A DNA stretch of 64,000 nucleotides. It comes from a virus. The stretch spans positions 22,969 to 86,968 of IMG/VR virus record IMGVR_UViG_3300033153_010610, one strand, 5' to 3'. The notes beneath the pieces were generated by a model that did no database searches, had not been told where the DNA came from, and saw only the letters and a list, made by a program, of their open reading frames with translations. Position 1 is the stretch's first letter; every line of letters begins with the position of its first letter. A program made the position numbers and the translations under genes. Of this stretch, positions 1 through 64,000 are shown in pieces.

Positions 1-13
1 TAGCGTCTTTCAT
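1..13 (-). CDS. 5' end of an unidentified gene leaving the window
   Basis: Only the first four codons (M-K-D-A) lie inside the window, so no function can be given. The start is convincing. The ATG at 13-11 overlaps the stop codon of the next gene upstream (10-12) in an ATGA arrangement. A strong Shine-Dalgarno sequence, GAGGAGG, lies four bases upstream. The leftward operon therefore continues beyond the window edge. Confidence 0.6.
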
Positions 14-351
14 ATGTCCTCCTCACAGATGTCGCATCTCCGGTGCCCGTGCACACAGACCCCAGAGGCCTTGAAGACTGGTTGGATCTGTTCCTGTCGG
101 GTGGGGGTTCTCAGCCCAGCTTGCAGACGCTCGACCTCGGCCACCAACCAGTCGATAGCCGGGACCATCTTCTCGTAGGCAAAATCAACTAGGTCGGCCG
201 CCCCGCGGAGGTTTCCGGAAAAGCGACAGAAGGCAGGGTGCCCGTCTTCGTCTCTTTCCCGTCGTTCGGCTTCGACCACCAGTATCTCGCGGACGAACTC
301 TCGATCAGCGACCAACGGGAGACGTAGTGCTTTGACTTCCTCGAGTGTCAT
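10..351 (-). CDS. hypothetical small protein with C-terminal Cys/His cluster
   Basis: This is a 113-aa protein of unknown function. The ATG at 351 (MTLEEVKALRLPL) is chosen over an upstream in-frame ATG because it overlaps the stop of the preceding gene by four bases, as do other genes in this operon. The body is charged and probably helical. The C-terminus carries CVHGHRRCDIC, a Cys/His cluster that could bind zinc. No family was recognised. It belongs to the leftward operon of small accessory proteins. Confidence 0.65.
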   Translation of the reverse strand: MTLEEVKALRLPLVADREFVREILVVEAERRERDEDGHPAFCRFSGNLRGAADLVDFAYEKMVPAIDWLVAEVERLQAGLRTPTRQEQIQPVFKASGVCVHGHRRCDICEEDI

Positions 352-680
352 GCTGCCTCCTGCAGGTCGGCCCCCGAGAGGAAGGCCAGAGCAGCCACAT
401 CCGGTGGCACCTTCCCAAAGAGGTCTTCGTAGGTCTCCCCACAATCGAGTTGGAGGTCGATACAGGCATCGTTCCCGTGTACGTCCACGAGCTCCTGGAA
501 GATCTGGTAGCAGCGCAGGCAGTGCTTGATTCGCCACCACTCGCCGTCCCACAGGCCCTCATGAGCGACGTACTTGTGCCCTGGCTGTATGCTCTCCTGA
601 CAGGCTCCACACACGTGGTGGATACGAGCCTTACGGTTGTGCAGCATGTAGACGTCTGGCCTGTCGGCGGGGTCACACAT
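348..680 (-). CDS. small zinc-binding hypothetical protein
   Basis: This 110-aa protein has two Cys pairs, HVCGACQES near residue 25 and KHCLRC near residue 54, typical of a four-Cys zinc ribbon. The linker is rich in Trp, Lys and His. The C-terminal half is acidic. The ATG at 680 (MCDPADRPDVYML) overlaps the end of the upstream gene by 8 bp, and the stop overlaps the next start as ATGA. The function is unknown; the fold suggests nucleic-acid or protein binding in the host cell. Confidence 0.65.
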   Translation of the reverse strand: MCDPADRPDVYMLHNRKARIHHVCGACQESIQPGHKYVAHEGLWDGEWWRIKHCLRCYQIFQELVDVHGNDACIDLQLDCGETYEDLFGKVPPDVAALAFLSGADLQEAA

Positions 681-984
681 CGGCTGTCTCCCCAAAGAGG
701 TCGATAGTGCGCGTGCAGCGCTCTGGATCTGGCGGGAACAGTTCATCTGCCCACTCTTGGACGGTCCGGTCTACGCCGGACTCGATAGCCTTGTCTGAGG
801 CGTAGAGAATTGTGTCCATGTCCCATCCGCTTGGGAGAGAATGCTTTGGCTTCCACTCGAAGGCAGTGGCGCAGTCCCGAGGCCCCCCGTCATCCACGAT
901 GGAACTCGCGGACTCGCATGCTTCCGATTCATCCTCAGCAACGACAAGGCCTTGAACCTCAATAGTTACAGTCCAGATCTTCAT
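673..984 (-). CDS. hypothetical acidic small protein
   Basis: This is a 103-aa acidic protein beginning MKIWTVTIEVQGLVVAEDE. The ATG at 984 is set by a clear ribosome binding site, AGGAGAAACACAC-ATG, so the longer in-frame extension upstream is rejected. The N-terminus resembles a short beta-strand followed by a helix (DESEACESASS). No family was recognised. The leader directly upstream is identical over 15 bases to that of the DGQHR-like gene starting at 8105, suggesting shared translation signals. Confidence 0.65.
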   Translation of the reverse strand: MKIWTVTIEVQGLVVAEDESEACESASSIVDDGGPRDCATAFEWKPKHSLPSGWDMDTILYASDKAIESGVDRTVQEWADELFPPDPERCTRTIDLFGETADV

Positions 985-996
985 GTGTGTTTCTCC
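982..996 (-). promoter_or_regulatory. ribosome binding site repeated at 8103-8117
   Basis: On the minus strand this reads GGAGAAACACACATG and includes the start codon of the 673-984 gene. The same 15 bases recur at 8103-8117 around the start of the 7227-8105 gene. The shared sequence fixes both starts. Confidence 0.6.
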
Positions 997-1415
997 TATC
1001 GAAGGGGCTGGTAGTGGATCTCCCCTCGGGAGTCTTTGCGAACCTGGATGACCATTAGGTCCAAACTCCGGGCGATTTGGGTACAACTAGCAGTCCCGCG
1101 TCCACCCGGGAACGCGATGACGCACTCTGGTTTGACCTCGAGTAGCATTGCCTTGTTGCGTCGAGGCCCCGCCCTCTTCCCATGTTCACGCCAGTCCGCC
1201 CTGGTCACGGGGAAAGCCTGCGTGGGGATGTGCATCTGATTGCAGCACTCCTTAGCGAGTGTGTCGAGTCCAGTAGCGTCGCCGTGCCCGAGCAGAGAGA
1301 TGCCACGGCTCTCCGCAATCCGCTGGATGACAGACCAAGCAAAGTCCTTGTCGTCGAAGTCACGCCCACCGGTCACCACGACCTTGATGGGCTTTTTGAG
1401 TTTCACGTCAGTCAT
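996..1415 (-). CDS. SLOG/YspA-like (DUF2493-type) Rossmann-fold protein
   Basis: This is a 139-aa protein. An N-terminal VVVTGGRDFDD motif is followed by HGDATGLDTLAKECC, then GPRRNKAML and a central IAFPGGRGTASC loop. This order matches the SLOG superfamily of YspA type, Rossmann-like proteins that bind nucleotide-derived ligands and are related to DprA and LOG. In phages the role is unproven; sensing or handling nucleotides is an inference. ATG 1415 is preferred to the GTG at 1418. The gene overlaps its upstream neighbour by 8 bp and sits among DNA-modification and nucleotide-pool genes. Confidence 0.85.
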   Translation of the reverse strand: MTDVKLKKPIKVVVTGGRDFDDKDFAWSVIQRIAESRGISLLGHGDATGLDTLAKECCNQMHIPTQAFPVTRADWREHGKRAGPRRNKAMLLEVKPECVIAFPGGRGTASCTQIARSLDLMVIQVRKDSRGEIHYQPLR

Positions 1416-1773
1416 CACCAGTCCTTAGCAGCAGGTTCTCGCGTTGATACCAGTCTACGAGCAGTTCGAGGTCGTCTCGGTCGAGGTCTTCCATACCGAT
1501 GGGCTTGCCCGGTGCCTCCCCTGTCCCATGGCAGGCAAAGCAGAGAGTTTCTGCCTTCCGGGGGACCAAAGGCATCAGGTGCGTCACCGCAAGTCCGCCA
1601 GCTATTCCCTTGCAAAGCACGATAGTTTGCGACCCTACGTCCCACGCTTCAGACCGCGTGGTGGTGTCGCAATGGAGTTCACACGGCCGCTCATCTTCCA
1701 CCGTGTGTCCCCAGTACCTCACCGCCGTGCCTTTGGGGTACATCTCGTTCCAGAGCTCGGCGGTCAGGTGCAT
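1408..1773 (-). CDS. hypothetical protein with CxxC
   Basis: This is a 121-aa protein starting MHLTAELWNEMYPKG. The start at ATG 1773 is supported by GGAGGAG at a short distance upstream, so the longer frame is rejected. The middle holds LCKGIAGGLAVTHLMPLVP and one CFACHG motif (CxxC). The C-terminal tail is acidic and helical (MEDLDRDDLELLVDWYQRE). No family was recognised. It overlaps both neighbours by 8-10 bp in the leftward operon. Confidence 0.65.
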   Translation of the reverse strand: MHLTAELWNEMYPKGTAVRYWGHTVEDERPCELHCDTTTRSEAWDVGSQTIVLCKGIAGGLAVTHLMPLVPRKAETLCFACHGTGEAPGKPIGMEDLDRDDLELLVDWYQRENLLLRTGDD

Positions 1774-2048
1774 GACTTCTCCTCCATCGAGCGAGCGAGC
1801 CCGAGGAGCCCGTAGCCAGCGATGTCTCGGAAGGGGCTTTCGCCTCCAAAGTCCTTGTTGGTGGCAATCCGAACCATCTTGTCGAAGATGCGGACGACCG
1901 CGAGCATGTCCCCGTAGGACCCCACAGGTACGCCGTCCGGCCAGAGGAGTCGCAGGAACTCTCCGCACTTATCAAAACTGCCGCCGTAAGCGTCGTTCTT
2001 CTTGTCGACCAGGGCGCCGACCTCTCTGCCGAGTTGTTCGTATTTCAT
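1764..2048 (-). CDS. MazG/DUF1599-like all-alpha protein
   Basis: This is a 94-aa protein that looks all-helical. Its pattern DKKNDAYGGSF, then SYGDMLAVVRIFDKMVRI, then FRDIAGYGLLGL resembles short phage proteins of the all-alpha NTP-pyrophosphatase and DUF1599 (nucleotide-modification-associated) group. Those usually show K-N-x-D-Y-G, R-x-x-D-K and D-L-A-N-Y motifs. Here the final helix has DIAGY. A role in nucleotide pools is inferred from this likeness and from the nearby MazG-like and methyltransferase genes. The start ATG 2048 follows AGGAACACA. Confidence 0.6.
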   Translation of the reverse strand: MKYEQLGREVGALVDKKNDAYGGSFDKCGEFLRLLWPDGVPVGSYGDMLAVVRIFDKMVRIATNKDFGGESPFRDIAGYGLLGLARSMEEKSCT

Positions 2049-2055
2049 TGTGTTC

Positions 2056-2622
2056 CTACCCGAACAAGTCGAGTTGAGTGGGTGGGACGACTTGACTCGC
2101 CCAATTTGCCCATGGGTGTTTGAGCCAGACGTCAGCTCGCCCGGGGTTCTTCTCTAGATGTGTCCAGCCCGCCATCCGGTAACAATGGCCTGGCAGATTA
2201 CTCTTGGACCGGCCTCGTTTTGTCTTTTCGGTCGATATGCCGGTGATGAGCCCCTCGACGGGTCCGGCGTAATGAAGTTGCAGGGCAATCCGGGATTCTG
2301 GGGAGTTAAGAGCGGAGACAGCTTTCACTATCAATTCTGACGCGAGGTCAGTCTCCCCGACACGACGAAACATGGTGCACTCGAGGACGCGTAGTCCGTC
2401 CTTGCGCTGGGTACCCGGTCGTCCGTCTTCCCACTTGGGCCTCCACCAGCAGAAGAGCGCCTCACCTTGTGGGTACTTCGCATACAAGACAAAGTTGTAG
2501 CCGGGCCGCGTCCACATAGGATGCCCCGGGGTCCCCCGTGTGTAGTGCTTGTCCGCAAGCAAACGAGCCCGGAGGTCGCCTTTATGGGTCGAGGCCCACG
2601 GGGATGGGATAGGTTCAGACAT
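2056..2622 (-). CDS. uncharacterised GNAT/Mom-like protein next to a C5 methyltransferase
   Basis: This is a 188-aa protein. Visible blocks are ADKHYTRGTPGHPM, GEALFCWWRP, ECTMFRRVGETDLASELI and GHCYRMAGWTHL. The layout (HY near the N-terminus, a W-rich strand, an F-R-R strand followed by a helix, and G-H-C-Y-R-x-A-G-W near the end) recalls a widespread uncharacterised family. It loosely resembles GNAT-type acyltransferases such as the Mu Mom DNA-modification protein. That assignment is inference. ATG 2622 lies inside the last codons of the methyltransferase gene (8-bp overlap), so the two are probably translated together. Confidence 0.6.
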   Translation of the reverse strand: MSEPIPSPWASTHKGDLRARLLADKHYTRGTPGHPMWTRPGYNFVLYAKYPQGEALFCWWRPKWEDGRPGTQRKDGLRVLECTMFRRVGETDLASELIVKAVSALNSPESRIALQLHYAGPVEGLITGISTEKTKRGRSKSNLPGHCYRMAGWTHLEKNPGRADVWLKHPWANWASQVVPPTQLDLFG

Positions 2623-3463
2623 CCGCAATCAGCCCTCTAATGAGGTGTCCGAGGATTTGCCCGACGGCCGGGACGACTGCGTTCCCGAGGGCGGTGATGC
2701 GGTCCAATCGATGGGAAACCCTTGGAATATTTCCGCCCAGACCGGGTTCAATGGTCCCTTCATTCCCAACTTCCGGAGTTTCACGATCAGACCATCCCCG
2801 CTCTTTCCCCCATAGGTCGCCTTGTTGTAGTTCCCCTTGACGGTCAGCGTGGGGAGCCATCCATACGTGGCGAGGCGTCTGATCCCGGCTCTTTTGAAGC
2901 CGCCAAGTCCACGCGGCACTCCCAACCGTTCGAGCGAGTCGAGACAGTTCTCCCTCAGTGTCACCTCGTGTCGTGATGCGACGATGGTAGGCAACGACAA
3001 AGCCTCGGTCTCTGGTGTGGGGGAGTCCAACGTCAAGGGCTCGCAGGCGAGTTGACACAGAGGAATACCCTGATTCCCAGAGGGCGCGCCGCACTGTGGG
3101 CATCCAGGTCTTCCACCGGTGTCCGTTGTTCTCGATGACGACCCACTCTGGCTCGACCTCTTGGACGATTCGGAGCATTTCCCACCAGAGTCCGGACTTG
3201 TTCCCGTCGAGTCCGAGGTGCCTGGAGGAGGAGGCCGGGGAGATGTCGGTGCAGGGGAATCCTCCGCAGATGAGACCAACATAGGGCGGGTTTTTGAGGT
3301 CACGGATATCTCCGAAGAGGGTTGCGTCAGGATAGTGATGGCGCAGCACCCGCCGCGGGTACTCGGCAGTTTCACACTGCCAGACCACAGGGCCTAGCCC
3401 GGCCTGCTCGAGCCCGAGGCCGAGGCCCTCCACTCCGGAGAAAAGTGACCCAATCGTCAGCAT
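2615..3463 (-). CDS. DNA (cytosine-5) methyltransferase
   Basis: This is a 282-aa C5-cytosine methyltransferase, transferring methyl from S-adenosylmethionine to cytosine in DNA. Motif I is LFSGVEGLGLGLEQAG. Motif IV with the catalytic Cys is GGFPCTDIS. Motif VI is ENN in place of the usual ENV. Motif VIII is HTRDRGFVVA, and motif X is ALGNAVVPAVGQ. The start ATG 3463 overlaps the upstream gene. The protein is short, with only about 80 residues between motifs VIII and X. A second minus frame over exactly this stretch encodes a sequence typical of other C5 methyltransferases (see the entry at 2629-2994). It probably protects phage DNA from restriction. Confidence 0.92.
   Translation of the reverse strand: MLTIGSLFSGVEGLGLGLEQAGLGPVVWQCETAEYPRRVLRHHYPDATLFGDIRDLKNPPYVGLICGGFPCTDISPASSSRHLGLDGNKSGLWWEMLRIVQEVEPEWVVIENNGHRWKTWMPTVRRALWESGYSSVSTRLRALDVGLPHTRDRGFVVAYHRRITTRGDTEGELSRLARTVGSAAWTWRLQKSRDQTPRHVWMAPHADRQGELQQGDLWGKERGWSDRETPEVGNEGTIEPGLGGNIPRVSHRLDRITALGNAVVPAVGQILGHLIRGLIADV
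2629..2994 (-). other. overlapping alternative frame resembling a C5-methyltransferase recognition domain
   Basis: In the frame +1 to the methyltransferase, an open stretch reads LPTIVAS, then YGWLPTLTVKGNYNKATYGG, then KSGDGL, then GPLNPVWAEIFQGFPIDWT and a Ser/Pro-rich tail ending at 2629. Many bacterial and phage C5 methyltransferases carry this arrangement (W-P-T-P-T, G-D-G-L, L-N-P-x-W-x-E, G-F-P-x-x-W-T) between motifs VIII and X. Here the main frame keeps motif X while this frame keeps the recognition-domain pattern. It could be a programmed-frameshift product, an overprinted gene, or the relic of old compensating frameshifts. Confidence 0.45.
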
Positions 3464-3663
3464 TCTGCTCTCTGCCTCCGAGCGCCCTCTCTCTCGATGG
3501 CGTGGCTCCATTTCCGAGTTCGTTTGCAGCAGATGCAATCCACCTTTGAGGCCTTCTTCGAGACACGCTCCGGCTCGTTGTAGAATCGACGCCCGCATGC
3601 GGTGTCAGCAACTTGCAGGCCCGAGTTCCGGAAAGACTGGAAGTTGTAGTGGAGTGAGCTCAC
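3457..3663 (-). CDS. small zinc-finger-like protein
   Basis: This is a 68-aa basic protein. It contains DTACGRRF and, about 20 residues on, VDCICCKRTRKW, a Cys arrangement seen in small phage zinc-finger proteins. The GTG at 3663 is chosen as start because it overlaps the upstream stop as GTGA, the coupling used elsewhere in the window; a longer ATG version would run far into the MazG-like gene. The stop overlaps the methyltransferase start. The function is unknown. Confidence 0.55.
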   Translation of the reverse strand: MSSLHYNFQSFRNSGLQVADTACGRRFYNEPERVSKKASKVDCICCKRTRKWSHAIEREGARRQRAEC

Positions 3664-4349
3664 AGGAGCTTCCCTCCATGACGGTGTGGCCGGGAGATGT
3701 TGTAGTCGTGTTTCATATCCACGACCCTGTCGATGTCGATGTTGAGAGCGCCACACAGATCGAGGCAACGGATGATGACGTCGGCGAGCTCAACAGGCAT
3801 CCCCTCGGGCTTCATGTTCCCTTGGCCGTCCATTACGCGGGAGAAGGTCCTTGGGTGGACATGCGGGACTCTGAGGTCTTCAGCGCACTCGGACACTTCG
3901 GCATGGATCATCAAGAGCTTCTTGGCGATTTGGTCTCGAAGAGGGGAGCCGTCTTCCTCCCACCAGCCTTTCGCTTTCGCGAGGTCGTGGATCCGATCGC
4001 GCCACTCGTTCAGATCCCAACCTTGTTCCTTTTTCGACTCCGGAGCCATACGGAGCAGTTCGGCCCACCTTCGCTCGTAGTCCTGGTTCTGCTTCTGAGC
4101 CCTGGCGAGTTGCCCTTGTGTAGACTCCAGGACCTCTTGGGAACGGTCTAGGGCTACCTTACCCATCGCCAATTCAGTCTTCAAAACTACGAGTTGCACG
4201 TTCAACTCGACGATTCTGTCGCTCATCTCTCCTCCGATTCCGGTGATGACCCCCACTTGCGTGGAAGCGCCTTCTCTCTCGTTGACCAGGAGGACCACGT
4301 CGTTCGGTAGCCCCTCGACAATCTTGATCTTCATTGGGAACGGGAACAT
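3660..4349 (-). CDS. MazG-like nucleotide pyrophosphohydrolase with N-terminal coiled coil
   Basis: This is a 229-aa protein. Residues about 40-100 form a heptad-like coiled coil. The C-terminal half has the MazG-type all-alpha NTP pyrophosphohydrolase pattern: WRDRIHDLAKAKGWWE, MIHAEVSECAEDLR (E-x-x-E metal ligands) and PVELADVIIRCLDLCG (E-x-x-D). Such enzymes hydrolyse NTPs or dNTPs to monophosphates. Phage versions are linked to nucleotide pools or alarmone control. The start is uncertain: ATG 4349 follows the upstream stop, ATG 4334 or 4226 are alternatives, and 4388 would overlap more. It ends in GTGA with the next gene. Confidence 0.8.
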   Translation of the reverse strand: MFPFPMKIKIVEGLPNDVVLLVNEREGASTQVGVITGIGGEMSDRIVELNVQLVVLKTELAMGKVALDRSQEVLESTQGQLARAQKQNQDYERRWAELLRMAPESKKEQGWDLNEWRDRIHDLAKAKGWWEEDGSPLRDQIAKKLLMIHAEVSECAEDLRVPHVHPRTFSRVMDGQGNMKPEGMPVELADVIIRCLDLCGALNIDIDRVVDMKHDYNISRPHRHGGKLL

Positions 4350-4351
4350 CT

Positions 4352-4750
4352 TCAACTTCTCACTAGCGAACCCTTCGGTTGATGGCATCTCGTAGGTCGT
4401 TGCATCAATTCGACGGTCCTCTCGTAGGCCAGCACTTCTGCGGCGTCACTGTCGAGCACGTCCCCTTCGAGGGTCCCGTGGTAGAGGATGATGGCCACTC
4501 GCTCCTCGAAGACCTGCTGCCAGTACTCATCCCACTCAGCGACGCGCTCCAGGATGGTGGGCTCCAGATGGTGCTCGAGATAGAGCGGGAGGCGGTGTGG
4601 GTCCTGCAATTTGGCCAGAGGCTCCTGCCACCAACAATCCGGACATTTCACGACCGCGATATTGGCCCAGTGCCAGATGCGGCGCCTGCAACTGCACAGG
4701 ACGTCAAACTGCTCGACCTTTTGGGTATGTTTGGACCCGACGATTTTCAT
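4352..4750 (-). CDS. zinc-ribbon hypothetical protein
   Basis: This is a 132-aa protein. LCSCRRRIWHW followed by VVKCPDCWW gives two Cys pairs of a zinc ribbon at about residues 19-40. The remainder is acidic and probably helical. ATG 4750 (MKIVGSKHTQKVE) overlaps the upstream stop by four bases (ATGA), so the longer in-frame N-terminus is rejected. The function is unknown. It is one of several small Cys-rich proteins in this operon. Confidence 0.65.
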   Translation of the reverse strand: MKIVGSKHTQKVEQFDVLCSCRRRIWHWANIAVVKCPDCWWQEPLAKLQDPHRLPLYLEHHLEPTILERVAEWDEYWQQVFEERVAIILYHGTLEGDVLDSDAAEVLAYERTVELMQRPTRCHQPKGSLVRS

Positions 4751-5010
4751 GCTTTTTTGAATGGAAGGGGCTGCTTCGGGTCGTACAGGAAGCCGTTCTT
4801 CTTGACCCATGCCCGGTACTTCTTCGAGATGCGGCCGAGACGGTACTGGGACCCGCTGCTCGTCGTGACAACACGCCCTTCACACTTCCGGATGTACGAT
4901 GTCTCCACATGCTTCCCAGACTTTAGCCGTCCGCAAAGGTAGTCGCGGCCTAGTTCGGGGGCTCTGTATGGGTTCTCTCGTACGGACCAGTCTGCGATGT
5001 GCTTCTCCAT
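4747..5010 (-). CDS. hypothetical basic small protein
   Basis: This is an 87-aa basic protein starting MEKHIADWSVRENPYR. It is rich in Lys, Arg, Tyr and Gly, with a central strand-like segment RVVTTSSGSQYRLGRISKKY. No Cys ribbon or known motif was recognised. Its start shares a base with the stop of the preceding HTH gene (TGATG) and its end is coupled to the next gene, so it is translated within the operon. A nucleic-acid-binding role is possible from charge alone. Confidence 0.65.
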   Translation of the reverse strand: MEKHIADWSVRENPYRAPELGRDYLCGRLKSGKHVETSYIRKCEGRVVTTSSGSQYRLGRISKKYRAWVKKNGFLYDPKQPLPFKKA

Positions 5011-5426
5011 CAGTACCTCCGGTCTCGAAGCAGTTCGGGGTGATCGGCTTTGATCCTGTCCAACTCTTCCCGTCGAAAGAACACCCTAGACGTGCGGTGT
5101 GGCCCAGACTTCTCGTATTGGACATCACCATTCCGCATGAGACGCTCCAACATACGGACGCTGATTTTGAGATATCGGCTCGCTTTGGGCCGGCTCACCC
5201 AGTCAGGGTCGTTCGTGAACCCATTGGCGAGGTGGTCGATGTCCGCACGCTTCGACAGCCACGCTTCGACGTCAGAGCACTTGTAGTAGTACTTCGAGGT
5301 CCCACTGCCCGTACCGTTACGCTCGACGTAGGGAGGCCCGACGCCGCGCTTCCGGGCACGGTAGAGCAGGTTCCAACTGACCCCGAATTGGCGAGCTGCC
5401 GCTGTCTCTCCGATGAGGTCACTCAT
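5010..5426 (-). CDS. double helix-turn-helix DNA-binding protein (excisionase/MerR-like)
   Basis: This is a 138-aa protein with two similar HTH units. The first is GETAAARQFGVSWNLLYRAR, near residues 6-25. The second is WVSRPKASRYLKISVRMLER, at about 76-95, followed by a basic wing and RVFFRREELDRIK, typical of the excisionase/MerR helix-17 class. Such proteins bind DNA as recombination directionality factors or transcription regulators. No integrase is in the window, so regulation of this operon or DNA architecture is more likely. It overlaps the upstream gene by 8 bp. Confidence 0.72.
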   Translation of the reverse strand: MSDLIGETAAARQFGVSWNLLYRARKRGVGPPYVERNGTGSGTSKYYYKCSDVEAWLSKRADIDHLANGFTNDPDWVSRPKASRYLKISVRMLERLMRNGDVQYEKSGPHRTSRVFFRREELDRIKADHPELLRDRRY

Positions 5427-6933
5427 CGTCGGGCTCGCCCTGCATTCGTTGCGCAGTGGGATAGGCGCTCAACGCCCCCGAACCCAAGAGGCCTAGCACT
5501 CCCTTTGGGATGGCCAAGCTGTCCAGGAAGCGCTCCTTCCAGTCATCCATAGTCTTCTTGAGTTCTGAGTACGTATCCGGCCAAGGCGCCCCGACTTCGA
5601 AGGTGATGTCAGCCACGTGCTTTTGGGATTTGTACTCTCTGCTGAAGACAACACCCTCGCCCGCGTCTGGCAACTCACCATCATGGAAGTACCCGTCAGA
5701 CCTCTGAGGGCCACCCATCATGGCTTTATGTATGTCCTCGACATCGGCCGTGCCATAACGCTTAGTAAAGTCCGGGTCTCCGTCCCGGTGATGCATGTTT
5801 GACGGGCGGTAGACGACCACCCGCCGCAGCCAAGAGCACATCATTGCGACGCCCTTGCCCAGGTCATTCCGGTGCCAGCGGTCCGCGCATCGGCGCGAGT
5901 AGATGTCGGAGGTATCTCCCTCGCGCCGCTCGGTCACCTCGAAGTTGTGAGGCGGGATAGCCGGCCATGTGTACTTCCCGCACTTCACATACCCTTCTGG
6001 GGTCTTGGGATAGATCTGGAAACCGAAGGTCGGGTTCGGCGGCAAAAGCATGGTCTCGACCATCTTCTTTCTCGCCGAGACGATTGCCTCCTCCAGGCCT
6101 ACCGGGTCGGGGAAATTATCCAGGCAGCATCGAGTCCAGGATTGGAGCCCATCCATCAGGTCAGGGTCCAGATTCCGATTGAGCAGGTGCGCGACCAACT
6201 CCCGCTGCATTTGATGTGGCAGCGCGAGGACCTTGAACTGTAATTCGCCCTCTTGAAGGCCCAAGGCCGCACTACGGTGGCCGTCAACATGGTCCGTCAG
6301 CCGCAGGGAGGCTATGTGCTTCATCTGAGTCCAGTCTCGACCCCTCCGGTCATTCTCGGGCTCGTACCACGTGTGGAGATAGTTGGCGGTGAGGCCGTTG
6401 ACATCTTTGGGCCAGTAACGGCCTTGGCAGCGACTGGGGAGGTCATCAAACATGTAGGCCGCGGCGTTACACCGATCATCAACTTCCACGCCGTAGGTGA
6501 CTTCGCCGCAGTGGTTGCATACGAGATGGAGGTCAGTCGTAGCCTCTTTGCGCTCGGACTCGATCTGCACACTGGCGAAGTTGGTCAGTGACTGGAGTAG
6601 CCATTCTCCCGGAGACTCCACCTCATCCCAATTCTCTGGCGCTACCCAGAGATGACCCAACTTGTTCCGCAGGTGCATCAGGATCCCGCTGATGTTGGTA
6701 GATACCTCGTACCTGGGTAGGTCCAAGTTCGGGGCGTCCGACCACGAGTCGATGGACCGACGGTCCCCGGGCCCAAAATAGAAGGCCACAGCAGGACCGG
6801 TCAGATGCGACCTGTACGAGCCCAGGCTAGGGTGGAACGACACGTCGAGACGTATCCCGAGGTTGTCGCTCGTGTAGACCCGGCTCACGATGCCGAGGAC
6901 AGTCTGCCCGACTAGTTTTGAAAGGGCCGTCAT
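5419..6933 (-). CDS. large hypothetical protein of the early-type operon
   Basis: This is a 504-aa protein, the largest in the leftward operon, with no family recognised. Residues about 137-153 contain LVCNHCGEV and DDRCN, which could form an incomplete zinc site. The rest looks globular, with Trp/Pro-rich stretches such as FGFQIYPKTPEGYVKCGKY. A GHRSAALGLQEGELQFKVLA segment, at about residues 221-240, loosely recalls the ParB-like/DGQHR style of the 7227-8105 gene, but too weakly to name it. The next gene upstream ends 8 bp before its start. Confidence 0.7.
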   Translation of the reverse strand: MTALSKLVGQTVLGIVSRVYTSDNLGIRLDVSFHPSLGSYRSHLTGPAVAFYFGPGDRRSIDSWSDAPNLDLPRYEVSTNISGILMHLRNKLGHLWVAPENWDEVESPGEWLLQSLTNFASVQIESERKEATTDLHLVCNHCGEVTYGVEVDDRCNAAAYMFDDLPSRCQGRYWPKDVNGLTANYLHTWYEPENDRRGRDWTQMKHIASLRLTDHVDGHRSAALGLQEGELQFKVLALPHQMQRELVAHLLNRNLDPDLMDGLQSWTRCCLDNFPDPVGLEEAIVSARKKMVETMLLPPNPTFGFQIYPKTPEGYVKCGKYTWPAIPPHNFEVTERREGDTSDIYSRRCADRWHRNDLGKGVAMMCSWLRRVVVYRPSNMHHRDGDPDFTKRYGTADVEDIHKAMMGGPQRSDGYFHDGELPDAGEGVVFSREYKSQKHVADITFEVGAPWPDTYSELKKTMDDWKERFLDSLAIPKGVLGLLGSGALSAYPTAQRMQGEPDDE

Positions 6934-6941
6934 GGGACCTC

Positions 6942-7181
6942 CTAGTTCATCACGATGTCGAGCACGACCAGCTTGGTCAGCATCGACATGAGGTGCGTCG
7001 TGCGGTCATGCGCCTCCGCCTCCTCCTCAGAGGCGTAGACGAACAGCCACATCTCCTTACTTTTGGGGTCTGCAGAGTCCGTATGGAAGCGGCCCCATCG
7101 GCCATTCTCCATCGGAACCGGAGCGTAGTCGTTGATGGACTTTAAGAGCACGAATACTCCTGCTTTTGGAGTGGATGTCAT
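6942..7181 (-). CDS. hypothetical small protein
   Basis: This is a 79-aa protein starting MTSTPKAGVFVLLKSIND. ATG 7181 is preceded by AAGGA at good spacing. The sequence alternates hydrophobic strands (VFVLLK, MWLFVY) with an acidic helix (ASEEEAEAHDRTTHLM) and ends in a hydrophobic stretch, MLTKLVVLDIV. The layout suggests a small alpha/beta domain. No function was recognised. A 10-codon open frame (7182-7214) ends directly before its start. Confidence 0.65.
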   Translation of the reverse strand: MTSTPKAGVFVLLKSINDYAPVPMENGRWGRFHTDSADPKSKEMWLFVYASEEEAEAHDRTTHLMSMLTKLVVLDIVMN

Positions 7182-7226
7182 TCAGCATTCCTTGCAATTA
7201 TACTCGTCCTCCATGACGTCTTGTCT

Positions 7227-8105
7227 CTACGAGACGAGTTTCTTTTGTGAAGGGCCGATGATGGCCAGGATCTCTTCTTTCAGGTCCGAGGTCTCCCCGC
7301 GGAGCTTTTCGAGTGGTCTTTTGGGGAGGCGGAGGACACTGAGCCGCCTTCCTCGATCGACGTCGTCGAGCAGTTTGAGTGTCACCATCCAGATATCCCC
7401 TGCGGAGAATCCACCTCGCTGGCCCTTCAACTTCTGGCGCAACATTGAGATGCGGAAAGACGCTGTCGGGTGATCCGTTGGGAAACGAGAGGGCTCTGCG
7501 AAGGCATCTAGGATTTCGTCTACGCGCTCGATATCGAAACGAAGCCGGCCTATGGCAGCGGCTGAGATGGATGGTCGCGGAAGGAAGGTGTGGGTGGCGT
7601 AGTAGAAACGTGAGATGTCGTCCCAGGGCAGCTCAACCTCGTCCAGCGCGACGACTCCCGCCGTGTCTATGTGGTATTGGTAGGGGGACACGTCGATGCC
7701 CCCGTGACGTGCCCACACGCCCAGAGTGCGGAGGACAGTCTGGCGAAGCCGAGAGTGTTTAAGCCCACGACCAGCGAAGATCTGAGCAGGTGTCCGCATC
7801 CGGCCCGCATCGATGGTGGTGGATACGTCACGTTCGCTCGAACTGTGGCAGTTATAAACGAGCAGGAAGGGGCCTTCTACCCCAGACTCGATGATGGCTT
7901 TAAGACGGTGTTGGCCGTCAATCAGAGAGCCGTCGCCATTGAACTTGATGGTCTCCCCGTTTGCGTAGTCCCACCTGCCTGTGCTCATCAAGTGAGCGTA
8001 TCGGATGACAGTTGTTCGGCTCACCTTACGGACGTTTTCGTTGAGGCTTAGGATGTCCTCAGCGACCTGAGGCGTAATCGTTTGCCATTTAGCATCAGGG
8101 AGCAT
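7227..8105 (-). CDS. DGQHR/ParB-like phage protein
   Basis: This is a 292-aa protein. The N-terminal third contains RKVSRTTVIRYAHLMSTGRW and GDGSLIDGQHRLKAIIESG, the signature of ParB/Srx-fold phage proteins with a D-G-Q-H-R motif. The motif binds nucleotide in ParB-type domains; in phages the proteins are DNA-binding or regulatory and poorly studied. The C-terminal part is helical and basic. ATG 8105 is fixed by GGAGAAACACAC-ATG, so an upstream in-frame start is rejected. It is the second gene of the leftward operon, after the XRE regulator. Confidence 0.75.
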   Translation of the reverse strand: MLPDAKWQTITPQVAEDILSLNENVRKVSRTTVIRYAHLMSTGRWDYANGETIKFNGDGSLIDGQHRLKAIIESGVEGPFLLVYNCHSSSERDVSTTIDAGRMRTPAQIFAGRGLKHSRLRQTVLRTLGVWARHGGIDVSPYQYHIDTAGVVALDEVELPWDDISRFYYATHTFLPRPSISAAAIGRLRFDIERVDEILDAFAEPSRFPTDHPTASFRISMLRQKLKGQRGGFSAGDIWMVTLKLLDDVDRGRRLSVLRLPKRPLEKLRGETSDLKEEILAIIGPSQKKLVS

Positions 8106-8117
8106 GTGTGTTTCTCC
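8103..8117 (-). promoter_or_regulatory. ribosome binding site, copy of 982-996
   Basis: The minus strand reads GGAGAAACACACATG. It is identical over 15 bases to the leader of the 673-984 gene and decides the start of the DGQHR-like gene. Confidence 0.6.
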
Positions 8118-8169
8118 GTGTGTGATATTCAGCTTCCACCGATGAAGGTACCCGGCTAGTCTAATCCCG

Positions 8170-8751
8170 TCAAGGGGTTTCCCGGAAGTGCCAGTGACGA
8201 CCAGGCTGAGGTGCCGGCACCCCAAGCGTTGTCAGGAGTACCGGCCAATGCTTGTCGGCGATACTCTTCGTCCCACGCTCAAAAGAACTCACCAAAACCA
8301 TGTGCACCCCCAGGGCTTCCGCTAGGGTACGTTGTGAGATCCCAGCGTCTGTGCGGGCGCGGAATAGCCAACGTCCGGTCATCAGGTCCCGGATGTGCTT
8401 GGTTATGCGCAGCCCCCCAAAGAGTTGGGGATTCTTCACATCCGCCATGATAGGTGTGCAGACGTCTTGACGACCCGACGCTCGAGCTTCCAGGAAGGGG
8501 CCCTCGTTCAAGATGTAGCAGGTGTCCATGTGTGGGATGGGGAGCCCGTATAGGACTACCTCCTCGGTAGTCAGCAACAGGGAATCATCAGGATGATCTC
8601 GACGGGAGCGGCCGGTGAATTGGCGAATCACAATGTGGCCAGTCGGGTTGAAGGTCCGAGTGAGCCCTCCACCTTGTTTGATGTGCAGAACCTTGCCAGT
8701 ACAATTGACCCAGTTCAGTCTGTCTGGGCGCCTTGGGGTGCTTGTCGTCAT
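8170..8751 (-). CDS. XRE-type helix-turn-helix regulator
   Basis: This is a 193-aa protein. The C-terminal third is a lambda-repressor-like HTH: LFRARTDAGISQRTLAEALG, then VHMVLVSSFERGTKSI, with recognition helix and S-F-E-x-G turn as in XRE regulators. The N-terminal 120 residues are of unknown fold and may sense a ligand or dimerise. ATG 8751 is chosen because AGAGGAAG precedes it; ATG 8769 has no such site. It is the first gene left of the divergent control region and is the natural candidate to bind the inverted repeat at 8808-8852. Confidence 0.75.
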   Translation of the reverse strand: MTTSTPRRPDRLNWVNCTGKVLHIKQGGGLTRTFNPTGHIVIRQFTGRSRRDHPDDSLLLTTEEVVLYGLPIPHMDTCYILNEGPFLEARASGRQDVCTPIMADVKNPQLFGGLRITKHIRDLMTGRWLFRARTDAGISQRTLAEALGVHMVLVSSFERGTKSIADKHWPVLLTTLGVPAPQPGRHWHFRETP

Positions 8752-8786
8752 CGCTTCCTCTTGAGACATAAAGCAGTCGTATCAAT

Positions 8787-8815
8787 AATATCGGGAAATA
8801 GGTTGAGGTTGTCCA
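8787..8815 (-). promoter_or_regulatory. candidate leftward sigma70-type promoter
   Basis: On the minus strand, TGGACA (8815-8810, five of six matches to TTGACA) is followed after 17 bp by GATATT (8792-8787, four of six). A better -10 hexamer, TATTAT (8790-8785), is available at 19-bp spacing. It would drive the XRE gene and the leftward operon. The -35 box lies in the left arm of an inverted repeat. Confidence 0.5.
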
Positions 8816-8852
8816 GAGACACTTGTTTTAAGATTGGCCAGTCATGGACAAC
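8808..8852. promoter_or_regulatory. candidate operator: 8-bp inverted repeat overlapping both -35 boxes
   Basis: GTTGTCCA (8808-8815) and TGGACAAC (8845-8852) are perfect inverted copies 29 bp apart. Each arm contains the -35 hexamer of one of two divergent promoters. A protein bound to the arms would control both directions. The XRE protein encoded immediately to the left is the likely ligand, by inference. Confidence 0.5.
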
Positions 8853-8873
8853 AGGCAGTTCTACTGATATAGA
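8845..8873 (+). promoter_or_regulatory. candidate rightward sigma70-type promoter
   Basis: TGGACA (8845-8850) and TATAGA (8868-8873) are separated by 17 bp, giving five of six and four of six consensus matches. It lies about 30 bp before the first rightward gene (8906), whose start follows a GAGGGG ribosome site. Confidence 0.5.
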
Positions 8874-8905
8874 ATTGTGCTCAACCTGCAACCCAACGAG
8901 GGGAT

Positions 8906-9262
8906 ATGTCGGAAGAACAGGACCTGATTGAGCGGCTCTTCGCCGCTGCCATTGTCACACTGTGGCGTCAGCCGATTGATCAACCTATTCCAGAGGTAGA
9001 CTTCTCCATCACTAAGCCCGGAGCAGACATCCCAGGGTCCGCCCCAAACATCCAAATCCACATCCGCGGCCAACTCGCACAGGCGGTAATCCAGAGGTGT
9101 GCTGAGGAACTGGCCGGAGACTCTGTCTACCTACAATTGTGCATGAAAGCGTTCGAGTCCCTGCAGGACGCCCTTGGAGTGGCCGTCGTGAATGGATTCG
9201 ACCTCCCTCCTGAACTCTTGTCGTTGACGGTCGGACCAGATCCTATCGAGGTCACCCATTGA
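8906..9262 (+). CDS. hypothetical protein, first rightward early gene
   Basis: This is a 118-aa acidic protein starting MSEEQDLIERLFAAAIVTLW. GAGGGG precedes the ATG. Helical ends flank a central strand region (VDFSITKPGADIPG, NIQIHIRGQLAQAVIQ). No family was recognised. Being first after the divergent promoter, it is likely to be expressed early. Its stop overlaps the next start. Confidence 0.65.
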   Translation: MSEEQDLIERLFAAAIVTLWRQPIDQPIPEVDFSITKPGADIPGSAPNIQIHIRGQLAQAVIQRCAEELAGDSVYLQLCMKAFESLQDALGVAVVNGFDLPPELLSLTVGPDPIEVTH

Positions 9263-9633
9263 AGCGGGGGCGTCAAAAACCGCACATTATGGGGGTGACC
9301 CCGCTCGTGTTGGTTATGATGAGCGACGGGAAGGCCTGGTCGATTCCGCAACTCGCCTTTGAAATCTCCAAGTTCCGTGAGCTCGGAAAGAACAATGTCC
9401 GGCAAGCAGTGGTACACATGAGCATGGGCGGTCTTCTTGTTCGAGAACACGTAGAACCTCAGAAAGAGGATGGGGTGTTTTTGCGGGAGCAACATGACAG
9501 GGAGCGTGGCTGTTTGGCACGCTGGGCCTACCGATTGACTACGGAGGGCGCTCAGGAATCCTCCTACGTGCTTCAGCGATTGAAGTGCTTCTATGAGTGG
9601 TGTCGAGAAGAAGAGGTGATTCTGTTCTCGTAG
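9259..9633 (+). CDS. hypothetical winged-helix-like protein
   Basis: This is a 124-aa basic protein. The segment DGKAWSIPQLAFEISKFREL followed by NNVRQAVVHMSMGGLLVREH looks like a winged helix: helix, helix, then strand-hairpin. A DNA-binding role is therefore possible, though no family is certain. The start is taken as TTG 9259, which overlaps the upstream stop as TTGA; ATG 9289 is an alternative with no ribosome site in front. Confidence 0.55.
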   Translation: MKRGRQKPHIMGVTPLVLVMMSDGKAWSIPQLAFEISKFRELGKNNVRQAVVHMSMGGLLVREHVEPQKEDGVFLREQHDRERGCLARWAYRLTTEGAQESSYVLQRLKCFYEWCREEEVILFS

Positions 9634-9646
9634 AGAGGAGTTCCCC

Positions 9647-9859
9647 ATGGGCGCAGAAGTACGAAGATGGTACGACCACTTACCGACATCCAAGAATCAA
9701 CGGAAGCCAAAAGAACAGGTGGAGTTTCGTGGCTCGGTTGAAGAGTGGGAGAAGAATGGGGGAACCATCACAAGATGCCCGCCCTGTACGGCGAGCGAAT
9801 ACTGGAAAGAGAAGTGTGCGTGGCAATTCAAAGCAACCAAGGTACCGGGAAACCTGTAG
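9647..9859 (+). CDS. hypothetical small protein
   Basis: This is a 70-aa basic protein starting MGAEVRRWYDHLPTSKNQ. AGAGGAG lies at normal spacing before ATG 9647. It has one TRCPPCTAS motif (CxxC) and several Trp and Lys residues. No family was recognised. The next gene begins three bases after its stop. Confidence 0.6.
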   Translation: MGAEVRRWYDHLPTSKNQRKPKEQVEFRGSVEEWEKNGGTITRCPPCTASEYWKEKCAWQFKATKVPGNL

Positions 9860-9861
9860 AC

Positions 9862-10152
9862 ATGAACAAGACTGACATCATCGAATCAATCAAAAACCTC
9901 GCGCCAGTATCAGCAACCCCTGAGGTGAACCCGCCGGCCCCCGCCAAACCTGCTGAGCCCACTATGCAAGACGTGGTGGCCGCCATGCAGCAGACGTTCG
10001 GGGAACTTCGCCAGCACGCGGAAGCCCTGCAGGCCAATCACAACGCCCTCGTGCAGACGACGGCCATGATGGCTGAGCTCATTACCCTGCAGGCGCCCAA
10101 CAGCGAGTTGGCCAGGACTATCATGGCCCGCTTTACGAGGAACGCGGAATGA
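9862..10152 (+). CDS. hypothetical protein upstream of SSB
   Basis: This is a 96-aa protein beginning MNKTDIIESIKNLAPVS. A Pro/Ala-rich linker (PPAPAKPAEP) follows the N-terminus. The C-terminal half is a long amphipathic helix with coiled-coil character (TFGELRQHAEALQANHNALV). The stop overlaps the SSB start as ATGA. Coupling with SSB suggests a role in DNA replication or repair, but this is inference from position only. Confidence 0.6.
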   Translation: MNKTDIIESIKNLAPVSATPEVNPPAPAKPAEPTMQDVVAAMQQTFGELRQHAEALQANHNALVQTTAMMAELITLQAPNSELARTIMARFTRNAE

Positions 10153-10604
10153 ACGTAGTTTCGTTGGTCGGCCGTCTCGGGAAAGACCCAGAACTCAAGA
10201 CCTACGGCGATAAGTGCGTCACCAACTTCTCTATCGCTACCTCCAGCAGGTTTCTCGACAAGTCCACAGACACGTGGGTTGAGAAGTCTGAGTGGCATCG
10301 ATTGGTGGTGTGGAACGCTCAGGCCAAATCGTGTTGCGCTCAATTGATAAAAGGGTCCCTGGTTTCCGTCCAGGGGTCCTTGCGAACTCGGAAATGGGAG
10401 AGCGATCAAGGGACGCGCTACACCACCGAGATTATGGTGTCGCGTATCGACTTCCTGACAGGATGGGGGAACAAGGCAAAGGAAGAAGCTGGGGTCTCTT
10501 CTGGATACAAAGACTACCAGAACTCCAAGCCTCAAGCGCAAGCTCAACCCACCATCTCTGAAGGCCACGACAGCTTCTCAGACGACGATGATATTCCTTT
10601 CTAA
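10149..10604 (+). CDS. ssb: single-stranded DNA-binding protein
   Basis: This is a 151-aa SSB of bacterial type. The OB-fold occupies roughly residues 1-105: VSLVGRLGKDPELKTY, then VTNFSIATS, then EWHRLVVWN, then SLVSVQGSLRTRKWESDQG. A Gln/Ser-rich linker leads to an acidic tail, DSFSDDDDIPF, matching the conserved SSB tip that docks partner proteins. It coats single-stranded DNA during replication and recombination. Its length is close to typical phage SSBs. The start is coupled to the upstream gene. Confidence 0.95.
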   Translation: MNVVSLVGRLGKDPELKTYGDKCVTNFSIATSSRFLDKSTDTWVEKSEWHRLVVWNAQAKSCCAQLIKGSLVSVQGSLRTRKWESDQGTRYTTEIMVSRIDFLTGWGNKAKEEAGVSSGYKDYQNSKPQAQAQPTISEGHDSFSDDDDIPF

Positions 10605-10619
10605 TCAAGGAGAGAGAAG

Positions 10620-10925
10620 ATGACACTAGCGGAACACATCGCAGCCGCCACCGCATTTGAAACCGGAGTCCAGTCGAGGCCGAACGTCCAGTGGGCGGTA
10701 CGTTCCTCGGGGGACAAAGTCCAGTTCATGGCCACCAATATCCAGGTCAATCTCGACATCCGCTACTCGGTATCTCTGGACGCCTGGAATGGCACTGTCA
10801 ACGACACCCTGGTACAGGAAGGCGCTCTTGGGGCCGTGCTTACAGCAGTCCTCGCGGCAGCCCAAGCCATCCTGCAATCTCAGAAGGACCAGCACGACAG
10901 TGACATCACCGTCCTGTCCCCGTAG
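10620..10925 (+). CDS. hypothetical protein
   Basis: This is a 101-aa protein starting MTLAEHIAAATAFETGV, with AAGGAGAGA in front of the ATG. Strand-like segments (VQWAVRSSGDKVQFMATNI, VNLDIRYSVSL) are followed by a long C-terminal helix (ALGAVLTAVLAAAQAIL). No family was recognised. It sits directly downstream of SSB. Confidence 0.65.
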   Translation: MTLAEHIAAATAFETGVQSRPNVQWAVRSSGDKVQFMATNIQVNLDIRYSVSLDAWNGTVNDTLVQEGALGAVLTAVLAAAQAILQSQKDQHDSDITVLSP

Positions 10926-10933
10926 GAGAACCC

Positions 10934-11497
10934 ATGACGGAGGTTGATGAAAAACGTCAGCGGATTTTAGAAATGCGAGAGTTCGCTGGTCTCGTTTTAG
11001 ACAGTCTGTTTGAGTACGCCATGACTGCTCTACAGACTGCACTGAACGAGGCAGAAGCGGCTGTTCTTGAGGAACTTACCCATGAGGAGGGAACGGTAGT
11101 ACTCGAGGAGTCCCTCCGGAACATGGCCACTACCTCGTTGGAATTGCTCCCGGATCCTGAGCCAGAGTTGGGGACGCTTGCGGTGCCGGACCCGGAGCCG
11201 GACCTCAATTCTCGAACAGAGGCGTACATCACGTCCCTATTCCTTCAGGAGTGCCGTCCTCTGACTGTTGGGGAGATGGAAGATGAGGGGGAGATCGCGT
11301 TCGAGTTGGTCAATAGTGACACGTCCTTCGAGGAGGTCCTTCAGGAGATGGAAGAACGTGGCTTGGTGAGTTCCGCCTTCTCTGACCTGAACTATAAGGT
11401 GTGGGACCTGACTGAGACGTTCATGGCTGCTCTCCAGGAGGCGGAAGATGCTGTTGCAGCAGGACATGTTCCGGGCGTCGAGCCCACCGACGATTGA
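10934..11497 (+). CDS. hypothetical acidic helical protein
   Basis: This is a 187-aa, strongly acidic protein. It is mostly helical (ALQTALNEAEAAVLEELTHE) with a Pro-Glu-Asp linker repeat (LLPDPEPELG, VPDPEPDL). It has no Cys-based or catalytic motif. Its 3' end overlaps the adenine methyltransferase by 50 bp. DNA mimicry is possible from the charge, but nothing specific supports it. Confidence 0.6.
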   Translation: MTEVDEKRQRILEMREFAGLVLDSLFEYAMTALQTALNEAEAAVLEELTHEEGTVVLEESLRNMATTSLELLPDPEPELGTLAVPDPEPDLNSRTEAYITSLFLQECRPLTVGEMEDEGEIAFELVNSDTSFEEVLQEMEERGLVSSAFSDLNYKVWDLTETFMAALQEAEDAVAAGHVPGVEPTDD

Positions 11498-11990
11498 CCC
11501 CGAGAGCGGCGACGAGAACTACACACCTCCTGAAATCCTATCGCGAGTCCGGATTGCGTTGGGAGGTCAGATAGACCTCGACCCCGCGAGTTGCGATATC
11601 GCCCAATGCGTCATCAAGGCGCGGGACTACTACACCATAAAGGATGATGGTCTGATGTTGCCGTGGTATGGCAGGGTGTTTCTGAACCCTCCGTATAGTC
11701 AGCCGGCGTGTCGCCTGTTCGTCCGGAAGCTAATCGCGTCTCACAAGGCCGGACACGTCCGTAAGGCGGTCCTGTTGATGAACGCGTCCGTTAGCACCAT
11801 CGCGTTCCACGAGGCGGCAGCGTATGCTCTCAGGACCTGTCTGCCCAAAGGCCGCATAGGGTTCTGGCGCCCGACTGGTGAGATCCGGAATCAGAACCGA
11901 TACGACCAGGTATTCTTCTGGTTCGGTTACCACACAGGCAACTTTGAGAAGGCTTTCTCCGACTTCGGGTTGATCGGTAATTTGAGATAG
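11448..11990 (+). CDS. phage adenine-N6 DNA methyltransferase
   Basis: This is a 180-aa protein of the phage N6-adenine methyltransferase (Dam) family. The N-terminal block DENYTPPEIL and GGQIDLDPAS leads to DYYTIKDDGLMLPWYGRVFL and the catalytic N-P-P-Y motif (LNPPYSQP). Downstream, GRIGFWRPTG and QNRYDQVFFWFG match the family's late strands. It methylates adenine in DNA, protecting against restriction or marking phage DNA. ATG 11448 makes an unusually long 50-bp overlap with the upstream gene. Confidence 0.9.
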   Translation: MLLQQDMFRASSPPTIDPESGDENYTPPEILSRVRIALGGQIDLDPASCDIAQCVIKARDYYTIKDDGLMLPWYGRVFLNPPYSQPACRLFVRKLIASHKAGHVRKAVLLMNASVSTIAFHEAAAYALRTCLPKGRIGFWRPTGEIRNQNRYDQVFFWFGYHTGNFEKAFSDFGLIGNLR

Positions 11991-12001
11991 AATGGGGTCG
12001 T

Positions 12002-12169
12002 ATGCCTGATGGGGAACACATCCAGTACGACTTCAAGCAACACCTCATCATCTGCACCCGCTGCGGGGTAGAGGTGAAGTGGAACTTGGGGCTGGCCACT
12101 CTAACTGAGATGATCGAAGGCCTCATGAGGATTCGACGGGAGCATGGAAATTGTGTGAAGCTGACCTGA
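12002..12169 (+). CDS. very small zinc-site protein
   Basis: This is a 55-aa open frame running from MPDGEHIQYDFKQ to NCVKLT. It includes IICTRCGVEVKWN, half of a zinc ribbon, and a single later Cys. It fills an otherwise empty gap between the adenine methyltransferase and the next gene and overlaps that gene by 19 bp. The amino-acid make-up is protein-like, and the size fits the small zinc proteins elsewhere in the window. The function is unknown. Confidence 0.5.
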   Translation: MPDGEHIQYDFKQHLIICTRCGVEVKWNLGLATLTEMIEGLMRIRREHGNCVKLT

Positions 12170-12354
12170 CCGAACAGGAGATGCGGCACAAGATGTGGAC
12201 TCACGTCCAGTATCTGCAGGCTGAGATGCTCATCACAAGGGTTCTGATGGCAAGGGACCAAACACCTGCCAGCTTTCAGAAGTATACGACTAAACGTGAG
12301 GAACTACTGGAGGCATATCAAGAATACGCAAGGATGACCAGTGCGCCATCTTGA
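12151..12354 (+). CDS. hypothetical small helical protein
   Basis: This is a 67-aa protein that looks all-helical (HKMWTHVQYLQAEMLITRVL, EELLEAYQEYARM). The start is TTG 12151, with GGGAG about eight bases upstream; ATG 12181 is an alternative that would remove the overlap. It may be an assembly or terminase-associated small protein, but there is no motif to prove it. Confidence 0.5.
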   Translation: MCEADLTEQEMRHKMWTHVQYLQAEMLITRVLMARDQTPASFQKYTTKREELLEAYQEYARMTSAPS

Positions 12355-12473
12355 AGGGTGGCGTGCTCGAGTTCAAAATAGACGACGTAAGTCGGCGATC
12401 ACCTGGGCAGTCGAAGGGACAAGGTGGTCTTGGGTCAGATGGAGGTTCTGGAAGTGGATATGGAGGAAGGTAG
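12351..12473 (+). CDS. 40-aa Gly/Ser-rich small protein
   Basis: A 40-codon frame runs from TTG 12351, overlapping the upstream stop as TTGA, to a TAG directly in front of the next ATG at 12474. It contains VLEFKIDDVSRRS, then a Gly/Ser/Gln tail. The perfect fit between neighbours, with coupling at both ends, supports coding; the short length and non-ATG start keep confidence low. A GTG inside (VLEFKI) could be the real start. Confidence 0.4.
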   Translation: MKGGVLEFKIDDVSRRSPGQSKGQGGLGSDGGSGSGYGGR

Positions 12474-12980
12474 ATGAAGGCCAACAAAACGAAGCCCACA
12501 CCGATTCAGAGGATGGCCCGCCGTCATCGTGACCTAACGATCAAGTCGTCTAAGGTTGGCTTGAGTGAACAGGAGAAGGAAGAGTACAAGGCAATCACCA
12601 TTCGGCTACAGCGAATCCAGAAGCCCATCAGCGAGTCCGGCGAGAAGCCCTTCGAGATGCAGGGTCGTCTGTTGCGCCAGGCTGCTGTCTGGGAGCGTAC
12701 GGCTCGGTCGATGGCTGACGTCATCGAGAAGTTCCAAACTGTCGTGAGTGAGAGTGCTCAGGAGGACGGGACCTTCCAGTCCGAGGATCTCACCGAACTG
12801 CACGAGGTGCTGAGTTCTGGCGGTGACCTGATGGAGTGGTACATGAAGTCAGTGGAGGGGTCCGTCGCTCCCGTCGTCCCCGGGGAAGAACCCAGTGGGT
12901 CGAGTCCCGACTCCCATGAGGAAGTCATCGGCGGCGGGGGTCCCAAAACCGGGTTGCCTCCCACTCCTTCCGAAGGCTGA
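12474..12980 (+). CDS. hypothetical helical protein convergent with terminase
   Basis: This is a 168-aa protein with a strong GGAGGAAGG site before ATG 12474. Residues 1-120 are basic-then-acidic and helical (QRMARRHRDLTIKSSKVGLS, EQEKEEYKAITIRL). The tail is Gly/Pro/Ser-rich and disordered. It overlaps the end of the terminase gene on the other strand by 132 bp, so the disordered tail is encoded opposite the terminase C-terminus. A terminase small subunit is conceivable from position and helical content, but no HTH is evident. Confidence 0.65.
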   Translation: MKANKTKPTPIQRMARRHRDLTIKSSKVGLSEQEKEEYKAITIRLQRIQKPISESGEKPFEMQGRLLRQAAVWERTARSMADVIEKFQTVVSESAQEDGTFQSEDLTELHEVLSSGGDLMEWYMKSVEGSVAPVVPGEEPSGSSPDSHEEVIGGGGPKTGLPPTPSEG

Positions 12981-14663
12981 GGAGACCTCTGGGTCACCCT
13001 TGACGGCCTCGTCGTCATCTTCCTGTTCATCTCCCAACCAGTAGTCATCATCTCCAGCCTCAGCGCTATCCTCTTCGTCGTCGAAGAAGGCTCCGCCAAA
13101 GTTGAACTTCTGCAGCAGGAGTTCACTGAACCACATCGCCATCACGATATCGTCGTTCTTCGAGGTCGAGACCACTCGGCCGTCATCGACTGTGAAGGAC
13201 TGAAGCTCGGAGATGAGCAACTCGCTCATCCGCTTCGACTCCGGGTCCCCAAACGGGAATCGGAACTTTCCGTTCTCTAGGAGCAGCCGAATCATGGGGA
13301 TGCCACGGTCAGCCATATGTTTCTCGGAACCTGTCTGGTGCCTTTCAATTGGGAAGGGAGAATCTATGATTGCCTCATCGACGACGAAGGCTTGCGCCTG
13401 ATTCGACTCGATGATGCCGGCATCGACCCGATATTTCACCCCGAGTTTGATGAACTGTTTGATGATGCCCCTGAACCCCAGCCCCCGAGCTCGCTCGATG
13501 AGTAGGATGCGGCGGATACCTCTGGAACTGATGCCCACGACATAGAAGACCGTGTAGTCAGCTTTGATGTTGGCAGAGATTCCGATGTCAGCGGAGATAT
13601 AGGTGGCCTCGCAGTTCCGTTCAATCCAAGAGCGGCTCGGGTCCATGTGAGCGCTCTCGTCAATTGTGGGCGGCGCGAAGAGTTCCTCGGGGAAGAGAGT
13701 TGAGAGCGAGGAGATGGCCTTGCACAAGTACTCCCGGGTGAAGGTCAGCGGGCCGACCTCTTCATCGCGAATGTAGTGCAATTGCTCTACGCTGAAGCGT
13801 GACGGCCACAGTGAGAACTCGACCCCCTCCTCATCAGTCTGGAGAGCTGGGAACTCCTCATAGATGAATCCACTGGTGTGTTTGCAGTAGCCGTAGAGGT
13901 CTCCGGTGTGCATAGGCGTGCCCACTACAAAGACCGGGCCGTTGACGGCGGGCAGCAACTGGCCCTTGAAGTTCTCTAGCGCTCGTTTCCGCTCAGTCGG
14001 GGAGAAGAGGCACTCCTGGGCCAGGAGGTCATCGATGATCATCCACTTCGTATGCTGGCCACGCAGGGCTGACTTGGCGCCCTTGGCGAATATCTCACTC
14101 CCGTTGGCCAATTGAATACGGTCCTTGGTCCAGGTCTTCTTCGAGTCATCCGACTTCAGATGGAGCAATTCTGGGGTGTGGATGATACCGAGCAGATCTT
14201 GGTTTGGTGTGCCTTCCTTTAGATGTCTCAGGTGGGTCCAGGAGATGTCACCCTCACCCACCATAGCGCCGTACTCGCCGGGGAAGATGACGTGTGCGAG
14301 CCATAACGGTAGAGCGTACGAGAACCACGCGCTCTTGCCATGGTCTCGAGGAGCAAGGAGACACATCGTTTGGCGTTTGATTTTCGGTTCGTCTGCTTTG
14401 AGGAGCGTCTTGACGATGAGCTCACTCCACTCTTTGTGGTGTTGGACCACCAACATGTGCAGGACGTACTTTGCATAGAATGGAAGGCTGACACGACTCA
14501 TCTCAGTGATGAGACGTTCCTTCTCCTTGCGACGGTCATAGACAACCGCGACCTCGCGGTCGTTCCCGTCACGCAGGATTTCCTCTTCCTCTTCAAACTC
14601 TTGAAGAAGAGAGAGCATTTCAGCCTTGGAGAGATTATTGAGGTCTGATGTATCCCAACTCAT
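12849..14663 (-). CDS. terL: terminase large subunit (packaging ATPase-nuclease)
   Basis: This is a 604-aa protein. The ATPase domain has a Walker A-like APRDHGKS at 104-111 and Walker B KWMIIDDLL at 206-214, followed by FVVGTPMHTGDLYG. The nuclease domain follows, with YISADIGIS (Asp about 359), IIESNQAQAF and a late SKNDDIVMAMW segment. The enzyme pumps DNA into the procapsid and cuts it. The last 60 residues are acidic and Gly-rich and lie antisense to the convergent gene. It is transcribed opposite to the portal and capsid genes, behind a GroES-like gene. Confidence 0.93.
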   Translation of the reverse strand: MSWDTSDLNNLSKAEMLSLLQEFEEEEEILRDGNDREVAVVYDRRKEKERLITEMSRVSLPFYAKYVLHMLVVQHHKEWSELIVKTLLKADEPKIKRQTMCLLAPRDHGKSAWFSYALPLWLAHVIFPGEYGAMVGEGDISWTHLRHLKEGTPNQDLLGIIHTPELLHLKSDDSKKTWTKDRIQLANGSEIFAKGAKSALRGQHTKWMIIDDLLAQECLFSPTERKRALENFKGQLLPAVNGPVFVVGTPMHTGDLYGYCKHTSGFIYEEFPALQTDEEGVEFSLWPSRFSVEQLHYIRDEEVGPLTFTREYLCKAISSLSTLFPEELFAPPTIDESAHMDPSRSWIERNCEATYISADIGISANIKADYTVFYVVGISSRGIRRILLIERARGLGFRGIIKQFIKLGVKYRVDAGIIESNQAQAFVVDEAIIDSPFPIERHQTGSEKHMADRGIPMIRLLLENGKFRFPFGDPESKRMSELLISELQSFTVDDGRVVSTSKNDDIVMAMWFSELLLQKFNFGGAFFDDEEDSAEAGDDDYWLGDEQEDDDEAVKGDPEVSSAFGRSGRQPGFGTPAADDFLMGVGTRPTGFFPGDDGSDGPLH

Positions 14664-14675
14664 GTCGGGAGGATA

Positions 14676-14984
14676 TCACGAAACGAATTCGTCGCCCTCG
14701 TAGATGGCAAGGATAGCAGACTCATCTACAAAGAAGCGCCGCTTACCGGCCCAGACGTGTCCGGTGTATCTGCCCAGTAGCACCATGTCCCCTTCTTTCA
14801 CCCCAGTGTCCTCTGTGAAAGACGAGTGTACCGAGAGCACTGTGGCAAACTTGTTGTCTGTCATTTGCATCCGAGCATCGGGTACGCGGATGATCCCGCC
14901 GGGCGTTTTCTCGGGCTTCAAGGCTAATTCGACGAACGCATGTCCGCGATATGCATCGACCTGTTCTGAAGTAAACCAATCCAT
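14676..14984 (-). CDS. GroES-like co-chaperonin
   Basis: This is a 102-aa protein matching the Cpn10 fold: RGHAFVELALKPEKTPGGII (mobile-loop region with G-G-I-I), FATVLSVH, GVKEGDMVLLGRYTG and VDESAILAIYEGDE, parallel to the E-S-D-I-L-A-I end of GroES. It would cap host GroEL and help fold a virion protein, as T4 gp31 does. The start is ATG 14984, because GGAGGAG lies six bases upstream; the ATGs at 15002 and 14999 overlap that site. It is paired with terL. Confidence 0.85.
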   Translation of the reverse strand: MDWFTSEQVDAYRGHAFVELALKPEKTPGGIIRVPDARMQMTDNKFATVLSVHSSFTEDTGVKEGDMVLLGRYTGHVWAGKRRFFVDESAILAIYEGDEFVS

Positions 14985-15022
14985 ATTGTTCTCCTCCATC
15001 AATTGGATTCTACAAGGTTATG

Positions 15023-15051
15023 TTGACGAAAACTCAGGGTCAAGCCATCAT
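15023..15051 (+). promoter_or_regulatory. candidate promoter of the virion operon
   Basis: TTGACG (15023-15028) and CATCAT (15046-15051) are spaced by 17 bp, with five of six and four of six matches to sigma70 consensus. The -35 forms an inverted repeat with GTCAA at 15039-15043. Together with TTGACC on the other strand (15043-15038), the 125-bp divergent gap could also hold a leftward promoter for the GroES-terL pair. Confidence 0.4.
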
Positions 15052-15127
15052 AAGCGCAGCAGAAGAGGGTTTTACCTCTCATTCGCAAGAGGCATCTGAA
15101 AGCAATGCCCCGCGTTAGAGAAGCAAA

Positions 15128-15736
15128 ATGAACGAGCGCCAATTGACGATCGGGTTCGATAGTGCTGAAGACGCGACCTTCACGTTGTGTTGCTACGAGC
15201 AGACCATCCCCAGGGTTCTGTCTGCCGAAGCAGTCTCTGACTTGAGGAAGGCAGTCCAGCAAGCCTTGGCCCTTGGGGTCGATGTGGACGAGTGCGCCCC
15301 CTCTCTCTTGAGAGCAGTGCGTATGACCGCAGCCGACCGAGAGGCTCAATCGTACTCGGGACAACTGTCGTACGCGACCCCACAGTTCGGTTCCATCGTA
15401 AAGTCGGGGATGCCCGCGCCGTCTCTGAGCAAGAATATGCGTCAGCCCTATCTGGCTGCATGCATCAATCGTACGGCGATGGACCAAGTGGGGAAGTACT
15501 TCGACGACCACAACACCTTCGCCAAGTCGATGGGTGTTGGCATGACGTACCCCACGGTTCCACCCTGGAAATCGGACACAATGGTGGGGCATGTGATGGG
15601 GGCGTTGCTCGCCAAATCATCCGATGCCAATCTCATGACGGCCATTGACGAGAACGGAGAAGCCTGGGTAAAGGACTACACCAGGACCGTTCTGGATGAT
15701 GCGCGTCGTCGCATGTTTCCCAAAGTGAGTTCCTGA
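15128..15736 (+). CDS. hypothetical protein opening the virion operon
   Basis: This is a 202-aa protein starting MNERQLTIGFDSAEDATF. The first half is a mix of strand and helix (AVSDLRKAVQQALALGVDVD), and the C-terminus is helical and basic (DDARRRMFPKVSS). No family was recognised. The last 13 codons are repeated at 16258-16299 as part of a duplication that also copied the following gene. Its position before the portal suggests a head or packaging role. Confidence 0.65.
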   Translation: MNERQLTIGFDSAEDATFTLCCYEQTIPRVLSAEAVSDLRKAVQQALALGVDVDECAPSLLRAVRMTAADREAQSYSGQLSYATPQFGSIVKSGMPAPSLSKNMRQPYLAACINRTAMDQVGKYFDDHNTFAKSMGVGMTYPTVPPWKSDTMVGHVMGALLAKSSDANLMTAIDENGEAWVKDYTRTVLDDARRRMFPKVSS

Positions 15737-15748
15737 AGGAGATCTGGG

Positions 15749-16252
15749 ATGACCATTTCCGCACTGACCGAAGAACAAAAGCGGCTGCTCGAGCGGCATG
15801 ACCCGGCCCTTAAGAAGGCCAATCTCGCGACTCACTTGGACAACCTCACAGACGACGTCCGCCTGCGTCAAGCGACGGCGACCATCGGTGCTGTTGGGAC
15901 AGAGACGGCCGGCGCGCCGGACTACTACGACGTGCCCGTGACGGTGACGGACAATGATGGCGACGCGCTAACCGCGGCAGTCAACGTCCGCGTCCGCATC
16001 TTTGATGATGTGGGTCTCGCAACTGTTTCGACAGTAGGTGACCATCGTCTGACCGAAGATGGCGCCACGGGTGACATCCATGTCGACAACGTTGTGGACG
16101 CCGTGTATCGAACCAGCGCAACCGGGACACTTGTTGTCCGAGTCGAAGATGTTGCTGGCGGATCTGGAGATTGGATCTACGCGATCGTGACCGACGGCGG
16201 GAACGAGTCCGTGCGCATCGTCGGTGGTACTTTTGCTGTGGAATTCAACTAG
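15749..16252 (+). CDS. duplicated head-region protein, copy 1
   Basis: This is a 167-aa protein. An N-terminal helix (SALTEEQKRLLERHDPALKK) precedes a beta-rich domain (YYDVPVTVTDNDGDALTAAV, VRVRIFDDVG, DWIYAIVTDGGNESVRIVGG). The fold looks like a small virion beta-sandwich. It is strongly similar to the next gene over its whole length. AAGGAGATCTGGG precedes the ATG. Function is unknown; a capsid decoration or head-fibre role would fit, but is inference. Confidence 0.75.
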   Translation: MTISALTEEQKRLLERHDPALKKANLATHLDNLTDDVRLRQATATIGAVGTETAGAPDYYDVPVTVTDNDGDALTAAVNVRVRIFDDVGLATVSTVGDHRLTEDGATGDIHVDNVVDAVYRTSATGTLVVRVEDVAGGSGDWIYAIVTDGGNESVRIVGGTFAVEFN

Positions 16253-16257
16253 CATCA

Positions 16258-16299
16258 GATGATGCGCGTCGTCGCATGTTCCCCAAAGTGAGTTCCTGA
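16258..16299 (+). pseudogene. relic of the 3' end of the 15128-15736 gene
   Basis: These 42 bases repeat 15695-15736 with one mismatch and still encode D-D-A-R-R-R-M-F-P-K-V-S-S-stop. They have no start of their own and mark the left edge of a tandem duplication with a 563-bp period. Confidence 0.8.
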
Positions 16300-16311
16300 A
16301 GGAGATCTGGG

Positions 16312-16818
16312 ATGACCACTTCCGCACTGACCGAAGAACAAAAACGACTGCTTGACCGGCATGACCCGGCCCTCAAGAAGGCCACTCTTGCAACGCACCT
16401 GGACAACGTCACAGACGACGTCCGCCTGCGTCAGGCGACGGCAGTGGTCGGTGCGAGAGGAACAGAGACGGCCGGTCCCCCAGACTACTACGACGTCCCC
16501 ATTCAGGTGAATGATGCCGATGGTGTCGCTGTCACTGCGGCAGTCAATCTCCGGGTGCGCATCTTCGATGATATTGGTCTTGCGACCGTCGCAACCGTTG
16601 GTAACCATCGCCTGACCGAAGACGGGGTCACTGGTGATATCCATGTCAACGACGTCATCGACGCTATCTACCGTACGACCGCGGCCGGCGCCCTGGTTAT
16701 CCGGATTGAGGATGTCGCAGGCGGGTCGAACCAAAACCTCTACGTTTTGGTGACTGATGGCGGAAATGAGTCCTTCCGCATCATCGGTGATTCCTTCTTA
16801 GTTCTCTTCAACGCCTAG
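16312..16818 (+). CDS. duplicated head-region protein, copy 2
   Basis: This is a 168-aa paralogue of the gene at 15749. The helix (TEEQKRLLDRHDPALKKATL) and the beta core (YYDVPIQVNDADGVAVTAAV, VRIFDDIGLATVATVG) are conserved, with substitutions spread along the length. The last strand reads SFRIIGDSFLVLFNA. The leader and ribosome site are copied almost exactly from the first gene. Two retained, diverging copies suggest both products are used, possibly as a hetero-oligomer. Function is unknown. Confidence 0.75.
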   Translation: MTTSALTEEQKRLLDRHDPALKKATLATHLDNVTDDVRLRQATAVVGARGTETAGPPDYYDVPIQVNDADGVAVTAAVNLRVRIFDDIGLATVATVGNHRLTEDGVTGDIHVNDVIDAIYRTTAAGALVIRIEDVAGGSNQNLYVLVTDGGNESFRIIGDSFLVLFNA

Positions 16819-16836
16819 CACCAGAGGCGCGCTCTG

Positions 16837-18597
16837 ATGCCGAAGCTGAGATCACGAGCATGGGCAGCATCCAAGGCGGCCTATTCTCAATTCCGCGGTG
16901 GCACCACCGCACCCAGCGTGGGGACACCTCCTCCACAGCCCGTCGATCCATCTTGGGACCAATTGCAAGAGATGCTGACCGGCCGCTCTCGGGGTGAAGC
17001 CCAGGAGCAGGCCGAGGCGTTGCGTCAGGCTGACACTTGGATGGTGAAGACGGCCCATAAGGTTGGGCACAGTCTTGGGGCTATCAAGAAGGCTCTAGCA
17101 GCCGTTGACCCCAAGCCCGTCAGTGAGTTTGAAGGTCAGGCCATTGATGATGAGGCCTTCTATTCAAACCCCAAGGAATTCCGGGAACGCCCATCTGGTT
17201 TGAGCAACGACACCCTTCGGGCAATGTCGTACAAAGTCCCCATCATCTCTGCCATCCATCAGACGCGCCTCAATCAGGTCGGCATCTTTGGCCGCCCGCG
17301 TACAGAGCCCACAGAAATGGGCTTCATCATTCTACCCAAGAGCCAGAAGGAACAACGGAGCCCGACTCGAGCGACCTTCCGCCGCATTGAGCAGTTCTCC
17401 GACTTCTTCGCTCACTGCGGGAGTAAATGGGGGGACAGACATCTCCTCCGTCCCAACTTGGAGGGCCTCTTGCGCATGTGCGTTCGAGACTCTCTGACGT
17501 TCGACCAGTACGCCATCCAGATGAACTTCAATCGGAAGGGCCAGCCTGCCGAGTTCGTCGCGATGGCAGGGCACTCGATGCGCCTCGCGAGTCGTGATGG
17601 CGATACCGGGTGGAACTTCGACCCAGATGATGTCCACTACACTCAGGTCAAAAGACGACTCAAGATTGCGGACTTTACCGCTCGAGAGTTGATTTGGGGT
17701 GTCCGTAACCCGCGGTCCGACCTTGAGGTGGCTGGGTACGGGATGTCGGAGTTGGAACTCCTCATCCAGGTCGTCACAGGCATGCTGTGGGCGGAAGCTC
17801 ACAACGCCAGGTTCTTCTCAGCCGGCTCGACCGTGAAGGGCCTCCTCAACATCAAGGGGATGATCAATCGGAAGCAATTGCGCGCCTTCAGACGGGAATG
17901 GTTCGCGCTCTTGAGCGGGGTCCAGAACTCCTGGAGGACCCCAGTTCTCAATGCCGATGAAGTCCAGTTCATCCCGATGCATGCGTCGAATCGGGACATG
18001 GAATTCACCGAGTGGTTGTACTACCTATTGAAGGTTGCGACCGCGGTGTACCAGATTGACCCTTCCGAGGTGAACTTCACCTTCGGCAACGAAGGCCAGG
18101 CCGTCCAAGTATTCGAGAGTAACAACGAAGCGAAGACCCGTCTCTCTCGTGACCGTGGTCTCCGCCCACTCGTGGTGAACATTCAGCAGTCCCTACAGCG
18201 TGTCATGGACGCCCTCGACCCGAACTTCATGATCATCTTGGCCGGCCTGGACTCGAAGACTGAAGAGCAGAAGGCATCTCTCGCTGAGACGTTGACGCGC
18301 TCTGTGTGGACAATCGATGAGGCCCGCGAGAAGCTCTATCAGATGCCTCCGTTGCCACACTCTGGTGACATTGTGCGTAACGGTGAGTACATGGCATGGC
18401 TGAACCAGTTATCCCAACTCTCATCTGACATACAACTCGCAGAAGACACGGCTCAGGCTTCGGCTGCTGAGACTACGGCGCCAACGTCGGTACCAGCGCC
18501 AACTGCCGGTGCGAAGCCGGCTGCAAAGAAAAAACCGGAGGTGTCGCCAGATGATGTCACCCCGACCAACTTCAAAGCACCATCATCAGGAAGTTGA
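16837..18597 (+). CDS. portal protein
   Basis: This is a 586-aa protein of portal type, the dodecameric DNA channel at one capsid vertex. Supporting segments are KVPIISAIHQTRLNQVGIFG, WNFDPDDVHYTQ followed by TARELIWGVRNPRSD, GYGMSELELLIQVV (crown-clip region), and a late helical stem LYYLLKVATAVYQIDPSEVN with NEGQAVQVFES. The C-terminal 60 residues are Ala/Pro/Thr-rich and disordered. It lies upstream of the protease and capsid genes, as is usual, while its terminase is on the other strand. Confidence 0.85.
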   Translation: MPKLRSRAWAASKAAYSQFRGGTTAPSVGTPPPQPVDPSWDQLQEMLTGRSRGEAQEQAEALRQADTWMVKTAHKVGHSLGAIKKALAAVDPKPVSEFEGQAIDDEAFYSNPKEFRERPSGLSNDTLRAMSYKVPIISAIHQTRLNQVGIFGRPRTEPTEMGFIILPKSQKEQRSPTRATFRRIEQFSDFFAHCGSKWGDRHLLRPNLEGLLRMCVRDSLTFDQYAIQMNFNRKGQPAEFVAMAGHSMRLASRDGDTGWNFDPDDVHYTQVKRRLKIADFTARELIWGVRNPRSDLEVAGYGMSELELLIQVVTGMLWAEAHNARFFSAGSTVKGLLNIKGMINRKQLRAFRREWFALLSGVQNSWRTPVLNADEVQFIPMHASNRDMEFTEWLYYLLKVATAVYQIDPSEVNFTFGNEGQAVQVFESNNEAKTRLSRDRGLRPLVVNIQQSLQRVMDALDPNFMIILAGLDSKTEEQKASLAETLTRSVWTIDEAREKLYQMPPLPHSGDIVRNGEYMAWLNQLSQLSSDIQLAEDTAQASAAETTAPTSVPAPTAGAKPAAKKKPEVSPDDVTPTNFKAPSSGS

Positions 18598-18598
18598 C

Positions 18599-18616
18599 GC
18601 GCTTTAGATAAAGCGC
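18599..18616 (+). terminator. perfect hairpin after portal gene (attenuator or processing site)
   Basis: GCGCTTTAGATAAAGCGC is a perfect palindrome two bases after the portal stop. It can fold as a 7-bp stem with a 4-base loop. No run of T follows, so a strong intrinsic terminator is unlikely; partial termination or an RNA processing site is more plausible. Confidence 0.4.
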
Positions 18617-18669
18617 AATGATGATGACACCATTGACGGCTTTGGGCCGAGAGAACTAAGGAGTACAGA

Positions 18670-19080
18670 ATGGGAAGCCCAGTTCATGGCTCGCACCTTC
18701 AGCCGAGCGACATTGGTCAGATGATTCCGTTCGCCACGCAGGAGCATGTTGACTTCTATCAAGGAGTCATCCTCACTGGCATCGTGCAACTTTCGTGGCG
18801 GGCTCCAGCGGATGGTATCCTTGAGAAGGGATACTTCAAGTTGGGCACCTGTGGGACCGGCGCTGGTCCGACCACTTGTGACATCCTGAAGAACGCATCG
18901 TCGATGCTCACCGCCGCGATGTCCATCGCGCATACCGACACTGATGGTACCGAGGTGGCCGCGTCATTCGATGACAACACAGTGTCGCGAGGTGATTTCA
19001 TCACTCTGGCGACCTCGGCCGGCGCCACCAACCAGGTGACCGCGTGGGCTGGTTTCACCTTCCGGCTCCTGGGTAGCTAG
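18670..19080 (+). CDS. small beta-rich head protein
   Basis: This is a 136-aa protein starting MGSPVHGSHLQPSDIGQM, with AAGGAG before the ATG. It looks beta-rich: VILTGIVQLSWRAPADGI, ILEKGYFKLGTCG, and AWAGFTFRLLGS at the end. It sits between portal and protease, where decoration or head-stabilising proteins occur. No family was recognised with certainty. Confidence 0.65.
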   Translation: MGSPVHGSHLQPSDIGQMIPFATQEHVDFYQGVILTGIVQLSWRAPADGILEKGYFKLGTCGTGAGPTTCDILKNASSMLTAAMSIAHTDTDGTEVAASFDDNTVSRGDFITLATSAGATNQVTAWAGFTFRLLGS

Positions 19081-19113
19081 GTCTCCGGTTCTTCGTCGAG
19101 ATAGGAGAAGCCT

Positions 19114-19491
19114 GTGCCAGCCATCTACATGGAGCGTCAGCTCAAACTACGGACTGCGAGGGATCAGTTCTATCAGAAGCTCCACTTCAAGAGCACTGAG
19201 GAAATAGAGTCATACTCGACTCTGACGAACACCTCGGACCGAAGTCGTACCATCGCTGCTGCTGGTACGTTCGCGATAGATCTGGGCGGGATGACTGCCG
19301 TCAAGACGATCTACATCGAGACAAGCGCAGCACTTCAGGTCACCATCGGTGCCGCTGTTTGGACAGTCGCGCCGGTTGAGACTAACAAGTCTGGCATCTT
19401 GTACGTCGAGGGGTCCTTCGCCAGTATCACGCTGACCAATCCAGACGCGGCCAATTCCATCGAAGTGCTCTGGATGCTTGCAGGTACGTAG
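19114..19491 (+). CDS. small beta-rich virion protein
   Basis: This is a 125-aa protein with GTG start at 19114 behind TAGGAGAAG. The N-terminal MPAIYMERQLKLRTARDQFY is helical. The rest is strand-rich (TIAAAGTFAIDLGGM, VKTIYIETSAALQVTIGAAV, SFASITLTNPDAANS), resembling small phage beta-sandwich proteins. It may be a capsid accessory protein. The stop overlaps the next GTG start by one base. Confidence 0.6.
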   Translation: MPAIYMERQLKLRTARDQFYQKLHFKSTEEIESYSTLTNTSDRSRTIAAAGTFAIDLGGMTAVKTIYIETSAALQVTIGAAVWTVAPVETNKSGILYVEGSFASITLTNPDAANSIEVLWMLAGT

Positions 19492-20132
19492 TGCCTGACG
19501 TAGACGAGAACACTTGGCGCAAGGCCAAGCGGACAGTCCTCACTAAGTTCCCAGAAGTATCACGAGAGTCCCACCGATTCTGGGATTACGTCCAGGACGT
19601 GTACCTGACCTACCGTCCTTTTCGTAAAGGGAAGGCGGGCCAACTCTCTGAGTCTCAACTCGAATCTCTCCAATGGGAGCCTCCGGGTGGTGACCACCCT
19701 GCAACCTGGCGAGCTCAGGTAGGCAACGACTACGTCTACCGCGTAGAGAAGCCCGGTCATGCAGGTGAAGAGGGAGACGTCGGCGAGGCGTTCACTCAGG
19801 AAGAGATGGAGCAGAAACTGAAGGGTGAGGAGCCAGTGATACTCACCTTTCGCCAAGCAACCATCAAATGGGGGATTGCTGAGCATAAGAAGGCCATGGA
19901 GCAGGCTGCAACTAAAACGGTTCATGATTTTCATTCTTCGGAGATGCGCCGGAAGTTAGACTTGGCGTCTCTCAAGGTGTCGTTGGCCGAATCTGTGCAG
20001 CAGTTCCTATCCGAGACGCCGACCGCAGAGGTCGCTGCAGAGCAGGTCAAGCTCGAGCGACCTAAGCCAGAAGCGGCCCAGGACGAGAAGGACAAGAAGG
20101 ACGAGAAGGACGAGGATGGGGCAGACGCTTAA
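19491..20132 (+). CDS. hypothetical protein with charged C-terminal tail
   Basis: This is a 213-aa protein with GTG start overlapping the upstream TAG. The N-terminal 80 residues (FPEVSRESHRFWDYVQDVYL) are globular. The middle is helical (EEMEQKLKGEEPVILTFRQA). The last 20 residues are a Lys/Asp/Glu-only tail (KDKKDEKDEDG). Charged tails of this sort are common in internal scaffold-like or morphogenesis proteins. No family was recognised. Confidence 0.6.
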   Translation: MPDVDENTWRKAKRTVLTKFPEVSRESHRFWDYVQDVYLTYRPFRKGKAGQLSESQLESLQWEPPGGDHPATWRAQVGNDYVYRVEKPGHAGEEGDVGEAFTQEEMEQKLKGEEPVILTFRQATIKWGIAEHKKAMEQAATKTVHDFHSSEMRRKLDLASLKVSLAESVQQFLSETPTAEVAAEQVKLERPKPEAAQDEKDKKDEKDEDGADA

Positions 20133-20343
20133 ATGCCCATCATGTGGGTCTCGGTCTGGAAACACCAACAGCAATGGTGGCGTGCATCTCAAGACCCGTA
20201 GCATCTATATGTCATCGGATGGTAAGGTCATTGGTTTCTGCAAACAGTGCCAGAACTCATTCGTTGTTGTCAGGACGAACAAGCAATGGCGATTACGCCT
20301 TCTCCCGCAAATGATGAGTTGGCGAGAGAATGTCGATACTTGA
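20116..20343 (+). CDS. zinc-ribbon small protein in head operon
   Basis: This is a 75-aa protein with a four-Cys zinc ribbon: LKCPSCGSRSG near the start and GFCKQCQNSF about 30 residues later. It overlaps the upstream gene by 17 bp. The C-terminal 20 residues (RLRLLPQMMSWRENV) may be read from a region that also belongs to an N-terminal extension of the protease gene if the latter starts at 20286. Confidence 0.6.
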   Translation: MGQTLKCPSCGSRSGNTNSNGGVHLKTRSIYMSSDGKVIGFCKQCQNSFVVVRTNKQWRLRLLPQMMSWRENVDT

Positions 20344-20435
20344 CGAATATTCCGACTGCTAGTAGCGTGGAGACAATCCATTCAGCCGCGCCAATGGACA
20401 TTGGCAATGGCATCGGACGACACAGAGGCTTGGAA

Positions 20436-21392
20436 ATGTCAGAACCATTCCAGTGGTACGTTCCTTTCGACGTCCGAAAGTCAGAAGACTCCGAAGAAAT
20501 GCTCTTCGGTGGTTTTGTGTCTTCGGAGCGAGAGGACCTGGAGGGTGAAGAGGTTATCCAGAAGGGGCTCAATTTTGACCCATTCGTCTCGCGCGGATGG
20601 TTCAATGAGAACCACGAGTCGTCCTTGTCTGGTGGCGGAGTGGTGGGAGTTCCCGTCGAGAACCAGTCAGTCCAGTGGCTCAGCAAAGGTCAACTCGACC
20701 CGCTGAATCGCACCGAAGTGGACCGTGGCGGCTGGTACGTGATGGGTCAGATGCTCGATACTCCCCAGGGCAAGTCGATTTTCGATATAGCCTCGGCCTT
20801 ACAGAAGGCTGGGACATCGCGGCGACTCGGTATGTCTCTCGAAGGCAACGTGACAAAGCGCAACGGGCAGCAGGTCGAAGAGGCTGATGTGCACAACATC
20901 GCCCTCACACAACGGCCTGTGAATCCCGACACGACTGTTGAGGTGATCTGCAAAGCTCTCAAAGGCGAGGGTCCTCTCATTACAGATGAGCCCCGTCGTT
21001 TGGAGAAAGAGATCCTCGCCCGCCTTGAGCGTATCGAGAAGGCGATGAGCGCAGGCGCTTCCGTCAACGCACCGGGCAGTACGGGCGGCGGTGATGGATT
21101 CGCATACAGATCCGAGGACCTGGAGAAGAAGAAGCCTTCCGCACTCGAAGTGTGTGAGGGGGATGTCCAGGCTTCGATGAACAAAATGGCAGAGAACCTG
21201 AATTCCGATGGCGGCGACCCCAAGATGAGCCTCGTTCGCGAGGTGGCGGAGTCGTCGGAGGCGGAGTACGGGGAGCAACTCGTCCTGGGTTACGGGGCGG
21301 CATACGACGTGATTCGGAAGCGGTACCCAAACCTGACTGACAGTCAGTGCAAGTCGGCAACGAATCGGATCTTCAATCTTGGAGGCAGCTAA
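20436..21392 (+). CDS. prohead protease
   Basis: This is a 318-aa head-maturation protease by pattern: EEMLFGGFVSSEREDLEGEE, FDPFVSRGWFNENHES (candidate His), YVMGQMLDTPQGKSIFDIAS, RRLGMSLEGNV (candidate Ser) and NIALTQRPVNPDTTVEVI, the usual serine-type prohead protease order. It would trim scaffold and capsid proteins during head maturation. ATG 20436 has AGAGG seven bases upstream. An earlier in-frame ATG at 20286 (MAITPSPANDEL) would add 50 residues and overlap the zinc-ribbon gene. Confidence 0.8.
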   Translation: MSEPFQWYVPFDVRKSEDSEEMLFGGFVSSEREDLEGEEVIQKGLNFDPFVSRGWFNENHESSLSGGGVVGVPVENQSVQWLSKGQLDPLNRTEVDRGGWYVMGQMLDTPQGKSIFDIASALQKAGTSRRLGMSLEGNVTKRNGQQVEEADVHNIALTQRPVNPDTTVEVICKALKGEGPLITDEPRRLEKEILARLERIEKAMSAGASVNAPGSTGGGDGFAYRSEDLEKKKPSALEVCEGDVQASMNKMAENLNSDGGDPKMSLVREVAESSEAEYGEQLVLGYGAAYDVIRKRYPNLTDSQCKSATNRIFNLGGS

Positions 21393-22103
21393 ATGGACTT
21401 CGCAGACATCAATGCGGCGGCGAAGGCGTTCGTGAATCAGCAGAATCAGCAGCCGAAGACTCCGCCCGCCGCGCCCGAGCAGCTTGCGAAGTCTCAGGTG
21501 GCACAAACCGAGAAGTTGGAAGGTGAGGTGATGACCGTCAGCACTGACCTCTTCCAGAAGGCGCTCGCCATTCTCGACAACGAGTTCATCCCGAATGAAC
21601 TCAACACTCCGGACGTTGTGAAGGCGGCAGCCGCTGACACATCCGGCGTCATCAAAGCAGTGGTCGGCCGACTCGAAGGCTCCCAGGCTCTCCTGGTCAA
21701 GTCCTTCAACGAGAAGACCTCCGCTCTCAGCGTGCTTCTCCAGAAATCTCTGGAGCAGGTTTCCAACCTGGCCGCACGTCTCGAGGAGTTCGCCTCGGCG
21801 CCGATTGGCAATCCGAAGGGTGCCCGCACCGTGATGGAGAAGTCCTTCGTCGCGCCGGACGGACACCTGAGCGCCACCGGTGCAGAGGGAAAGCCCGTTG
21901 ACCAACTGACCAAGTCCGACATCACAACGGGATTTCGCCTGTTGATCGATGAGGCCGGTCAAGAGTACGCCTCGAATCCGAACCGTGCCAATCAGCAGAA
22001 GCTGACGGCGATCGGTACGGAGTCTGGGTCGTTTGCCCTGAGCAACATGCTGTCGAAGGCACGTCGAGCTCAGATCAGCCAGAAGCTCGAAGCAGCACGA
22101 TAG
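21393..22103 (+). CDS. scaffold-like capsid assembly protein
   Basis: This is a 236-aa protein starting at the base after the protease stop. It is mostly helical and coiled-coil (ETSALS-type heptads near LLQKSLEQVSNLAARLEEFA) with a Gln/Pro-rich N-terminus. Its position between protease and major capsid protein and its helical make-up fit a scaffold, but sequence alone does not prove it. The final part (SGSFALSNMLSKARRAQISQ) resembles a capsid-binding helix-turn-helix. Confidence 0.65.
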   Translation: MDFADINAAAKAFVNQQNQQPKTPPAAPEQLAKSQVAQTEKLEGEVMTVSTDLFQKALAILDNEFIPNELNTPDVVKAAAADTSGVIKAVVGRLEGSQALLVKSFNEKTSALSVLLQKSLEQVSNLAARLEEFASAPIGNPKGARTVMEKSFVAPDGHLSATGAEGKPVDQLTKSDITTGFRLLIDEAGQEYASNPNRANQQKLTAIGTESGSFALSNMLSKARRAQISQKLEAAR

Positions 22104-22123
22104 GCCCGACAACGAGCCGGGCC
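22103..22123 (+). terminator. GC-rich hairpin before capsid gene
   Basis: GGCCCG (22103-22108) pairs with CGGGCC (22118-22123) around a 9-base loop, starting at the last base of the upstream stop codon. It has no T-run. It may stabilise or process the capsid transcript, or act as a weak attenuator. Confidence 0.35.
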
Positions 22124-22165
22124 CTCAAGGGTTAATGCGGCCACGTCGAACACAAGGAGCCAGGG

Positions 22166-23593
22166 ATGTTTCCAAATAGTCAGTCCTTCCTGGGCAACGA
22201 GACGGGCGACCACTTTCTCGCGGCCGGACAATACGGTCAGATGACTCGCCAGGAGGTCGGTGACCTCTACAAGGCCCTTGTGGCTGGAAGCGACATCGCG
22301 AATCCTGGCACTACGGCCGGCGGTGGTTTCCCTTTCCGCGTCGAGTTTCTCGACAACATGCTCCGGTACCTCACTTATACCGAAGCTCACATCAAACTGT
22401 TCCCCGCTCTCTTCAAGGAGCAGGCGACCAACACCGTCGTTGAGTACAACACGGTCAGTGACTACGGCGTCGACGCTGGCGGTTCTATCGCTGAAGGCGA
22501 TCTGCCCGAAGAGCACGACATGACGATCGCTCGCAACTACGCGACGATCAAGTTCCTGGCCACCATGCGACGGGTCACGCACCCGATGCAGGTCATTCGG
22601 TCGGCTCACGGCGACGTCATCCGCAAGCAGGCTGAGGCCGGCACGCGTTGGCTTCTTCGCGCCGCGGAGCAGATGTGCTTCAACGGTGACTCCCGGGTCA
22701 TCCCCGAGCAGTGGGATGGTATTTGGAGCCAAGGCAGCCAGAACGGGGCGACCATCGTCGACCTGCGCGGAGCCCGCCTTTCGTCGGAAGAGCTCAACGA
22801 GGGCATCGGCGACGTCACCAAGGACCCGAACTACGGTATGCCGACCCACCTGCATCACAGCGTGCGGTCCCACACCAACCTGTCGAAGGAGTTCTTCCCG
22901 AGCGAGCGCTTCTCGATCAACGGTGGTGCACAGACCATCACTCCGGGACACCGCTTCAAGCAGTTCCAGAGTTCTGTGATCGACAGCACAATGGACCTCG
23001 AGCCCAACGTCTTCATTCGTGAAGGCGCTGCGCCGATCACGCTCGGAATCGGAAGCGCTGCAAAGCGTCCCGGTGTCCCGGCCATCACGGTGGCAGCCAC
23101 GGCAGGCGCTGCTGTCGCGACCAGTCAGTTTGGCGTCGCAGATGCGGCCACCTACATCTATCGCGTCGTCGCCGTCAATCGGTACGGCAAGTCGGCTCCG
23201 GTCGACACGGCAACAGTTGCCGTCGCTGCGACTGAGAACGTCACATTCACCGTCCAGGACGCTGGTGGTGCCACGGGTTACGAGATCTATCGTAGTCCCG
23301 TCGGTGGGGCTGGTGCGGCTGCCACGGCTCTGTACATCACCTCGACGGCCCGCACGGGATTGGCCACGGTCATCACCGACAACAACGATGACCTCCCGGG
23401 TACGAGCAAGGCCTACATGCTCCAGCAGAACCCGGAAGCCATCACGTTCTACCAATTGGTCCCGATGATGATGTACCCGCTGGCCCAGATCGACCTCTCG
23501 GTCCGATGGGCTCAGTTGCTCTACGGGACGTTGGTTCTCAACGCGCCTGCTAAGCACCTCATCTACAGGAACGTTGGCGACGCTGCTCCATAG
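22166..23593 (+). CDS. major capsid protein with fibronectin-III-like insert
   Basis: This is a 475-aa protein. Residues 1-300 look like an HK97-type capsid shell (TTAGGGFPFRVEFLDNMLRY, NYATIKFLATMRRVTHPMQV, LLRAAEQMCFNGDS), and 425-475 give the closing strands (YPLAQIDLSVRWAQLLYGTL). Between them, about 301-412, is a domain with fibronectin-III character: ATYIYRVVAVNRYGKSAP and GATGYEIYRS, followed by VITDNNDDLPG. It probably projects from the capsid surface and may bind carbohydrate or host surfaces. AAGGAG precedes the ATG. It sits directly after the scaffold-like gene. Confidence 0.88.
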   Translation: MFPNSQSFLGNETGDHFLAAGQYGQMTRQEVGDLYKALVAGSDIANPGTTAGGGFPFRVEFLDNMLRYLTYTEAHIKLFPALFKEQATNTVVEYNTVSDYGVDAGGSIAEGDLPEEHDMTIARNYATIKFLATMRRVTHPMQVIRSAHGDVIRKQAEAGTRWLLRAAEQMCFNGDSRVIPEQWDGIWSQGSQNGATIVDLRGARLSSEELNEGIGDVTKDPNYGMPTHLHHSVRSHTNLSKEFFPSERFSINGGAQTITPGHRFKQFQSSVIDSTMDLEPNVFIREGAAPITLGIGSAAKRPGVPAITVAATAGAAVATSQFGVADAATYIYRVVAVNRYGKSAPVDTATVAVAATENVTFTVQDAGGATGYEIYRSPVGGAGAAATALYITSTARTGLATVITDNNDDLPGTSKAYMLQQNPEAITFYQLVPMMMYPLAQIDLSVRWAQLLYGTLVLNAPAKHLIYRNVGDAAP

Positions 23594-23601
23594 GTAGGGC
23601 C

Positions 23602-24027
23602 ATGAAGATTCGATGCCAAATGAAAGACCTAGTCTTTCACCGGTATGAAGCCAACGTCCCATTCTACGCGGATGCGCAAGGGATGGTGACGCGGGTGGAC
23701 GGGCAGCCACTTACTGAAGAGCAAGTGGCGAGCCTGTTGATCTGCAAAGGATTCAGCCTCGTGTCGGATCGGAAACCCAAACCGCCATCTCAACCGGCTC
23801 CGCCACCTAAGGCTGTGCCCGCGGTACCTCCATCCCCTGTGGCACCCAAGATGGTGCGGAGCCGGTTGAACGATTTCCCACGCAGAAAACTCAATGCGGC
23901 CTTGTCGATGCTTGGTCTCGAGGCCGATGATCGCGCCCGTAAAAGCGTGCTCCTCACAGGACTGTGCAATTACGTGGGTGACTCCAAGGAGCGTTTGGAC
24001 GAGGTCGTCAACCTCCTGGAGGTCTAG
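23602..24027 (+). CDS. hypothetical protein after capsid
   Basis: This is a 141-aa protein starting MKIRCQMKDLVFHRYE. A small N-terminal domain is joined by a long Pro/Lys linker (KPKPPSQPAPPPKAV) to a basic helical C-terminal domain (RRKLNAALSMLGLEADDRAR). The two-domain-plus-linker layout suggests a head accessory protein. No family was recognised. Confidence 0.65.
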   Translation: MKIRCQMKDLVFHRYEANVPFYADAQGMVTRVDGQPLTEEQVASLLICKGFSLVSDRKPKPPSQPAPPPKAVPAVPPSPVAPKMVRSRLNDFPRRKLNAALSMLGLEADDRARKSVLLTGLCNYVGDSKERLDEVVNLLEV

Positions 24028-24966
24028 ATGAGCCGTCCACGTTTTTGGTGGAATCGAAACCGGAGTGACAACAAGTCGCTCGGGACCATAGCCCAACGCA
24101 TCTTCAATCGATTTGCCAATGCCGTCGTGACCACTCAGGTCATTGGACAGCCACGGTACTTCGATGACGATGGTGTTGCTCTTGCGTCTATCGCAGTGAC
24201 GGGCTCAGGCGCTACCGGTGCCCTCACTGCCTCCATCCAGGAAGACATTTCAGAGGCCTTGCCCTTCACTCATTACACGGCTGAACTCGCGAGTGCGGCT
24301 GTGGATGACGTGATCGTCTTCCCCGCAGTCCCTGCTGCGAACGACGTTCACTACTACGGGGCGCCGTTCCAGTTCTCGACGGTCAACTTCATTGTAGGCC
24401 AGGCCGGCATTGGTACGTACACGGTGACGTGGGAGTACTGGAACGGTACTGCTTGGGCAGCCCTAGCGGCCGTTGTTGACGGCACCACCGACTACAAGAC
24501 GGCTGGCGCTCAAACGGTGACCTACACGTTGCCTCCGCTGTGGGAGCCAACCACAGTTGACACGACAGGGCCTCTCTACTTCATCAGGTCCGTCTTCAAC
24601 GCCGGCACGTACACCACCGTCGCGCTGCTCACCAGTGCTACGGCGGACATCGTGGCAGTACCAGACCTGTTGAGGGTGCCCAACTTCTATGGGGCTCACT
24701 ATTCTGGGAAGATTGCCCTGTGGTGGGAAGCAACGACTCTGGCAGACACGATTGACGTGAATGTCTGGGTCCGTACGGACTCCGTTGTCGCCTACGACGG
24801 TCGTGAAACCCCCGAGAATATTGTCTTCCAGGGTGAGTATGCTCTCGCCAACAACACCACGGGAATCGTTGACCGAGGTGAACTCATCATTGACACTGGC
24901 TTCCGCCCAGTATACGTCGAGGCCACTTCGGCCAACGCGGGGACTTTGCGTCTCGGCTACGTCTAG
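24028..24966 (+). CDS. beta-rich head or neck virion protein
   Basis: This is a 312-aa beta-rich protein. A basic N-terminus (SRPRFWWNRNRSDNKSLG) is followed by repeated strand segments, including YTVTWEYWNGTAWAALAAVV and VNVWVRTDSVVAYDGRETP. The W-E-Y-W-N-G-T-A-W block is a motif often seen in phage structural proteins of beta-sandwich type. It starts on the base after the upstream stop. It may be a head fibre or decoration protein; the exact role is unknown. Confidence 0.65.
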   Translation: MSRPRFWWNRNRSDNKSLGTIAQRIFNRFANAVVTTQVIGQPRYFDDDGVALASIAVTGSGATGALTASIQEDISEALPFTHYTAELASAAVDDVIVFPAVPAANDVHYYGAPFQFSTVNFIVGQAGIGTYTVTWEYWNGTAWAALAAVVDGTTDYKTAGAQTVTYTLPPLWEPTTVDTTGPLYFIRSVFNAGTYTTVALLTSATADIVAVPDLLRVPNFYGAHYSGKIALWWEATTLADTIDVNVWVRTDSVVAYDGRETPENIVFQGEYALANNTTGIVDRGELIIDTGFRPVYVEATSANAGTLRLGYV

Positions 24967-24981
24967 TGCAGAATAGGTGTC

Positions 24982-25749
24982 ATGAGTGGATCCACTGACT
25001 TTTATGACACCGTCCCTGTCAACGAACAATCGCTGAAGTCGGACTATCTGTTCGGACTTCCTCTCGAAGATGAGGATGGGAACCAATTCCCTTCGTCCAT
25101 GTACAGGACTGCATCTCGGTATGCGATCGCATACATGGAGCGGCTTCTCGGGGGCGTGTGCATCGTCCCGACGCCATTCACCAATGAAGAACACGACTAC
25201 ATCCACGACAACTACAAGAACTGGGCTTACTTCCAGCCTGACCATATCCCGATCCTCTCAGTGGAGCGTGTAGCTGCCGAGTTCCCGTCCGGCCAGGAGG
25301 CAGTTCGGTTCCCGGCGGAGTGGATCTCTTTCGACCCGATGCGACACATCCAGATCATCCCGAGGTCTGGCTCGCTCGCTACGGTGTTCCTCGGGCAGGG
25401 CCAGATACTCCTACCGCTGGTTCAGGGGATTCTGGGCTATGTCCCGCACTTGATCCACATCGACTATACGGCGGGCTTTGCCGTCGGCGAGATTCCCCCA
25501 GACATCCTGCACGCTATCAGTCTGTTGGCTGCAATCCAGATCTTGCATCCGGCCGGTGACCTCATCATCGGGCCGGGTATCGCGAACGAAGAGATCCGGG
25601 TCAATCGCCTATGGCAGAAGTTGGAGACAACGGCGTCCCCGACGAACGCTGGTTTTGGGGCGCGCATCCTCAACTACAAAAACGAGTTGAAGACGCTCGT
25701 TGAAATGCTCCGGCGCGACTATCATGGTGTGCCTCTGGCGGTTGCATGA
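24982..25749 (+). CDS. head-tail connector/adaptor protein
   Basis: This is a 255-aa protein with features of gp6-type connector adaptors. It shows strand and helix pattern HLIHIDYTAGFAVGEIPPDI followed by LHAISLLAAIQILHPAG. The N-terminal half holds FQPDHIPILSVERVAAEF. Such proteins ring the portal and link it to the tail. Order supports it: after capsid, before two neck genes. Its stop overlaps the next start. Confidence 0.7.
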   Translation: MSGSTDFYDTVPVNEQSLKSDYLFGLPLEDEDGNQFPSSMYRTASRYAIAYMERLLGGVCIVPTPFTNEEHDYIHDNYKNWAYFQPDHIPILSVERVAAEFPSGQEAVRFPAEWISFDPMRHIQIIPRSGSLATVFLGQGQILLPLVQGILGYVPHLIHIDYTAGFAVGEIPPDILHAISLLAAIQILHPAGDLIIGPGIANEEIRVNRLWQKLETTASPTNAGFGARILNYKNELKTLVEMLRRDYHGVPLAVA

Positions 25750-26609
25750 GCGACGACACCTACCAAGACGGTGAGACCCAACATCCAGCACTGCTGACGG
25801 CTCGACAGAAGACCACCAAAGCTCCCAAGGCTCCCCGAGCTGGGCGGGCTCACTTCCTGCTGAAGCGCTTCAACGCACTCATAGCTAACCATGGGCAGCG
25901 TGTCTTATGGCAGCAGTCCATGCGGTGCGGCTGCAGGATCAACAGTCAGACTGACCAGCCTAACCCGTTCTGCGCAGTGTGCAGTGGCAGTGGGCGGGAG
26001 TACTTCGACGCCAGAGAGATCAGGGGCGTTATCGAGAATGTCACCGTCGATGTGGACCCAATGAATGACTTTGGGATCTGGTATCGCGGTGTGGCCAGGT
26101 GCACAGTCCGTCCTGAATATCCCATTGGATTTCGGGACCGTGTGACCATGCTGGATGCCTCCGTTGAGTTTGAGGAATTGGTCGAGCGTAATACGAAGAC
26201 GCCCGGTCCTATCTTCCGGCTGAGATATCGGATAGTTGCCCGGATCGTAACGTTGGAAGACCTCGAGACGTCCAGCCTTGTTCCTGTCGTCGAGCGGATC
26301 ATCCGGCTACGAGTATGGCGCAGTGATAATTCTACGCTCCTACTTCGAGAACACGCTGACTTTGATGTGCTAATCGATGGGACGTTGGACATGTCCAAGT
26401 CGTTTGCAAATGGGAATGGCCCCGCGGTCGGGGATAGGTTCTCAGTCAAGTACAACATGAATCCGGTGTGGGTTGTTACAGGCCTCGAGCCACAGTACTA
26501 CCGGACTCAGCGAGACAAGGACCTCCCGAAGGCGGAAGATCTGATAGCCTTCCCTCGAAGCGTCATGATGGGAGTGGACTTTGTCGTGAACGAGGGGGAT
26601 GAAGACTGA
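25746..26609 (+). CDS. neck protein with zinc site
   Basis: This is a 287-aa protein. Residues about 60-85 contain MRCGCRINSQ and NPFCAVCSGSGREY, a four-Cys zinc site. The remainder is strand-rich (VTVDVDPMNDFGIWYRGVAR, FSVKYNMNPVWVVTG). The position between connector and tail-terminator-like genes indicates head closure or neck function. It is coupled to both neighbours (ATGA and one shared base). Confidence 0.65.
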   Translation: MSDDTYQDGETQHPALLTARQKTTKAPKAPRAGRAHFLLKRFNALIANHGQRVLWQQSMRCGCRINSQTDQPNPFCAVCSGSGREYFDAREIRGVIENVTVDVDPMNDFGIWYRGVARCTVRPEYPIGFRDRVTMLDASVEFEELVERNTKTPGPIFRLRYRIVARIVTLEDLETSSLVPVVERIIRLRVWRSDNSTLLLREHADFDVLIDGTLDMSKSFANGNGPAVGDRFSVKYNMNPVWVVTGLEPQYYRTQRDKDLPKAEDLIAFPRSVMMGVDFVVNEGDED

Positions 26610-27379
26610 TGCTGTCCTTCTCTTTAGACATGTCTGAACTCGTCAAAACGATTGATTGGGTCGTGTCTACGGGTGACGCATTCCGGTCGGTGCTCGCGAT
26701 TGAGCTCACAGCATTCTTCCGAGAACAAGTCATCGCGAAGGCTGGGACCGTCCTTTCATCCAGGACAGTGAATCGGTATATCGATGGGCTCTCGGAGGTC
26801 AAGATAACTCCCGAAGGCGCTGAGCTTGAATTAGCCGAAGGGCTGCCCACATGGATTGAGGAGGGGAAGGAAGCTCACGTCATGAAAGGGGACGGGCATA
26901 TTGTCCCCTTCTTCTTCTGGCCAAAAACTCAGGGTTGGCAGAAGAAGAAGCATGGCGGCTCTTACGTCAATCCAAAAATCCTCAAGCGCATGCTGGACAA
27001 ACAATTCCGTACCACACCGGGCGTGCATTTCCGGAAAGCTGGGGGTAAGGCGCCGGGATGGAAGGTTCGTCAGTTCACGAGGCGAAACCCGCAGTCAGGG
27101 GAGAAGGAGAAGGTCGGAGATTGGAGAGGCCGTGTGAATGCTTCCGACATCGGGAAGAAGCGCCCATGGCACAAACACAGCATGCAGCACAGCATGTATC
27201 GCATTCGTAGCAGCCGCAAAGACATGGCGAGCCCATTCGGGATTACCTTCCGCACCAATGATGGCACGTGGCAGCATCCTGGCATCAAGGCTCACAAGTT
27301 TTTTGAGATTGCTGGTAGACGAGTGGACGAGAATCTGTCCAGTATAGCTAATCGTCTTTTCCGGGAGTTGTTCGGCTGA
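26609..27379 (+). CDS. neck/tail-completion protein (gp10-like)
   Basis: This is a 256-aa basic protein. The end pattern GTWQHPGIKAHKFFEIAGRR resembles the W-x-H-P-G...F signature of HK97 gp10-type and phage virion morphogenesis neck proteins. The centre is very basic (WKVRQFTRRNPQSGEKEKVG), and the N-terminus is helical. It is likely to stabilise the head-tail joint. It shares one base with each neighbouring gene. Confidence 0.7.
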   Translation: MLSFSLDMSELVKTIDWVVSTGDAFRSVLAIELTAFFREQVIAKAGTVLSSRTVNRYIDGLSEVKITPEGAELELAEGLPTWIEEGKEAHVMKGDGHIVPFFFWPKTQGWQKKKHGGSYVNPKILKRMLDKQFRTTPGVHFRKAGGKAPGWKVRQFTRRNPQSGEKEKVGDWRGRVNASDIGKKRPWHKHSMQHSMYRIRSSRKDMASPFGITFRTNDGTWQHPGIKAHKFFEIAGRRVDENLSSIANRLFRELFG

Positions 27380-28152
27380 TGGCAGATGCCCCCGATTTCA
27401 TTGATGTAGAAGACCTTGTTCCCCCATTGCCGGGGTCCAGGGCTCGCCCTGCTGATGCAAGTTGGCCAGAATCGAGTACGCTCCCGCAGCGGGCTTTGGG
27501 GCTGATACTGACTGGTGGGGTCGAGTACTATGCCCAACCTGCCAACCAAAGCTCAGTCCGCCGTGCTATGCCCTTCCTGGAAGCAGCAGAACTGCTCATA
27601 GTAGAGCAATTGGTTCGAGAGAGACCGCTGAAGGTGGTCCACAACTTCCCTAAGAGCTTAGCCGACTTGCCCACGTTGGCGATCATCCTCGGGAAAGAGG
27701 AGACGGCTCAAGATGAGGCTCTCCTCGACCACTACGCGACCATCGGCGAAGACACCTACGGGGACTCTGGGTGGGGGCATATCGATGTCCACACGGTAGG
27801 CTTCAACACGGTGATAACCCTGTTGATTGTGACTCAAAACCCAGACGTCACCACGTACTGGTACGAACTGGTGAAGTTCATCCTGATTCAATCCAGGACT
27901 ATCTTAGCCAGACTGGGGATTGATATCCCACGCCTTTCGGGCGCAGACATCGAGACCTTGGACGGCGACAAGGCGGAGTTGGTGTACATGCGGGAGTTGA
28001 CGCTCTCCTTCCGGACACGCCAAGTCTTTGCTAAAGAGGCGCCGCTGTTAACGTACATCGACTTGTACATCCAAGAGAATTTGACTCGTGAGCAGATAAC
28101 GGTCGGGTCGGTATCCATCGATACAGTTCTGATGGGAGAAGAAGAGTCATAA
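27379..28152 (+). CDS. tail terminator/tail completion-like protein
   Basis: This is a 257-aa protein. The C-terminal half has HIDVHTVGFNTVITLLIVTQ, then YWYELVKFILIQSR, then AELVYMRELTLSFRTRQVFA, an alpha-beta layout seen in tail terminators, which cap the tube and join it to the head. The N-terminal 60 residues are Pro-rich. Its place immediately before the sheath gene agrees. The identity is inferred from layout and order. Confidence 0.6.
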   Translation: MADAPDFIDVEDLVPPLPGSRARPADASWPESSTLPQRALGLILTGGVEYYAQPANQSSVRRAMPFLEAAELLIVEQLVRERPLKVVHNFPKSLADLPTLAIILGKEETAQDEALLDHYATIGEDTYGDSGWGHIDVHTVGFNTVITLLIVTQNPDVTTYWYELVKFILIQSRTILARLGIDIPRLSGADIETLDGDKAELVYMRELTLSFRTRQVFAKEAPLLTYIDLYIQENLTREQITVGSVSIDTVLMGEEES

Positions 28153-28218
28153 GTCACACCGAATTGCTCTGCTCAAAAGTTTGTGCGACACTACACGCGA
28201 TACAGCTTGAGGTGACCA

Positions 28219-28488
28219 ATGGCGGAGTCGACACGCCAAGCCAGCAAGAACAAAGCTCAAAAGAGCAAGACTGTGGCACCAGCAACAGTTCCTGCTCCTC
28301 GAGTGGGCGCAAAGCCGGTCCATCGGAATTTGACACAGCGATTCACAGCAACACAGTTTGCTGCAATGCGTAATCTCATACCGGGAGCTTCAAAAGCCTT
28401 GTCATCGGCCACTTCAGAACCGCGTCGCTGGCGTACAGAGCGCGAGTGGTGGGCGATCTGGAATCGAATCATGGCTGAGCCGGTTTAG
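28219..28488 (+). CDS. small basic protein before tail sheath
   Basis: This is an 89-aa, highly basic protein. The N-terminus is Lys/Ala/Ser-rich (ASKNKAQKSKTVAPATVP), and the end has Trp/Arg pairs (RWRTEREWWAIWNRI). TTGAGG lies upstream of the ATG. No family was recognised. It occupies the usual spot of a small tail protein just ahead of the sheath gene. Confidence 0.55.
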   Translation: MAESTRQASKNKAQKSKTVAPATVPAPRVGAKPVHRNLTQRFTATQFAAMRNLIPGASKALSSATSEPRRWRTEREWWAIWNRIMAEPV

Positions 28489-28502
28489 AGCAGAGGATAA
28501 GC

Positions 28503-31031
28503 ATGGCGTCTGGAGTTACGGTAGACGGTCAGGAAGTTGTGGTCCCGGGGGTTTATAACAAGACTGACGTCAGTCGAGCCCAGACCCCGGGAATTGTTAC
28601 TGCTGGCATTCCGTGTTTGGTTGGCACCGCTGAAGATGGCGAGCCTCAAACCGTTCTGACATTCAACAGTCTCGACCAGGTGCGCGCCACGTTCCGATCT
28701 GGCGACATCCTAGAAGCTGCGGAAATCGTGTACGACGCTGTACGCGATGACCGTATCCAGGGACGACCTTCTACCCTCTTGGTAGTCAAGGTCAACAGCG
28801 ATACCCAGAGCGTTCACACCTTCAACTCGGCCTCTGGTCCGGCCATGACGGTCACCAGCACAGGGTACGGGTCATTTTCGGAGCGCGTCAGCGTCAACAT
28901 CGTTGCCGGGACGAACAATGGCATCAATCTGACCATTGCCCTGGATGGCGTGTCAGAGAACGTGGACGACCTCGGCGGCGAGGACCTCTTCAGCCTCGCG
29001 TATGCAGGTAGCGCCACCACGATGACCGCGACTGTCGATGCCACGGGGATGTTCTGCGAGCAGACGTTCACCAACATCGGACTCGACCTTGAGGTCGTTG
29101 CTGGCTATACCGCGACGGACGCCCCTCGAGTCGTCTCGGCCCATGCCTACGACGACTACCAGGTGGCCACCGTCTACGGGATCAGTGGTGGTGTGGCCGT
29201 CTCTGAGCAACTTACGCTCCAAGGAGTCACTCCAGTCCTCGGCTCCGTAGCGATGGACGAGGTGACTGGCGTCTCCTTCGATGCTCTCACCGGCGGAATC
29301 GTTTCAGTCAGTGACCAGCAGGGCGCCCCCAACGTCGTCGTCACTCACGCTGCCGACCTTGCGGCCGTTCATGTGGCTGGAGTTCTGCGAGTCAAGTCCA
29401 CCAACAATGTGGCAGACATCGGGCAGTTGGTCAGTATCCGCGGACGCTCCGCTCTTGGCACTCCGCTGTCAGAAGTGGTGACTCTGAATGGGACGACCAA
29501 GGTCCCAACGGTCGGTTTGTACACCAAGATCTCCTCGGTGGTCATCACTGGAGAAACCCTCGGTACGGTCACAGTCGAGGACTCTGCAACGACAGTTGCT
29601 GTCAGCATCGGAACTGGTATCGACCAGTACGCTGGGCTCTACCTCGAGGCCGGCATTCTGTACCTCACCGACCTGAGCGTCGATGGCGCCCTCACCCTTG
29701 CAGTCGATGCCGGAGGTTCAGTCAAGAATGTAGTGATCCGCGGGGTCACTAGCGTCGGTACGGTTGCCAACGAAGTCATTGTCCTAGGTGGAGCGGCACC
29801 AGCCACTGTGACGACCACCAACCTCTGGAAGACAGTCAGCCAGATTGAGTTGGGCGCAGTCGAGAACGCTCGCACCGTGACCTTCTCGGGCCGGTCGTTC
29901 ACAGCGCTGCTCGCCAACGGCTTCGACGACTTCGACGTCCTGGACGCCTACGTGAACTCGAAGCCCGGGTTCACGCTTGTGCTGCTCGCCACCGACATCG
30001 GTACCCGCGTGCTTTCGGAGGCTGACTACCTTGCTGGGGCCGTCATCAAGTCGGCCACGGTCGGCTTCACAGCAGACCTGACGGCCGCCATCGAGTGGAT
30101 CAACACCAACTCTGCGTTGATCACCGCGGTACGTGTCAGCGGTGGTACAGGGGAACTCTCGGTGCTGGCTACGCCTCAGTACCTATCTGGCGGGTCCGAC
30201 GCGACCGCGACGGCAGCCGATTACGACTCAGCCTTCACGCTGCTGAAATCAACTGAGTTGGACTACGTCGGGGTGCTGAGCAGTTCCGCGGCCGTGCATG
30301 CCTTCGCAGAAGCTCACGCCATCTTTATGGCTGGCGCCCTAGGTCGTTCTGACCGTTCCATCTACGTTGGGGCAGCGGCTAGCACTACCAAGACGGCACT
30401 CAAAGCAGCCACCGCGATTTTCTCGACGTCGCGCCACATGAACATGTCGTACCAGGAGATTAAGCGCCGCAATTCCGACGGGGACCTGACCTGGTACGCC
30501 CCGATATTCGCTGCGGCCCTCCAGATGGGCGCACAGGCGAGTGTGAGACGAGGCGTTCCGCTGACGCATAAGCGGGCCAACATCTTGGCCACGCGTGAGC
30601 ACTCAACTATCGACTCGACGGTGGATGCCGGCGAACTCATCAAGGCTGGCATCTCGAACATCATCTCGCATCCCACGATGGGATACATCTGGCAGCGAAC
30701 GGTTACCACCTACACCAGGCGGACCATCAACGCTTTTCAGGAGAGTTCGGCGAACGACGCAGCGAACGGATCCATCAAGAACCTCCGCAATGAACTCGAT
30801 GAACGGATCGTCGGCCAGGCGGATGTGGACACCTCACCAGCGGCCATCAAACGGCTTACTGAGGACCTCCTCGAGGCTCAGGTCTCGTCGAAACTGATCT
30901 CTGACTTCGAGAATGTCACTGTCGCCGCGTCCGGGACGCAGGTCGCAGTCGCGTACGGTGTAGCTCCGGCGCTGCCTCGCAACTTTGTGGTCCTCACCAC
31001 GCACCTCTTCGAAACTTCGGCAGCCGCCTAG
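28503..31031 (+). CDS. contractile tail sheath protein
   Basis: This is an 842-aa sheath protein. The N-terminal VVVPGVYNKTDVSRAQTPGI resembles other phage sheath starts. The conserved C-terminal domain is present: GYIWQRTVTTYTRRTINAFQ, NLRNELDERIVGQAD and TEDLLEAQVSSKLI. Residues about 100-440 form large extra beta domains that would lie on the outside of the sheath. It contracts to drive the tube through the host envelope. It makes the virus a myovirus. Tube, chaperone and tape measure genes follow directly. Confidence 0.85.
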   Translation: MASGVTVDGQEVVVPGVYNKTDVSRAQTPGIVTAGIPCLVGTAEDGEPQTVLTFNSLDQVRATFRSGDILEAAEIVYDAVRDDRIQGRPSTLLVVKVNSDTQSVHTFNSASGPAMTVTSTGYGSFSERVSVNIVAGTNNGINLTIALDGVSENVDDLGGEDLFSLAYAGSATTMTATVDATGMFCEQTFTNIGLDLEVVAGYTATDAPRVVSAHAYDDYQVATVYGISGGVAVSEQLTLQGVTPVLGSVAMDEVTGVSFDALTGGIVSVSDQQGAPNVVVTHAADLAAVHVAGVLRVKSTNNVADIGQLVSIRGRSALGTPLSEVVTLNGTTKVPTVGLYTKISSVVITGETLGTVTVEDSATTVAVSIGTGIDQYAGLYLEAGILYLTDLSVDGALTLAVDAGGSVKNVVIRGVTSVGTVANEVIVLGGAAPATVTTTNLWKTVSQIELGAVENARTVTFSGRSFTALLANGFDDFDVLDAYVNSKPGFTLVLLATDIGTRVLSEADYLAGAVIKSATVGFTADLTAAIEWINTNSALITAVRVSGGTGELSVLATPQYLSGGSDATATAADYDSAFTLLKSTELDYVGVLSSSAAVHAFAEAHAIFMAGALGRSDRSIYVGAAASTTKTALKAATAIFSTSRHMNMSYQEIKRRNSDGDLTWYAPIFAAALQMGAQASVRRGVPLTHKRANILATREHSTIDSTVDAGELIKAGISNIISHPTMGYIWQRTVTTYTRRTINAFQESSANDAANGSIKNLRNELDERIVGQADVDTSPAAIKRLTEDLLEAQVSSKLISDFENVTVAASGTQVAVAYGVAPALPRNFVVLTTHLFETSAAA

Positions 31032-31044
31032 TAGGGAGTGAGCA

Positions 31045-31500
31045 ATGGCTACGTCTTTGTCTGAAGGTCCTCGTGGCCGAGTTATCACGGGAGCGCGCGC
31101 CCGGCTCTTGGTAAATAACGTCAAGATCGGTTACGTGACTGGCCTCGACGTGTCGTTGGACATCTCCATCGAGGCGGTCGAGCCGATCGACACCATCGTT
31201 GCTGAAGAGTTGGTGACCACAGGCCTTCGTTGCAGTTGGAGCGCGCGCATGGTGCGTGTCTACAACCAGAACGAATTCGGCGAGGTCTGGTTCCAGAGCT
31301 TCGACGAATTGACTCGTGGTGGGCGTGAGCTCAGCATGCATGTCCTTGACACGGTCGAGGATGAAGTCGTACATGCACTCAACGGGGTCAAGGTGGGCCA
31401 GTTGTCCTTCAACGTAGAAGGGCGCAGTCTCGCCGCACGCAATATCTCAGGTCAGGCCCGTTACTCCAAGCTTGAGACGCAGCCGAATCTGAGAGGCTAA
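31045..31500 (+). CDS. tail tube protein
   Basis: This is a 151-aa protein. Strand-rich segments ARARLLVNNVKIGYVTGLDV and SLDISIEAVEPIDTIVAEEL fit the phage tube beta-barrel fold, and size and place right after the sheath gene agree. The inner tube carries the DNA. The end, QARYSKLETQPNLRG, is basic. GGGAGTGA precedes the ATG. Confidence 0.8.
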   Translation: MATSLSEGPRGRVITGARARLLVNNVKIGYVTGLDVSLDISIEAVEPIDTIVAEELVTTGLRCSWSARMVRVYNQNEFGEVWFQSFDELTRGGRELSMHVLDTVEDEVVHALNGVKVGQLSFNVEGRSLAARNISGQARYSKLETQPNLRG

Positions 31501-31503
31501 CTG

Positions 31504-31935
31504 ATGTCAAAAGTCGCCGTCCTAAGTCCTCCTGAGAGCCCTGAAGTTGTTCGCGAGGTCCAGGAGGAAGCACTCATCAACGAGAAGCCGGCGGCGGCTG
31601 AACCGGTCGGGCGTTACAAGAGCTTCAAGATCGACGTCTGGTCCAAATTCCTCGAGCGTCAGTTGAAGGGGACGTTCGTCAACGACATCCTGACTCCTCG
31701 GATGAACATCACCGTCGGCTCCGTAAAGTCCCAACTCCTTGCCGGAGCGAGCGCGACTACATTGGACGGCGGCACTCAAGTCACAGCCGAGAAGATCGCT
31801 CATCTGTCCGTCTCTCTGAGCGAAAAGCCGGACTGGTTCGAGCCGCAATCCTTCGAGGACTCCAAGGTCCTTGAGCTTATCTACCAGGAGGCGGCCTCTC
31901 ATGAGGCCACTTTTTGGGGGTCGGAGCCCGACTAA
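31504..31935 (+). CDS. tail assembly chaperone, short form
   Basis: This is a 143-aa protein, the upstream half of the tail chaperone pair (gpG-like). It is acidic at the start and globular in the middle (SKFLERQLKGTFVNDILTPR). The position between tube and tape measure is diagnostic. The end (EATFWGSEPD) overlaps the following open frame by 35 bp. A T5G5 run at 31911-31920 would let ribosomes pass into that frame. It binds the tape measure during tail assembly. Confidence 0.75.
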   Translation: MSKVAVLSPPESPEVVREVQEEALINEKPAAAEPVGRYKSFKIDVWSKFLERQLKGTFVNDILTPRMNITVGSVKSQLLAGASATTLDGGTQVTAEKIAHLSVSLSEKPDWFEPQSFEDSKVLELIYQEAASHEATFWGSEPD

Positions 31936-32317
31936 AACAGGTAAGCCACCCAATCCGCTGCAGACCATTCTAGATGGTGTTCGCCAGCGGTCGAATACAC
32001 TTACAAGTCAAGTGCGCCTTTGGTGGGAGACCCAGTGGTCACAACCATCTCGTGGCAATTCGCTGTGGGAGGATGTGCCTTTTACGGACCATCTTCGTTC
32101 GCTCCTAGAGCGACGTCTAAATGAAGGCGTGGTACCCTTGATCCATGAAGGGAACCTCTACCTTTACGAGGATGAGGCTGGCCATATCATGCAAGAGAAG
32201 CGTGATGATGGGATGACGTACTTGACGTACTTCGACGAGAATACAGACGATTGGGTGATGCGGGAGTTCGGTGAGGGATCAGACTTCCAGAATCCGTTGG
32301 AGTTGCTGAATGCGTGA
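31901..32317 (+). CDS. tail assembly chaperone, downstream (frameshifted) part
   Basis: This open frame of 138 codons from ATG 31901 (MRPLFGGRSPTKTGK) is in the frame +1/-2 relative to the upstream gene and stays open back past 31871. In most tailed phages the second half is made as a C-terminal extension of the first by programmed frameshift (gpGT-like). Here it may be made either way, because AGGAG lies about ten bases upstream of the ATG. The C-terminal part is acidic. It overlaps the tape measure start by 8 bp. Confidence 0.7.
   Translation: MRPLFGGRSPTKTGKPPNPLQTILDGVRQRSNTLTSQVRLWWETQWSQPSRGNSLWEDVPFTDHLRSLLERRLNEGVVPLIHEGNLYLYEDEAGHIMQEKRDDGMTYLTYFDENTDDWVMREFGEGSDFQNPLELLNA
31911..31920 (+). 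other. candidate frameshift slip site (TTTTTGGGGG)
   Basis: Zero-frame codons are TTT-TGG-GGG. A tRNA on GGG can move back two bases and re-pair perfectly with GGG, then read GGT in the frame of the downstream chaperone part. A +1 step would reach the same frame but with a worse match. The run lies within the 35-bp overlap of the two frames. Confidence 0.55.
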
Positions 32318-34547
32318 CGTAAAAGTCGGTTTTACAATTGAGAGTTCTCAATGGCGCGAGTGGGCCGCCGACGCGCGTTTCGCATTCAACATGGCTCAGA
32401 CGGCTGGCGATAAAGCCTCCGCAAAACTGAAGTCTGGTTCAGAACAACTCAAAGACTCCCTTCGAGCACAAAACAACGAACTGACAAGTCTGGCTCGTTC
32501 ACATACAGAAAACGCCAGAGTCTTGAACCGAAGCGCACGGGGATGGACTCAACTAGGCCTAGTCCAAAAAGGCGTCACGACTGGATTACAGAAGAGCCTC
32601 GAGGGTCTCACGCGTCGCTACGAGGCTTATGACATCGCCTCAGTCAGGTCCATTGAGACGCAGAAGACTAGGGTCTCTGGGATCAAAGAAGAGGTCCGAT
32701 ATACCAAGGAACTCATTCAGATACATGACAAAGAGGCTAAGAAGAGCACGGCTACTCCTGCTCAGAAAGCCGCCTCTGAGCTCGCTTCTCAACTTGAGGG
32801 CGCTAACCTCGTCAGCAAGCAGATCAGTTTGAGAACAGAGTCTGAATCCCTCCGAAAGATGCGTGAAGCTAAAACGTTAGATAAGGCCGAAGGGCAGGCG
32901 AAGAGTCTCGTTATCCGGGATGACATCTCGCTAAGCCGCAAGGACCAAGACTTCTTGTACGCTAAGGCGGCCGAGGAAAGGACAAGAGCGACCATAGCGA
33001 GTTCTGACGCTGCAAACGTTAGGAACATTACCGCTGAGCGCAAAGCCCAGGCCAAAATCATGGTCGAGGATGAAACGCGGAAAGAGGAAGCAGAAGCGCT
33101 TCGCCTTGAAGCCCGCGCTAATTCTCCGCTCGGCCGACTCAGAGGCTGGGCTGGAGGCAAAGACATCAACTATGGGTGGGCCGGCCAAGGCATGGGGAAC
33201 GCCTACCAAAACCTCGCTACAGGTGATGCGACGAACCCCATCGGGGCTATCGCTCCGGTGGTCGGGGCCATAGGGTCTATAGCTGGTACCGCTGGTGGCG
33301 GGCTGGCGGGTCTAATTTCTGACCTGAACATCCCGCTCATCAGTGCAGCAGGAGGGTTCATGCGGAGGTTTGCGGAGGTCGCCGGCCCCATGGCGGAGGC
33401 GGTGCTTATCTCTGGCATGGAGAACGCCCAACAGGTCTATGGGAAGTATGCCGGGTATGAAAGTTCCGTATACCAGGCAGCCCCATTTCTGGGAATGGCT
33501 AGTAATTTGACGATGCCGAGAGGGCGCGCTGGAGTTGATGGTGACATCTTCAGCCTCATGGAACAGCAGGGGTATGACCCATCGTCTGGTATCCAAGCCA
33601 TTAGCCAATTAGCGCAGGCCTCAGGAACTAACTTTGGGGGCCTTGAGTCTGGAGGCGTAGAATTCCTGAACATGTTGCGCAGCGGGATTGGAGAGCAAGG
33701 CATCACCGGAATGATGGGACTGGGGCGTCTCGGTGGTGGTGGCGGAGGTGAAGCGAACGCCTTTTCTGCACTCACTGCCCTAATGCGCACATCTCAAGGA
33801 TTAGGGATGCCTCCTCAAATGGCGTCTCAATTGGCTTCCGGGTTTGGAAGTATGCTCGGAGGTATTGGGGATTCTGGCGTCGACTTCAACCTAGAAGGAT
33901 TGACGACCAACCTTGGGGAGTACAGTGCGTTCTCTGGCCTTGAGGGGACCCGTGGACTCACGGCTATGCAAGGCATGTCCAACGTGATGGGCCGAGCCTC
34001 TCAGGGCGGCATGGACCCGATGATGCAGAGCCTCATCTGGGGAGCAGCCAAAGACATCGGCGTCACTGACTATCTCAGCATCATGAGGCTCCTTGAGCAG
34101 CGTGACCCTGACCTCATGGAAGCGATCCGCTTACGAATGTCCGGTCTCGGCCCGATGGGCGGCTTAATTGCATCTCGGGCTGGGGTTGGGAGCATCGGGA
34201 TATCTGAGAACTTTTTGGCTGGAGAGATGGGTGGTGCGCCCGCTGGTGCTCAGTACGAAGCACAGATCTCGCGGGGTCAAATGGTCGAAGCCAATGTTGA
34301 AGGCGCCCAAATTGCCGCCGGGGCTCCTCTGGCTGATAGCGTAGAGACGTTGTCACGTAGCTTAATTACCCTGCAGGCAAGTAGTGCGGCGGTAGGCATC
34401 GCATTCACCGAGATCGTTGAGCAATTTCTCCCGGCATTGAGCGGCATGCTCGTGGGTATAACGGCCGAATCTCTGGAATTTGTAGGTGCAGTTACGGCCG
34501 AACAGGCTGACGAACTTCACAAATCCTCAGCACCTGCTACTCGTTAG
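32310..34547 (+). CDS. tail tape measure protein
   Basis: This is a 745-aa protein. The first 270 residues are long coiled coil (LKSGSEQLKDSLRAQNNELT, KIMVEDETRKEEAEALRLEA). Next comes a hydrophobic Gly/Ala segment (NPIGAIAPVVGAIGSIAGTA, then GGGLAGLISDLNIPLISAAG). A Gly/Met-rich part follows, and then a final hydrophobic stretch. This is the standard tape measure layout; it sets tail length and enters the host membrane. At the usual 0.15 nm per residue this predicts a tail near 110 nm. It follows the chaperone pair. Confidence 0.85.
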   Translation: MRDVKVGFTIESSQWREWAADARFAFNMAQTAGDKASAKLKSGSEQLKDSLRAQNNELTSLARSHTENARVLNRSARGWTQLGLVQKGVTTGLQKSLEGLTRRYEAYDIASVRSIETQKTRVSGIKEEVRYTKELIQIHDKEAKKSTATPAQKAASELASQLEGANLVSKQISLRTESESLRKMREAKTLDKAEGQAKSLVIRDDISLSRKDQDFLYAKAAEERTRATIASSDAANVRNITAERKAQAKIMVEDETRKEEAEALRLEARANSPLGRLRGWAGGKDINYGWAGQGMGNAYQNLATGDATNPIGAIAPVVGAIGSIAGTAGGGLAGLISDLNIPLISAAGGFMRRFAEVAGPMAEAVLISGMENAQQVYGKYAGYESSVYQAAPFLGMASNLTMPRGRAGVDGDIFSLMEQQGYDPSSGIQAISQLAQASGTNFGGLESGGVEFLNMLRSGIGEQGITGMMGLGRLGGGGGGEANAFSALTALMRTSQGLGMPPQMASQLASGFGSMLGGIGDSGVDFNLEGLTTNLGEYSAFSGLEGTRGLTAMQGMSNVMGRASQGGMDPMMQSLIWGAAKDIGVTDYLSIMRLLEQRDPDLMEAIRLRMSGLGPMGGLIASRAGVGSIGISENFLAGEMGGAPAGAQYEAQISRGQMVEANVEGAQIAAGAPLADSVETLSRSLITLQASSAAVGIAFTEIVEQFLPALSGMLVGITAESLEFVGAVTAEQADELHKSSAPATR

Positions 34548-34553
34548 GTTGAT

Positions 34554-37500
34554 ATGGGAACGCTTCGTACCTCTCAAGTCCGCGCCTACGTCTACCCGTT
34601 TGACGAAGAGCGGCCCATCGATGTCAGCAAGTACCTCGTCAACATGCGAGTTTCTCGTAAGACGGATGTTGGAGGTGCGTGGAGCTTGGCTCTCGTCCCA
34701 GAGTTCCCGTTCATCTCTATACTACAGTTAGGCTCCTGGGTTCGCATTGAAGCTCAGACGGGCCCGGCGATGCGATTCCGAACGTTAGTGTGGGGGAGAA
34801 TCGACATCGTCTCACGCAAAGTGGCGTCCACAGGCGCGGGAGCTCGTAAACGCATCCATGCGATTTCTGGACGTGACCACTCGGGCGTGTTCCTGGACTA
34901 CGCTGTCTACTTCAATCCGTTCCTGTCGATGCGGACGGAACAACTTGGGGTCATTACCCCCGCCGCCCCTCTCCTGAGCCGAGACTTTGTGGATGGGATG
35001 GAACTTGCTGCTGCGGAGGGACTGGGGGGGAATCCAGCTTCGTACGTCAAGTTCATCTACACGGTCTTCCTGGAGAGGGGAGTGTCATCCATACAGCGCT
35101 TCAGCCTCCCAACTTCTGCTGGGCCAGACATCCTCCGCACTGGGGCTGTGCTGACCGATAACCAGTACACAGAACTCGTTGACTTTATCTATGGTCCACA
35201 GGCAACGGCGCTCAGTCTGCCGGGGATGAAGGGCATCTTCTTCGACGATTCAATCCTGTCGACATCTGATGGTGGGCGTCTTTGGGATTTGATCCGCCAG
35301 TACAGTAACCCGTCCTTCAACGAGTTCTTCTTCACGATCAACAAAGCTACGGGCCGTCCGGAAATCCAATTCCGAGAGCGACCATTCCCGGCCTACGCAC
35401 TTCGGCCGAGTCCTCTAGAAACCGATTCCATCGCGGCAGCGATAAGGTCAGTTCGTAATCGAGCACGCGGGTCCCGCGAGATCTATATCGCTTCCCAACA
35501 GTGGGAAGACATTCTGGGTGTTGCGGTGTCCGGGCGCGACTTGTCAGCCATTAGCGTTTCTCGGGACGAGCAAGCTCGGTACAATTATTGGATGTTGTTC
35601 GCCGATGGGACGCCGTTACTTCATCAAGACCAGGTCTTTATGATGGGGGATGGCTATGATGATGGTGCGCCCATCTTGGATTTGGATTCCATCCAGAGAT
35701 ATGGGCTCAAGCGCTTTGAGGCGACCACCTATTACACTGGCTACCACGCTGATGCGACGGCAGAAATCTGGATCATCCCAGCGAGTTACTGGCTGGCCCA
35801 GTTGTATTCCTGGTACTCGCTCGGGCCTTCGTTCCTGAAAGGTACAGCGAGCCTGCCATACCTCGAGCGGGCAGAAGTAGGTGAACGCTTCTGGGTCAAG
35901 GAAGACGATGGTGGGTTCACAGAGTACTACATTAACGGCGTAACCTGGCAGTGGTCTAAGGGTGCTCAGGGAGAGAGTAAGGCGTCAACCAACCTCACGA
36001 TATCTCGCGGCATCACTGGAATTAACGGGACGGTTCATCGCGGCGAACACCATGACCTGTTGGAGTGGGACGTCTCCAACAATTACCCGCTTCCTATGCC
36101 ACCTCCACGAGACGTGAAGACCCTCCTGGAAGCTGCAGCCCTGGACCACCGTACTTGGAATGACCCAAGCCAATTCGACCGGGAGTCGAGCAATATCGAC
36201 TTTGAATCTGGTTGGGAGATCAATCGACAGCCGTTGGAGTACCAAACCTCTGACGCGTCTCTGGTCTCGACACTCGTGGATATGTGGTCTGCCCGAGCTG
36301 AGAACTGCCCGCCAAGATACTCGACCAGAGAAACCTTGAACGACAACATGTTTGGGACGGCCTATGTTGCGTACTTCGAGGGCGACGGAGGTGCTCTCGG
36401 AACTGGGGATGAGGATGCAGAAGGCTACTTCTACCATGCCGACGATGAGTTGAGTGAAGCCACGCTGATTGATACGTCACATGAGGCGGAGGAACAAACA
36501 CAACTCACGTATGTCGACCTCGACATTTTGGGGTTCTTAGGTTCGAGCAGTTTCGGGGGCGATAATCCAATCGCCGTTGTGCTGCATTCTACAGCAACTA
36601 CTACGTACGGGCGTGGGAGGGGGACGCGTCGATTCAACACGTTCATGCGTAATCATGAATACGACGAAGCCCTGACGGCGATTGCCAATTTGTTCACCAA
36701 CAATTGGATCTCTCACGAGGTGCCTCTCTCATTAACAACTCATTTCCTGATTTCGCTAGAGGGCTTCATTGTCCAATTCCTTCCGCTCAATAAAGAGGCG
36801 TGGAGCGCTGGATCCGCCGCGAACGATTTAGCGATTGCTATCGACCTAGAAGGTAAGCCCAGAGATCATACGAAGGCCCAAAAGGAGTCTCTCCGTTTGT
36901 TGCTAGAGTCGTCGGAACTTCGTCGGATGGCCATCTTCCCACATCGCTCAATCCCACCTACCACGCACACTGACCCCGATGGGCATGTCGAGTCCGATTG
37001 GGGATGGGGCACACCGCCGTATCATATGGTAGCAGTCCCCGCGGAACCTTCAGCAGGTCCTCCTCGAGTCCCTCTCGGGATGGAAGTAGGTGGTCATGTG
37101 GACTCTTGGGAGGGCGACGTCCAGAGGATTTCAGCGGAGTTGCTGGCCTACACAGGCCCCCGCAATCTCTCCGGCCCTATCAGTTCTCTCGTTGGTAACG
37201 CCGCGCATATAAATGCAGCGGAGGGATGGAGTTTAGATGGGGTATCTCTCTACACCGATCGCACATCTTCGTTTGTAGGGTCGCAGCAAGTCTTGTATGG
37301 GATTCCTGTCGGGCTTGATATGGTGGATACGGGCGTGTACCAGAATCTCCTCTGGGAGAATGGGGTCGAGATAGCCGATGTAGCAGACCTGACGTACCTA
37401 CGCGACCCAAGGAAGGTCCAGGAGCTCGCGGAAGCGGGCGTTGAGCCCTTCTGGTACGATTCGGATGACGAGCGGACGATGTTTGCTATCCCGCCTCCGA

Positions 37501-38516
37501 GTTACTACCCCAACATCTTGCCTGCCTTGTTGCTACTTCAAGCCGCGTGGTCGGGCCCGGCTGAGAGGGGCGGGCTTGGTCGTCCTTTGAGCACTTTCCG
37601 CGAGTACTTTGAGTTCACAGGAGCGTACCGGCCTCCGGCTTACAATCAGGCTACTGGAGTCAATCCAAATCCTTCCGTAACACTGTCGCCGGCAGGTCCA
37701 GATGCCGACGGATCGATGTACCGATTCAACCATGCGCTCTCATTCCGGTTGAAGATGACGCCAACTGTGTACGGCTCTGGCTCAATATCAGACAGCATAT
37801 GGGGTGAAGTCGACGAGCGTGTCCGCGAGTCCGATGTCGTGAGCTTTGTGTCCTCCATAGACCAGGAGACGGCATCAATCCACAGAGATGAGGATACCGT
37901 CTTGGACGGGCCAGCGGCCAGAGACCAGGTTGATGTAGCGGAAGATAGTGATGATTTGCTCACACTGGAAGCACTCGAAACGGCTACTGGCTCAGATGAC
38001 TTCTTGAGCGAATCTTTAGGGTTGCCGGAAGGGTTCATTTCCGAGACGCTATATCAAACTATGGCGACTGCTCTCCAAAGTCGGGTAACGTTCTCGTCAG
38101 CCGCAGATCATCCACTGCAAGTATCAACTCTTGGGACTGACCTGTGGTACGCCCTGGAGGCGGTCCGGTCTACAGTTCTAGATGCTGACGGCGAGTTGGT
38201 TACACGGTCGATAACCAGCGTGGACGAAGAGGGGGTAGAAACGACGAGGGACGTCGTCATACACCCCAAAGTTCGCAAGTTGTACAACGCCTATCTGAAG
38301 TTCCACGAACAGCACGTCGATGACGGTGATGATTCATTCGATGAGTACGGCACCTTCCTCCCGCGGGTAATCTACCTCACACATATCGACGCCGGGTTCT
38401 CCAGCGATCTCGACCCTAATGAAGACCAGGTAGTCCCGAGCCCCAGCCCAGATGGGGTAGTTAGAGAGAGTACCTTACACATCAGAGCAAACTCTTCGAT
38501 AGCGAGGGACCTGTGA
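34554..38516 (+). CDS. baseplate hub protein with embedded amidase domain
   Basis: This is a 1320-aa protein. Residues 1-500 resemble a tail hub of gpD/gp44 type: YVYPFDEERPIDVSKYLVNM, SWVRIEAQTG, AGARKRIHAISGRDHSGVFL. At about 670-815 is an N-acetylmuramoyl-L-alanine amidase (PGRP) domain: VVLHSTATT with His 678, LTTHFLISLEGFIVQFLPL, and PPTTHTDPDG with His 805 and Asp 807 as the other candidate zinc ligands. It would cut peptidoglycan during injection. The last 500 residues are acidic and of unknown fold. It directly follows the tape measure. Confidence 0.8.
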   Translation: MGTLRTSQVRAYVYPFDEERPIDVSKYLVNMRVSRKTDVGGAWSLALVPEFPFISILQLGSWVRIEAQTGPAMRFRTLVWGRIDIVSRKVASTGAGARKRIHAISGRDHSGVFLDYAVYFNPFLSMRTEQLGVITPAAPLLSRDFVDGMELAAAEGLGGNPASYVKFIYTVFLERGVSSIQRFSLPTSAGPDILRTGAVLTDNQYTELVDFIYGPQATALSLPGMKGIFFDDSILSTSDGGRLWDLIRQYSNPSFNEFFFTINKATGRPEIQFRERPFPAYALRPSPLETDSIAAAIRSVRNRARGSREIYIASQQWEDILGVAVSGRDLSAISVSRDEQARYNYWMLFADGTPLLHQDQVFMMGDGYDDGAPILDLDSIQRYGLKRFEATTYYTGYHADATAEIWIIPASYWLAQLYSWYSLGPSFLKGTASLPYLERAEVGERFWVKEDDGGFTEYYINGVTWQWSKGAQGESKASTNLTISRGITGINGTVHRGEHHDLLEWDVSNNYPLPMPPPRDVKTLLEAAALDHRTWNDPSQFDRESSNIDFESGWEINRQPLEYQTSDASLVSTLVDMWSARAENCPPRYSTRETLNDNMFGTAYVAYFEGDGGALGTGDEDAEGYFYHADDELSEATLIDTSHEAEEQTQLTYVDLDILGFLGSSSFGGDNPIAVVLHSTATTTYGRGRGTRRFNTFMRNHEYDEALTAIANLFTNNWISHEVPLSLTTHFLISLEGFIVQFLPLNKEAWSAGSAANDLAIAIDLEGKPRDHTKAQKESLRLLLESSELRRMAIFPHRSIPPTTHTDPDGHVESDWGWGTPPYHMVAVPAEPSAGPPRVPLGMEVGGHVDSWEGDVQRISAELLAYTGPRNLSGPISSLVGNAAHINAAEGWSLDGVSLYTDRTSSFVGSQQVLYGIPVGLDMVDTGVYQNLLWENGVEIADVADLTYLRDPRKVQELAEAGVEPFWYDSDDERTMFAIPPPSYYPNILPALLLLQAAWSGPAERGGLGRPLSTFREYFEFTGAYRPPAYNQATGVNPNPSVTLSPAGPDADGSMYRFNHALSFRLKMTPTVYGSGSISDSIWGEVDERVRESDVVSFVSSIDQETASIHRDEDTVLDGPAARDQVDVAEDSDDLLTLEALETATGSDDFLSESLGLPEGFISETLYQTMATALQSRVTFSSAADHPLQVSTLGTDLWYALEAVRSTVLDADGELVTRSITSVDEEGVETTRDVVIHPKVRKLYNAYLKFHEQHVDDGDDSFDEYGTFLPRVIYLTHIDAGFSSDLDPNEDQVVPSPSPDGVVRESTLHIRANSSIARDL

Positions 38517-39535
38517 GACGTCGAGTACCCACTGACGGATATGACCGGGCCCGTCATGTTCTGGAGTTGGGTATCGTACTCAACACCTACCTGCCAGGCC
38601 ATCCGAGCAACAAGACGGGGTCCGATGTCGAGTGTGACGTCCTCCTCGTTGTCTCGCGTCAACTCCACCGGAATGTTCCGGTGATGCAGAAGGGGTCTGG
38701 TGTCAATTCTCAGTGGCCCAGATGGATACCTGTCCCGAGCACAAGAGACATGGCAGACCCAGAAGGGTCTGTGCAGATCGGGTTCAATCCGGACACGTCA
38801 AAATTATCGCGCTTGGATGACCTGGACGGAGAACAAGTCATCGTAGGGTACGTACGGGGTAACAACACTGACCCCATCGTCATGGGTACCCTTGGGCATA
38901 GCCAAAGCAAACTGACCCCTAAGAGCCGAGAGGGCCGGCTACATCGACTGCTGCATCAAGGCACTGCAGTTGGTGTGAGCGAATCGGGGGCGCCCTTCCT
39001 AGACATCCGGCACTCAAAAGGGAGCGTCGCTACCAAAGTGACAGTGGCCGTACTCGACCACCAGTCCGTAGATGTAGTCTCCCCTTCCGGCACTTTTTCA
39101 GTCCAGGCAGTTAGTGATGGTGTGCTGCTGAGGCATAGCGGGGGAGGGCGGGTATACTTCGACTCCCAAGGCAATTGCGGGGTGATCAGTGATTCACATA
39201 GGGCTGCCGTCCAGATGAGGGTGGGCCCCAGTTCGTTGGTGCTGGAACAGAACGCTAAGTCCGGTGTTTCCGTCTCAACCCTGGCTGGTAAGACCGTCCA
39301 ATTGGTGGAGACCTCCAGCGAGTCTGCGAAGGGAGTCATCTCTCTCCGCGGGTCTGGCATTTCCGTCGAGAAGGACGGGGAGGAACTCCTCCAGATCATC
39401 TACGACCTGATGCAAGTTGTTGAAGGCCTTACAGACAGTCAAACGGCTAATCCTGTTCTGACCCGTGGAAGTACAGTGATTGATTTGGTTCCGTTACTCC
39501 GAGCTCGCCTAGAGAAGATTGGAGACCTCGAATGA
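38513..39535 (+). CDS. baseplate spike protein (gp5/gpV-like)
   Basis: This is a 340-aa protein with GTG start, overlapping the hub stop as GTGA. It has an OB-like domain (WIPVPSTRDMADPEGSVQIG, GEQVIVGYVRGNNTDPIVMG) and then a strand-repeat C-terminal part (VDVVSPSGTFSVQAVSDGVL, GKTVQLVETSSESAKGVISL) typical of trimeric beta-helix spikes. The final segment is helical. The spike caps the tube and pierces the outer envelope. No lysozyme domain is seen here; lytic activity is on the hub. Confidence 0.75.
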   Translation: MRRRVPTDGYDRARHVLELGIVLNTYLPGHPSNKTGSDVECDVLLVVSRQLHRNVPVMQKGSGVNSQWPRWIPVPSTRDMADPEGSVQIGFNPDTSKLSRLDDLDGEQVIVGYVRGNNTDPIVMGTLGHSQSKLTPKSREGRLHRLLHQGTAVGVSESGAPFLDIRHSKGSVATKVTVAVLDHQSVDVVSPSGTFSVQAVSDGVLLRHSGGGRVYFDSQGNCGVISDSHRAAVQMRVGPSSLVLEQNAKSGVSVSTLAGKTVQLVETSSESAKGVISLRGSGISVEKDGEELLQIIYDLMQVVEGLTDSQTANPVLTRGSTVIDLVPLLRARLEKIGDLE

Positions 39536-42500
39536 CCACCGACTCTGACGTTCTAGGAACTGCGATACGGGACCAACTCGTCACCGACGGGCATATCGTC
39601 AATCCGGCCACCTTGAAGGGTGATGCGCTGCGCTCACACATGCGTACGCAGAACTACGATCGTCTGGAAGAGTGGTGGCAGTCGGTCGCCAAGCAACTGA
39701 GGTCTCTCACTGACTCCGTCACAGCCTCTGACGTCTCCTCAGACGCCTTCGATGAGGTTACAGCCACCAACGTCCAGACTGCCCTTGAACAACTCGGCAA
39801 CGCCTCCTCAATTCGCGTGGCTGCGCTCAATGGTCCTCAGTTCAACACCGTCCAAGAGGTCTTTGACATCACCCTCTCCGCGGGCATCGTCAGCGGAGGG
39901 GTTATCACCGACGATGGTGACGGGACCATCAGCGTGTCGGCCGGCGTAGGATTCATCCGAGCGACAGACTCTGATACCGCAGAGGTCTTGGCCTTCAGTT
40001 TCTCAGCGGAGAGCGGCACCCTAGTCAATCTCGTCGACAACTCTCTCAACTACGTCTACGTCGAGTACAATGCTGGCGTCCCCCGGATAGTTTCTGCGGC
40101 AACAGAGCCCACAAACCACAACATGAACGTGGTGCTCGGGTCCGTCCATCGAGCAGGGACTAACCTACATCCAACAGATCGCCGGGAACGTGTTGGCAAC
40201 ATTGCCCATCGCTTGTCGGAGCGGATGATTGGTGTTGACGGGCTGACTCATCAGACGGGCGGGATTGTAGGAGCGACTGGGGTTCGCAATCTATCGGCCA
40301 CCGCAGGTACGTGGTGGCTTGGCCTGAATGAGATCACCTCACGAGCATTCGATACGTCGGTAGGCGTCTTCCCAGACACGCTCATCACTTTCTATCGTGA
40401 TGGTGCTGGCGACTGGACGGTCTTCACCGACCCTCAGGTCGACAACACTCAGTACGACGATGGGTCTGGAGTGCTGGCCGCCCTCGGCGTGAATCGATAC
40501 GGCGTCCATTGGATCTTCATCGGTGTCGACGACCACATCTATTCGATATTCGGGCGTGGCAACTACACGCTGAACCAAGCAAATGACTCGGATGCTCCGG
40601 TCGACCTCCCACCCCATCTCCAGGAGAACCACGGCGCGCTCGCAGCCAAGGTCATCATTCAGGAGAGTGCAGCAGCGGTCACTTCGATTGAGTCGGCGTT
40701 CATCACCAAGCTCGCTTTCGGTGGTGTGACTGTTCATGCCGATCTGACTGGTCTAGTCGCTCCTGTTGATGATCATACTCAATACGTGCACGGGGCCGGC
40801 CGTGCCGGCGGCCAGGTCATCATTGGCGGCACAGGTGCCGGAGATGACCTCACGCTGCAGACGACATCGAATGCAGCCAAGGGCTCCTACCTGTTCTCGG
40901 AACTCACGACCAACGGGTTTGTGAAGACCTCGTCGGGTACCGGCGCCTTGTCAGTCTCAGCCAGTGTTGACCTGACTACCGACGTCACGGGCATCTTGCC
41001 CCTGGAGAATGGCGGGACTGAACTCGACGCCAGCGGTGTCACCAACGGTCAGTTGCTCATTGGTAATACGACAGGGAACGTGTTCGCATTGGCGACTCTG
41101 TCTGGTGCTGCCAACGAGATTGACATCGTCAACGGTGCATCGTCGGTCACGGTAGGTATCGTCAGCAGTCCTGTCTTCAGTGGTCAGCCGACAATCAGCG
41201 ACTACACGCTTGCCGGGCATGACCATTCCAACGTCGCTGGCGGAAGTCAGATCGACCACACCGTTCTGACGTCGAAAGGAACCAACACGCACGCCCAGGT
41301 CGACTCACACATAGCCGACGACTCCATCCACGATTCGTTCCCGCAGAACTTCTGGAACGGCTCGGTGCTCGAGACCATTTCGCTGGCCTTTACCGAGGCT
41401 GCCGGGACGATCTACGCGAACCTCGAAGGTGATGGCGCCACTGATATCACCTGTAGGTTTGCTGGGGTTGACTACACGTTCGACGCCACTCCGATCGCGA
41501 CACTTGCGTTGACCGCTGGCACAGATACCGTGCCGGTGAAAAACTACATCTACCTGACCGAGGCGGTAGGCGTAATCACACTGAACAAAAGCACGGCAGG
41601 TTTCCCGGCCACCCCGTTCTGTCCCATCGGTGAGGTCATCCTCCAGTCTGCCGCATCGTTTGCGGTCGACGGCGCGTTCAGTCACCAGAACTGGACCGAC
41701 CATATGGGGTCCGCTCCAGCGAGCGGGAACGGTCACCTTAGTCATCTGAACAAGAAGCTCCGGGCACTGGGTACCATCTGGAACTCCGGTGTCGTCCCGA
41801 CCCTGACTATCGATGTCGCTCCGACCCCCGACGACGTGTTCTTCTCCTGCACGGCCGGCGTAGTCTTTCAACTTCATACTCAGAGCTTCCCTGCCCTGGA
41901 TATGGACGCCGCCAGCGACCCGCTGTACGTCGTCAACGAGCCTGGCACGGCCTACAACCAGATCACTAACATCAACACCCTGACGCAGGACAGCGCGGGC
42001 GTAGGGCTGAAGAAGTACTTCAACGTCGTCATTTGGGCCTCGGCATCTAAAAGTGGCTCCGGCAACTCACAGTTGTTCATGAACCTACCGAGTGGGTCCT
42101 ACAACAGTTCTGCTGACGTGATTGCTGATGGATCCAGGTACACCAACTTCACGATTCCAGAGGACTTCGGTGGTACCGGCTTCCTGATCGCCGCCTACGC
42201 GCTCTACAATCTGGGGAACACTTGGACACTGATCCAGACCCAGGACCTGCGCGGCCAAATCCCCGGCAACATCGCGGGTGGCGGGCTCGCCCCGACCCAG
42301 GTCTTTCAGGACGATCAGTTCCTCATCCAAGACGACGGTGACACCACAGCTCAACTTGCCTTCCAGATCAGTGGCGTTACGACCCTGACGACCCGGACAG
42401 TCACGGTCCAGGATACTGACGGGACGATGGCCCTGCTTCAGGCGGGGGTACTCCCGCTTGCGCACGGCGGTACAGCTATCGACTCCTCGGGCGTAACCAA

Positions 42501-45500
42501 CGGTCAGTTGCTCATCGGAAACACGACGGGCAACGTGTTCGCCTTGGCAACGCTGTCTGGTGCTGCCAACGAAATAGACATCGTCAACGGCGCTTCGTCG
42601 GTCACGGTAGGTATCGTCAGCAGTCCTGTCTTCAGTGGTCAGCCGACAATCAGCGACTACACGCTTGCTGGGCACACCCACACCAACGCCGCTGGTGGTG
42701 GTCAACTCGACCACAACACGGCGCTCACTAACCTCGCAGTAGGCGACGTCCACACGCACTACGCGCTGTTGGCTGGACGGGCTGGCGGACAGGCGCTCTA
42801 TGGCGGTACCGCTGCTAGTGATGATTTGTGGTTGGGATCAACGTCCGACTTTGGGACGAAGGGTCATATCTACTTTGGTAGTGCATCAGCCTACGACGAG
42901 ACGAATGATTCCTGGGGTGTCGGAATCCTGACTCCAGATTCGGGAGTCGGATTGGAGATTGTGCGCGGAGGCTTGCAGGCTACCCAGATCAAGTTGCGCA
43001 CAAACACCACTAACCTCACTAACAAGTATTCTCAGATAAGCCAGGGTCACTACACAAACGCGAATGATGATGTGGCTCTGATTCGTGGCACGTCTAACTC
43101 GTCGAACAGCATCGTCTCCATTGGAGGCGGGAATTCTGACCTCAACGCGGCCACCCATCTGTATGTGTACACGGCGGCGAATACGGCAACCACGACCGGA
43201 ACACTCCGACTCTCAATAGACAAAACTGGGCTCACTAGAGTCAGCGACAGCGTCTCACACGCGAGTTCACACAGCTTAGCCGCCAACGACCTTCTCGTGG
43301 AAGGTGATGTTGAAGTAGACGGGACTGTTTGGCTGGATGGTGGCGCCAACCTCAACTCCACCACGCTGGCCGGAGATGACGCTGTCTCTGGAAATCTGAC
43401 GCTCTCGACCACATCTAACGGTACCAAGGGCAACTACATCCTCGAGGACTTGACCAGCAATGGGTTCGTCAAGACCAGCGGCGGGACTGGTACGCTCAGC
43501 ATATCTGCTGGGGTGGACCTGGCCGCAGACGTCACGGGGATACTCCCGCTGGAGAACGGAGGAACGGAACTCGACGCCAGCGGTGTCACCAACGGTCAGT
43601 TGCTCATCGGAAATACGACGGGGAACGTGTTCGCGTTGGCTACGTTGTCTGGTGCCGCAAACGAGATCGACATCGTCAACGGAGCGTCGTCGGTCACAGT
43701 CGGCATCGTCAGCAGTCCCATCTTCGGTGGTCAGCCGACGATCAGCGACTACACGCTTGCTGGGCACACCCACACCAACGCCGCTGGTGGCGGACAACTC
43801 GACCACAACACGGCGCTCACTAACCTCGCAGTAGGCGACGTCCATACGCACTACGCGCTGTTGGCTGGTCGGGTTGGTGGTCAAATCCTCATCGGTGGGA
43901 CAGCCGCTGGGAACGACCTCACTCTCCACACGACCTCCAACGTGTCTAAGGGTAGCTATTTCCTGACCGATCTGACGACCAATGGGTTCGTCAAGACGGG
44001 TGGAGGTACAGGACTACTCAGCGTCTCTACAGCGATCGATCTGACTACCGACGTCACGGGCATCTTGCCTCTGGAGAATGGTGGAACGGAACTCGACGCC
44101 AGCGGTGTAACCAACGGTCAGTTGCTCATCGGTAATACGACGGGGAACGTGTTCGCGTTGGCTACGCTGTCAGGCGCCGCTAACGAGATCGATATCACCA
44201 ACGGGGCGAGCTCAGTCACGGTCGGCATCGTCAGCAGTCCGACCTTGTCTGGTCAGCCGACGATCAGCGACTACACGCTTGCTGGGCACACCCACACCAA
44301 CGCCGCTGGTGGCGGACAACTCGACCACAACACAGCGCTCACCAACCTCGCCGTCGGCGACGTCCATACGCACTACGCGCTGTTAGCCGGAAGAACTGGC
44401 GGGCAGACTCTGTACGGCGGTGATGCCGCCAGTAACATCTTGTCGCTGAACAGCACATCTCACGCTACCGAGGGGTACGTGAGGATAGGGGACTCCGGAT
44501 CACCGTCTCACACGTTGACCAGCGTTACGGGCTCGCTTTTCGTAAATGGAAGGCTTGAAGTCGACAATATCGCGTACTTCGACAACAGCCTGTTCGCGTA
44601 CGGATCGTCGTACTTCTCTGGCGCGGTGAATGTTGCGGACGACATAAAGCTATCATTTGGTGGCGGTTTTGACGCCTCGCTTGAGTGGGATACCGGGCAA
44701 ACTAGCGATTCCCTACTGCTTGGCCTTGGCAACACCAGTCGTACGTTTATTGTCTGCGAGACAGTAGACATGGGTACGGATTTCGCCCATGCCGCACAGA
44801 CCAACCCGACGCTGTTCATCCAGAGTTCAGATGCGACCTCTGTTGCTGACTGGATTAGCCTCGCGCACGACCAGACAGACGCCGTCATCGCTACCGGTTC
44901 CGGAGACCTGTCGCTGCAGCCTGCAACTGGAATAGTTGCAGTAGTTGGTGGCGCGAGCATTGTACATGCCGCTGAAAGCGAACAGCTTGTTATACAAACC
45001 AACAAGACTAACAACACAACCAAAACAGGCAGCCTCTCGGTTGGACATTACACCAATGCCGAGGCTCCCCTGCTTATTGCCAGAGCAGCTTCTGGTTCTA
45101 CTGCAAGCACGATAACTTACGGTGGCGGAGACGCCAGCTTTCACGCGGCTACTCAACTCAACTTCTACACCACCACTACTATCACTGGTGGTGCCGGCAG
45201 CCTGCGCATGAGGATCTATGATGACGGGTACATCCTCTTAGGTACTGCTGCCCCGTCGGCAATTTCTTCGCCCGGTTCCGGTGACGTCGTCGTTGGGTCT
45301 GAACTCGAAGTGAATGGGATGGCCTGGCTTGAGGGCGGGGCCAACATGCTAGGCACTACGCTATCAGGAAACACCACATCCTACGGAGACCTGCAACTAG
45401 AGAGCACCACCCATGCAACGAAGGGAAACATCTACTTCGGGTCAGAATCTACATATGCCGAGACTGCTAATCGATGGGGAATCGGGACCTTAGTTCCTGA

Positions 45501-46572
45501 TGTTGCTTTGGATATTGTAGAATCTGCTACGGCAGCACATATACGTATCCAAAGCAACAGGACCAATTCCTCATCCAAAAGTGGACGAATAGCTATAGGG
45601 CACTACCTGACCGCTGAACAAGACATGGCCGTGTTTTATGGATACTCCAACGGCTCTAAGAATTACTTGTGCATTGGTGGAGGAACCACGGCCTTCAATG
45701 CCGCTACAGATGTAAGACTCTACACAACGGCTAACACGACAACTACCACTGGAACTCTCAGGCTCTCTATAGACGAGACTGGGCTTACTAGGATTAGCGA
45801 CAGCGATGCTCATGCTAGTAGCCACTCTTTAGCTTCTCTCGACCTCCTGGTAGAGGGAGACGTCGAGGTCGACGGCACGCTGTACGCTGATGGCAACACT
45901 CATACGGACGGATTTGAGATGGTCCCGAAGTGGACTGGGTCTTGGTGGGCTGAGCCCGGATCCACTGCTATTAATGGGGGCGGTGGTTTGGACTGGCCAA
46001 CAGTTTCCGCTAGTTCGACTCTTGGGGCGACAGATACAGCAAAGGATACTTTTTATTATCGGATTGGTACGTCATCGGTAACCAATAATGCGGCGACTAT
46101 CACTGATTCTGATTCCACACTTTTCGACGACCAAAGCAACCTTTTCTACTTTGCCGACATTCGGATGCACACTTCACTCTCTAGCATCAGAGTCTGGGTT
46201 GGGTTGTGCTACAACATGCCATCTCAGAATGACACCCCGTCCTCGCTTGGTTCGACTTATGATACGTCTGCCTTTAGGTTCTCGTCTGTTACGGATACTA
46301 ACTGGAGAGCTGTAGTCTCCAACGGGACAAGCACCTCGACTACAAATACAGGAGTAGCAGTAACTACGAGCACTTGGTATCGAATGGTCGTCCATCACGA
46401 TTATGCTGCCGGCCAAGTCAAATTCTACATAAATGAAACGTTGGTAGCCACGAAGAGTAGTTATCTTGCCAACAGTTACCTGAGACCGTTCATCAGCGTC
46501 ACTACCAAGACTACTACAGGGAAGTACCTCGGAATTAACAGAATGGTCCTACAGCATAAGAGGATTGCCTAG
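39532..46572 (+). CDS. giant tail fibre with internal repeats and C-terminal lectin-like domain
   Basis: This is a 2346-aa fibre. The N-terminal 80 residues (QNYDRLEEWWQSVAKQLRSL) attach to the baseplate. Four copies of a module appear: ILPLENGGTELDASGVTNGQ, LLIGNTTGNVFALATLSGAA and NEIDIVNGASSVTVGIVSSP. Three are followed by HTHTNAAGGGQLDHNTALTN and HTHYALLAGR. Later modules (ASSHSLA, LLVEGDVEVDGT) also repeat. The last 220 residues form a jelly-roll-type domain (STWYRMVVHHDYAAGQVKFY), similar to the end of the 52437 gene product. It binds the host surface. It starts as ATGA with the spike gene. Confidence 0.8.
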   Translation: MTTDSDVLGTAIRDQLVTDGHIVNPATLKGDALRSHMRTQNYDRLEEWWQSVAKQLRSLTDSVTASDVSSDAFDEVTATNVQTALEQLGNASSIRVAALNGPQFNTVQEVFDITLSAGIVSGGVITDDGDGTISVSAGVGFIRATDSDTAEVLAFSFSAESGTLVNLVDNSLNYVYVEYNAGVPRIVSAATEPTNHNMNVVLGSVHRAGTNLHPTDRRERVGNIAHRLSERMIGVDGLTHQTGGIVGATGVRNLSATAGTWWLGLNEITSRAFDTSVGVFPDTLITFYRDGAGDWTVFTDPQVDNTQYDDGSGVLAALGVNRYGVHWIFIGVDDHIYSIFGRGNYTLNQANDSDAPVDLPPHLQENHGALAAKVIIQESAAAVTSIESAFITKLAFGGVTVHADLTGLVAPVDDHTQYVHGAGRAGGQVIIGGTGAGDDLTLQTTSNAAKGSYLFSELTTNGFVKTSSGTGALSVSASVDLTTDVTGILPLENGGTELDASGVTNGQLLIGNTTGNVFALATLSGAANEIDIVNGASSVTVGIVSSPVFSGQPTISDYTLAGHDHSNVAGGSQIDHTVLTSKGTNTHAQVDSHIADDSIHDSFPQNFWNGSVLETISLAFTEAAGTIYANLEGDGATDITCRFAGVDYTFDATPIATLALTAGTDTVPVKNYIYLTEAVGVITLNKSTAGFPATPFCPIGEVILQSAASFAVDGAFSHQNWTDHMGSAPASGNGHLSHLNKKLRALGTIWNSGVVPTLTIDVAPTPDDVFFSCTAGVVFQLHTQSFPALDMDAASDPLYVVNEPGTAYNQITNINTLTQDSAGVGLKKYFNVVIWASASKSGSGNSQLFMNLPSGSYNSSADVIADGSRYTNFTIPEDFGGTGFLIAAYALYNLGNTWTLIQTQDLRGQIPGNIAGGGLAPTQVFQDDQFLIQDDGDTTAQLAFQISGVTTLTTRTVTVQDTDGTMALLQAGVLPLAHGGTAIDSSGVTNGQLLIGNTTGNVFALATLSGAANEIDIVNGASSVTVGIVSSPVFSGQPTISDYTLAGHTHTNAAGGGQLDHNTALTNLAVGDVHTHYALLAGRAGGQALYGGTAASDDLWLGSTSDFGTKGHIYFGSASAYDETNDSWGVGILTPDSGVGLEIVRGGLQATQIKLRTNTTNLTNKYSQISQGHYTNANDDVALIRGTSNSSNSIVSIGGGNSDLNAATHLYVYTAANTATTTGTLRLSIDKTGLTRVSDSVSHASSHSLAANDLLVEGDVEVDGTVWLDGGANLNSTTLAGDDAVSGNLTLSTTSNGTKGNYILEDLTSNGFVKTSGGTGTLSISAGVDLAADVTGILPLENGGTELDASGVTNGQLLIGNTTGNVFALATLSGAANEIDIVNGASSVTVGIVSSPIFGGQPTISDYTLAGHTHTNAAGGGQLDHNTALTNLAVGDVHTHYALLAGRVGGQILIGGTAAGNDLTLHTTSNVSKGSYFLTDLTTNGFVKTGGGTGLLSVSTAIDLTTDVTGILPLENGGTELDASGVTNGQLLIGNTTGNVFALATLSGAANEIDITNGASSVTVGIVSSPTLSGQPTISDYTLAGHTHTNAAGGGQLDHNTALTNLAVGDVHTHYALLAGRTGGQTLYGGDAASNILSLNSTSHATEGYVRIGDSGSPSHTLTSVTGSLFVNGRLEVDNIAYFDNSLFAYGSSYFSGAVNVADDIKLSFGGGFDASLEWDTGQTSDSLLLGLGNTSRTFIVCETVDMGTDFAHAAQTNPTLFIQSSDATSVADWISLAHDQTDAVIATGSGDLSLQPATGIVAVVGGASIVHAAESEQLVIQTNKTNNTTKTGSLSVGHYTNAEAPLLIARAASGSTASTITYGGGDASFHAATQLNFYTTTTITGGAGSLRMRIYDDGYILLGTAAPSAISSPGSGDVVVGSELEVNGMAWLEGGANMLGTTLSGNTTSYGDLQLESTTHATKGNIYFGSESTYAETANRWGIGTLVPDVALDIVESATAAHIRIQSNRTNSSSKSGRIAIGHYLTAEQDMAVFYGYSNGSKNYLCIGGGTTAFNAATDVRLYTTANTTTTTGTLRLSIDETGLTRISDSDAHASSHSLASLDLLVEGDVEVDGTLYADGNTHTDGFEMVPKWTGSWWAEPGSTAINGGGGLDWPTVSASSTLGATDTAKDTFYYRIGTSSVTNNAATITDSDSTLFDDQSNLFYFADIRMHTSLSSIRVWVGLCYNMPSQNDTPSSLGSTYDTSAFRFSSVTDTNWRAVVSNGTSTSTTNTGVAVTTSTWYRMVVHHDYAAGQVKFYINETLVATKSSYLANSYLRPFISVTTKTTTGKYLGINRMVLQHKRIA
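40981..44390 (+). repeat. four near-identical DNA repeats within the tail fibre gene
   Basis: Copies begin near 40981, 42450, 43528 and 44050, each about 240-340 bp. Stretches around AGCGACTACACGCTTGCTGG and ACCAACGCCGCTGG are almost identical between the last three copies. They encode the ENGGTELDASGVTNGQ module. They are suited to homologous recombination within the gene. Confidence 0.75.
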
Positions 46573-46628
46573 CCAAAGATGCGGAGATAGTCGATAGCCG
46601 TTAGAATGCGCCCAGAAAGAGGGAGGTC

Positions 46629-48461
46629 ATGCCACAATTTGTACTAGACCCGCTGGACTCAATCAACCTGGCTTTTGCTTTTGAGATTGTCCCGATTGAT
46701 CCCAAAAAGGGATCCAATTCTCCGTTTGGGCAGATCTCCAATCCAGCCACCGCACCTTCTCTGCAAGAGCGCACCCTCTTCTTGCTCTACATCAATCCTG
46801 AGTCCTATCAATGGAGCCGTCCTGGGGCGGTGTCGGTTCAGCCTGCTCAAGGAATTGTGTTCACAGACGATGTCGGAGCGGCAGTACAGAACCTGACGAT
46901 GTCCGGCCGATTCGGCGCCAAAGCTCGTGTTGCTCACAATCGATATGGCGAGAAAGCTGTCTTGACAGGGAAAGAGCAGTTCCTTGAGTTCGAGGGTTTC
47001 ATTGATGATTACCAGGAGCTCCGCCGGAACGGGCAACAAGTAGAACTCCGCTTCCATGCGTTTGCTTATGGGGACCATTTTGCTGTCGTTCCGAAATCGT
47101 TTGGAATGATGAAGAACAAGCAAACCAGGATTGGTTCTCCGGCATACCAATTCCAATTGCAGGCTTTCCGTAAACTCGACGAGGGGGATGGCCCTGTCTC
47201 GTTGTTCGAGACTGGTGTATTCGGGTTTGTTTCAGACCTAGTTGGGACGGTCAGCGGGTATGTAGACACTGTCACCATTGCAACAGCACAACTTGGCGCC
47301 ATCGTGAGCCTACCGCGGAGATTCCTCTCGCTCATTGACCCGCTGACTGAATCTCTAGAGGTCTTACTCTATGAGATTGGAGATGGGTTAGCCGAGGTCG
47401 AGAACTGGGATGGCTTTAATTTCCCTGCTTTTGACCGCATCACTCAGTTGTTTGATTCGACCCTTGCCCTATTTGAGCAGAATCTTCATTCCTCTGGAGA
47501 TGATACGGGTGCTGCACAGACGGCATACGACACGCTCGTTCCCATGGGGGACGCTCTGTACATCCTCCAGGGTATCTCGACTAGTGTCAGTGCTCGAGGG
47601 ACTCGGGCGGAGCGTTGGGGTCGTCAGATCGCATTGGACGTCGGCGTCTCTGATGAGACGGCTCAACTCTATGCTGATTGGATTTCTCCAGACGGTGGAA
47701 GTACTGAAGATGGTGCGGCCACGGCATCTATCATCGGCCAGAGGTTGCGGGTCGGGTCCATCCCGACGTTTGATGCCAGCGTGACTCAGATCGACAGCAC
47801 GTTGTCTAGGATGCGCCAGTACAGGGGGTGGTTACCGTACATCCTCTCTGAGAATGAGACGTTGCTGTCGATTGCCGCCCGCCAGTTTGGGTCGGCACAC
47901 CGATGGCTAGATATCGTTCTCGCCAACGACCTCCACCCACCGTTCATTGGACCTGGAGAGGGTTCAGCAGACGTGGGAGATATCATCCGGCTGCCCACGA
48001 TTGGGGGCGGCCCGTCGATTCCATTTTCAATTACAGTCGATGACCTCCCAGAGTTGAACCGAAATATCGAGAATCGCATATTCGGTGTAGACTTGAAAAT
48101 CAGTGAGGTGGGAGGAGCCATTGATTTGCAGATTGACACAGGGTCTGCAAACTTGGACTACTCAAACATTGAGGGCTTCGATTGCTTTGTGCAGCGCCTC
48201 GACAAGATTGTCCTGAAGACAGAGCGTGGTGACTTTGTGCTATTCCCGAGTATCGGTGTGGTATACCGCATCGGAAGCCAGAATCTTCCAGAGCAGAGCA
48301 TACTGCTAGTATTGAGTCTGCGTGAGGCTCTCTTGGGGGAGAGTGCTGTTCGGAGAATCCGGAACGAGAGCGCCATCGAGCAGGCAACCGGAACAATCAT
48401 CGAGTTCGACGTTGACACGTTCGCTTCCGGACCAATCAAAATTCAGCGGGCACTGGCATGA
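46629..48461 (+). CDS. LysM-containing baseplate protein
   Basis: This is a 610-aa protein. The N-terminal part is strand-rich (ERTLFLLYINPESYQWSRPG). A LysM domain occurs near residues 395-450 (LPYILSENETLLSIAARQFG, HRWLDIVLANDLHPP), followed by VGDIIRLPTIGG. LysM domains bind peptidoglycan; in myoviruses a LysM-bearing gp53-type protein joins hub and wedge. GGGAGGTC lies before ATG 46629. It is directly followed by the J-like gene, overlapping as ATGA. Confidence 0.75.
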   Translation: MPQFVLDPLDSINLAFAFEIVPIDPKKGSNSPFGQISNPATAPSLQERTLFLLYINPESYQWSRPGAVSVQPAQGIVFTDDVGAAVQNLTMSGRFGAKARVAHNRYGEKAVLTGKEQFLEFEGFIDDYQELRRNGQQVELRFHAFAYGDHFAVVPKSFGMMKNKQTRIGSPAYQFQLQAFRKLDEGDGPVSLFETGVFGFVSDLVGTVSGYVDTVTIATAQLGAIVSLPRRFLSLIDPLTESLEVLLYEIGDGLAEVENWDGFNFPAFDRITQLFDSTLALFEQNLHSSGDDTGAAQTAYDTLVPMGDALYILQGISTSVSARGTRAERWGRQIALDVGVSDETAQLYADWISPDGGSTEDGAATASIIGQRLRVGSIPTFDASVTQIDSTLSRMRQYRGWLPYILSENETLLSIAARQFGSAHRWLDIVLANDLHPPFIGPGEGSADVGDIIRLPTIGGGPSIPFSITVDDLPELNRNIENRIFGVDLKISEVGGAIDLQIDTGSANLDYSNIEGFDCFVQRLDKIVLKTERGDFVLFPSIGVVYRIGSQNLPEQSILLVLSLREALLGESAVRRIRNESAIEQATGTIIEFDVDTFASGPIKIQRALA

Positions 48462-49858
48462 CGATTCGTAATCCTCGGATACTATTTCGTGGCGAGCGTG
48501 AGCAGGCCATGTTGAATCGGGTCGTAGCCCGCACGACATTGAATGACACCCGTGATGCCTCGATGCTGCGAGCCATCCTGTCGGCCGCGGCTGCAGGCGA
48601 CGAACAGAACGCCATCAAGATTCTCTCGCTTCTCGATCTGTTCTCAATTGATCGAGCCGAGCGTAATGACCTGGATGAGCGGGCGGCTGACTATGGCGCG
48701 GTCTTGGGTGGAAACCTCCCGCCACGTACTACTGGGCGTGCAGCCCAGGGATCTCTTGAGTTTGTGAGGTCGTCCTCGAGCGGCGTCATCACTATCGCAG
48801 CAGGGACACGAGTACAGCGCAGTGGGGGCGGCAGGCGGATCGCGGCCGTCACGACGGTGGTTGGGACCATTGCGGACGGGGCTACTACATCTGGATTTGT
48901 GACGGCTGTCGCGGAACAGACAGGGAGCGACACAAACAGCGAGCCTGGGACATTCACCAAACTCCTGTCTCGGACTCCTGGTGTAAACTCAGTGACCAAC
49001 TCAGTTCCCTTCATTGGCGGGGAAGAGACTGAGTCGGATGGGAGCTTCCGAGAGCGGATCAAGAACTACATACGGAGCCTTCCGCTATGTACACCGAAGG
49101 CCTTTGAGGCGCTTGCTCTGCAGGTGGAACTCTCCTCAGGTCAACGCGTGCTCAGCGCAAAAGCTGTTGAGCGAGATGACCAGCCGGGCCGGGGCATCCT
49201 GTATATTGATGACGGGACTGGTACTGTAGCGGCTGGTGCCATACAGCCAGCTTCCGGCGAGACGGTGGTGGCTGTCGCTACAGGCGGCGAGACCCGGCTT
49301 CAATTGCAAAGATACCCTGTAGTCTCTGAGATGGCGATCTCAGTGATCGTCAATGGCACATTGCAAACAAGGGACGACGACTACTTCCTGATGCCTGGAA
49401 CTGGGGCAGTCCACTTGTCTGAGACGTCATTTCCGATAGGCCTGACGGCTGCTGACACGGTCACGGCAAGCTACAGTTATTACACAGGGTTGATAGCTGA
49501 GACCCAATGGCGAGTGGATGGGCGGGCAGACAGCCCCGTACTCTACCCAGGATGGAGAGCGTTCGGCGCGCATATCCTGGTGAAACCACCCATCACCCAA
49601 TTCATCACTATTGATGCTGTCATCACAATGAAGCCTGGATATGTACGGTCCACGGCTGCCAGTAGGGCTAAGGCTGCCATCAGCCAGTACATCAACTATT
49701 TGCCCATTGGTAGTGATGTCATCAGGAACGAAGTAATTGAGCGGATCATGGTTGTCCCGGGCATCTTTGATCTGAACTTGACAAGCCCGAGCTCGAATGT
49801 ACCCATTGGTGATACCACGGTCGCACGTGTTATCGCGGCGGGTCTTCTCATTCGGTAG
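48458..49858 (+). CDS. baseplate J-like wedge protein
   Basis: This is a 466-aa protein of the baseplate J family (P2 gpJ, T4 gp6 relatives). Landmarks are GVITIAAGTRVQRSGGGRRI, then TGSDTNSEPGTFT, GVNSVTNSVPFIGGEETESD, FRERIKNYIRSLPLCTPKAF and the C-terminal FITIDAVITMKPGYVRSTAA. It forms the wedge ring around the hub. The start ATG 48458 overlaps the LysM gene stop. Confidence 0.85.
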   Translation: MTIRNPRILFRGEREQAMLNRVVARTTLNDTRDASMLRAILSAAAAGDEQNAIKILSLLDLFSIDRAERNDLDERAADYGAVLGGNLPPRTTGRAAQGSLEFVRSSSSGVITIAAGTRVQRSGGGRRIAAVTTVVGTIADGATTSGFVTAVAEQTGSDTNSEPGTFTKLLSRTPGVNSVTNSVPFIGGEETESDGSFRERIKNYIRSLPLCTPKAFEALALQVELSSGQRVLSAKAVERDDQPGRGILYIDDGTGTVAAGAIQPASGETVVAVATGGETRLQLQRYPVVSEMAISVIVNGTLQTRDDDYFLMPGTGAVHLSETSFPIGLTAADTVTASYSYYTGLIAETQWRVDGRADSPVLYPGWRAFGAHILVKPPITQFITIDAVITMKPGYVRSTAASRAKAAISQYINYLPIGSDVIRNEVIERIMVVPGIFDLNLTSPSSNVPIGDTTVARVIAAGLLIR

Positions 49859-49869
49859 ATGAGGAAAGT

Positions 49870-52428
49870 ATGGCGACGCCCATAGCAGTTGTTACAGCCC
49901 TCCCGCAGAGCTTTGCGGCATCAGCCTTGCCTCAGTTGGTAACGCTTGGGTCCGTTGGTTCGTTCGACGCCGATGGGTTTGCGATCACTGGGTATCAGTG
50001 GACGTTGCTGTACGCACCCCCTGGGTCTGCGGCGGCCCTATCTTCTGCTGTCGTGGCTGCGCCTACCTTCACCGCAGATGTCATCGGCAGTTATCTGTTC
50101 TTCCTGGTCGTCACCTCTACGGACCCAGACCCGACGAGCGATCAGTCCGAGATAGTGGCCAGGAGCGCGCCCAGTTCTGCGTTCGTCTCAGTGACTGCAG
50201 AGACCGCAAACTACGACTGGCACATCCCGGCGTCTGGTGAGCGGAACTGGGCTGACCATCTCTACGAGATTTTCACAGAACTCGATGTTGCGATTGGGCA
50301 GACCAATCTAGTCCAAGGCAGTTCGACATTCGGTGGAGATGTCGGCGCGACCACGATGCTATCGCCCCGAACGCTCACCGTTGAAGGCATCACCTGGCTC
50401 GACCAGGCGGTCGGTACGGGCTCTGTGGGGAATCCGCTGAGGATTGCTGGGCAGACAGGAAGCGACGCCTCAGGGGCCATTGCAGGTACAATCGGGGGCC
50501 TTGCTCGAGTGCGAGCTGGTGATGGTGGTTCTGCGGATGCAACGAATGCTGGAGGGACCTCTGCTGCAGGCGCACTTGCGTCCGTCGTTGCAGGCACCGG
50601 TGGAGACGGTGAAGATGGGGCCAACCCCCATGCTGCTGCTACTGGTGGTGGCCTCGACCTGTTCAGTGGGCCTGGTGGCGCTGGAGATGCAACGCAGGGT
50701 GGAGCCAGTGGCGCTGTCAACATCGCGAGCAGTCCAGCAGGCGTAATTGCTGGCGCTGCAGGCGTGTGGCAAGCGGCAGGAGCTCCCAGTGGTCAGGTAC
50801 TCATCCGGAGTGGTGTTCCGGGAGATGGTGTCAACGGTGGTACAGGCGTAGGCGTCGCAAACGGTGGAGCGTCTGGCGGTGTTGCTCTGAACAGCCGTGA
50901 CGGTGGTGCGGGTGATGCAGGTGCAGCCGGCTCAAGCGGTCGCGGTGGCGCGTCTGGCGGTGTCAGTGTCTACACCGGTGATGCAGGTGCAGGTGCTTCG
51001 GATGGCGTAGTGAACGTCACCGGTGCAAATGCTGGGGCTTTAGTCATCGGGGGTGGAGACGGAGCCGACGGGGCTGGCCCGGCTGCTGCTGGTGGATCTG
51101 GGGCCACGATTGCGATTACCGCCGGTGATGCTGGCGACCGGACTGGTGCTGGCGCCGCTGGTAGTCCTGGTCATGTTTATGTCCAGGCTGGTGATGGTGG
51201 AGCCGGTGGTGTCGGCGGTAACGTACGTATTCGTGGCGGACAGATAGGGACTGGTACTGCAACTGGCGATATCGTAGTTGGAGATACCCAGACCACGTCC
51301 GTCCTCATCGGGAAAGCTGCAGCCACACACAGCAGGTACTTTGAACTCGAGGGCTCGTTCTGGATTGATGGGGCACGCGGAACCACCAATTATATTCAGA
51401 CGCTCAACGGTACACTAGCTGCCGGTGACCCGGGTGACTTCACCATCCTTCTGGGGGATGGTGATAATAGCGATGGGGTCACTGGAGCCCAGTCAGGCGG
51501 GCTTCATCTCGTGTGGTCAGGTGACGGTGGTGATGGAGCCGTTGGCCACAATGCAGGTCAAGGCGCCAGCCAATCTTACCAAACAGGACGTGGTGGTGAT
51601 GCCACAGTCGTCACAGTCAATTCAGGCCAGGGCGGCGACTTCATTTGGGTTAGTGGTGGTGGTGGTGATGGTGGCGCTGCTACAGCTACCGCTCGAGATG
51701 CAGGAGATTGGCTCTCAACGCTTGGCACTGGCGGGAACGGGAGCACTGCAGCAGATGGTGGCCAGGGCGGGTCATACGACTTCATATCCGGGTTTGGCGG
51801 CCTCAACTCCTCTGGGCTCAATGGCGGTCTCGGGGGTGATTTCACCTTCACGGCCCGTAAGGGTGGGGACGCGAGTGCTGGCAATGGAGATGGCGGTAAA
51901 GGTGGGTCATTCTCGTTTGTAGGTGGGGCTGGAGGTACTGGGTTCGGGGCTGGTGTTGGTGGTGATGCAGGGGATATCTACATCACATGCCTAGCAGCTG
52001 GAGCGACACCAACTCCTGGAACCTACGGGCAGATCAAGATCGGCCATCAGTCAACCAGACTCACCACGATTGGGAGTGGTGGAGATGCTGGCCATGACGC
52101 CCGGATACTGGTAGACGGCGGGCTTGAGACCCGTACCGAAGACATTGCCATCACGTCCACCATCGACGCCTCAACCACCGTAGTGTTCGCGACTGCCGGC
52201 GGAATCACGCTTTCTATCCCGGCAGAGATGGTTCAGGCTGGACGCCACCTCATCATTAAAGACCGAAACGGTGCGGCTGCTGGAGCCAATATTTTGATCA
52301 ATACAGTGGGCGCGGAGCTCATCCAAATGGGGACTTCGTCTCTTGCTGCTGGAGTAACTCTGAGTATCAACTTCCAGGTCCTCCATCTAGTTTGCGATGG
52401 CACCCATTGGTACGACGTCAACGGTTAG
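49870..52428 (+). CDS. glycine-rich fibre/adhesin with N-terminal Ig-like domain
   Basis: This is an 852-aa protein. Residues 1-95 look like a PKD/Ig-type domain (FDADGFAITGYQWTLLYAPP, YLFFLVVTSTDPDPTSDQ). Residues 105-150 are a helical baseplate-attachment type segment (SGERNWADHLYEIFTELDVA). From about 190 to 700 the sequence is dominated by Gly/Ala/Asp loops (GDGGAGDAGAAGSSGRGGAS, GGDGGAATATARDAGDW). That is the character of polyglycine-helix adhesins such as T-even gp38. A final 100-residue beta domain ends it. A receptor-binding role is inferred. Confidence 0.7.
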   Translation: MATPIAVVTALPQSFAASALPQLVTLGSVGSFDADGFAITGYQWTLLYAPPGSAAALSSAVVAAPTFTADVIGSYLFFLVVTSTDPDPTSDQSEIVARSAPSSAFVSVTAETANYDWHIPASGERNWADHLYEIFTELDVAIGQTNLVQGSSTFGGDVGATTMLSPRTLTVEGITWLDQAVGTGSVGNPLRIAGQTGSDASGAIAGTIGGLARVRAGDGGSADATNAGGTSAAGALASVVAGTGGDGEDGANPHAAATGGGLDLFSGPGGAGDATQGGASGAVNIASSPAGVIAGAAGVWQAAGAPSGQVLIRSGVPGDGVNGGTGVGVANGGASGGVALNSRDGGAGDAGAAGSSGRGGASGGVSVYTGDAGAGASDGVVNVTGANAGALVIGGGDGADGAGPAAAGGSGATIAITAGDAGDRTGAGAAGSPGHVYVQAGDGGAGGVGGNVRIRGGQIGTGTATGDIVVGDTQTTSVLIGKAAATHSRYFELEGSFWIDGARGTTNYIQTLNGTLAAGDPGDFTILLGDGDNSDGVTGAQSGGLHLVWSGDGGDGAVGHNAGQGASQSYQTGRGGDATVVTVNSGQGGDFIWVSGGGGDGGAATATARDAGDWLSTLGTGGNGSTAADGGQGGSYDFISGFGGLNSSGLNGGLGGDFTFTARKGGDASAGNGDGGKGGSFSFVGGAGGTGFGAGVGGDAGDIYITCLAAGATPTPGTYGQIKIGHQSTRLTTIGSGGDAGHDARILVDGGLETRTEDIAITSTIDASTTVVFATAGGITLSIPAEMVQAGRHLIIKDRNGAAAGANILINTVGAELIQMGTSSLAAGVTLSINFQVLHLVCDGTHWYDVNG

Positions 52429-52436
52429 GAGCGGAC

Positions 52437-54323
52437 ATGTCCAAGATATTCTCGCAGTTCAATCCGCTCTTTGCACAGTCAACCCCATTCAGTTTGTTGG
52501 GGCTGACGGCCGCGGGAACGACCAATGACGCGTTCACCGTCAACAACGACGCGACCACTGCGAACGAGGATTCAAGCCTCCGGCTGCAGGGTGGTAATGG
52601 TGCGGCCATTGTTGAGCACAGGATAGAGCAGGACAGTAGCCTCGGTACGTTGTCGGCGTACAAGCTTGTCACAGGAGTGCAGGCCGGGACAATCATGTCC
52701 ATGGGTCAACGCACCCAGGTTGCGGACCTCGAGCAGACCCTGGAGTTCGCCGGCGGTGATGGGGTCACCCCTGTGGTGGCTTCTCTGACGTTCAGCGACA
52801 CCCTCGGGCAAATGCAGTACATGCAGGAGAGCCCGATTGGTACGTCGATTGACTCTCGACTGAAGGTTGGTGACCCGAGCTCAATTACCTCTCGTGATGG
52901 TAGCGTCGCGGTCGTGGGGGCCGACGGAACCACAGTCGCTGAGTTCACGATCGAGGTGGCTCCGGCAGGAATCACTCTCGGTTCTGCTCGTATCTCAGGT
53001 CCTGTCACGACTGCTGGACTCCCGACAACCATCTCTGGAGACGATGGTGTCACCACAGGAGACGGCGGTGCCCTGACCATCATCCCCGGTGACTCTCCTG
53101 CTGGGACCCTGGGGGTCCTGAACCTCGGGACGTCTCAGACCAGCGTCGTGAACCTCGGGCTCGCGGCAGGTACCAATACGGTACGTGGCGTCACCAACAT
53201 CGGGTCTGGAACAGGCGCTGTAGCAACAGGAGATGGAGACCTATACGTCTCCTCGAACTTCGAGTCGAACGGACCTTCTGTCTTCAAAGATACTCTGCTT
53301 TGCGAGGCAAACCTGACCCTTGCAGACGATCAGAGTCTGGTATTTGGCACCGGTGGGAACTCAGTACTAAAATGGTCCACAACTGAGACTCCTGATTCAG
53401 TTGTCTGGGGTCTTGATAACACGACCAAGTCTTTGATCTTGACCACAGCGACTAACGCTGGATTTGACCATGGTCATACTCATTCAGTTGGTCACCCATC
53501 ATTGATCATCTACAGCGTTGATCCTCCGTCGGCGGGCGACTGGCTCAAGATGTACCACGACGGAAATGGAATCATCCTAAGTGGTGGCCAGGGCATGTAC
53601 TTGCTCACCTCTGGCAACTCCGAGGAGCGTGAGTTTGTAGAAGTTGGGGCGCCTGTACTAAGGTGTGCGGGGAACCTAGACGTTGAAGGTTTTGACGTAC
53701 GCCCCCCACAGTATGCCGCCTGGCAATACGGTAATGCGACAACTGGGTGGACTACTGTAGGCGGAATTAGCACGCCAACCATCACCGCTGACGCGACCGC
53801 CAACTGGATCGGGACTGGAACATCCCCTGGGGAGCAGATCTCGACGTCAGCTATTTCAGGTAATGTCGCCAAGGTCTATGACAACACCGGCAACCATCCC
53901 ACTCTCGGGAAGTTCTTCTTCAGCGCGACAGTCACCACCAGAGCCAGTATTGCTGATGAGCGCATTTGGATCGGGATGTTCTTTAGTGACCCAACAGGTA
54001 GTGATACCCCGGCTGTTGACTTGATCGGATTCCGGTTTCGAGCCGCGGCTGATGCCAGTTGGTTCGGCGTCACCTCAGATGGCGCAACGCATACTGAAGT
54101 TGATCTGAGTACTAGCGTGGTAGTCAGTACCAGATATCATTTGGGTATGTTGTGTGATGTGAACTCCGGCTCAGTGAAATTCTACGTCAATGGGGCTTTC
54201 GTAGGTGAATCCACAACGAACCTGCCAAACTCAGCCACTTTGGCTGCATGGGCAGCCATCGAGACAACCACAACGACCGTGAAAGAAATGGTAGTCCACA
54301 ACGTCGTGATGCAGTGGAGATGA
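52437..54323 (+). CDS. tail fibre with C-terminal lectin-like domain
   Basis: This is a 628-aa protein. AGGAG precedes ATG 52437, so the longer frame into the previous gene is rejected. The N-terminal part (DAFTVNNDATTANEDSSLRL) is a strand-rich attachment region. The middle has WSTTETPDSVVWGLDNTTKS, matching a segment of the giant fibre. The last 190 residues are a jelly-roll-like domain (STRYHLGMLCDVNSGSVKFY, VNGAFVGESTTNLPNSATL), clearly related to the end of the 39532 product. It is probably a receptor-binding fibre. Confidence 0.72.
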   Translation: MSKIFSQFNPLFAQSTPFSLLGLTAAGTTNDAFTVNNDATTANEDSSLRLQGGNGAAIVEHRIEQDSSLGTLSAYKLVTGVQAGTIMSMGQRTQVADLEQTLEFAGGDGVTPVVASLTFSDTLGQMQYMQESPIGTSIDSRLKVGDPSSITSRDGSVAVVGADGTTVAEFTIEVAPAGITLGSARISGPVTTAGLPTTISGDDGVTTGDGGALTIIPGDSPAGTLGVLNLGTSQTSVVNLGLAAGTNTVRGVTNIGSGTGAVATGDGDLYVSSNFESNGPSVFKDTLLCEANLTLADDQSLVFGTGGNSVLKWSTTETPDSVVWGLDNTTKSLILTTATNAGFDHGHTHSVGHPSLIIYSVDPPSAGDWLKMYHDGNGIILSGGQGMYLLTSGNSEEREFVEVGAPVLRCAGNLDVEGFDVRPPQYAAWQYGNATTGWTTVGGISTPTITADATANWIGTGTSPGEQISTSAISGNVAKVYDNTGNHPTLGKFFFSATVTTRASIADERIWIGMFFSDPTGSDTPAVDLIGFRFRAAADASWFGVTSDGATHTEVDLSTSVVVSTRYHLGMLCDVNSGSVKFYVNGAFVGESTTNLPNSATLAAWAAIETTTTTVKEMVVHNVVMQWR

Positions 54324-54331
54324 GGTAGGAC

Positions 54332-54895
54332 ATGGCAGTATTTGAACTCACACTGGACACCATCTCATTGCTGCCAGTTCTTCTGACGGACGGGGCCGGC
54401 GGTGCTGTGACGGCTGTGTTGAAGGCACAGATCGACCCGTACTTCGTCAAGGCTGGCGGGGCTGCAACGCAGCTTCCAGCGGCAGACTTTGACTGGGCAG
54501 AAATTGATGCGGCCAACATGCCTGGCCAGTACACCCTGACAATCAATGCTGTTGGGGTTGCCAACAGCCGCCTCGACACGATGGGCGTATTTCTGTTGAC
54601 CATCAAGGAAGATGCCGTCGGTCCTCCAGTCTTTGTGGCCTACCCAACGATCTCCTACGTGGTGCCGCTGGTGACCTGGGACCTACTGAGGCGCTTGAGG
54701 GCATGGTCTGGCGTCAACTACCGAATCTTCCCTGTGACCTATGATTCCGTCAGTGGAGAAATCAAGACTGGGTCCGTCAAGATCTACCCTGACGCAGCAT
54801 CGGCTGCGGCTGATGTCAACGTCATCGAGACAGGCACGTTGACTGCAGCGTATGATGTCAATGGTCGAGTGACTTCGTACAGAATCACGGTGTAG
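54332..54895 (+). CDS. hypothetical tail-region protein
   Basis: This is a 187-aa beta-rich protein starting MAVFELTLDTISLLPVLLTD. It contains FDWAEIDAANMPGQYTLTIN and ITV-type strand ends, a pattern seen in small phage structural domains with W-x-E-I...M-P-G-x-Y. Its role is unknown; it is coupled by position to a set of baseplate and fibre genes. Confidence 0.6.
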   Translation: MAVFELTLDTISLLPVLLTDGAGGAVTAVLKAQIDPYFVKAGGAATQLPAADFDWAEIDAANMPGQYTLTINAVGVANSRLDTMGVFLLTIKEDAVGPPVFVAYPTISYVVPLVTWDLLRRLRAWSGVNYRIFPVTYDSVSGEIKTGSVKIYPDAASAAADVNVIETGTLTAAYDVNGRVTSYRITV

Positions 54896-54898
54896 TCA

Positions 54899-55555
54899 AT
54901 GCCAACCCGTAAGGACAGACTCTCCATTCTGAAGGGAACGGGGCAAGCCTCTCGAGGCATCATCGAGGGTGAGTCTGCCACCGGTTTAACCTTTGCAGAA
55001 ATCCTGGCTCCCATCGGAGCTCCTTGCGAGGGATATGGCGACGAGATCGGGGAGATTGGTGGGTACGGGAACGAGGAGACAGGCTACGGAAGCCCCTGTG
55101 TAGTCGAGGGATGGTCTGTGGCCGCGGTCCTCGAAGAGGGAATCCCCTTCTCCGAGGTGTCTGACATCGACCCATCCGGTCAATTGTCTGTCTCTGTTCG
55201 CGAGGATGGTGGCGAGCTCATCGTGCTCGGCAGCACGTCGCCTATCACCCCGGGGCCACACACAGTCATGATTCAGCCTGTGGGGACCACCCACGAGTTG
55301 CGGGCTTACTCGGGGGTCAGAGGTCAGGGGTACGTCATCTACCCGGACACCGAGCGTAACGAACTGGTGTTTGTGGCTCCTTTGACGACCCAATTGGGCC
55401 CTGCGAACATCATTCTCTCTCGCATCTCAGGAACGGTAACGATCACCGGGCTGCTGACGTACATCCCGTTCAGCCGCCGGTCTGGAACGACGTTCCTTCA
55501 GTCCCTTCTTCCGAAGAACTGGCTGGTAGGTTCCTATGACCCGAGCTTGACATGA
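54899..55555 (+). CDS. hypothetical tail-region protein
   Basis: This is a 218-aa protein starting MPTRKDRLSILKGTGQASRG. The first third is helical and Gly-rich (YGDEIGEIGGYGNEETGYGS). The rest forms strands (QLSVSVREDGGELIVLGSTS, NIILSRISGTVTITGLLTYI). No family was recognised. The stop overlaps the next start by four bases, so it is probably made together with the wedge-like protein. Confidence 0.6.
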   Translation: MPTRKDRLSILKGTGQASRGIIEGESATGLTFAEILAPIGAPCEGYGDEIGEIGGYGNEETGYGSPCVVEGWSVAAVLEEGIPFSEVSDIDPSGQLSVSVREDGGELIVLGSTSPITPGPHTVMIQPVGTTHELRAYSGVRGQGYVIYPDTERNELVFVAPLTTQLGPANIILSRISGTVTITGLLTYIPFSRRSGTTFLQSLLPKNWLVGSYDPSLT

Positions 55556-56817
55556 CGGCATTACGCGCCAATCTGAGAGCCTTGCTCGAAGCGATCGGGG
55601 AGTCTGACACCTTGATTGGAGGGAGCCTCGAGACCATCTTGAGGACTCCACTGGCGTGGAATGGCGCGACGATTGAAGTCGTTACGACGGAGAGCTTCCC
55701 GTCTCCGACAGTGCTCGCGCTCGATGGTGAAGCCATCACGGTCACCGTACTTGACTCAGATACGTTCACAGTGGTGTCGCGACCTTTGGCCCACCCGGCA
55801 ACACCTATAGTGGCTCCTGGTTCGCGCGTTTACGACATCGGCCGAGTGTACTCGGAACTAGACATAGCTCGGCTGCAATTGCTCGTGAACTATGCAACTG
55901 GTGACTACCTCAGCCACATCGGTGAGAATTATGGAGTGGGTCGACCTGGATTCCGAGGGTCACCACTGTTCCTGACGGATGACCTGTACCGAGAGTACGT
56001 CAAGATCATCAGTTTCCTCCAAGCCGGCCCACGTTACGGCATCATGCGTGTGCTCTACGCAATGTTCCCTCCGACCATTCTCACCGGAACAGTGCATGCT
56101 ACGAATGAAGTCCGCGTTACATTTGCTGGACCGCTCTTGCCTAAGCATCTGAAACGAGGCCTAATCCGAGTCGGTGACGACTACCACCGCATCGTCTCTA
56201 TCGACCCGGGCCGAACTTGGATTGACCTCTCGAATCGAGCCGGACCCACTTGGTCAAGGGCTCAGTTCACTCTCGGCACGCCCATCGTGGTTGAACTCAT
56301 ACCGTGGGATATCTGGGAAGAGCCTGACGAGCCAGGTCGGTTCTACATTGAGTTGTACCAGACAGGCATCGTTGGTCTCCCATACGGATCAACGTACATC
56401 CAGGGTGGAGAGGCGCAGACCTCGTCCAACAACGTCACCGTGACCATCAATGATACGCCGACACAGGTTCTTGGGGTGTGGCTGTCGACAGACATAGAGC
56501 GCAGCGGGACAAACTACTACAGCCTTGGCAGTAGTTTCTTGGGCCCCGTGCTGACGCTCGCGACGCCCCTCCCCGGCGCACTTACGGCTGTGCTCGTTGA
56601 CTACGGAGCGGTTGCCCCTGGCACGGCTCAAGTACTAGAGGACGTGACTGACATCGCTGGGAACGACATTGAGAACAGCCCGGTCGGTACGTACTGGCCA
56701 GCCTATCTCTCAAACTACTCCGCCTATCTGACCGAGTCCGGAGTCCTGGAACTAATTCGCGCGTTTGGTGCGCTCCCGGTAGTATCGGACGGCGCCACAT
56801 GGGTGTTTGGTCCATAG
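55552..56817 (+). CDS. baseplate wedge-like protein (gpI/gp7-type region)
   Basis: This is a 421-aa protein. The section YLSHIGENYGVGRPGFRGSP followed by LTDDLYREYVKIISFLQAGP is typical of baseplate wedge and tail-protein I families (I-G-x-N-x-G-V-x-R-P, D-D-x-Y-R). N-terminal and C-terminal parts are strand-rich. It would join the J-like protein in the wedge and carry fibres. It precedes the beta-helix spike gene. Confidence 0.65.
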   Translation: MTALRANLRALLEAIGESDTLIGGSLETILRTPLAWNGATIEVVTTESFPSPTVLALDGEAITVTVLDSDTFTVVSRPLAHPATPIVAPGSRVYDIGRVYSELDIARLQLLVNYATGDYLSHIGENYGVGRPGFRGSPLFLTDDLYREYVKIISFLQAGPRYGIMRVLYAMFPPTILTGTVHATNEVRVTFAGPLLPKHLKRGLIRVGDDYHRIVSIDPGRTWIDLSNRAGPTWSRAQFTLGTPIVVELIPWDIWEEPDEPGRFYIELYQTGIVGLPYGSTYIQGGEAQTSSNNVTVTINDTPTQVLGVWLSTDIERSGTNYYSLGSSFLGPVLTLATPLPGALTAVLVDYGAVAPGTAQVLEDVTDIAGNDIENSPVGTYWPAYLSNYSAYLTESGVLELIRAFGALPVVSDGATWVFGP

Positions 56818-56822
56818 GAGGT

Positions 56823-56897
56823 ATGATGAGTACAGCAATACTGGTGATAAGCGTCAGTGTGCTCCTGATCAGTTCCTCCTATCTGAGCAAAGAGTGA
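56823..56897 (+). CDS. 24-aa single-span membrane peptide
   Basis: The open frame MMSTAILVISVSVLLISSSY-LSKE ends at TGA 56897. AGGAGG lies four bases before the second ATG (56826). Residues 5-20 are a continuous hydrophobic stretch, enough for one membrane span. It fills most of the gap before the beta-helix gene. The size makes coding uncertain; a small membrane peptide or translation leader are the options. Confidence 0.4.
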   Translation: MMSTAILVISVSVLLISSSYLSKE

Positions 56898-56906
56898 GAC
56901 CACGAT

Positions 56907-59900
56907 ATGCCTAACGGAAACCTCGACCTGGTCAAGCTCCACTCGAATGAGCGGCTCGACATCCCTGACGCTCAGTCCATCGTGCGCAGCGTCCAGCGCC
57001 ACGCTCGAGCTTTGGTCAACAGCGCTGTCTCAGCGGCGGCTGTTCCCATCTCTGGCTTCACGGTAACCACTGCCACTCCAAACATCGTTGTCACGCGGAA
57101 CAGTGGTGCCTTCATCAGTTCTAACGACGATGACACTGCCCCATCTCCAGGCGGCCTTGGACAACTCTGCAACCAGGGGTCTACCTCTCAGAACGAGGAC
57201 ATGACTGCCAAAGGGGCCGGGACCTATCGTGTGTGGGTCAAATTCCAGGAAACAGAAGGGGATCAGGACAATCGAGCCTTCTGGGACCCGGGTACCACAC
57301 AGGAGTTCATCGATACGCCAAACACCCGCATCTTGGGTGGGTGGACCAAAGGGGCCTCTCTCGGAGCCGTTCCGTCTGGCACTGTCGAGTTAGCCCAGGT
57401 GTACTGGGATGGGGGTGGTGCCTTCAGTGCTCTCGTCGATACCCGCTCCGTCCTCTTTGAGGGACCTCTGGATGTTATTCAGTCATCGACTGGCCTTCCC
57501 GACTATAACCGGAACACAAACCGGAGCAGTAACCACCTGGCGACACTGCAAGAATTCGTCGAAGCTACTCTACGAGAAGTCCAGGACATCAAGTCGAACT
57601 TCGAGAACCGTGACGGCGCGAGCTCTGGGCACGCCTGGTTTACAGAGATTCCGAATGGGCTGTCGCTGAGGTCGGCTCCGTCGGTCATGTTCACGGTTGG
57701 AGATGGGACCACCAGCTTCGGCAACTTCAACATGACGGACGCTATCTACGTTGGTGATGCTGGCGCGTGCATCCAAGCCGCGTTGACGGCCCTGCCTGCT
57801 GCGGGCGGGACTATCGTCATCAAGCCAGGTCTCTACCCGATGGAGACTACGGTGGTGTTCCCCAACGCCAACGGCACGTTCAATATCATTGGGCACGGTC
57901 GGAACGCGACCCTTCTCACCTGGACGGCTGGCATCCCATCAGTCCCGATGTTCCAGGTCACAGCCGGCACAGCTCAGCCCATCGTGCATCTCGAGGGCAT
58001 GCGTTTGACCTATCCAGTGGGGGCTGCGCCAGCCACCTACGGCCTCGTGGTTACCATGTCGGGGTCCACCCCTGTTGGCGGTATTGCGGTTGAGCGAGTC
58101 TCGGTGCACGAGGTGGAATTCCTGGATGAGACCATCGGGACACACTCGGGAATCCAGGTCACTTCTGACGGTGGAGGACGGCAACTTCGCAGCCTGGAGG
58201 TGACCAGTTGTTCCTTTGAGAGCATGAACGCAGGGGTGGTCGCCTCGTTCATATCCGAAGCGTCATTGCTCTCGAACTGCATATTCCGAGACCACCGTGG
58301 ACCCATTGCTATCTCTGCGTCTGAGACACACAACTTCACTGTTGACGGGTGCAGGCTCGATGGTACCAACGCCGCGATCGTGCCGAAGTTGCGAGAGTCC
58401 CTAGCAGAGGGCACAACAATCCGTTCCTCGACTTTCCAGTTGTGTGGGATTGAAACTACCAGCAGTTCAGGAACCACCATCGAAGGATGTCTCATTGCCA
58501 CGACCACGGCGAATGAAGGCATCACCATCGACAGCGACAAAACGTCTGTAAATGGCTGCACGATTCGACGGCCATCTGGTGGTAGTGCAGACCCAGCCGT
58601 CTGGATCGGTAAGACGTCCTCGGCTAATGAGGTCCTCATCTCCAACTGCATCATCTCGAATGATGATGGTGGTGGGATCCTGTGCCAGGCGCCCATAGGA
58701 TTCTTCAACCACAACATCACCCTGTCCAATAACGTCCTCATCGAGGAGACCTACGGAGCTTCTTCAGCAGCGTCCTCAGGCATCCTGATTGAGCGAAGCC
58801 GGAATGTAGCCGTCACTGGGAACGTCATCAATCGAGTCGGTGATGTCGGGATTGACATCGGCTCCGCGACTGAGAACGTAGTGGTGTCCGGAAACCTCGT
58901 CATTGACGACGACTCCCAGGGTGGGAATGACGTTGCCGACCGGTCTCTACGAGAAGGTCTTCAAGTTAGGGTTGGGTCAAGTCGCGTGAATGTGACTGGC
59001 AACTCGTTCATCGGCTTAACTGAACTGGGCATGGGGATTGCGGCTGCAGAAGCTGTTGTGACTGGCAACTTGGTTGCTGACATCACGGGGGGTGTCGCTC
59101 AAGGTGGGGTCTCGTTGTCTGCAAACCGCATCAGTCTATCGAACACGACTATTCTGTCACCAACAGGCTATGGGATTGAAGTCTCAGGTGATGGGTGTCG
59201 AGTCTCAGGTGCGCTCATCTCGTCAAGTTCAGGACACGGGATTTCGGTGACCACTGCTGAGTGGTGTCAATTCTCAGACTGTTACATCAGCGGGACGGGG
59301 GCTGCAGGCGTTAACCTGATCGGCAAGGGAGAGGTGAACTCATTAACCAACATTCATCTGTCGAGCCCGGGAACTATTGGCTTCAACGTCAGCAATGAAG
59401 TTCAGATGGTTGGGTGTGTGGCGAATGATCCCGGGTCCGAAGCCCTGGTTACAGCCAACAACAGTCTCCTTCTCCTGACGAACTTCTACGCATCTGGACT
59501 CACCGCGGCTGGAGTGTCCAACAACGGTATCGACATCGGATCGGGGACGGTTCTTTCTGTACAGGGAGGCTACATCAAGGCACATCAGACTACTCCTTGT
59601 ACCGTCGCCTTCAACATCGGGACCACATGTTCAGGAAGTGTGTCTGGATTGTACATCTACGGGGATAGCTTGATGGCTATCGGAATGGCGGTGCTTGGAA
59701 ACGTCAAGGTGTCCGACTGCACCGTGAACTTCTGGGCGACCAACGGGTTCTCTGTGAATACAGACGATGGCCAACTGGTTGGGTGTACTGTTCTGGGTAG
59801 TCCTGTAGCAGGGGCCTTGTCATGCATTACATGTAGTGGCGCAGCCTCAATCATCGGTTGTCATGTAGAACCGGGTGCTGACACCATCATCGGAATCGCC

Positions 59901-60185
59901 TGCACCGGAGGAGTGAGACCGTCGCTAGTCACCGGGAATAGGATTGAACGGGGCGCAGGCGTGAACGTGGTCGTGATTGACATCGACAATTCAGCTGGTG
60001 CTGTCGTCACAAGCAATCGTTGCACCGGCGGAATTACCGGGACCATCGATCTGAATAGCCATAACGCGGGTAGTCTAGTAGTCGGGAACTTCCTGGGAGG
60101 CAATCCAGGTGGCGGTGGAGATGACCCTGCTATCGGGACTGGGGGTAATGACCTCCCCGCAACTATGTCGACGGTCAACAACTGA
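56907..60185 (+). CDS. right-handed beta-helix tail spike
   Basis: This is a 1092-aa protein. About 250 N-terminal residues form a virion-attachment part (NLDLVKLHSNERLDIPDAQS). Next is a pectate-lyase-like beginning (IQAALTALPAAGGTIVIKPG, YPMETTVVFPN). Then come hundreds of residues of short repeating coils (NNVLIEETYG, SRNVAVTGNVINRVGDVGID, ENVVVSGNLVIDDDS, SRVNVTGNSFIGL), the mark of a parallel beta-helix. Such spikes bind or cut host polysaccharide. No catalytic pair could be assigned from the sequence. Confidence 0.8.
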   Translation: MPNGNLDLVKLHSNERLDIPDAQSIVRSVQRHARALVNSAVSAAAVPISGFTVTTATPNIVVTRNSGAFISSNDDDTAPSPGGLGQLCNQGSTSQNEDMTAKGAGTYRVWVKFQETEGDQDNRAFWDPGTTQEFIDTPNTRILGGWTKGASLGAVPSGTVELAQVYWDGGGAFSALVDTRSVLFEGPLDVIQSSTGLPDYNRNTNRSSNHLATLQEFVEATLREVQDIKSNFENRDGASSGHAWFTEIPNGLSLRSAPSVMFTVGDGTTSFGNFNMTDAIYVGDAGACIQAALTALPAAGGTIVIKPGLYPMETTVVFPNANGTFNIIGHGRNATLLTWTAGIPSVPMFQVTAGTAQPIVHLEGMRLTYPVGAAPATYGLVVTMSGSTPVGGIAVERVSVHEVEFLDETIGTHSGIQVTSDGGGRQLRSLEVTSCSFESMNAGVVASFISEASLLSNCIFRDHRGPIAISASETHNFTVDGCRLDGTNAAIVPKLRESLAEGTTIRSSTFQLCGIETTSSSGTTIEGCLIATTTANEGITIDSDKTSVNGCTIRRPSGGSADPAVWIGKTSSANEVLISNCIISNDDGGGILCQAPIGFFNHNITLSNNVLIEETYGASSAASSGILIERSRNVAVTGNVINRVGDVGIDIGSATENVVVSGNLVIDDDSQGGNDVADRSLREGLQVRVGSSRVNVTGNSFIGLTELGMGIAAAEAVVTGNLVADITGGVAQGGVSLSANRISLSNTTILSPTGYGIEVSGDGCRVSGALISSSSGHGISVTTAEWCQFSDCYISGTGAAGVNLIGKGEVNSLTNIHLSSPGTIGFNVSNEVQMVGCVANDPGSEALVTANNSLLLLTNFYASGLTAAGVSNNGIDIGSGTVLSVQGGYIKAHQTTPCTVAFNIGTTCSGSVSGLYIYGDSLMAIGMAVLGNVKVSDCTVNFWATNGFSVNTDDGQLVGCTVLGSPVAGALSCITCSGAASIIGCHVEPGADTIIGIACTGGVRPSLVTGNRIERGAGVNVVVIDIDNSAGAVVTSNRCTGGITGTIDLNSHNAGSLVVGNFLGGNPGGGGDDPAIGTGGNDLPATMSTVNN

Positions 60186-60505
60186 TGACCGAAGAACAAC
60201 CACCCAACGACGCTCGAGTCTCCCGCAACCAGATCATGCTGGTGAGCGGTCTCATCACGACGGTCGCTGCCGGTGTGGCGTTTTTCCTCATGGAACTGAA
60301 CAGCAGTTCCCTTGAGACGATAGACCGTCTCCATGCGGCAGAGATATCCCGGATCGAGACGCAGGTTGAGTCGCTCGAGCAGAGAGAGCGTGACGTCATG
60401 CAGAGGGCTGAAACGTACCACTCGGTACGCGTGCAGGAGCTCAAGGACATGTTCAACGGCGTCCAGGAGTCCCTGATGGTGTGCCTCCAGGGGGCTGACG
60501 AATGA
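60185..60505 (+). CDS. single-span membrane protein with coiled coil (candidate lysis accessory protein)
   Basis: This is a 106-aa protein. A short polar N-terminus is followed by a hydrophobic span (MLVSGLITTVAAGVAFFLME, about residues 18-37) and then a long coiled coil (EISRIETQVESLEQRERDVM). One span with an external coiled coil resembles holin-accessory or i-spanin-type proteins, but no lysozyme gene lies beside it and it sits between spike genes. It overlaps both neighbours. Confidence 0.6.
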   Translation: MTEEQPPNDARVSRNQIMLVSGLITTVAAGVAFFLMELNSSSLETIDRLHAAEISRIETQVESLEQRERDVMQRAETYHSVRVQELKDMFNGVQESLMVCLQGADE

Positions 60506-61596
60506 CTCAAGTATGGCCCGTATCATCAGTGTGGCCCCCATCTGTAGGCGGCGGGGGAGGCGGCAGTCTGCTGGAGATCCCCGATTCTGGAGTCCTGTAC
60601 GACGACATCGTCACCCTCCAATCGACCCCTGGGTCGGCGGGCGGCGCGCGCGCGGTCCTCCTTATCAACGACACAGACTGGCGTTACGACGACACCTTGT
60701 TGCGGTGGATTTCGCCCGTCGCGTACGAACTGAGTTTGGCGGCGGGGGGCTTCGCACTCGAAGCTAGAATAAGTGGGACGGCGGACCCGGTCGCCGCCGA
60801 GGGCTGGACTAACGTAGGGGACCCGCCCGTTTACAATGTCCGCGGACGAATCAAACTGTTGAATTTCGTAGGGGCAACGTCTGCGCACTCGGTGGACGCC
60901 GGGGGGACGGTCTACGGACCCGTGACCGAAGCCAACGAGGAGACGGCCCTCGCGTCGCTTCAGACTCTAATCGAAGCCGGGGAGTCGGGGTCGTCTTGCA
61001 CAATCTGGGGCACCGGGGCTGAAGCCCGGATGGTAGTCGCGGCGGTCGACAGTCTCGTAGCGTCCACGAACACGGTAGTGCTGGGCGACGGGCTTCCGTC
61101 CCTCTGGTGTGGGGACGCGGCACACAATCAGTCCTACGTCCGGAGAACCGGGTGGAACTGGACTGCAACCGGAGCAGTCACCATTCATTGCGGGTGGATA
61201 GGCGTTGCGGAGACTTGGACCGGGTCGGGGGCTGCGGCTGCGGTGATTCAGGCTTATCCCGGGACTTCTTCCCCCATCGCCCTCGGCGTCGCCAATGAAC
61301 CCGCGGGGCTCCAATGGCGGGCCGTGGTGTCGTCGTTTAAGTATGGGGTCCATGAATGGGCGCCTATCACGCCCGGGCAACCCGAGTGGATAGAATGGGT
61401 GACGACCGTCGGGTGTGATATCGACGGGGGGACCTACGACACCGTAGCCGCTATCATCATGCGAAACGGGAAACTATGCGCGAACCTGGCAACCGCCGGT
61501 ACGTGCGTCACCACGGATTGGACGTACGTCGGTGTGGTAGGTGGGGACATTGAATCGTTCTACCGGGACATCACGTTCGGGTGGGTGAACCGGTGA
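60502..61596 (+). CDS. modular tail protein, member 1 of three
   Basis: This is a 364-aa protein. It opens with the tag VWPPSVGGGGGG, shared in part with two later genes. Central residues about 115-165 hold the common module (SVDAGGTVYGPVTEANEETA, LIEAGESGSSCTIWGTGAEA). The C-terminal 170 residues are a strand-rich domain with Trp and paired Cys (GNWNWT-type strands, TTVGCDIDGGTYDT), different from its relatives. It is probably a surface or receptor-binding protein. ATGA overlap couples it to the membrane protein gene. Confidence 0.65.
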   Translation: MTQVWPVSSVWPPSVGGGGGGSLLEIPDSGVLYDDIVTLQSTPGSAGGARAVLLINDTDWRYDDTLLRWISPVAYELSLAAGGFALEARISGTADPVAAEGWTNVGDPPVYNVRGRIKLLNFVGATSAHSVDAGGTVYGPVTEANEETALASLQTLIEAGESGSSCTIWGTGAEARMVVAAVDSLVASTNTVVLGDGLPSLWCGDAAHNQSYVRRTGWNWTATGAVTIHCGWIGVAETWTGSGAAAAVIQAYPGTSSPIALGVANEPAGLQWRAVVSSFKYGVHEWAPITPGQPEWIEWVTTVGCDIDGGTYDTVAAIIMRNGKLCANLATAGTCVTTDWTYVGVVGGDIESFYRDITFGWVNR

Positions 61597-61952
61597 TTTT
61601 TGAACCCCAACGCGCGGCCTATGTCATCCGGTACCTGCGGCCCACCGTGGCGCAGATTGTGGTCGCGGTGGGGCTTCGGTTCGTGGGGAACCGACTCCGC
61701 TTTGTCGACACTGCAACGGGACATAGACACTCATTCAGGGTCGGGAACTTCATTCAGGACGAGTTAAATCACTTCGTAGCAGAGCGTACTGACGGGACTG
61801 ACGGTGAGCGAGTTAGGGTGCGTAGATTACGGCGCGAGGACTGGACCGACGTAGGGTGGATCATCGACCGGCCACACGACATTCGCACCCATGACGAAGC
61901 CTATGATGCATCTAGAGAGAGGTTGCGTGTACGTCACAACCTCGATGATTGA
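61593..61952 (+). CDS. hypothetical protein within the modular tail gene cluster
   Basis: This is a 119-aa, very basic protein starting at GTG 61593, which overlaps the preceding stop as GTGA; an earlier GTG at 61581 is possible. The sequence begins MIFEPQRAAYVIRYLRPTVA and ends with Arg-rich segments (RVRVRRLRREDWTDVGW). It lacks the shared VWPP tag. The role is unknown; being interposed between two related fibre genes suggests a chaperone or attachment function, by inference. Confidence 0.55.
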   Translation: MIFEPQRAAYVIRYLRPTVAQIVVAVGLRFVGNRLRFVDTATGHRHSFRVGNFIQDELNHFVAERTDGTDGERVRVRRLRREDWTDVGWIIDRPHDIRTHDEAYDASRERLRVRHNLDD

Positions 61953-61967
61953 TACGGAGACCGACCA

Positions 61968-62996
61968 ATGACAGCAGTACGTGTATGGCCTCCGAGTAGA
62001 GTGGCTCCCGTGGTAGGGGCTCCTAGCACGCCGCCCCTAACCCCCACCGCCTGGGCGTCGCGCGATGAGTCTACGCTCGCGGACGATGCCTACTTTCTAG
62101 ACAGTGCGGGGAAGCTGTACCAACAGAAGGCGAACACAGGGCCTGGTGGGTCCCGCCTGGTCGAAGCCAGAATGGCGGAGGCTGGTTGTGTGCCTCGCTA
62201 CTACTTCGACGGCACCCAGCTCCCGTCTGCCGTGTCGGGCGACTGGTCCGAGGTAACGGCAGGGTCGGGGGCAGTGGGGCTCCAATTCCCGTTCAAACTT
62301 GATAATTTTGTCGCCTTGACTTCGACGCACGCGGTCACGATAAACGGCACATCGTACCCAGTCACCGCGGGCGCGACAGAGGAGGCAACTTTTGCGCTGC
62401 TAGAAATCGATATTGAGGCAGGGGAGGCCGGCTCGGACCTGGTGATTTCGGGCACCGGGCCGGCGGCTTATGCCGTCATGATAGCAGGCGTGAACACCTA
62501 CGCGGCCGGAACCAATACCAGCATTAGCGCAGCGCAGCCACAGTGGATCCGCATCACGCACACCCCACTGTCGGCGGATGGCGGGTATCTACTTTGGACG
62601 CACGGGCTGACGGATCAGAGTTGGTACATCCGATTTCAGTTGCTGACCACGATCACTGGCGTTGCGGGGGCAGCGTGGCCAAGTTGCTGGATCGAGAACG
62701 ATACAGAGTTGGCCACGCTTGGCTGGGGAGGAGCAGCCGGCCTGTTCCGTAACTCACTGGGGACGCCAGTCGTGCAGACAGTTCTCACCGCAGCCACCGA
62801 GCGCCTAATAGAGGTAAGCTGGGATTACGCGGCGGACAATTTCGCCGCGTACGTTGACGGCGCGCCTGTCCTGACCAGTACCAACGACGGATTTGCTACC
62901 GCTGGGGCTCTCAAGAGGCTGATCCTGGGCGATGCCGCGTCTCTTGAGTCCGTCGGGACAACGCTAATCCGCGAACTGCTGGTGTGCCATGATTGA
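61968..62996 (+). CDS. modular tail protein, member 2 of three
   Basis: This is a 342-aa protein with N-terminal tag VRVWPPSRVAPVVGAPSTP. The shared module is at about 120-165 (AVTINGTSYPVTAGATEEAT, IEAGEAGSDLVISGTGPAA). The C-terminal part looks like a concanavalin-type jelly roll (SWYIRFQLLTTITGVAGAAW, IEVSWDYAADNFAAYVDGAP). The pattern of constant start and centre with a distinct end matches the genes on either side. A receptor-binding role is inferred. Confidence 0.65.
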   Translation: MTAVRVWPPSRVAPVVGAPSTPPLTPTAWASRDESTLADDAYFLDSAGKLYQQKANTGPGGSRLVEARMAEAGCVPRYYFDGTQLPSAVSGDWSEVTAGSGAVGLQFPFKLDNFVALTSTHAVTINGTSYPVTAGATEEATFALLEIDIEAGEAGSDLVISGTGPAAYAVMIAGVNTYAAGTNTSISAAQPQWIRITHTPLSADGGYLLWTHGLTDQSWYIRFQLLTTITGVAGAAWPSCWIENDTELATLGWGGAAGLFRNSLGTPVVQTVLTAATERLIEVSWDYAADNFAAYVDGAPVLTSTNDGFATAGALKRLILGDAASLESVGTTLIRELLVCHD

Positions 62997-63041
62997 GCAA
63001 GGGCAGCGCACCGTATACGTCACCCTCTCCAGGAGTCTCTG

Positions 63042-64000
63042 ATGTCCGCAATCCAAGTATGGCCTCCGGGCGACGTGGCCCCGGTGGTAGGGGCGGCTGC
63101 TGTAACCGCAGTCTTCACCGCATTTTCGGAAATCGAGATCGCGGACAACGTAGGCAACACCCACGTTCGGACGACGGATGGGCGCGCCTACACGGTGGTA
63201 CAAGACGGCGCATACATCGTGGCGCTTCCGTATCATCTGGTAGCGGCGGGAGCGGTCATTGCCACCGCCATGGACGGCTACGCCCTGCCATCTACGGTGG
63301 ACGCCCTATGGTCGGAGAATGTGGTAGCAGGCGGCGTAGCGCCCTATCTGGAGGCTACTTACGCGCTCTCCGCTTTCGCCGCGGGTGTCTCCTCGCACAG
63401 TATCACCGTGAACGGAACGGCGTACCCAACGACCCCTGCGGGCGCGACAGAGCAGGCCACGCTCACGACTCTAAAGGGTCTAATAGAGGCCGGCGAAGCA
63501 GGCTCAACATTCGCCGTCACGGGTACCGGTGCAGCAGCACGCGGCGCACTAGCCGGCTCTGCGGTCATATCGCACGCAGCCACAACGAACGTCACCCAGT
63601 CAGACCCCTGGATAGTCTGCGATAGCGCGGCCAACGCCGCAGACGGCTCATTTTTATCCATGGCCCCAGCTGCGAGCCCTGTACATGGTACTGTGCATAT
63701 GTATCAGCGTGCGACGGCCATCTATGTGGCCACGCTGACGGGGACCGATGGCCACGGTATGGACCTGGCAACGGGGACCGGCGGGGGGCGATGGGTCCAG
63801 GCTTTTTGTAGCGCGAGCCCATACGCGTTCACGTCTAAATCTGCGGCAACGGTTGTAGAGTCGTATCCTGCGACGACACAGCGAGAAATTGAATTGATCG
63901 TGACGATAGCTGCGGCGGGGGGCGCGATAGACAACGGAAACGCGCACGATTCCGTCACGCTCCTAGTGGACGGGTGGCCACAACCGGCATGGCAGCTGGC
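63042..64000 (+). CDS. modular tail protein, member 3 of three (3' end outside window)
   Basis: This frame is open from ATG 63042 to the window edge (319 codons and counting). It begins MSAIQVWPPGDVAPVVGAAA, the same tag as member 2. The module SHSITVNGTAYPTTPAGATE followed by LIEAGEAGSTFAVTGTGAAA repeats that of members 1 and 2. The C-terminal part seen (SAATVVESYPATTQREIELI, VTLLVDGWPQP) resembles a jelly roll. CAGGAG precedes the start by 7 bases. Confidence 0.7.
   Translation, partial: MSAIQVWPPGDVAPVVGAAAVTAVFTAFSEIEIADNVGNTHVRTTDGRAYTVVQDGAYIVALPYHLVAAGAVIATAMDGYALPSTVDALWSENVVAGGVAPYLEATYALSAFAAGVSSHSITVNGTAYPTTPAGATEQATLTTLKGLIEAGEAGSTFAVTGTGAAARGALAGSAVISHAATTNVTQSDPWIVCDSAANAADGSFLSMAPAASPVHGTVHMYQRATAIYVATLTGTDGHGMDLATGTGGGRWVQAFCSASPYAFTSKSAATVVESYPATTQREIELIVTIAAAGGAIDNGNAHDSVTLLVDGWPQPAWQL

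Follow-up and report, generated by a model that had tools for sequence, protein, structure and literature searches.

Introduction

Some phages carry several receptor-binding proteins. The locus described here raises the question of whether three small proteins, encoded next to one another, use a common part for attachment and different parts for binding. The genes lie in a window of 64,000 bases that forms the final portion of an 86,968-bp viral record. The end of the window is thus also the end of the record (base 86,968), and no overlap between the record ends was found. The original prediction was of three modular surface proteins, with a constant start and centre but variable ends, displayed on a common platform. 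We compared the N-terminal, central and C-terminal parts of the proteins pairwise, against composition-preserving shuffles, and searched for relatives of each.

Results

The gene cluster and its surroundings

Because portal, sheath, baseplate and beta-helix genes lie upstream, the source is an uncultured contractile-tailed phage (a myovirus). The three genes close its tail/baseplate block on the downstream side. The main features are as follows.

16837: portal gene, 5′ of the gene cluster
28503–31031: tail sheath gene (842 aa; phrog_279), 5′ of the cluster
46629: tail-tube-initiator/baseplate protein gene (profile match), 5′ of the cluster
48458: baseplate J/baseplate wedge gene (profile matches), 5′ of the cluster
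56907–60185, + strand: right-handed beta-helix protein, tailspike/tail-fibre-like, 1092 aa (Pfam Beta_helix, E 3.9e-27)
60185–60505, + strand: 106-aa protein with a hydrophobic segment on its N-terminal side, then a charged region; between the beta-helix gene and gene 1
60502–61596, + strand: gene 1, 364 aa, pI 4.4
60502–60540, + strand: gene 1 tag, MTQVWPVSSVWPP
60829–61074, + strand: gene 1 central module, residues 110–191
61075–61593, + strand: gene 1 C-terminus, residues 192–364, no similarity to the other two
61593–61952, + strand: 119-aa basic protein, pI 9.6, GTG start; between genes 1 and 2
61968–62996, + strand: gene 2, 342 aa, pI 4.5, GGAG 5′ of the ATG
61968–62027, + strand: gene 2 tag, residues 1–20, common with gene 3
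62271–62519, + strand: gene 2 central module, residues 102–184
62520–62993, + strand: gene 2 C-terminus, residues 185–342, weak Laminin_G_3/ConA-like match
63042–63998, + strand: gene 3, 319 aa read, open at the 3′ end (record end), AGGAG 5′ of the ATG
63042–63101, + strand: gene 3 tag, residues 1–20
63339–63590, + strand: gene 3 central module, residues 100–183
63591–63998, + strand: gene 3 C-terminus, incomplete

All three predicted open reading frames were recovered at the expected starts and lengths, and the basic 119-aa gene noted between the first two is real. The beta-helix gene and the 106-aa gene are joined by a TGATG overlap, and the 106-aa gene and gene 1 by an ATGA overlap. The stop codon of gene 1 (TGA) overlaps the GTG start of the 119-aa gene in the sequence GTGA. 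Hence, stop/start overlaps run unbroken from the beta-helix gene to the 119-aa gene; genes 2 and 3 then follow with ribosome-binding sequences of the GGAG type. Profile searches gave no confident family for the 106-aa protein, and searches of Pfam and further profile collections gave no match for the 119-aa protein. GC content rises across the cluster, from about 0.55–0.57 to 0.61–0.62. Between positions 56600 and 64000 there were no promoter-like sites on the + strand, and terminator-like sites were not above chance. This fits a single transcription unit but is no proof of one. Since genes 1–3 follow the portal, sheath, baseplate J and beta-helix genes, and gene 1 belongs to an operon with stop/start overlaps, their products are probably virion proteins.

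Other genes of the block were also inspected. The sheath is distantly similar to sheaths of Bordetella, Pseudomonas, Staphylococcus, Enterococcus and Listeria phages. At 842 aa it far exceeds the 489 positions of the phrog_279 model, and so it carries large insertions. Just 5′ of the portal gene, at 15749–16818, two tandem genes encode proteins of 167 and 168 aa with near-identical starts. A 1320-aa protein (34554–38516) weakly matches profiles for tail lysins and for endolysins/amidases and is perhaps a tail-associated cell-wall hydrolase. A 2346-aa protein (39532–46572) has several matches to tail-fibre family phrog_31660 (E 2.7e-13). In the 852-aa protein encoded at 49870–52428, long Gly/Ala/Asp-rich repeats of the GGDGG type separate a start with a sub-threshold PKD-like match (E 0.0023) from a compact end.

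The central module is homologous in all three proteins

The predicted common centre is borne out. A module of ~83 residues is homologous in all three pairs, with Z values of 16–21 and amino-acid identities of 43–45%; none of 400 shuffles reached the observed score. Genes 2 and 3 matched each other with an E-value of 5e-27. Third codon positions in the module are only 28–41% identical, and the copies are therefore old. An AlphaFold model of the three-row alignment was poor (pLDDT 30). Its predicted order of strand-strand-helix-strand-strand would fit a compact alpha/beta domain. Each of the three small, acidic proteins has one copy of the module, and all are biased in composition towards A, G, T and V. 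The series had also been predicted to run on past the window; the record stops inside gene 3, and a protein search of the whole 86,968-bp record returned only these three members and no fourth copy. An apparent extra module at 51425–51922 (E 0.008) was discounted, because it is encoded out of frame within the 49870 gene.

The N-terminal tag is common to all three, the wider N-terminus to two

In a six-frame translation of the window, V-W-P-P occurs only at the starts of genes 1, 2 and 3. At the DNA level, GTNTGGCCNCC is likewise found only at these three gene starts. Three or more matches were seen in 5 of 100 shuffles, so the motif by itself is only mildly unusual and it is the placement at three starts that counts. 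Over the N-terminal 100 residues, genes 2 and 3 are homologous (Z 16.8). Conversely, gene 1 compared with either gave a Z of about 1. Residues 1–20 gave a Z value of 11.4 for the pair of genes 2 and 3, against about 3 for comparisons that include gene 1. Residues ~58–101 are constant in genes 2 and 3 only (Z 8.3). An ungapped alignment of genes 2 and 3 shows 75% identity over their first 53 nt. Thus, the expectation of a constant start holds strongly for genes 2 and 3 only whereas, in gene 1, it extends little beyond VWPP and the remaining N-terminus is unrelated by sequence.

The C-termini differ in sequence

As predicted, the ends are variable. No similarity was detected among the three C-termini by local alignment (Z about 1), by semi-global alignment (Z 0.5, 1.2 and 2.1) or by hhalign. 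The C-terminus of gene 2 matched Laminin_G_3 (PF13385, a ConA-like lectin family) with an E-value of 0.017 and 15.7 bits, against a curated cut-off of 27.6 bits. No Pfam match was found for the C-termini of genes 1 and 3, nor any PHROG match for that of gene 1. A single-sequence AlphaFold model of the 159-aa gene 2 C-terminus was mostly strands, with a pLDDT of 32 that is too low to inform. The sole PDB match of this C-terminus (phmmer, E 0.0034), a reductoisomerase, was judged to be unrelated. The weak Laminin_G_3 match means that all three C-termini could be one fold, and so what look like different tips may conceal a single diverged fold.

Elsewhere in the late block, the C-terminus of the protein encoded at 52437–54323 also matched Laminin_G_3. 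The E-value (4e-4) was better than that for gene 2, and the match was again below the curated cut-off. This late structural protein also weakly matches a tail-fibre protein of a Manatee Spring siphovirus (MW202657, E 2e-4).

Searches for relatives

Pfam, PHROGs and NCBIfam gave nothing significant for genes 1–3, in agreement with the earlier view that the family could not be named. Nor were relatives found in IMG/VR, GTDB genomes or a phage collection, using tblastn or pattern scans. A degenerate-DNA scan of IMG/VR for E-A-G-E-x-G...G-T-G returned 23 stretches, none homologous by the module HMM. Within the sensitivity of HMM searches of Pfam, PHROGs and NCBIfam, genes 1–3 contain no T4gp10-like/XD branch, anchor or depolymerase domain. 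No trimerisation, chaperone or enzymatic domain was recognised, no homologue of known function was found, and the sheath core (phrog_279) was not matched. These genes are a new sequence family, so far private to this phage, that probably does a job of a known kind.

A possible link to a sheath domain

In an hmmsearch, positions 5–78 of the 83-position module profile aligned with residues 82–166 of a 'putative structural protein' of Shigella phage Sf14 (PDB 9c39/9c3b; E 0.17). Felix-O1-type phages have homologues of this protein under the annotation tail sheath or DUF3383, and gp39 is given as tail sheath in the Sf14 paper (PMC11821841). Hence, we infer that chain H of 9c39/9c3b is gp39. Aligned by hhalign with seven Felix-O1-type sheath domains, the module alignment gave a probability of 75% (score 32.5, 44 columns). 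For 60 column-shuffled versions of the module, the probability was at most 0.9% and the score at most 15.0. We take a relationship between the module and the Felix-O1-type sheath accessory domain (Sf14 residues 82–170) to be likely but unproven. Genes 1–3 are not themselves sheaths, unlike the Felix-O1-type proteins, and this phage has a separate sheath at 28503–31031, which the module HMM did not match. A combined profile matched phi92 gp130 with an E-value of 0.09, which is not significant. If real, the sheath-domain link would hint at where such proteins dock.

Discussion

Genes 1–3 have a paralogous module, a common tag, diverged C-termini and a position in the late operon. We favour the reading that they encode a small group of paralogous adhesins on the tail surface, docked by module and tag and binding through their C-termini, with a probability of about 0.55. 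The genes would be expressed late, along with the baseplate and beta-helix genes. Most likely, the N-terminal tag and the ~83-residue module would dock each protein at a common tail or baseplate site, leaving the divergent C-terminal ~135–170 residues pointing outward, where they would bind glycans or proteins on the host surface, possibly as lectin-like beta-sandwiches. The assignment of docking and binding parts follows by analogy with the Klebsiella and Ackermannviridae systems considered below. The weak Laminin_G_3 matches of gene 2 and of the 52437–54323 protein, and the likeness of the module to a Felix-O1-type sheath domain, also speak for the adhesin reading. Presence in the virion, the end that attaches and receptor binding are likewise what we infer. 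Of the predicted surface-protein series, the paralogous set with attachment-like parts stands, and it fits both the sequence and the site beside baseplate- and tailspike-like genes; the C-termini may be receptor-binding tips, and may be different domains. Counting against the adhesin reading, no homologue of known function and no trimerisation, chaperone or enzymatic domain was recognised, the lectin match is sub-threshold and confined to one of the three proteins, and no relatives were found that display C-terminal swapping. The tag and module might just as well act in assembly at another site, such as the neck or head surface.

Chance resemblance between low-complexity Ala/Gly/Thr-rich proteins would suit the biased composition, but it is refuted by the shuffles and by the match between genes 2 and 3, and we give it practically no weight. 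Old gene duplications are a much more serious explanation, with odds only a little short of even. Here, the proteins would form a single family that has the same fold from end to end (the module plus a ConA/LamG-like sandwich, for instance), in which the C-termini diverged faster and no swapping took place. The age of the module copies and the weak Laminin_G_3 match on gene 2 agree with this, as do the similar lengths of the C-termini and a hydrophobic hairpin-like stretch, seen by eye, that each of them has at a similar offset. Yet no similarity between the C-termini could be detected by any of the three methods, and those of genes 1 and 3 have no Pfam match at all. Duplication of this kind can be compatible with the adhesin reading, but would drop the idea of different tips. 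The proteins might instead decorate the virion or act as fibre accessories (neck whiskers, head fibres or sheath decoration), with no role in host range and the module binding sheath or another structural protein. Resemblance of the module to the Felix-O1-type sheath accessory domain points this way, as does the small, acidic, single-module form of the proteins. However, the genes sit 3′ of the baseplate and beta-helix genes and not among head or neck genes, and we consider this explanation unlikely. A more specific version of the adhesin reading is less probable again. In this version, a domain related to the accessory domain of contractile tail sheaths would have taken on a new role, as the dock for small host-binding proteins that form an expandable set and differ in their C-terminal binders. 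The lineage would be one for which the collections searched contain no sequenced relative.

Known systems provide a framework for the adhesin reading. In Klebsiella phages with multiple receptor-binding proteins (RBPs), short conserved N-terminal peptides are the proposed attachment points of secondary RBPs (PMC6872550). Genes 1–3 are similar in being neighbouring tail genes that have a short common N-terminal peptide and differ downstream. Unlike the Klebsiella proteins, which have only the short peptide in common, they also have the central module. They lack recognised anchor, T4gp10-like or depolymerase domains and are small, at about 320–364 aa. The TSP1–4 proteins of Ackermannviridae attach by conserved N-terminal domains (XD/TD) and recognise hosts by variable C-termini (PMC11414711). 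Again, the likeness is in the tail gene cluster, the conserved N-terminal parts and the variable C-terminal parts. The difference is that genes 1–3 have no sequence match to phage records and no beta-helix match in their C-termini. ConA-like lectins of the Laminin_G_3 family offer a sub-threshold likeness for gene 2 and the 52437–54323 protein, and none for genes 1 and 3.

Multi-RBP systems combine a common N-terminal attachment sequence with divergent C-terminal parts. Here, the former is present in gene 1 as the tag alone and in genes 2 and 3 also as a wider N-terminus; the latter are divergent by sequence (Z about 1), with one fold possible. The tested genes have no close relative in the collections searched. 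If their C-termini bind, this phage would present no fewer than three alternative proteins for host recognition on a single scaffold, in a compact version of the multi-RBP apparatus.
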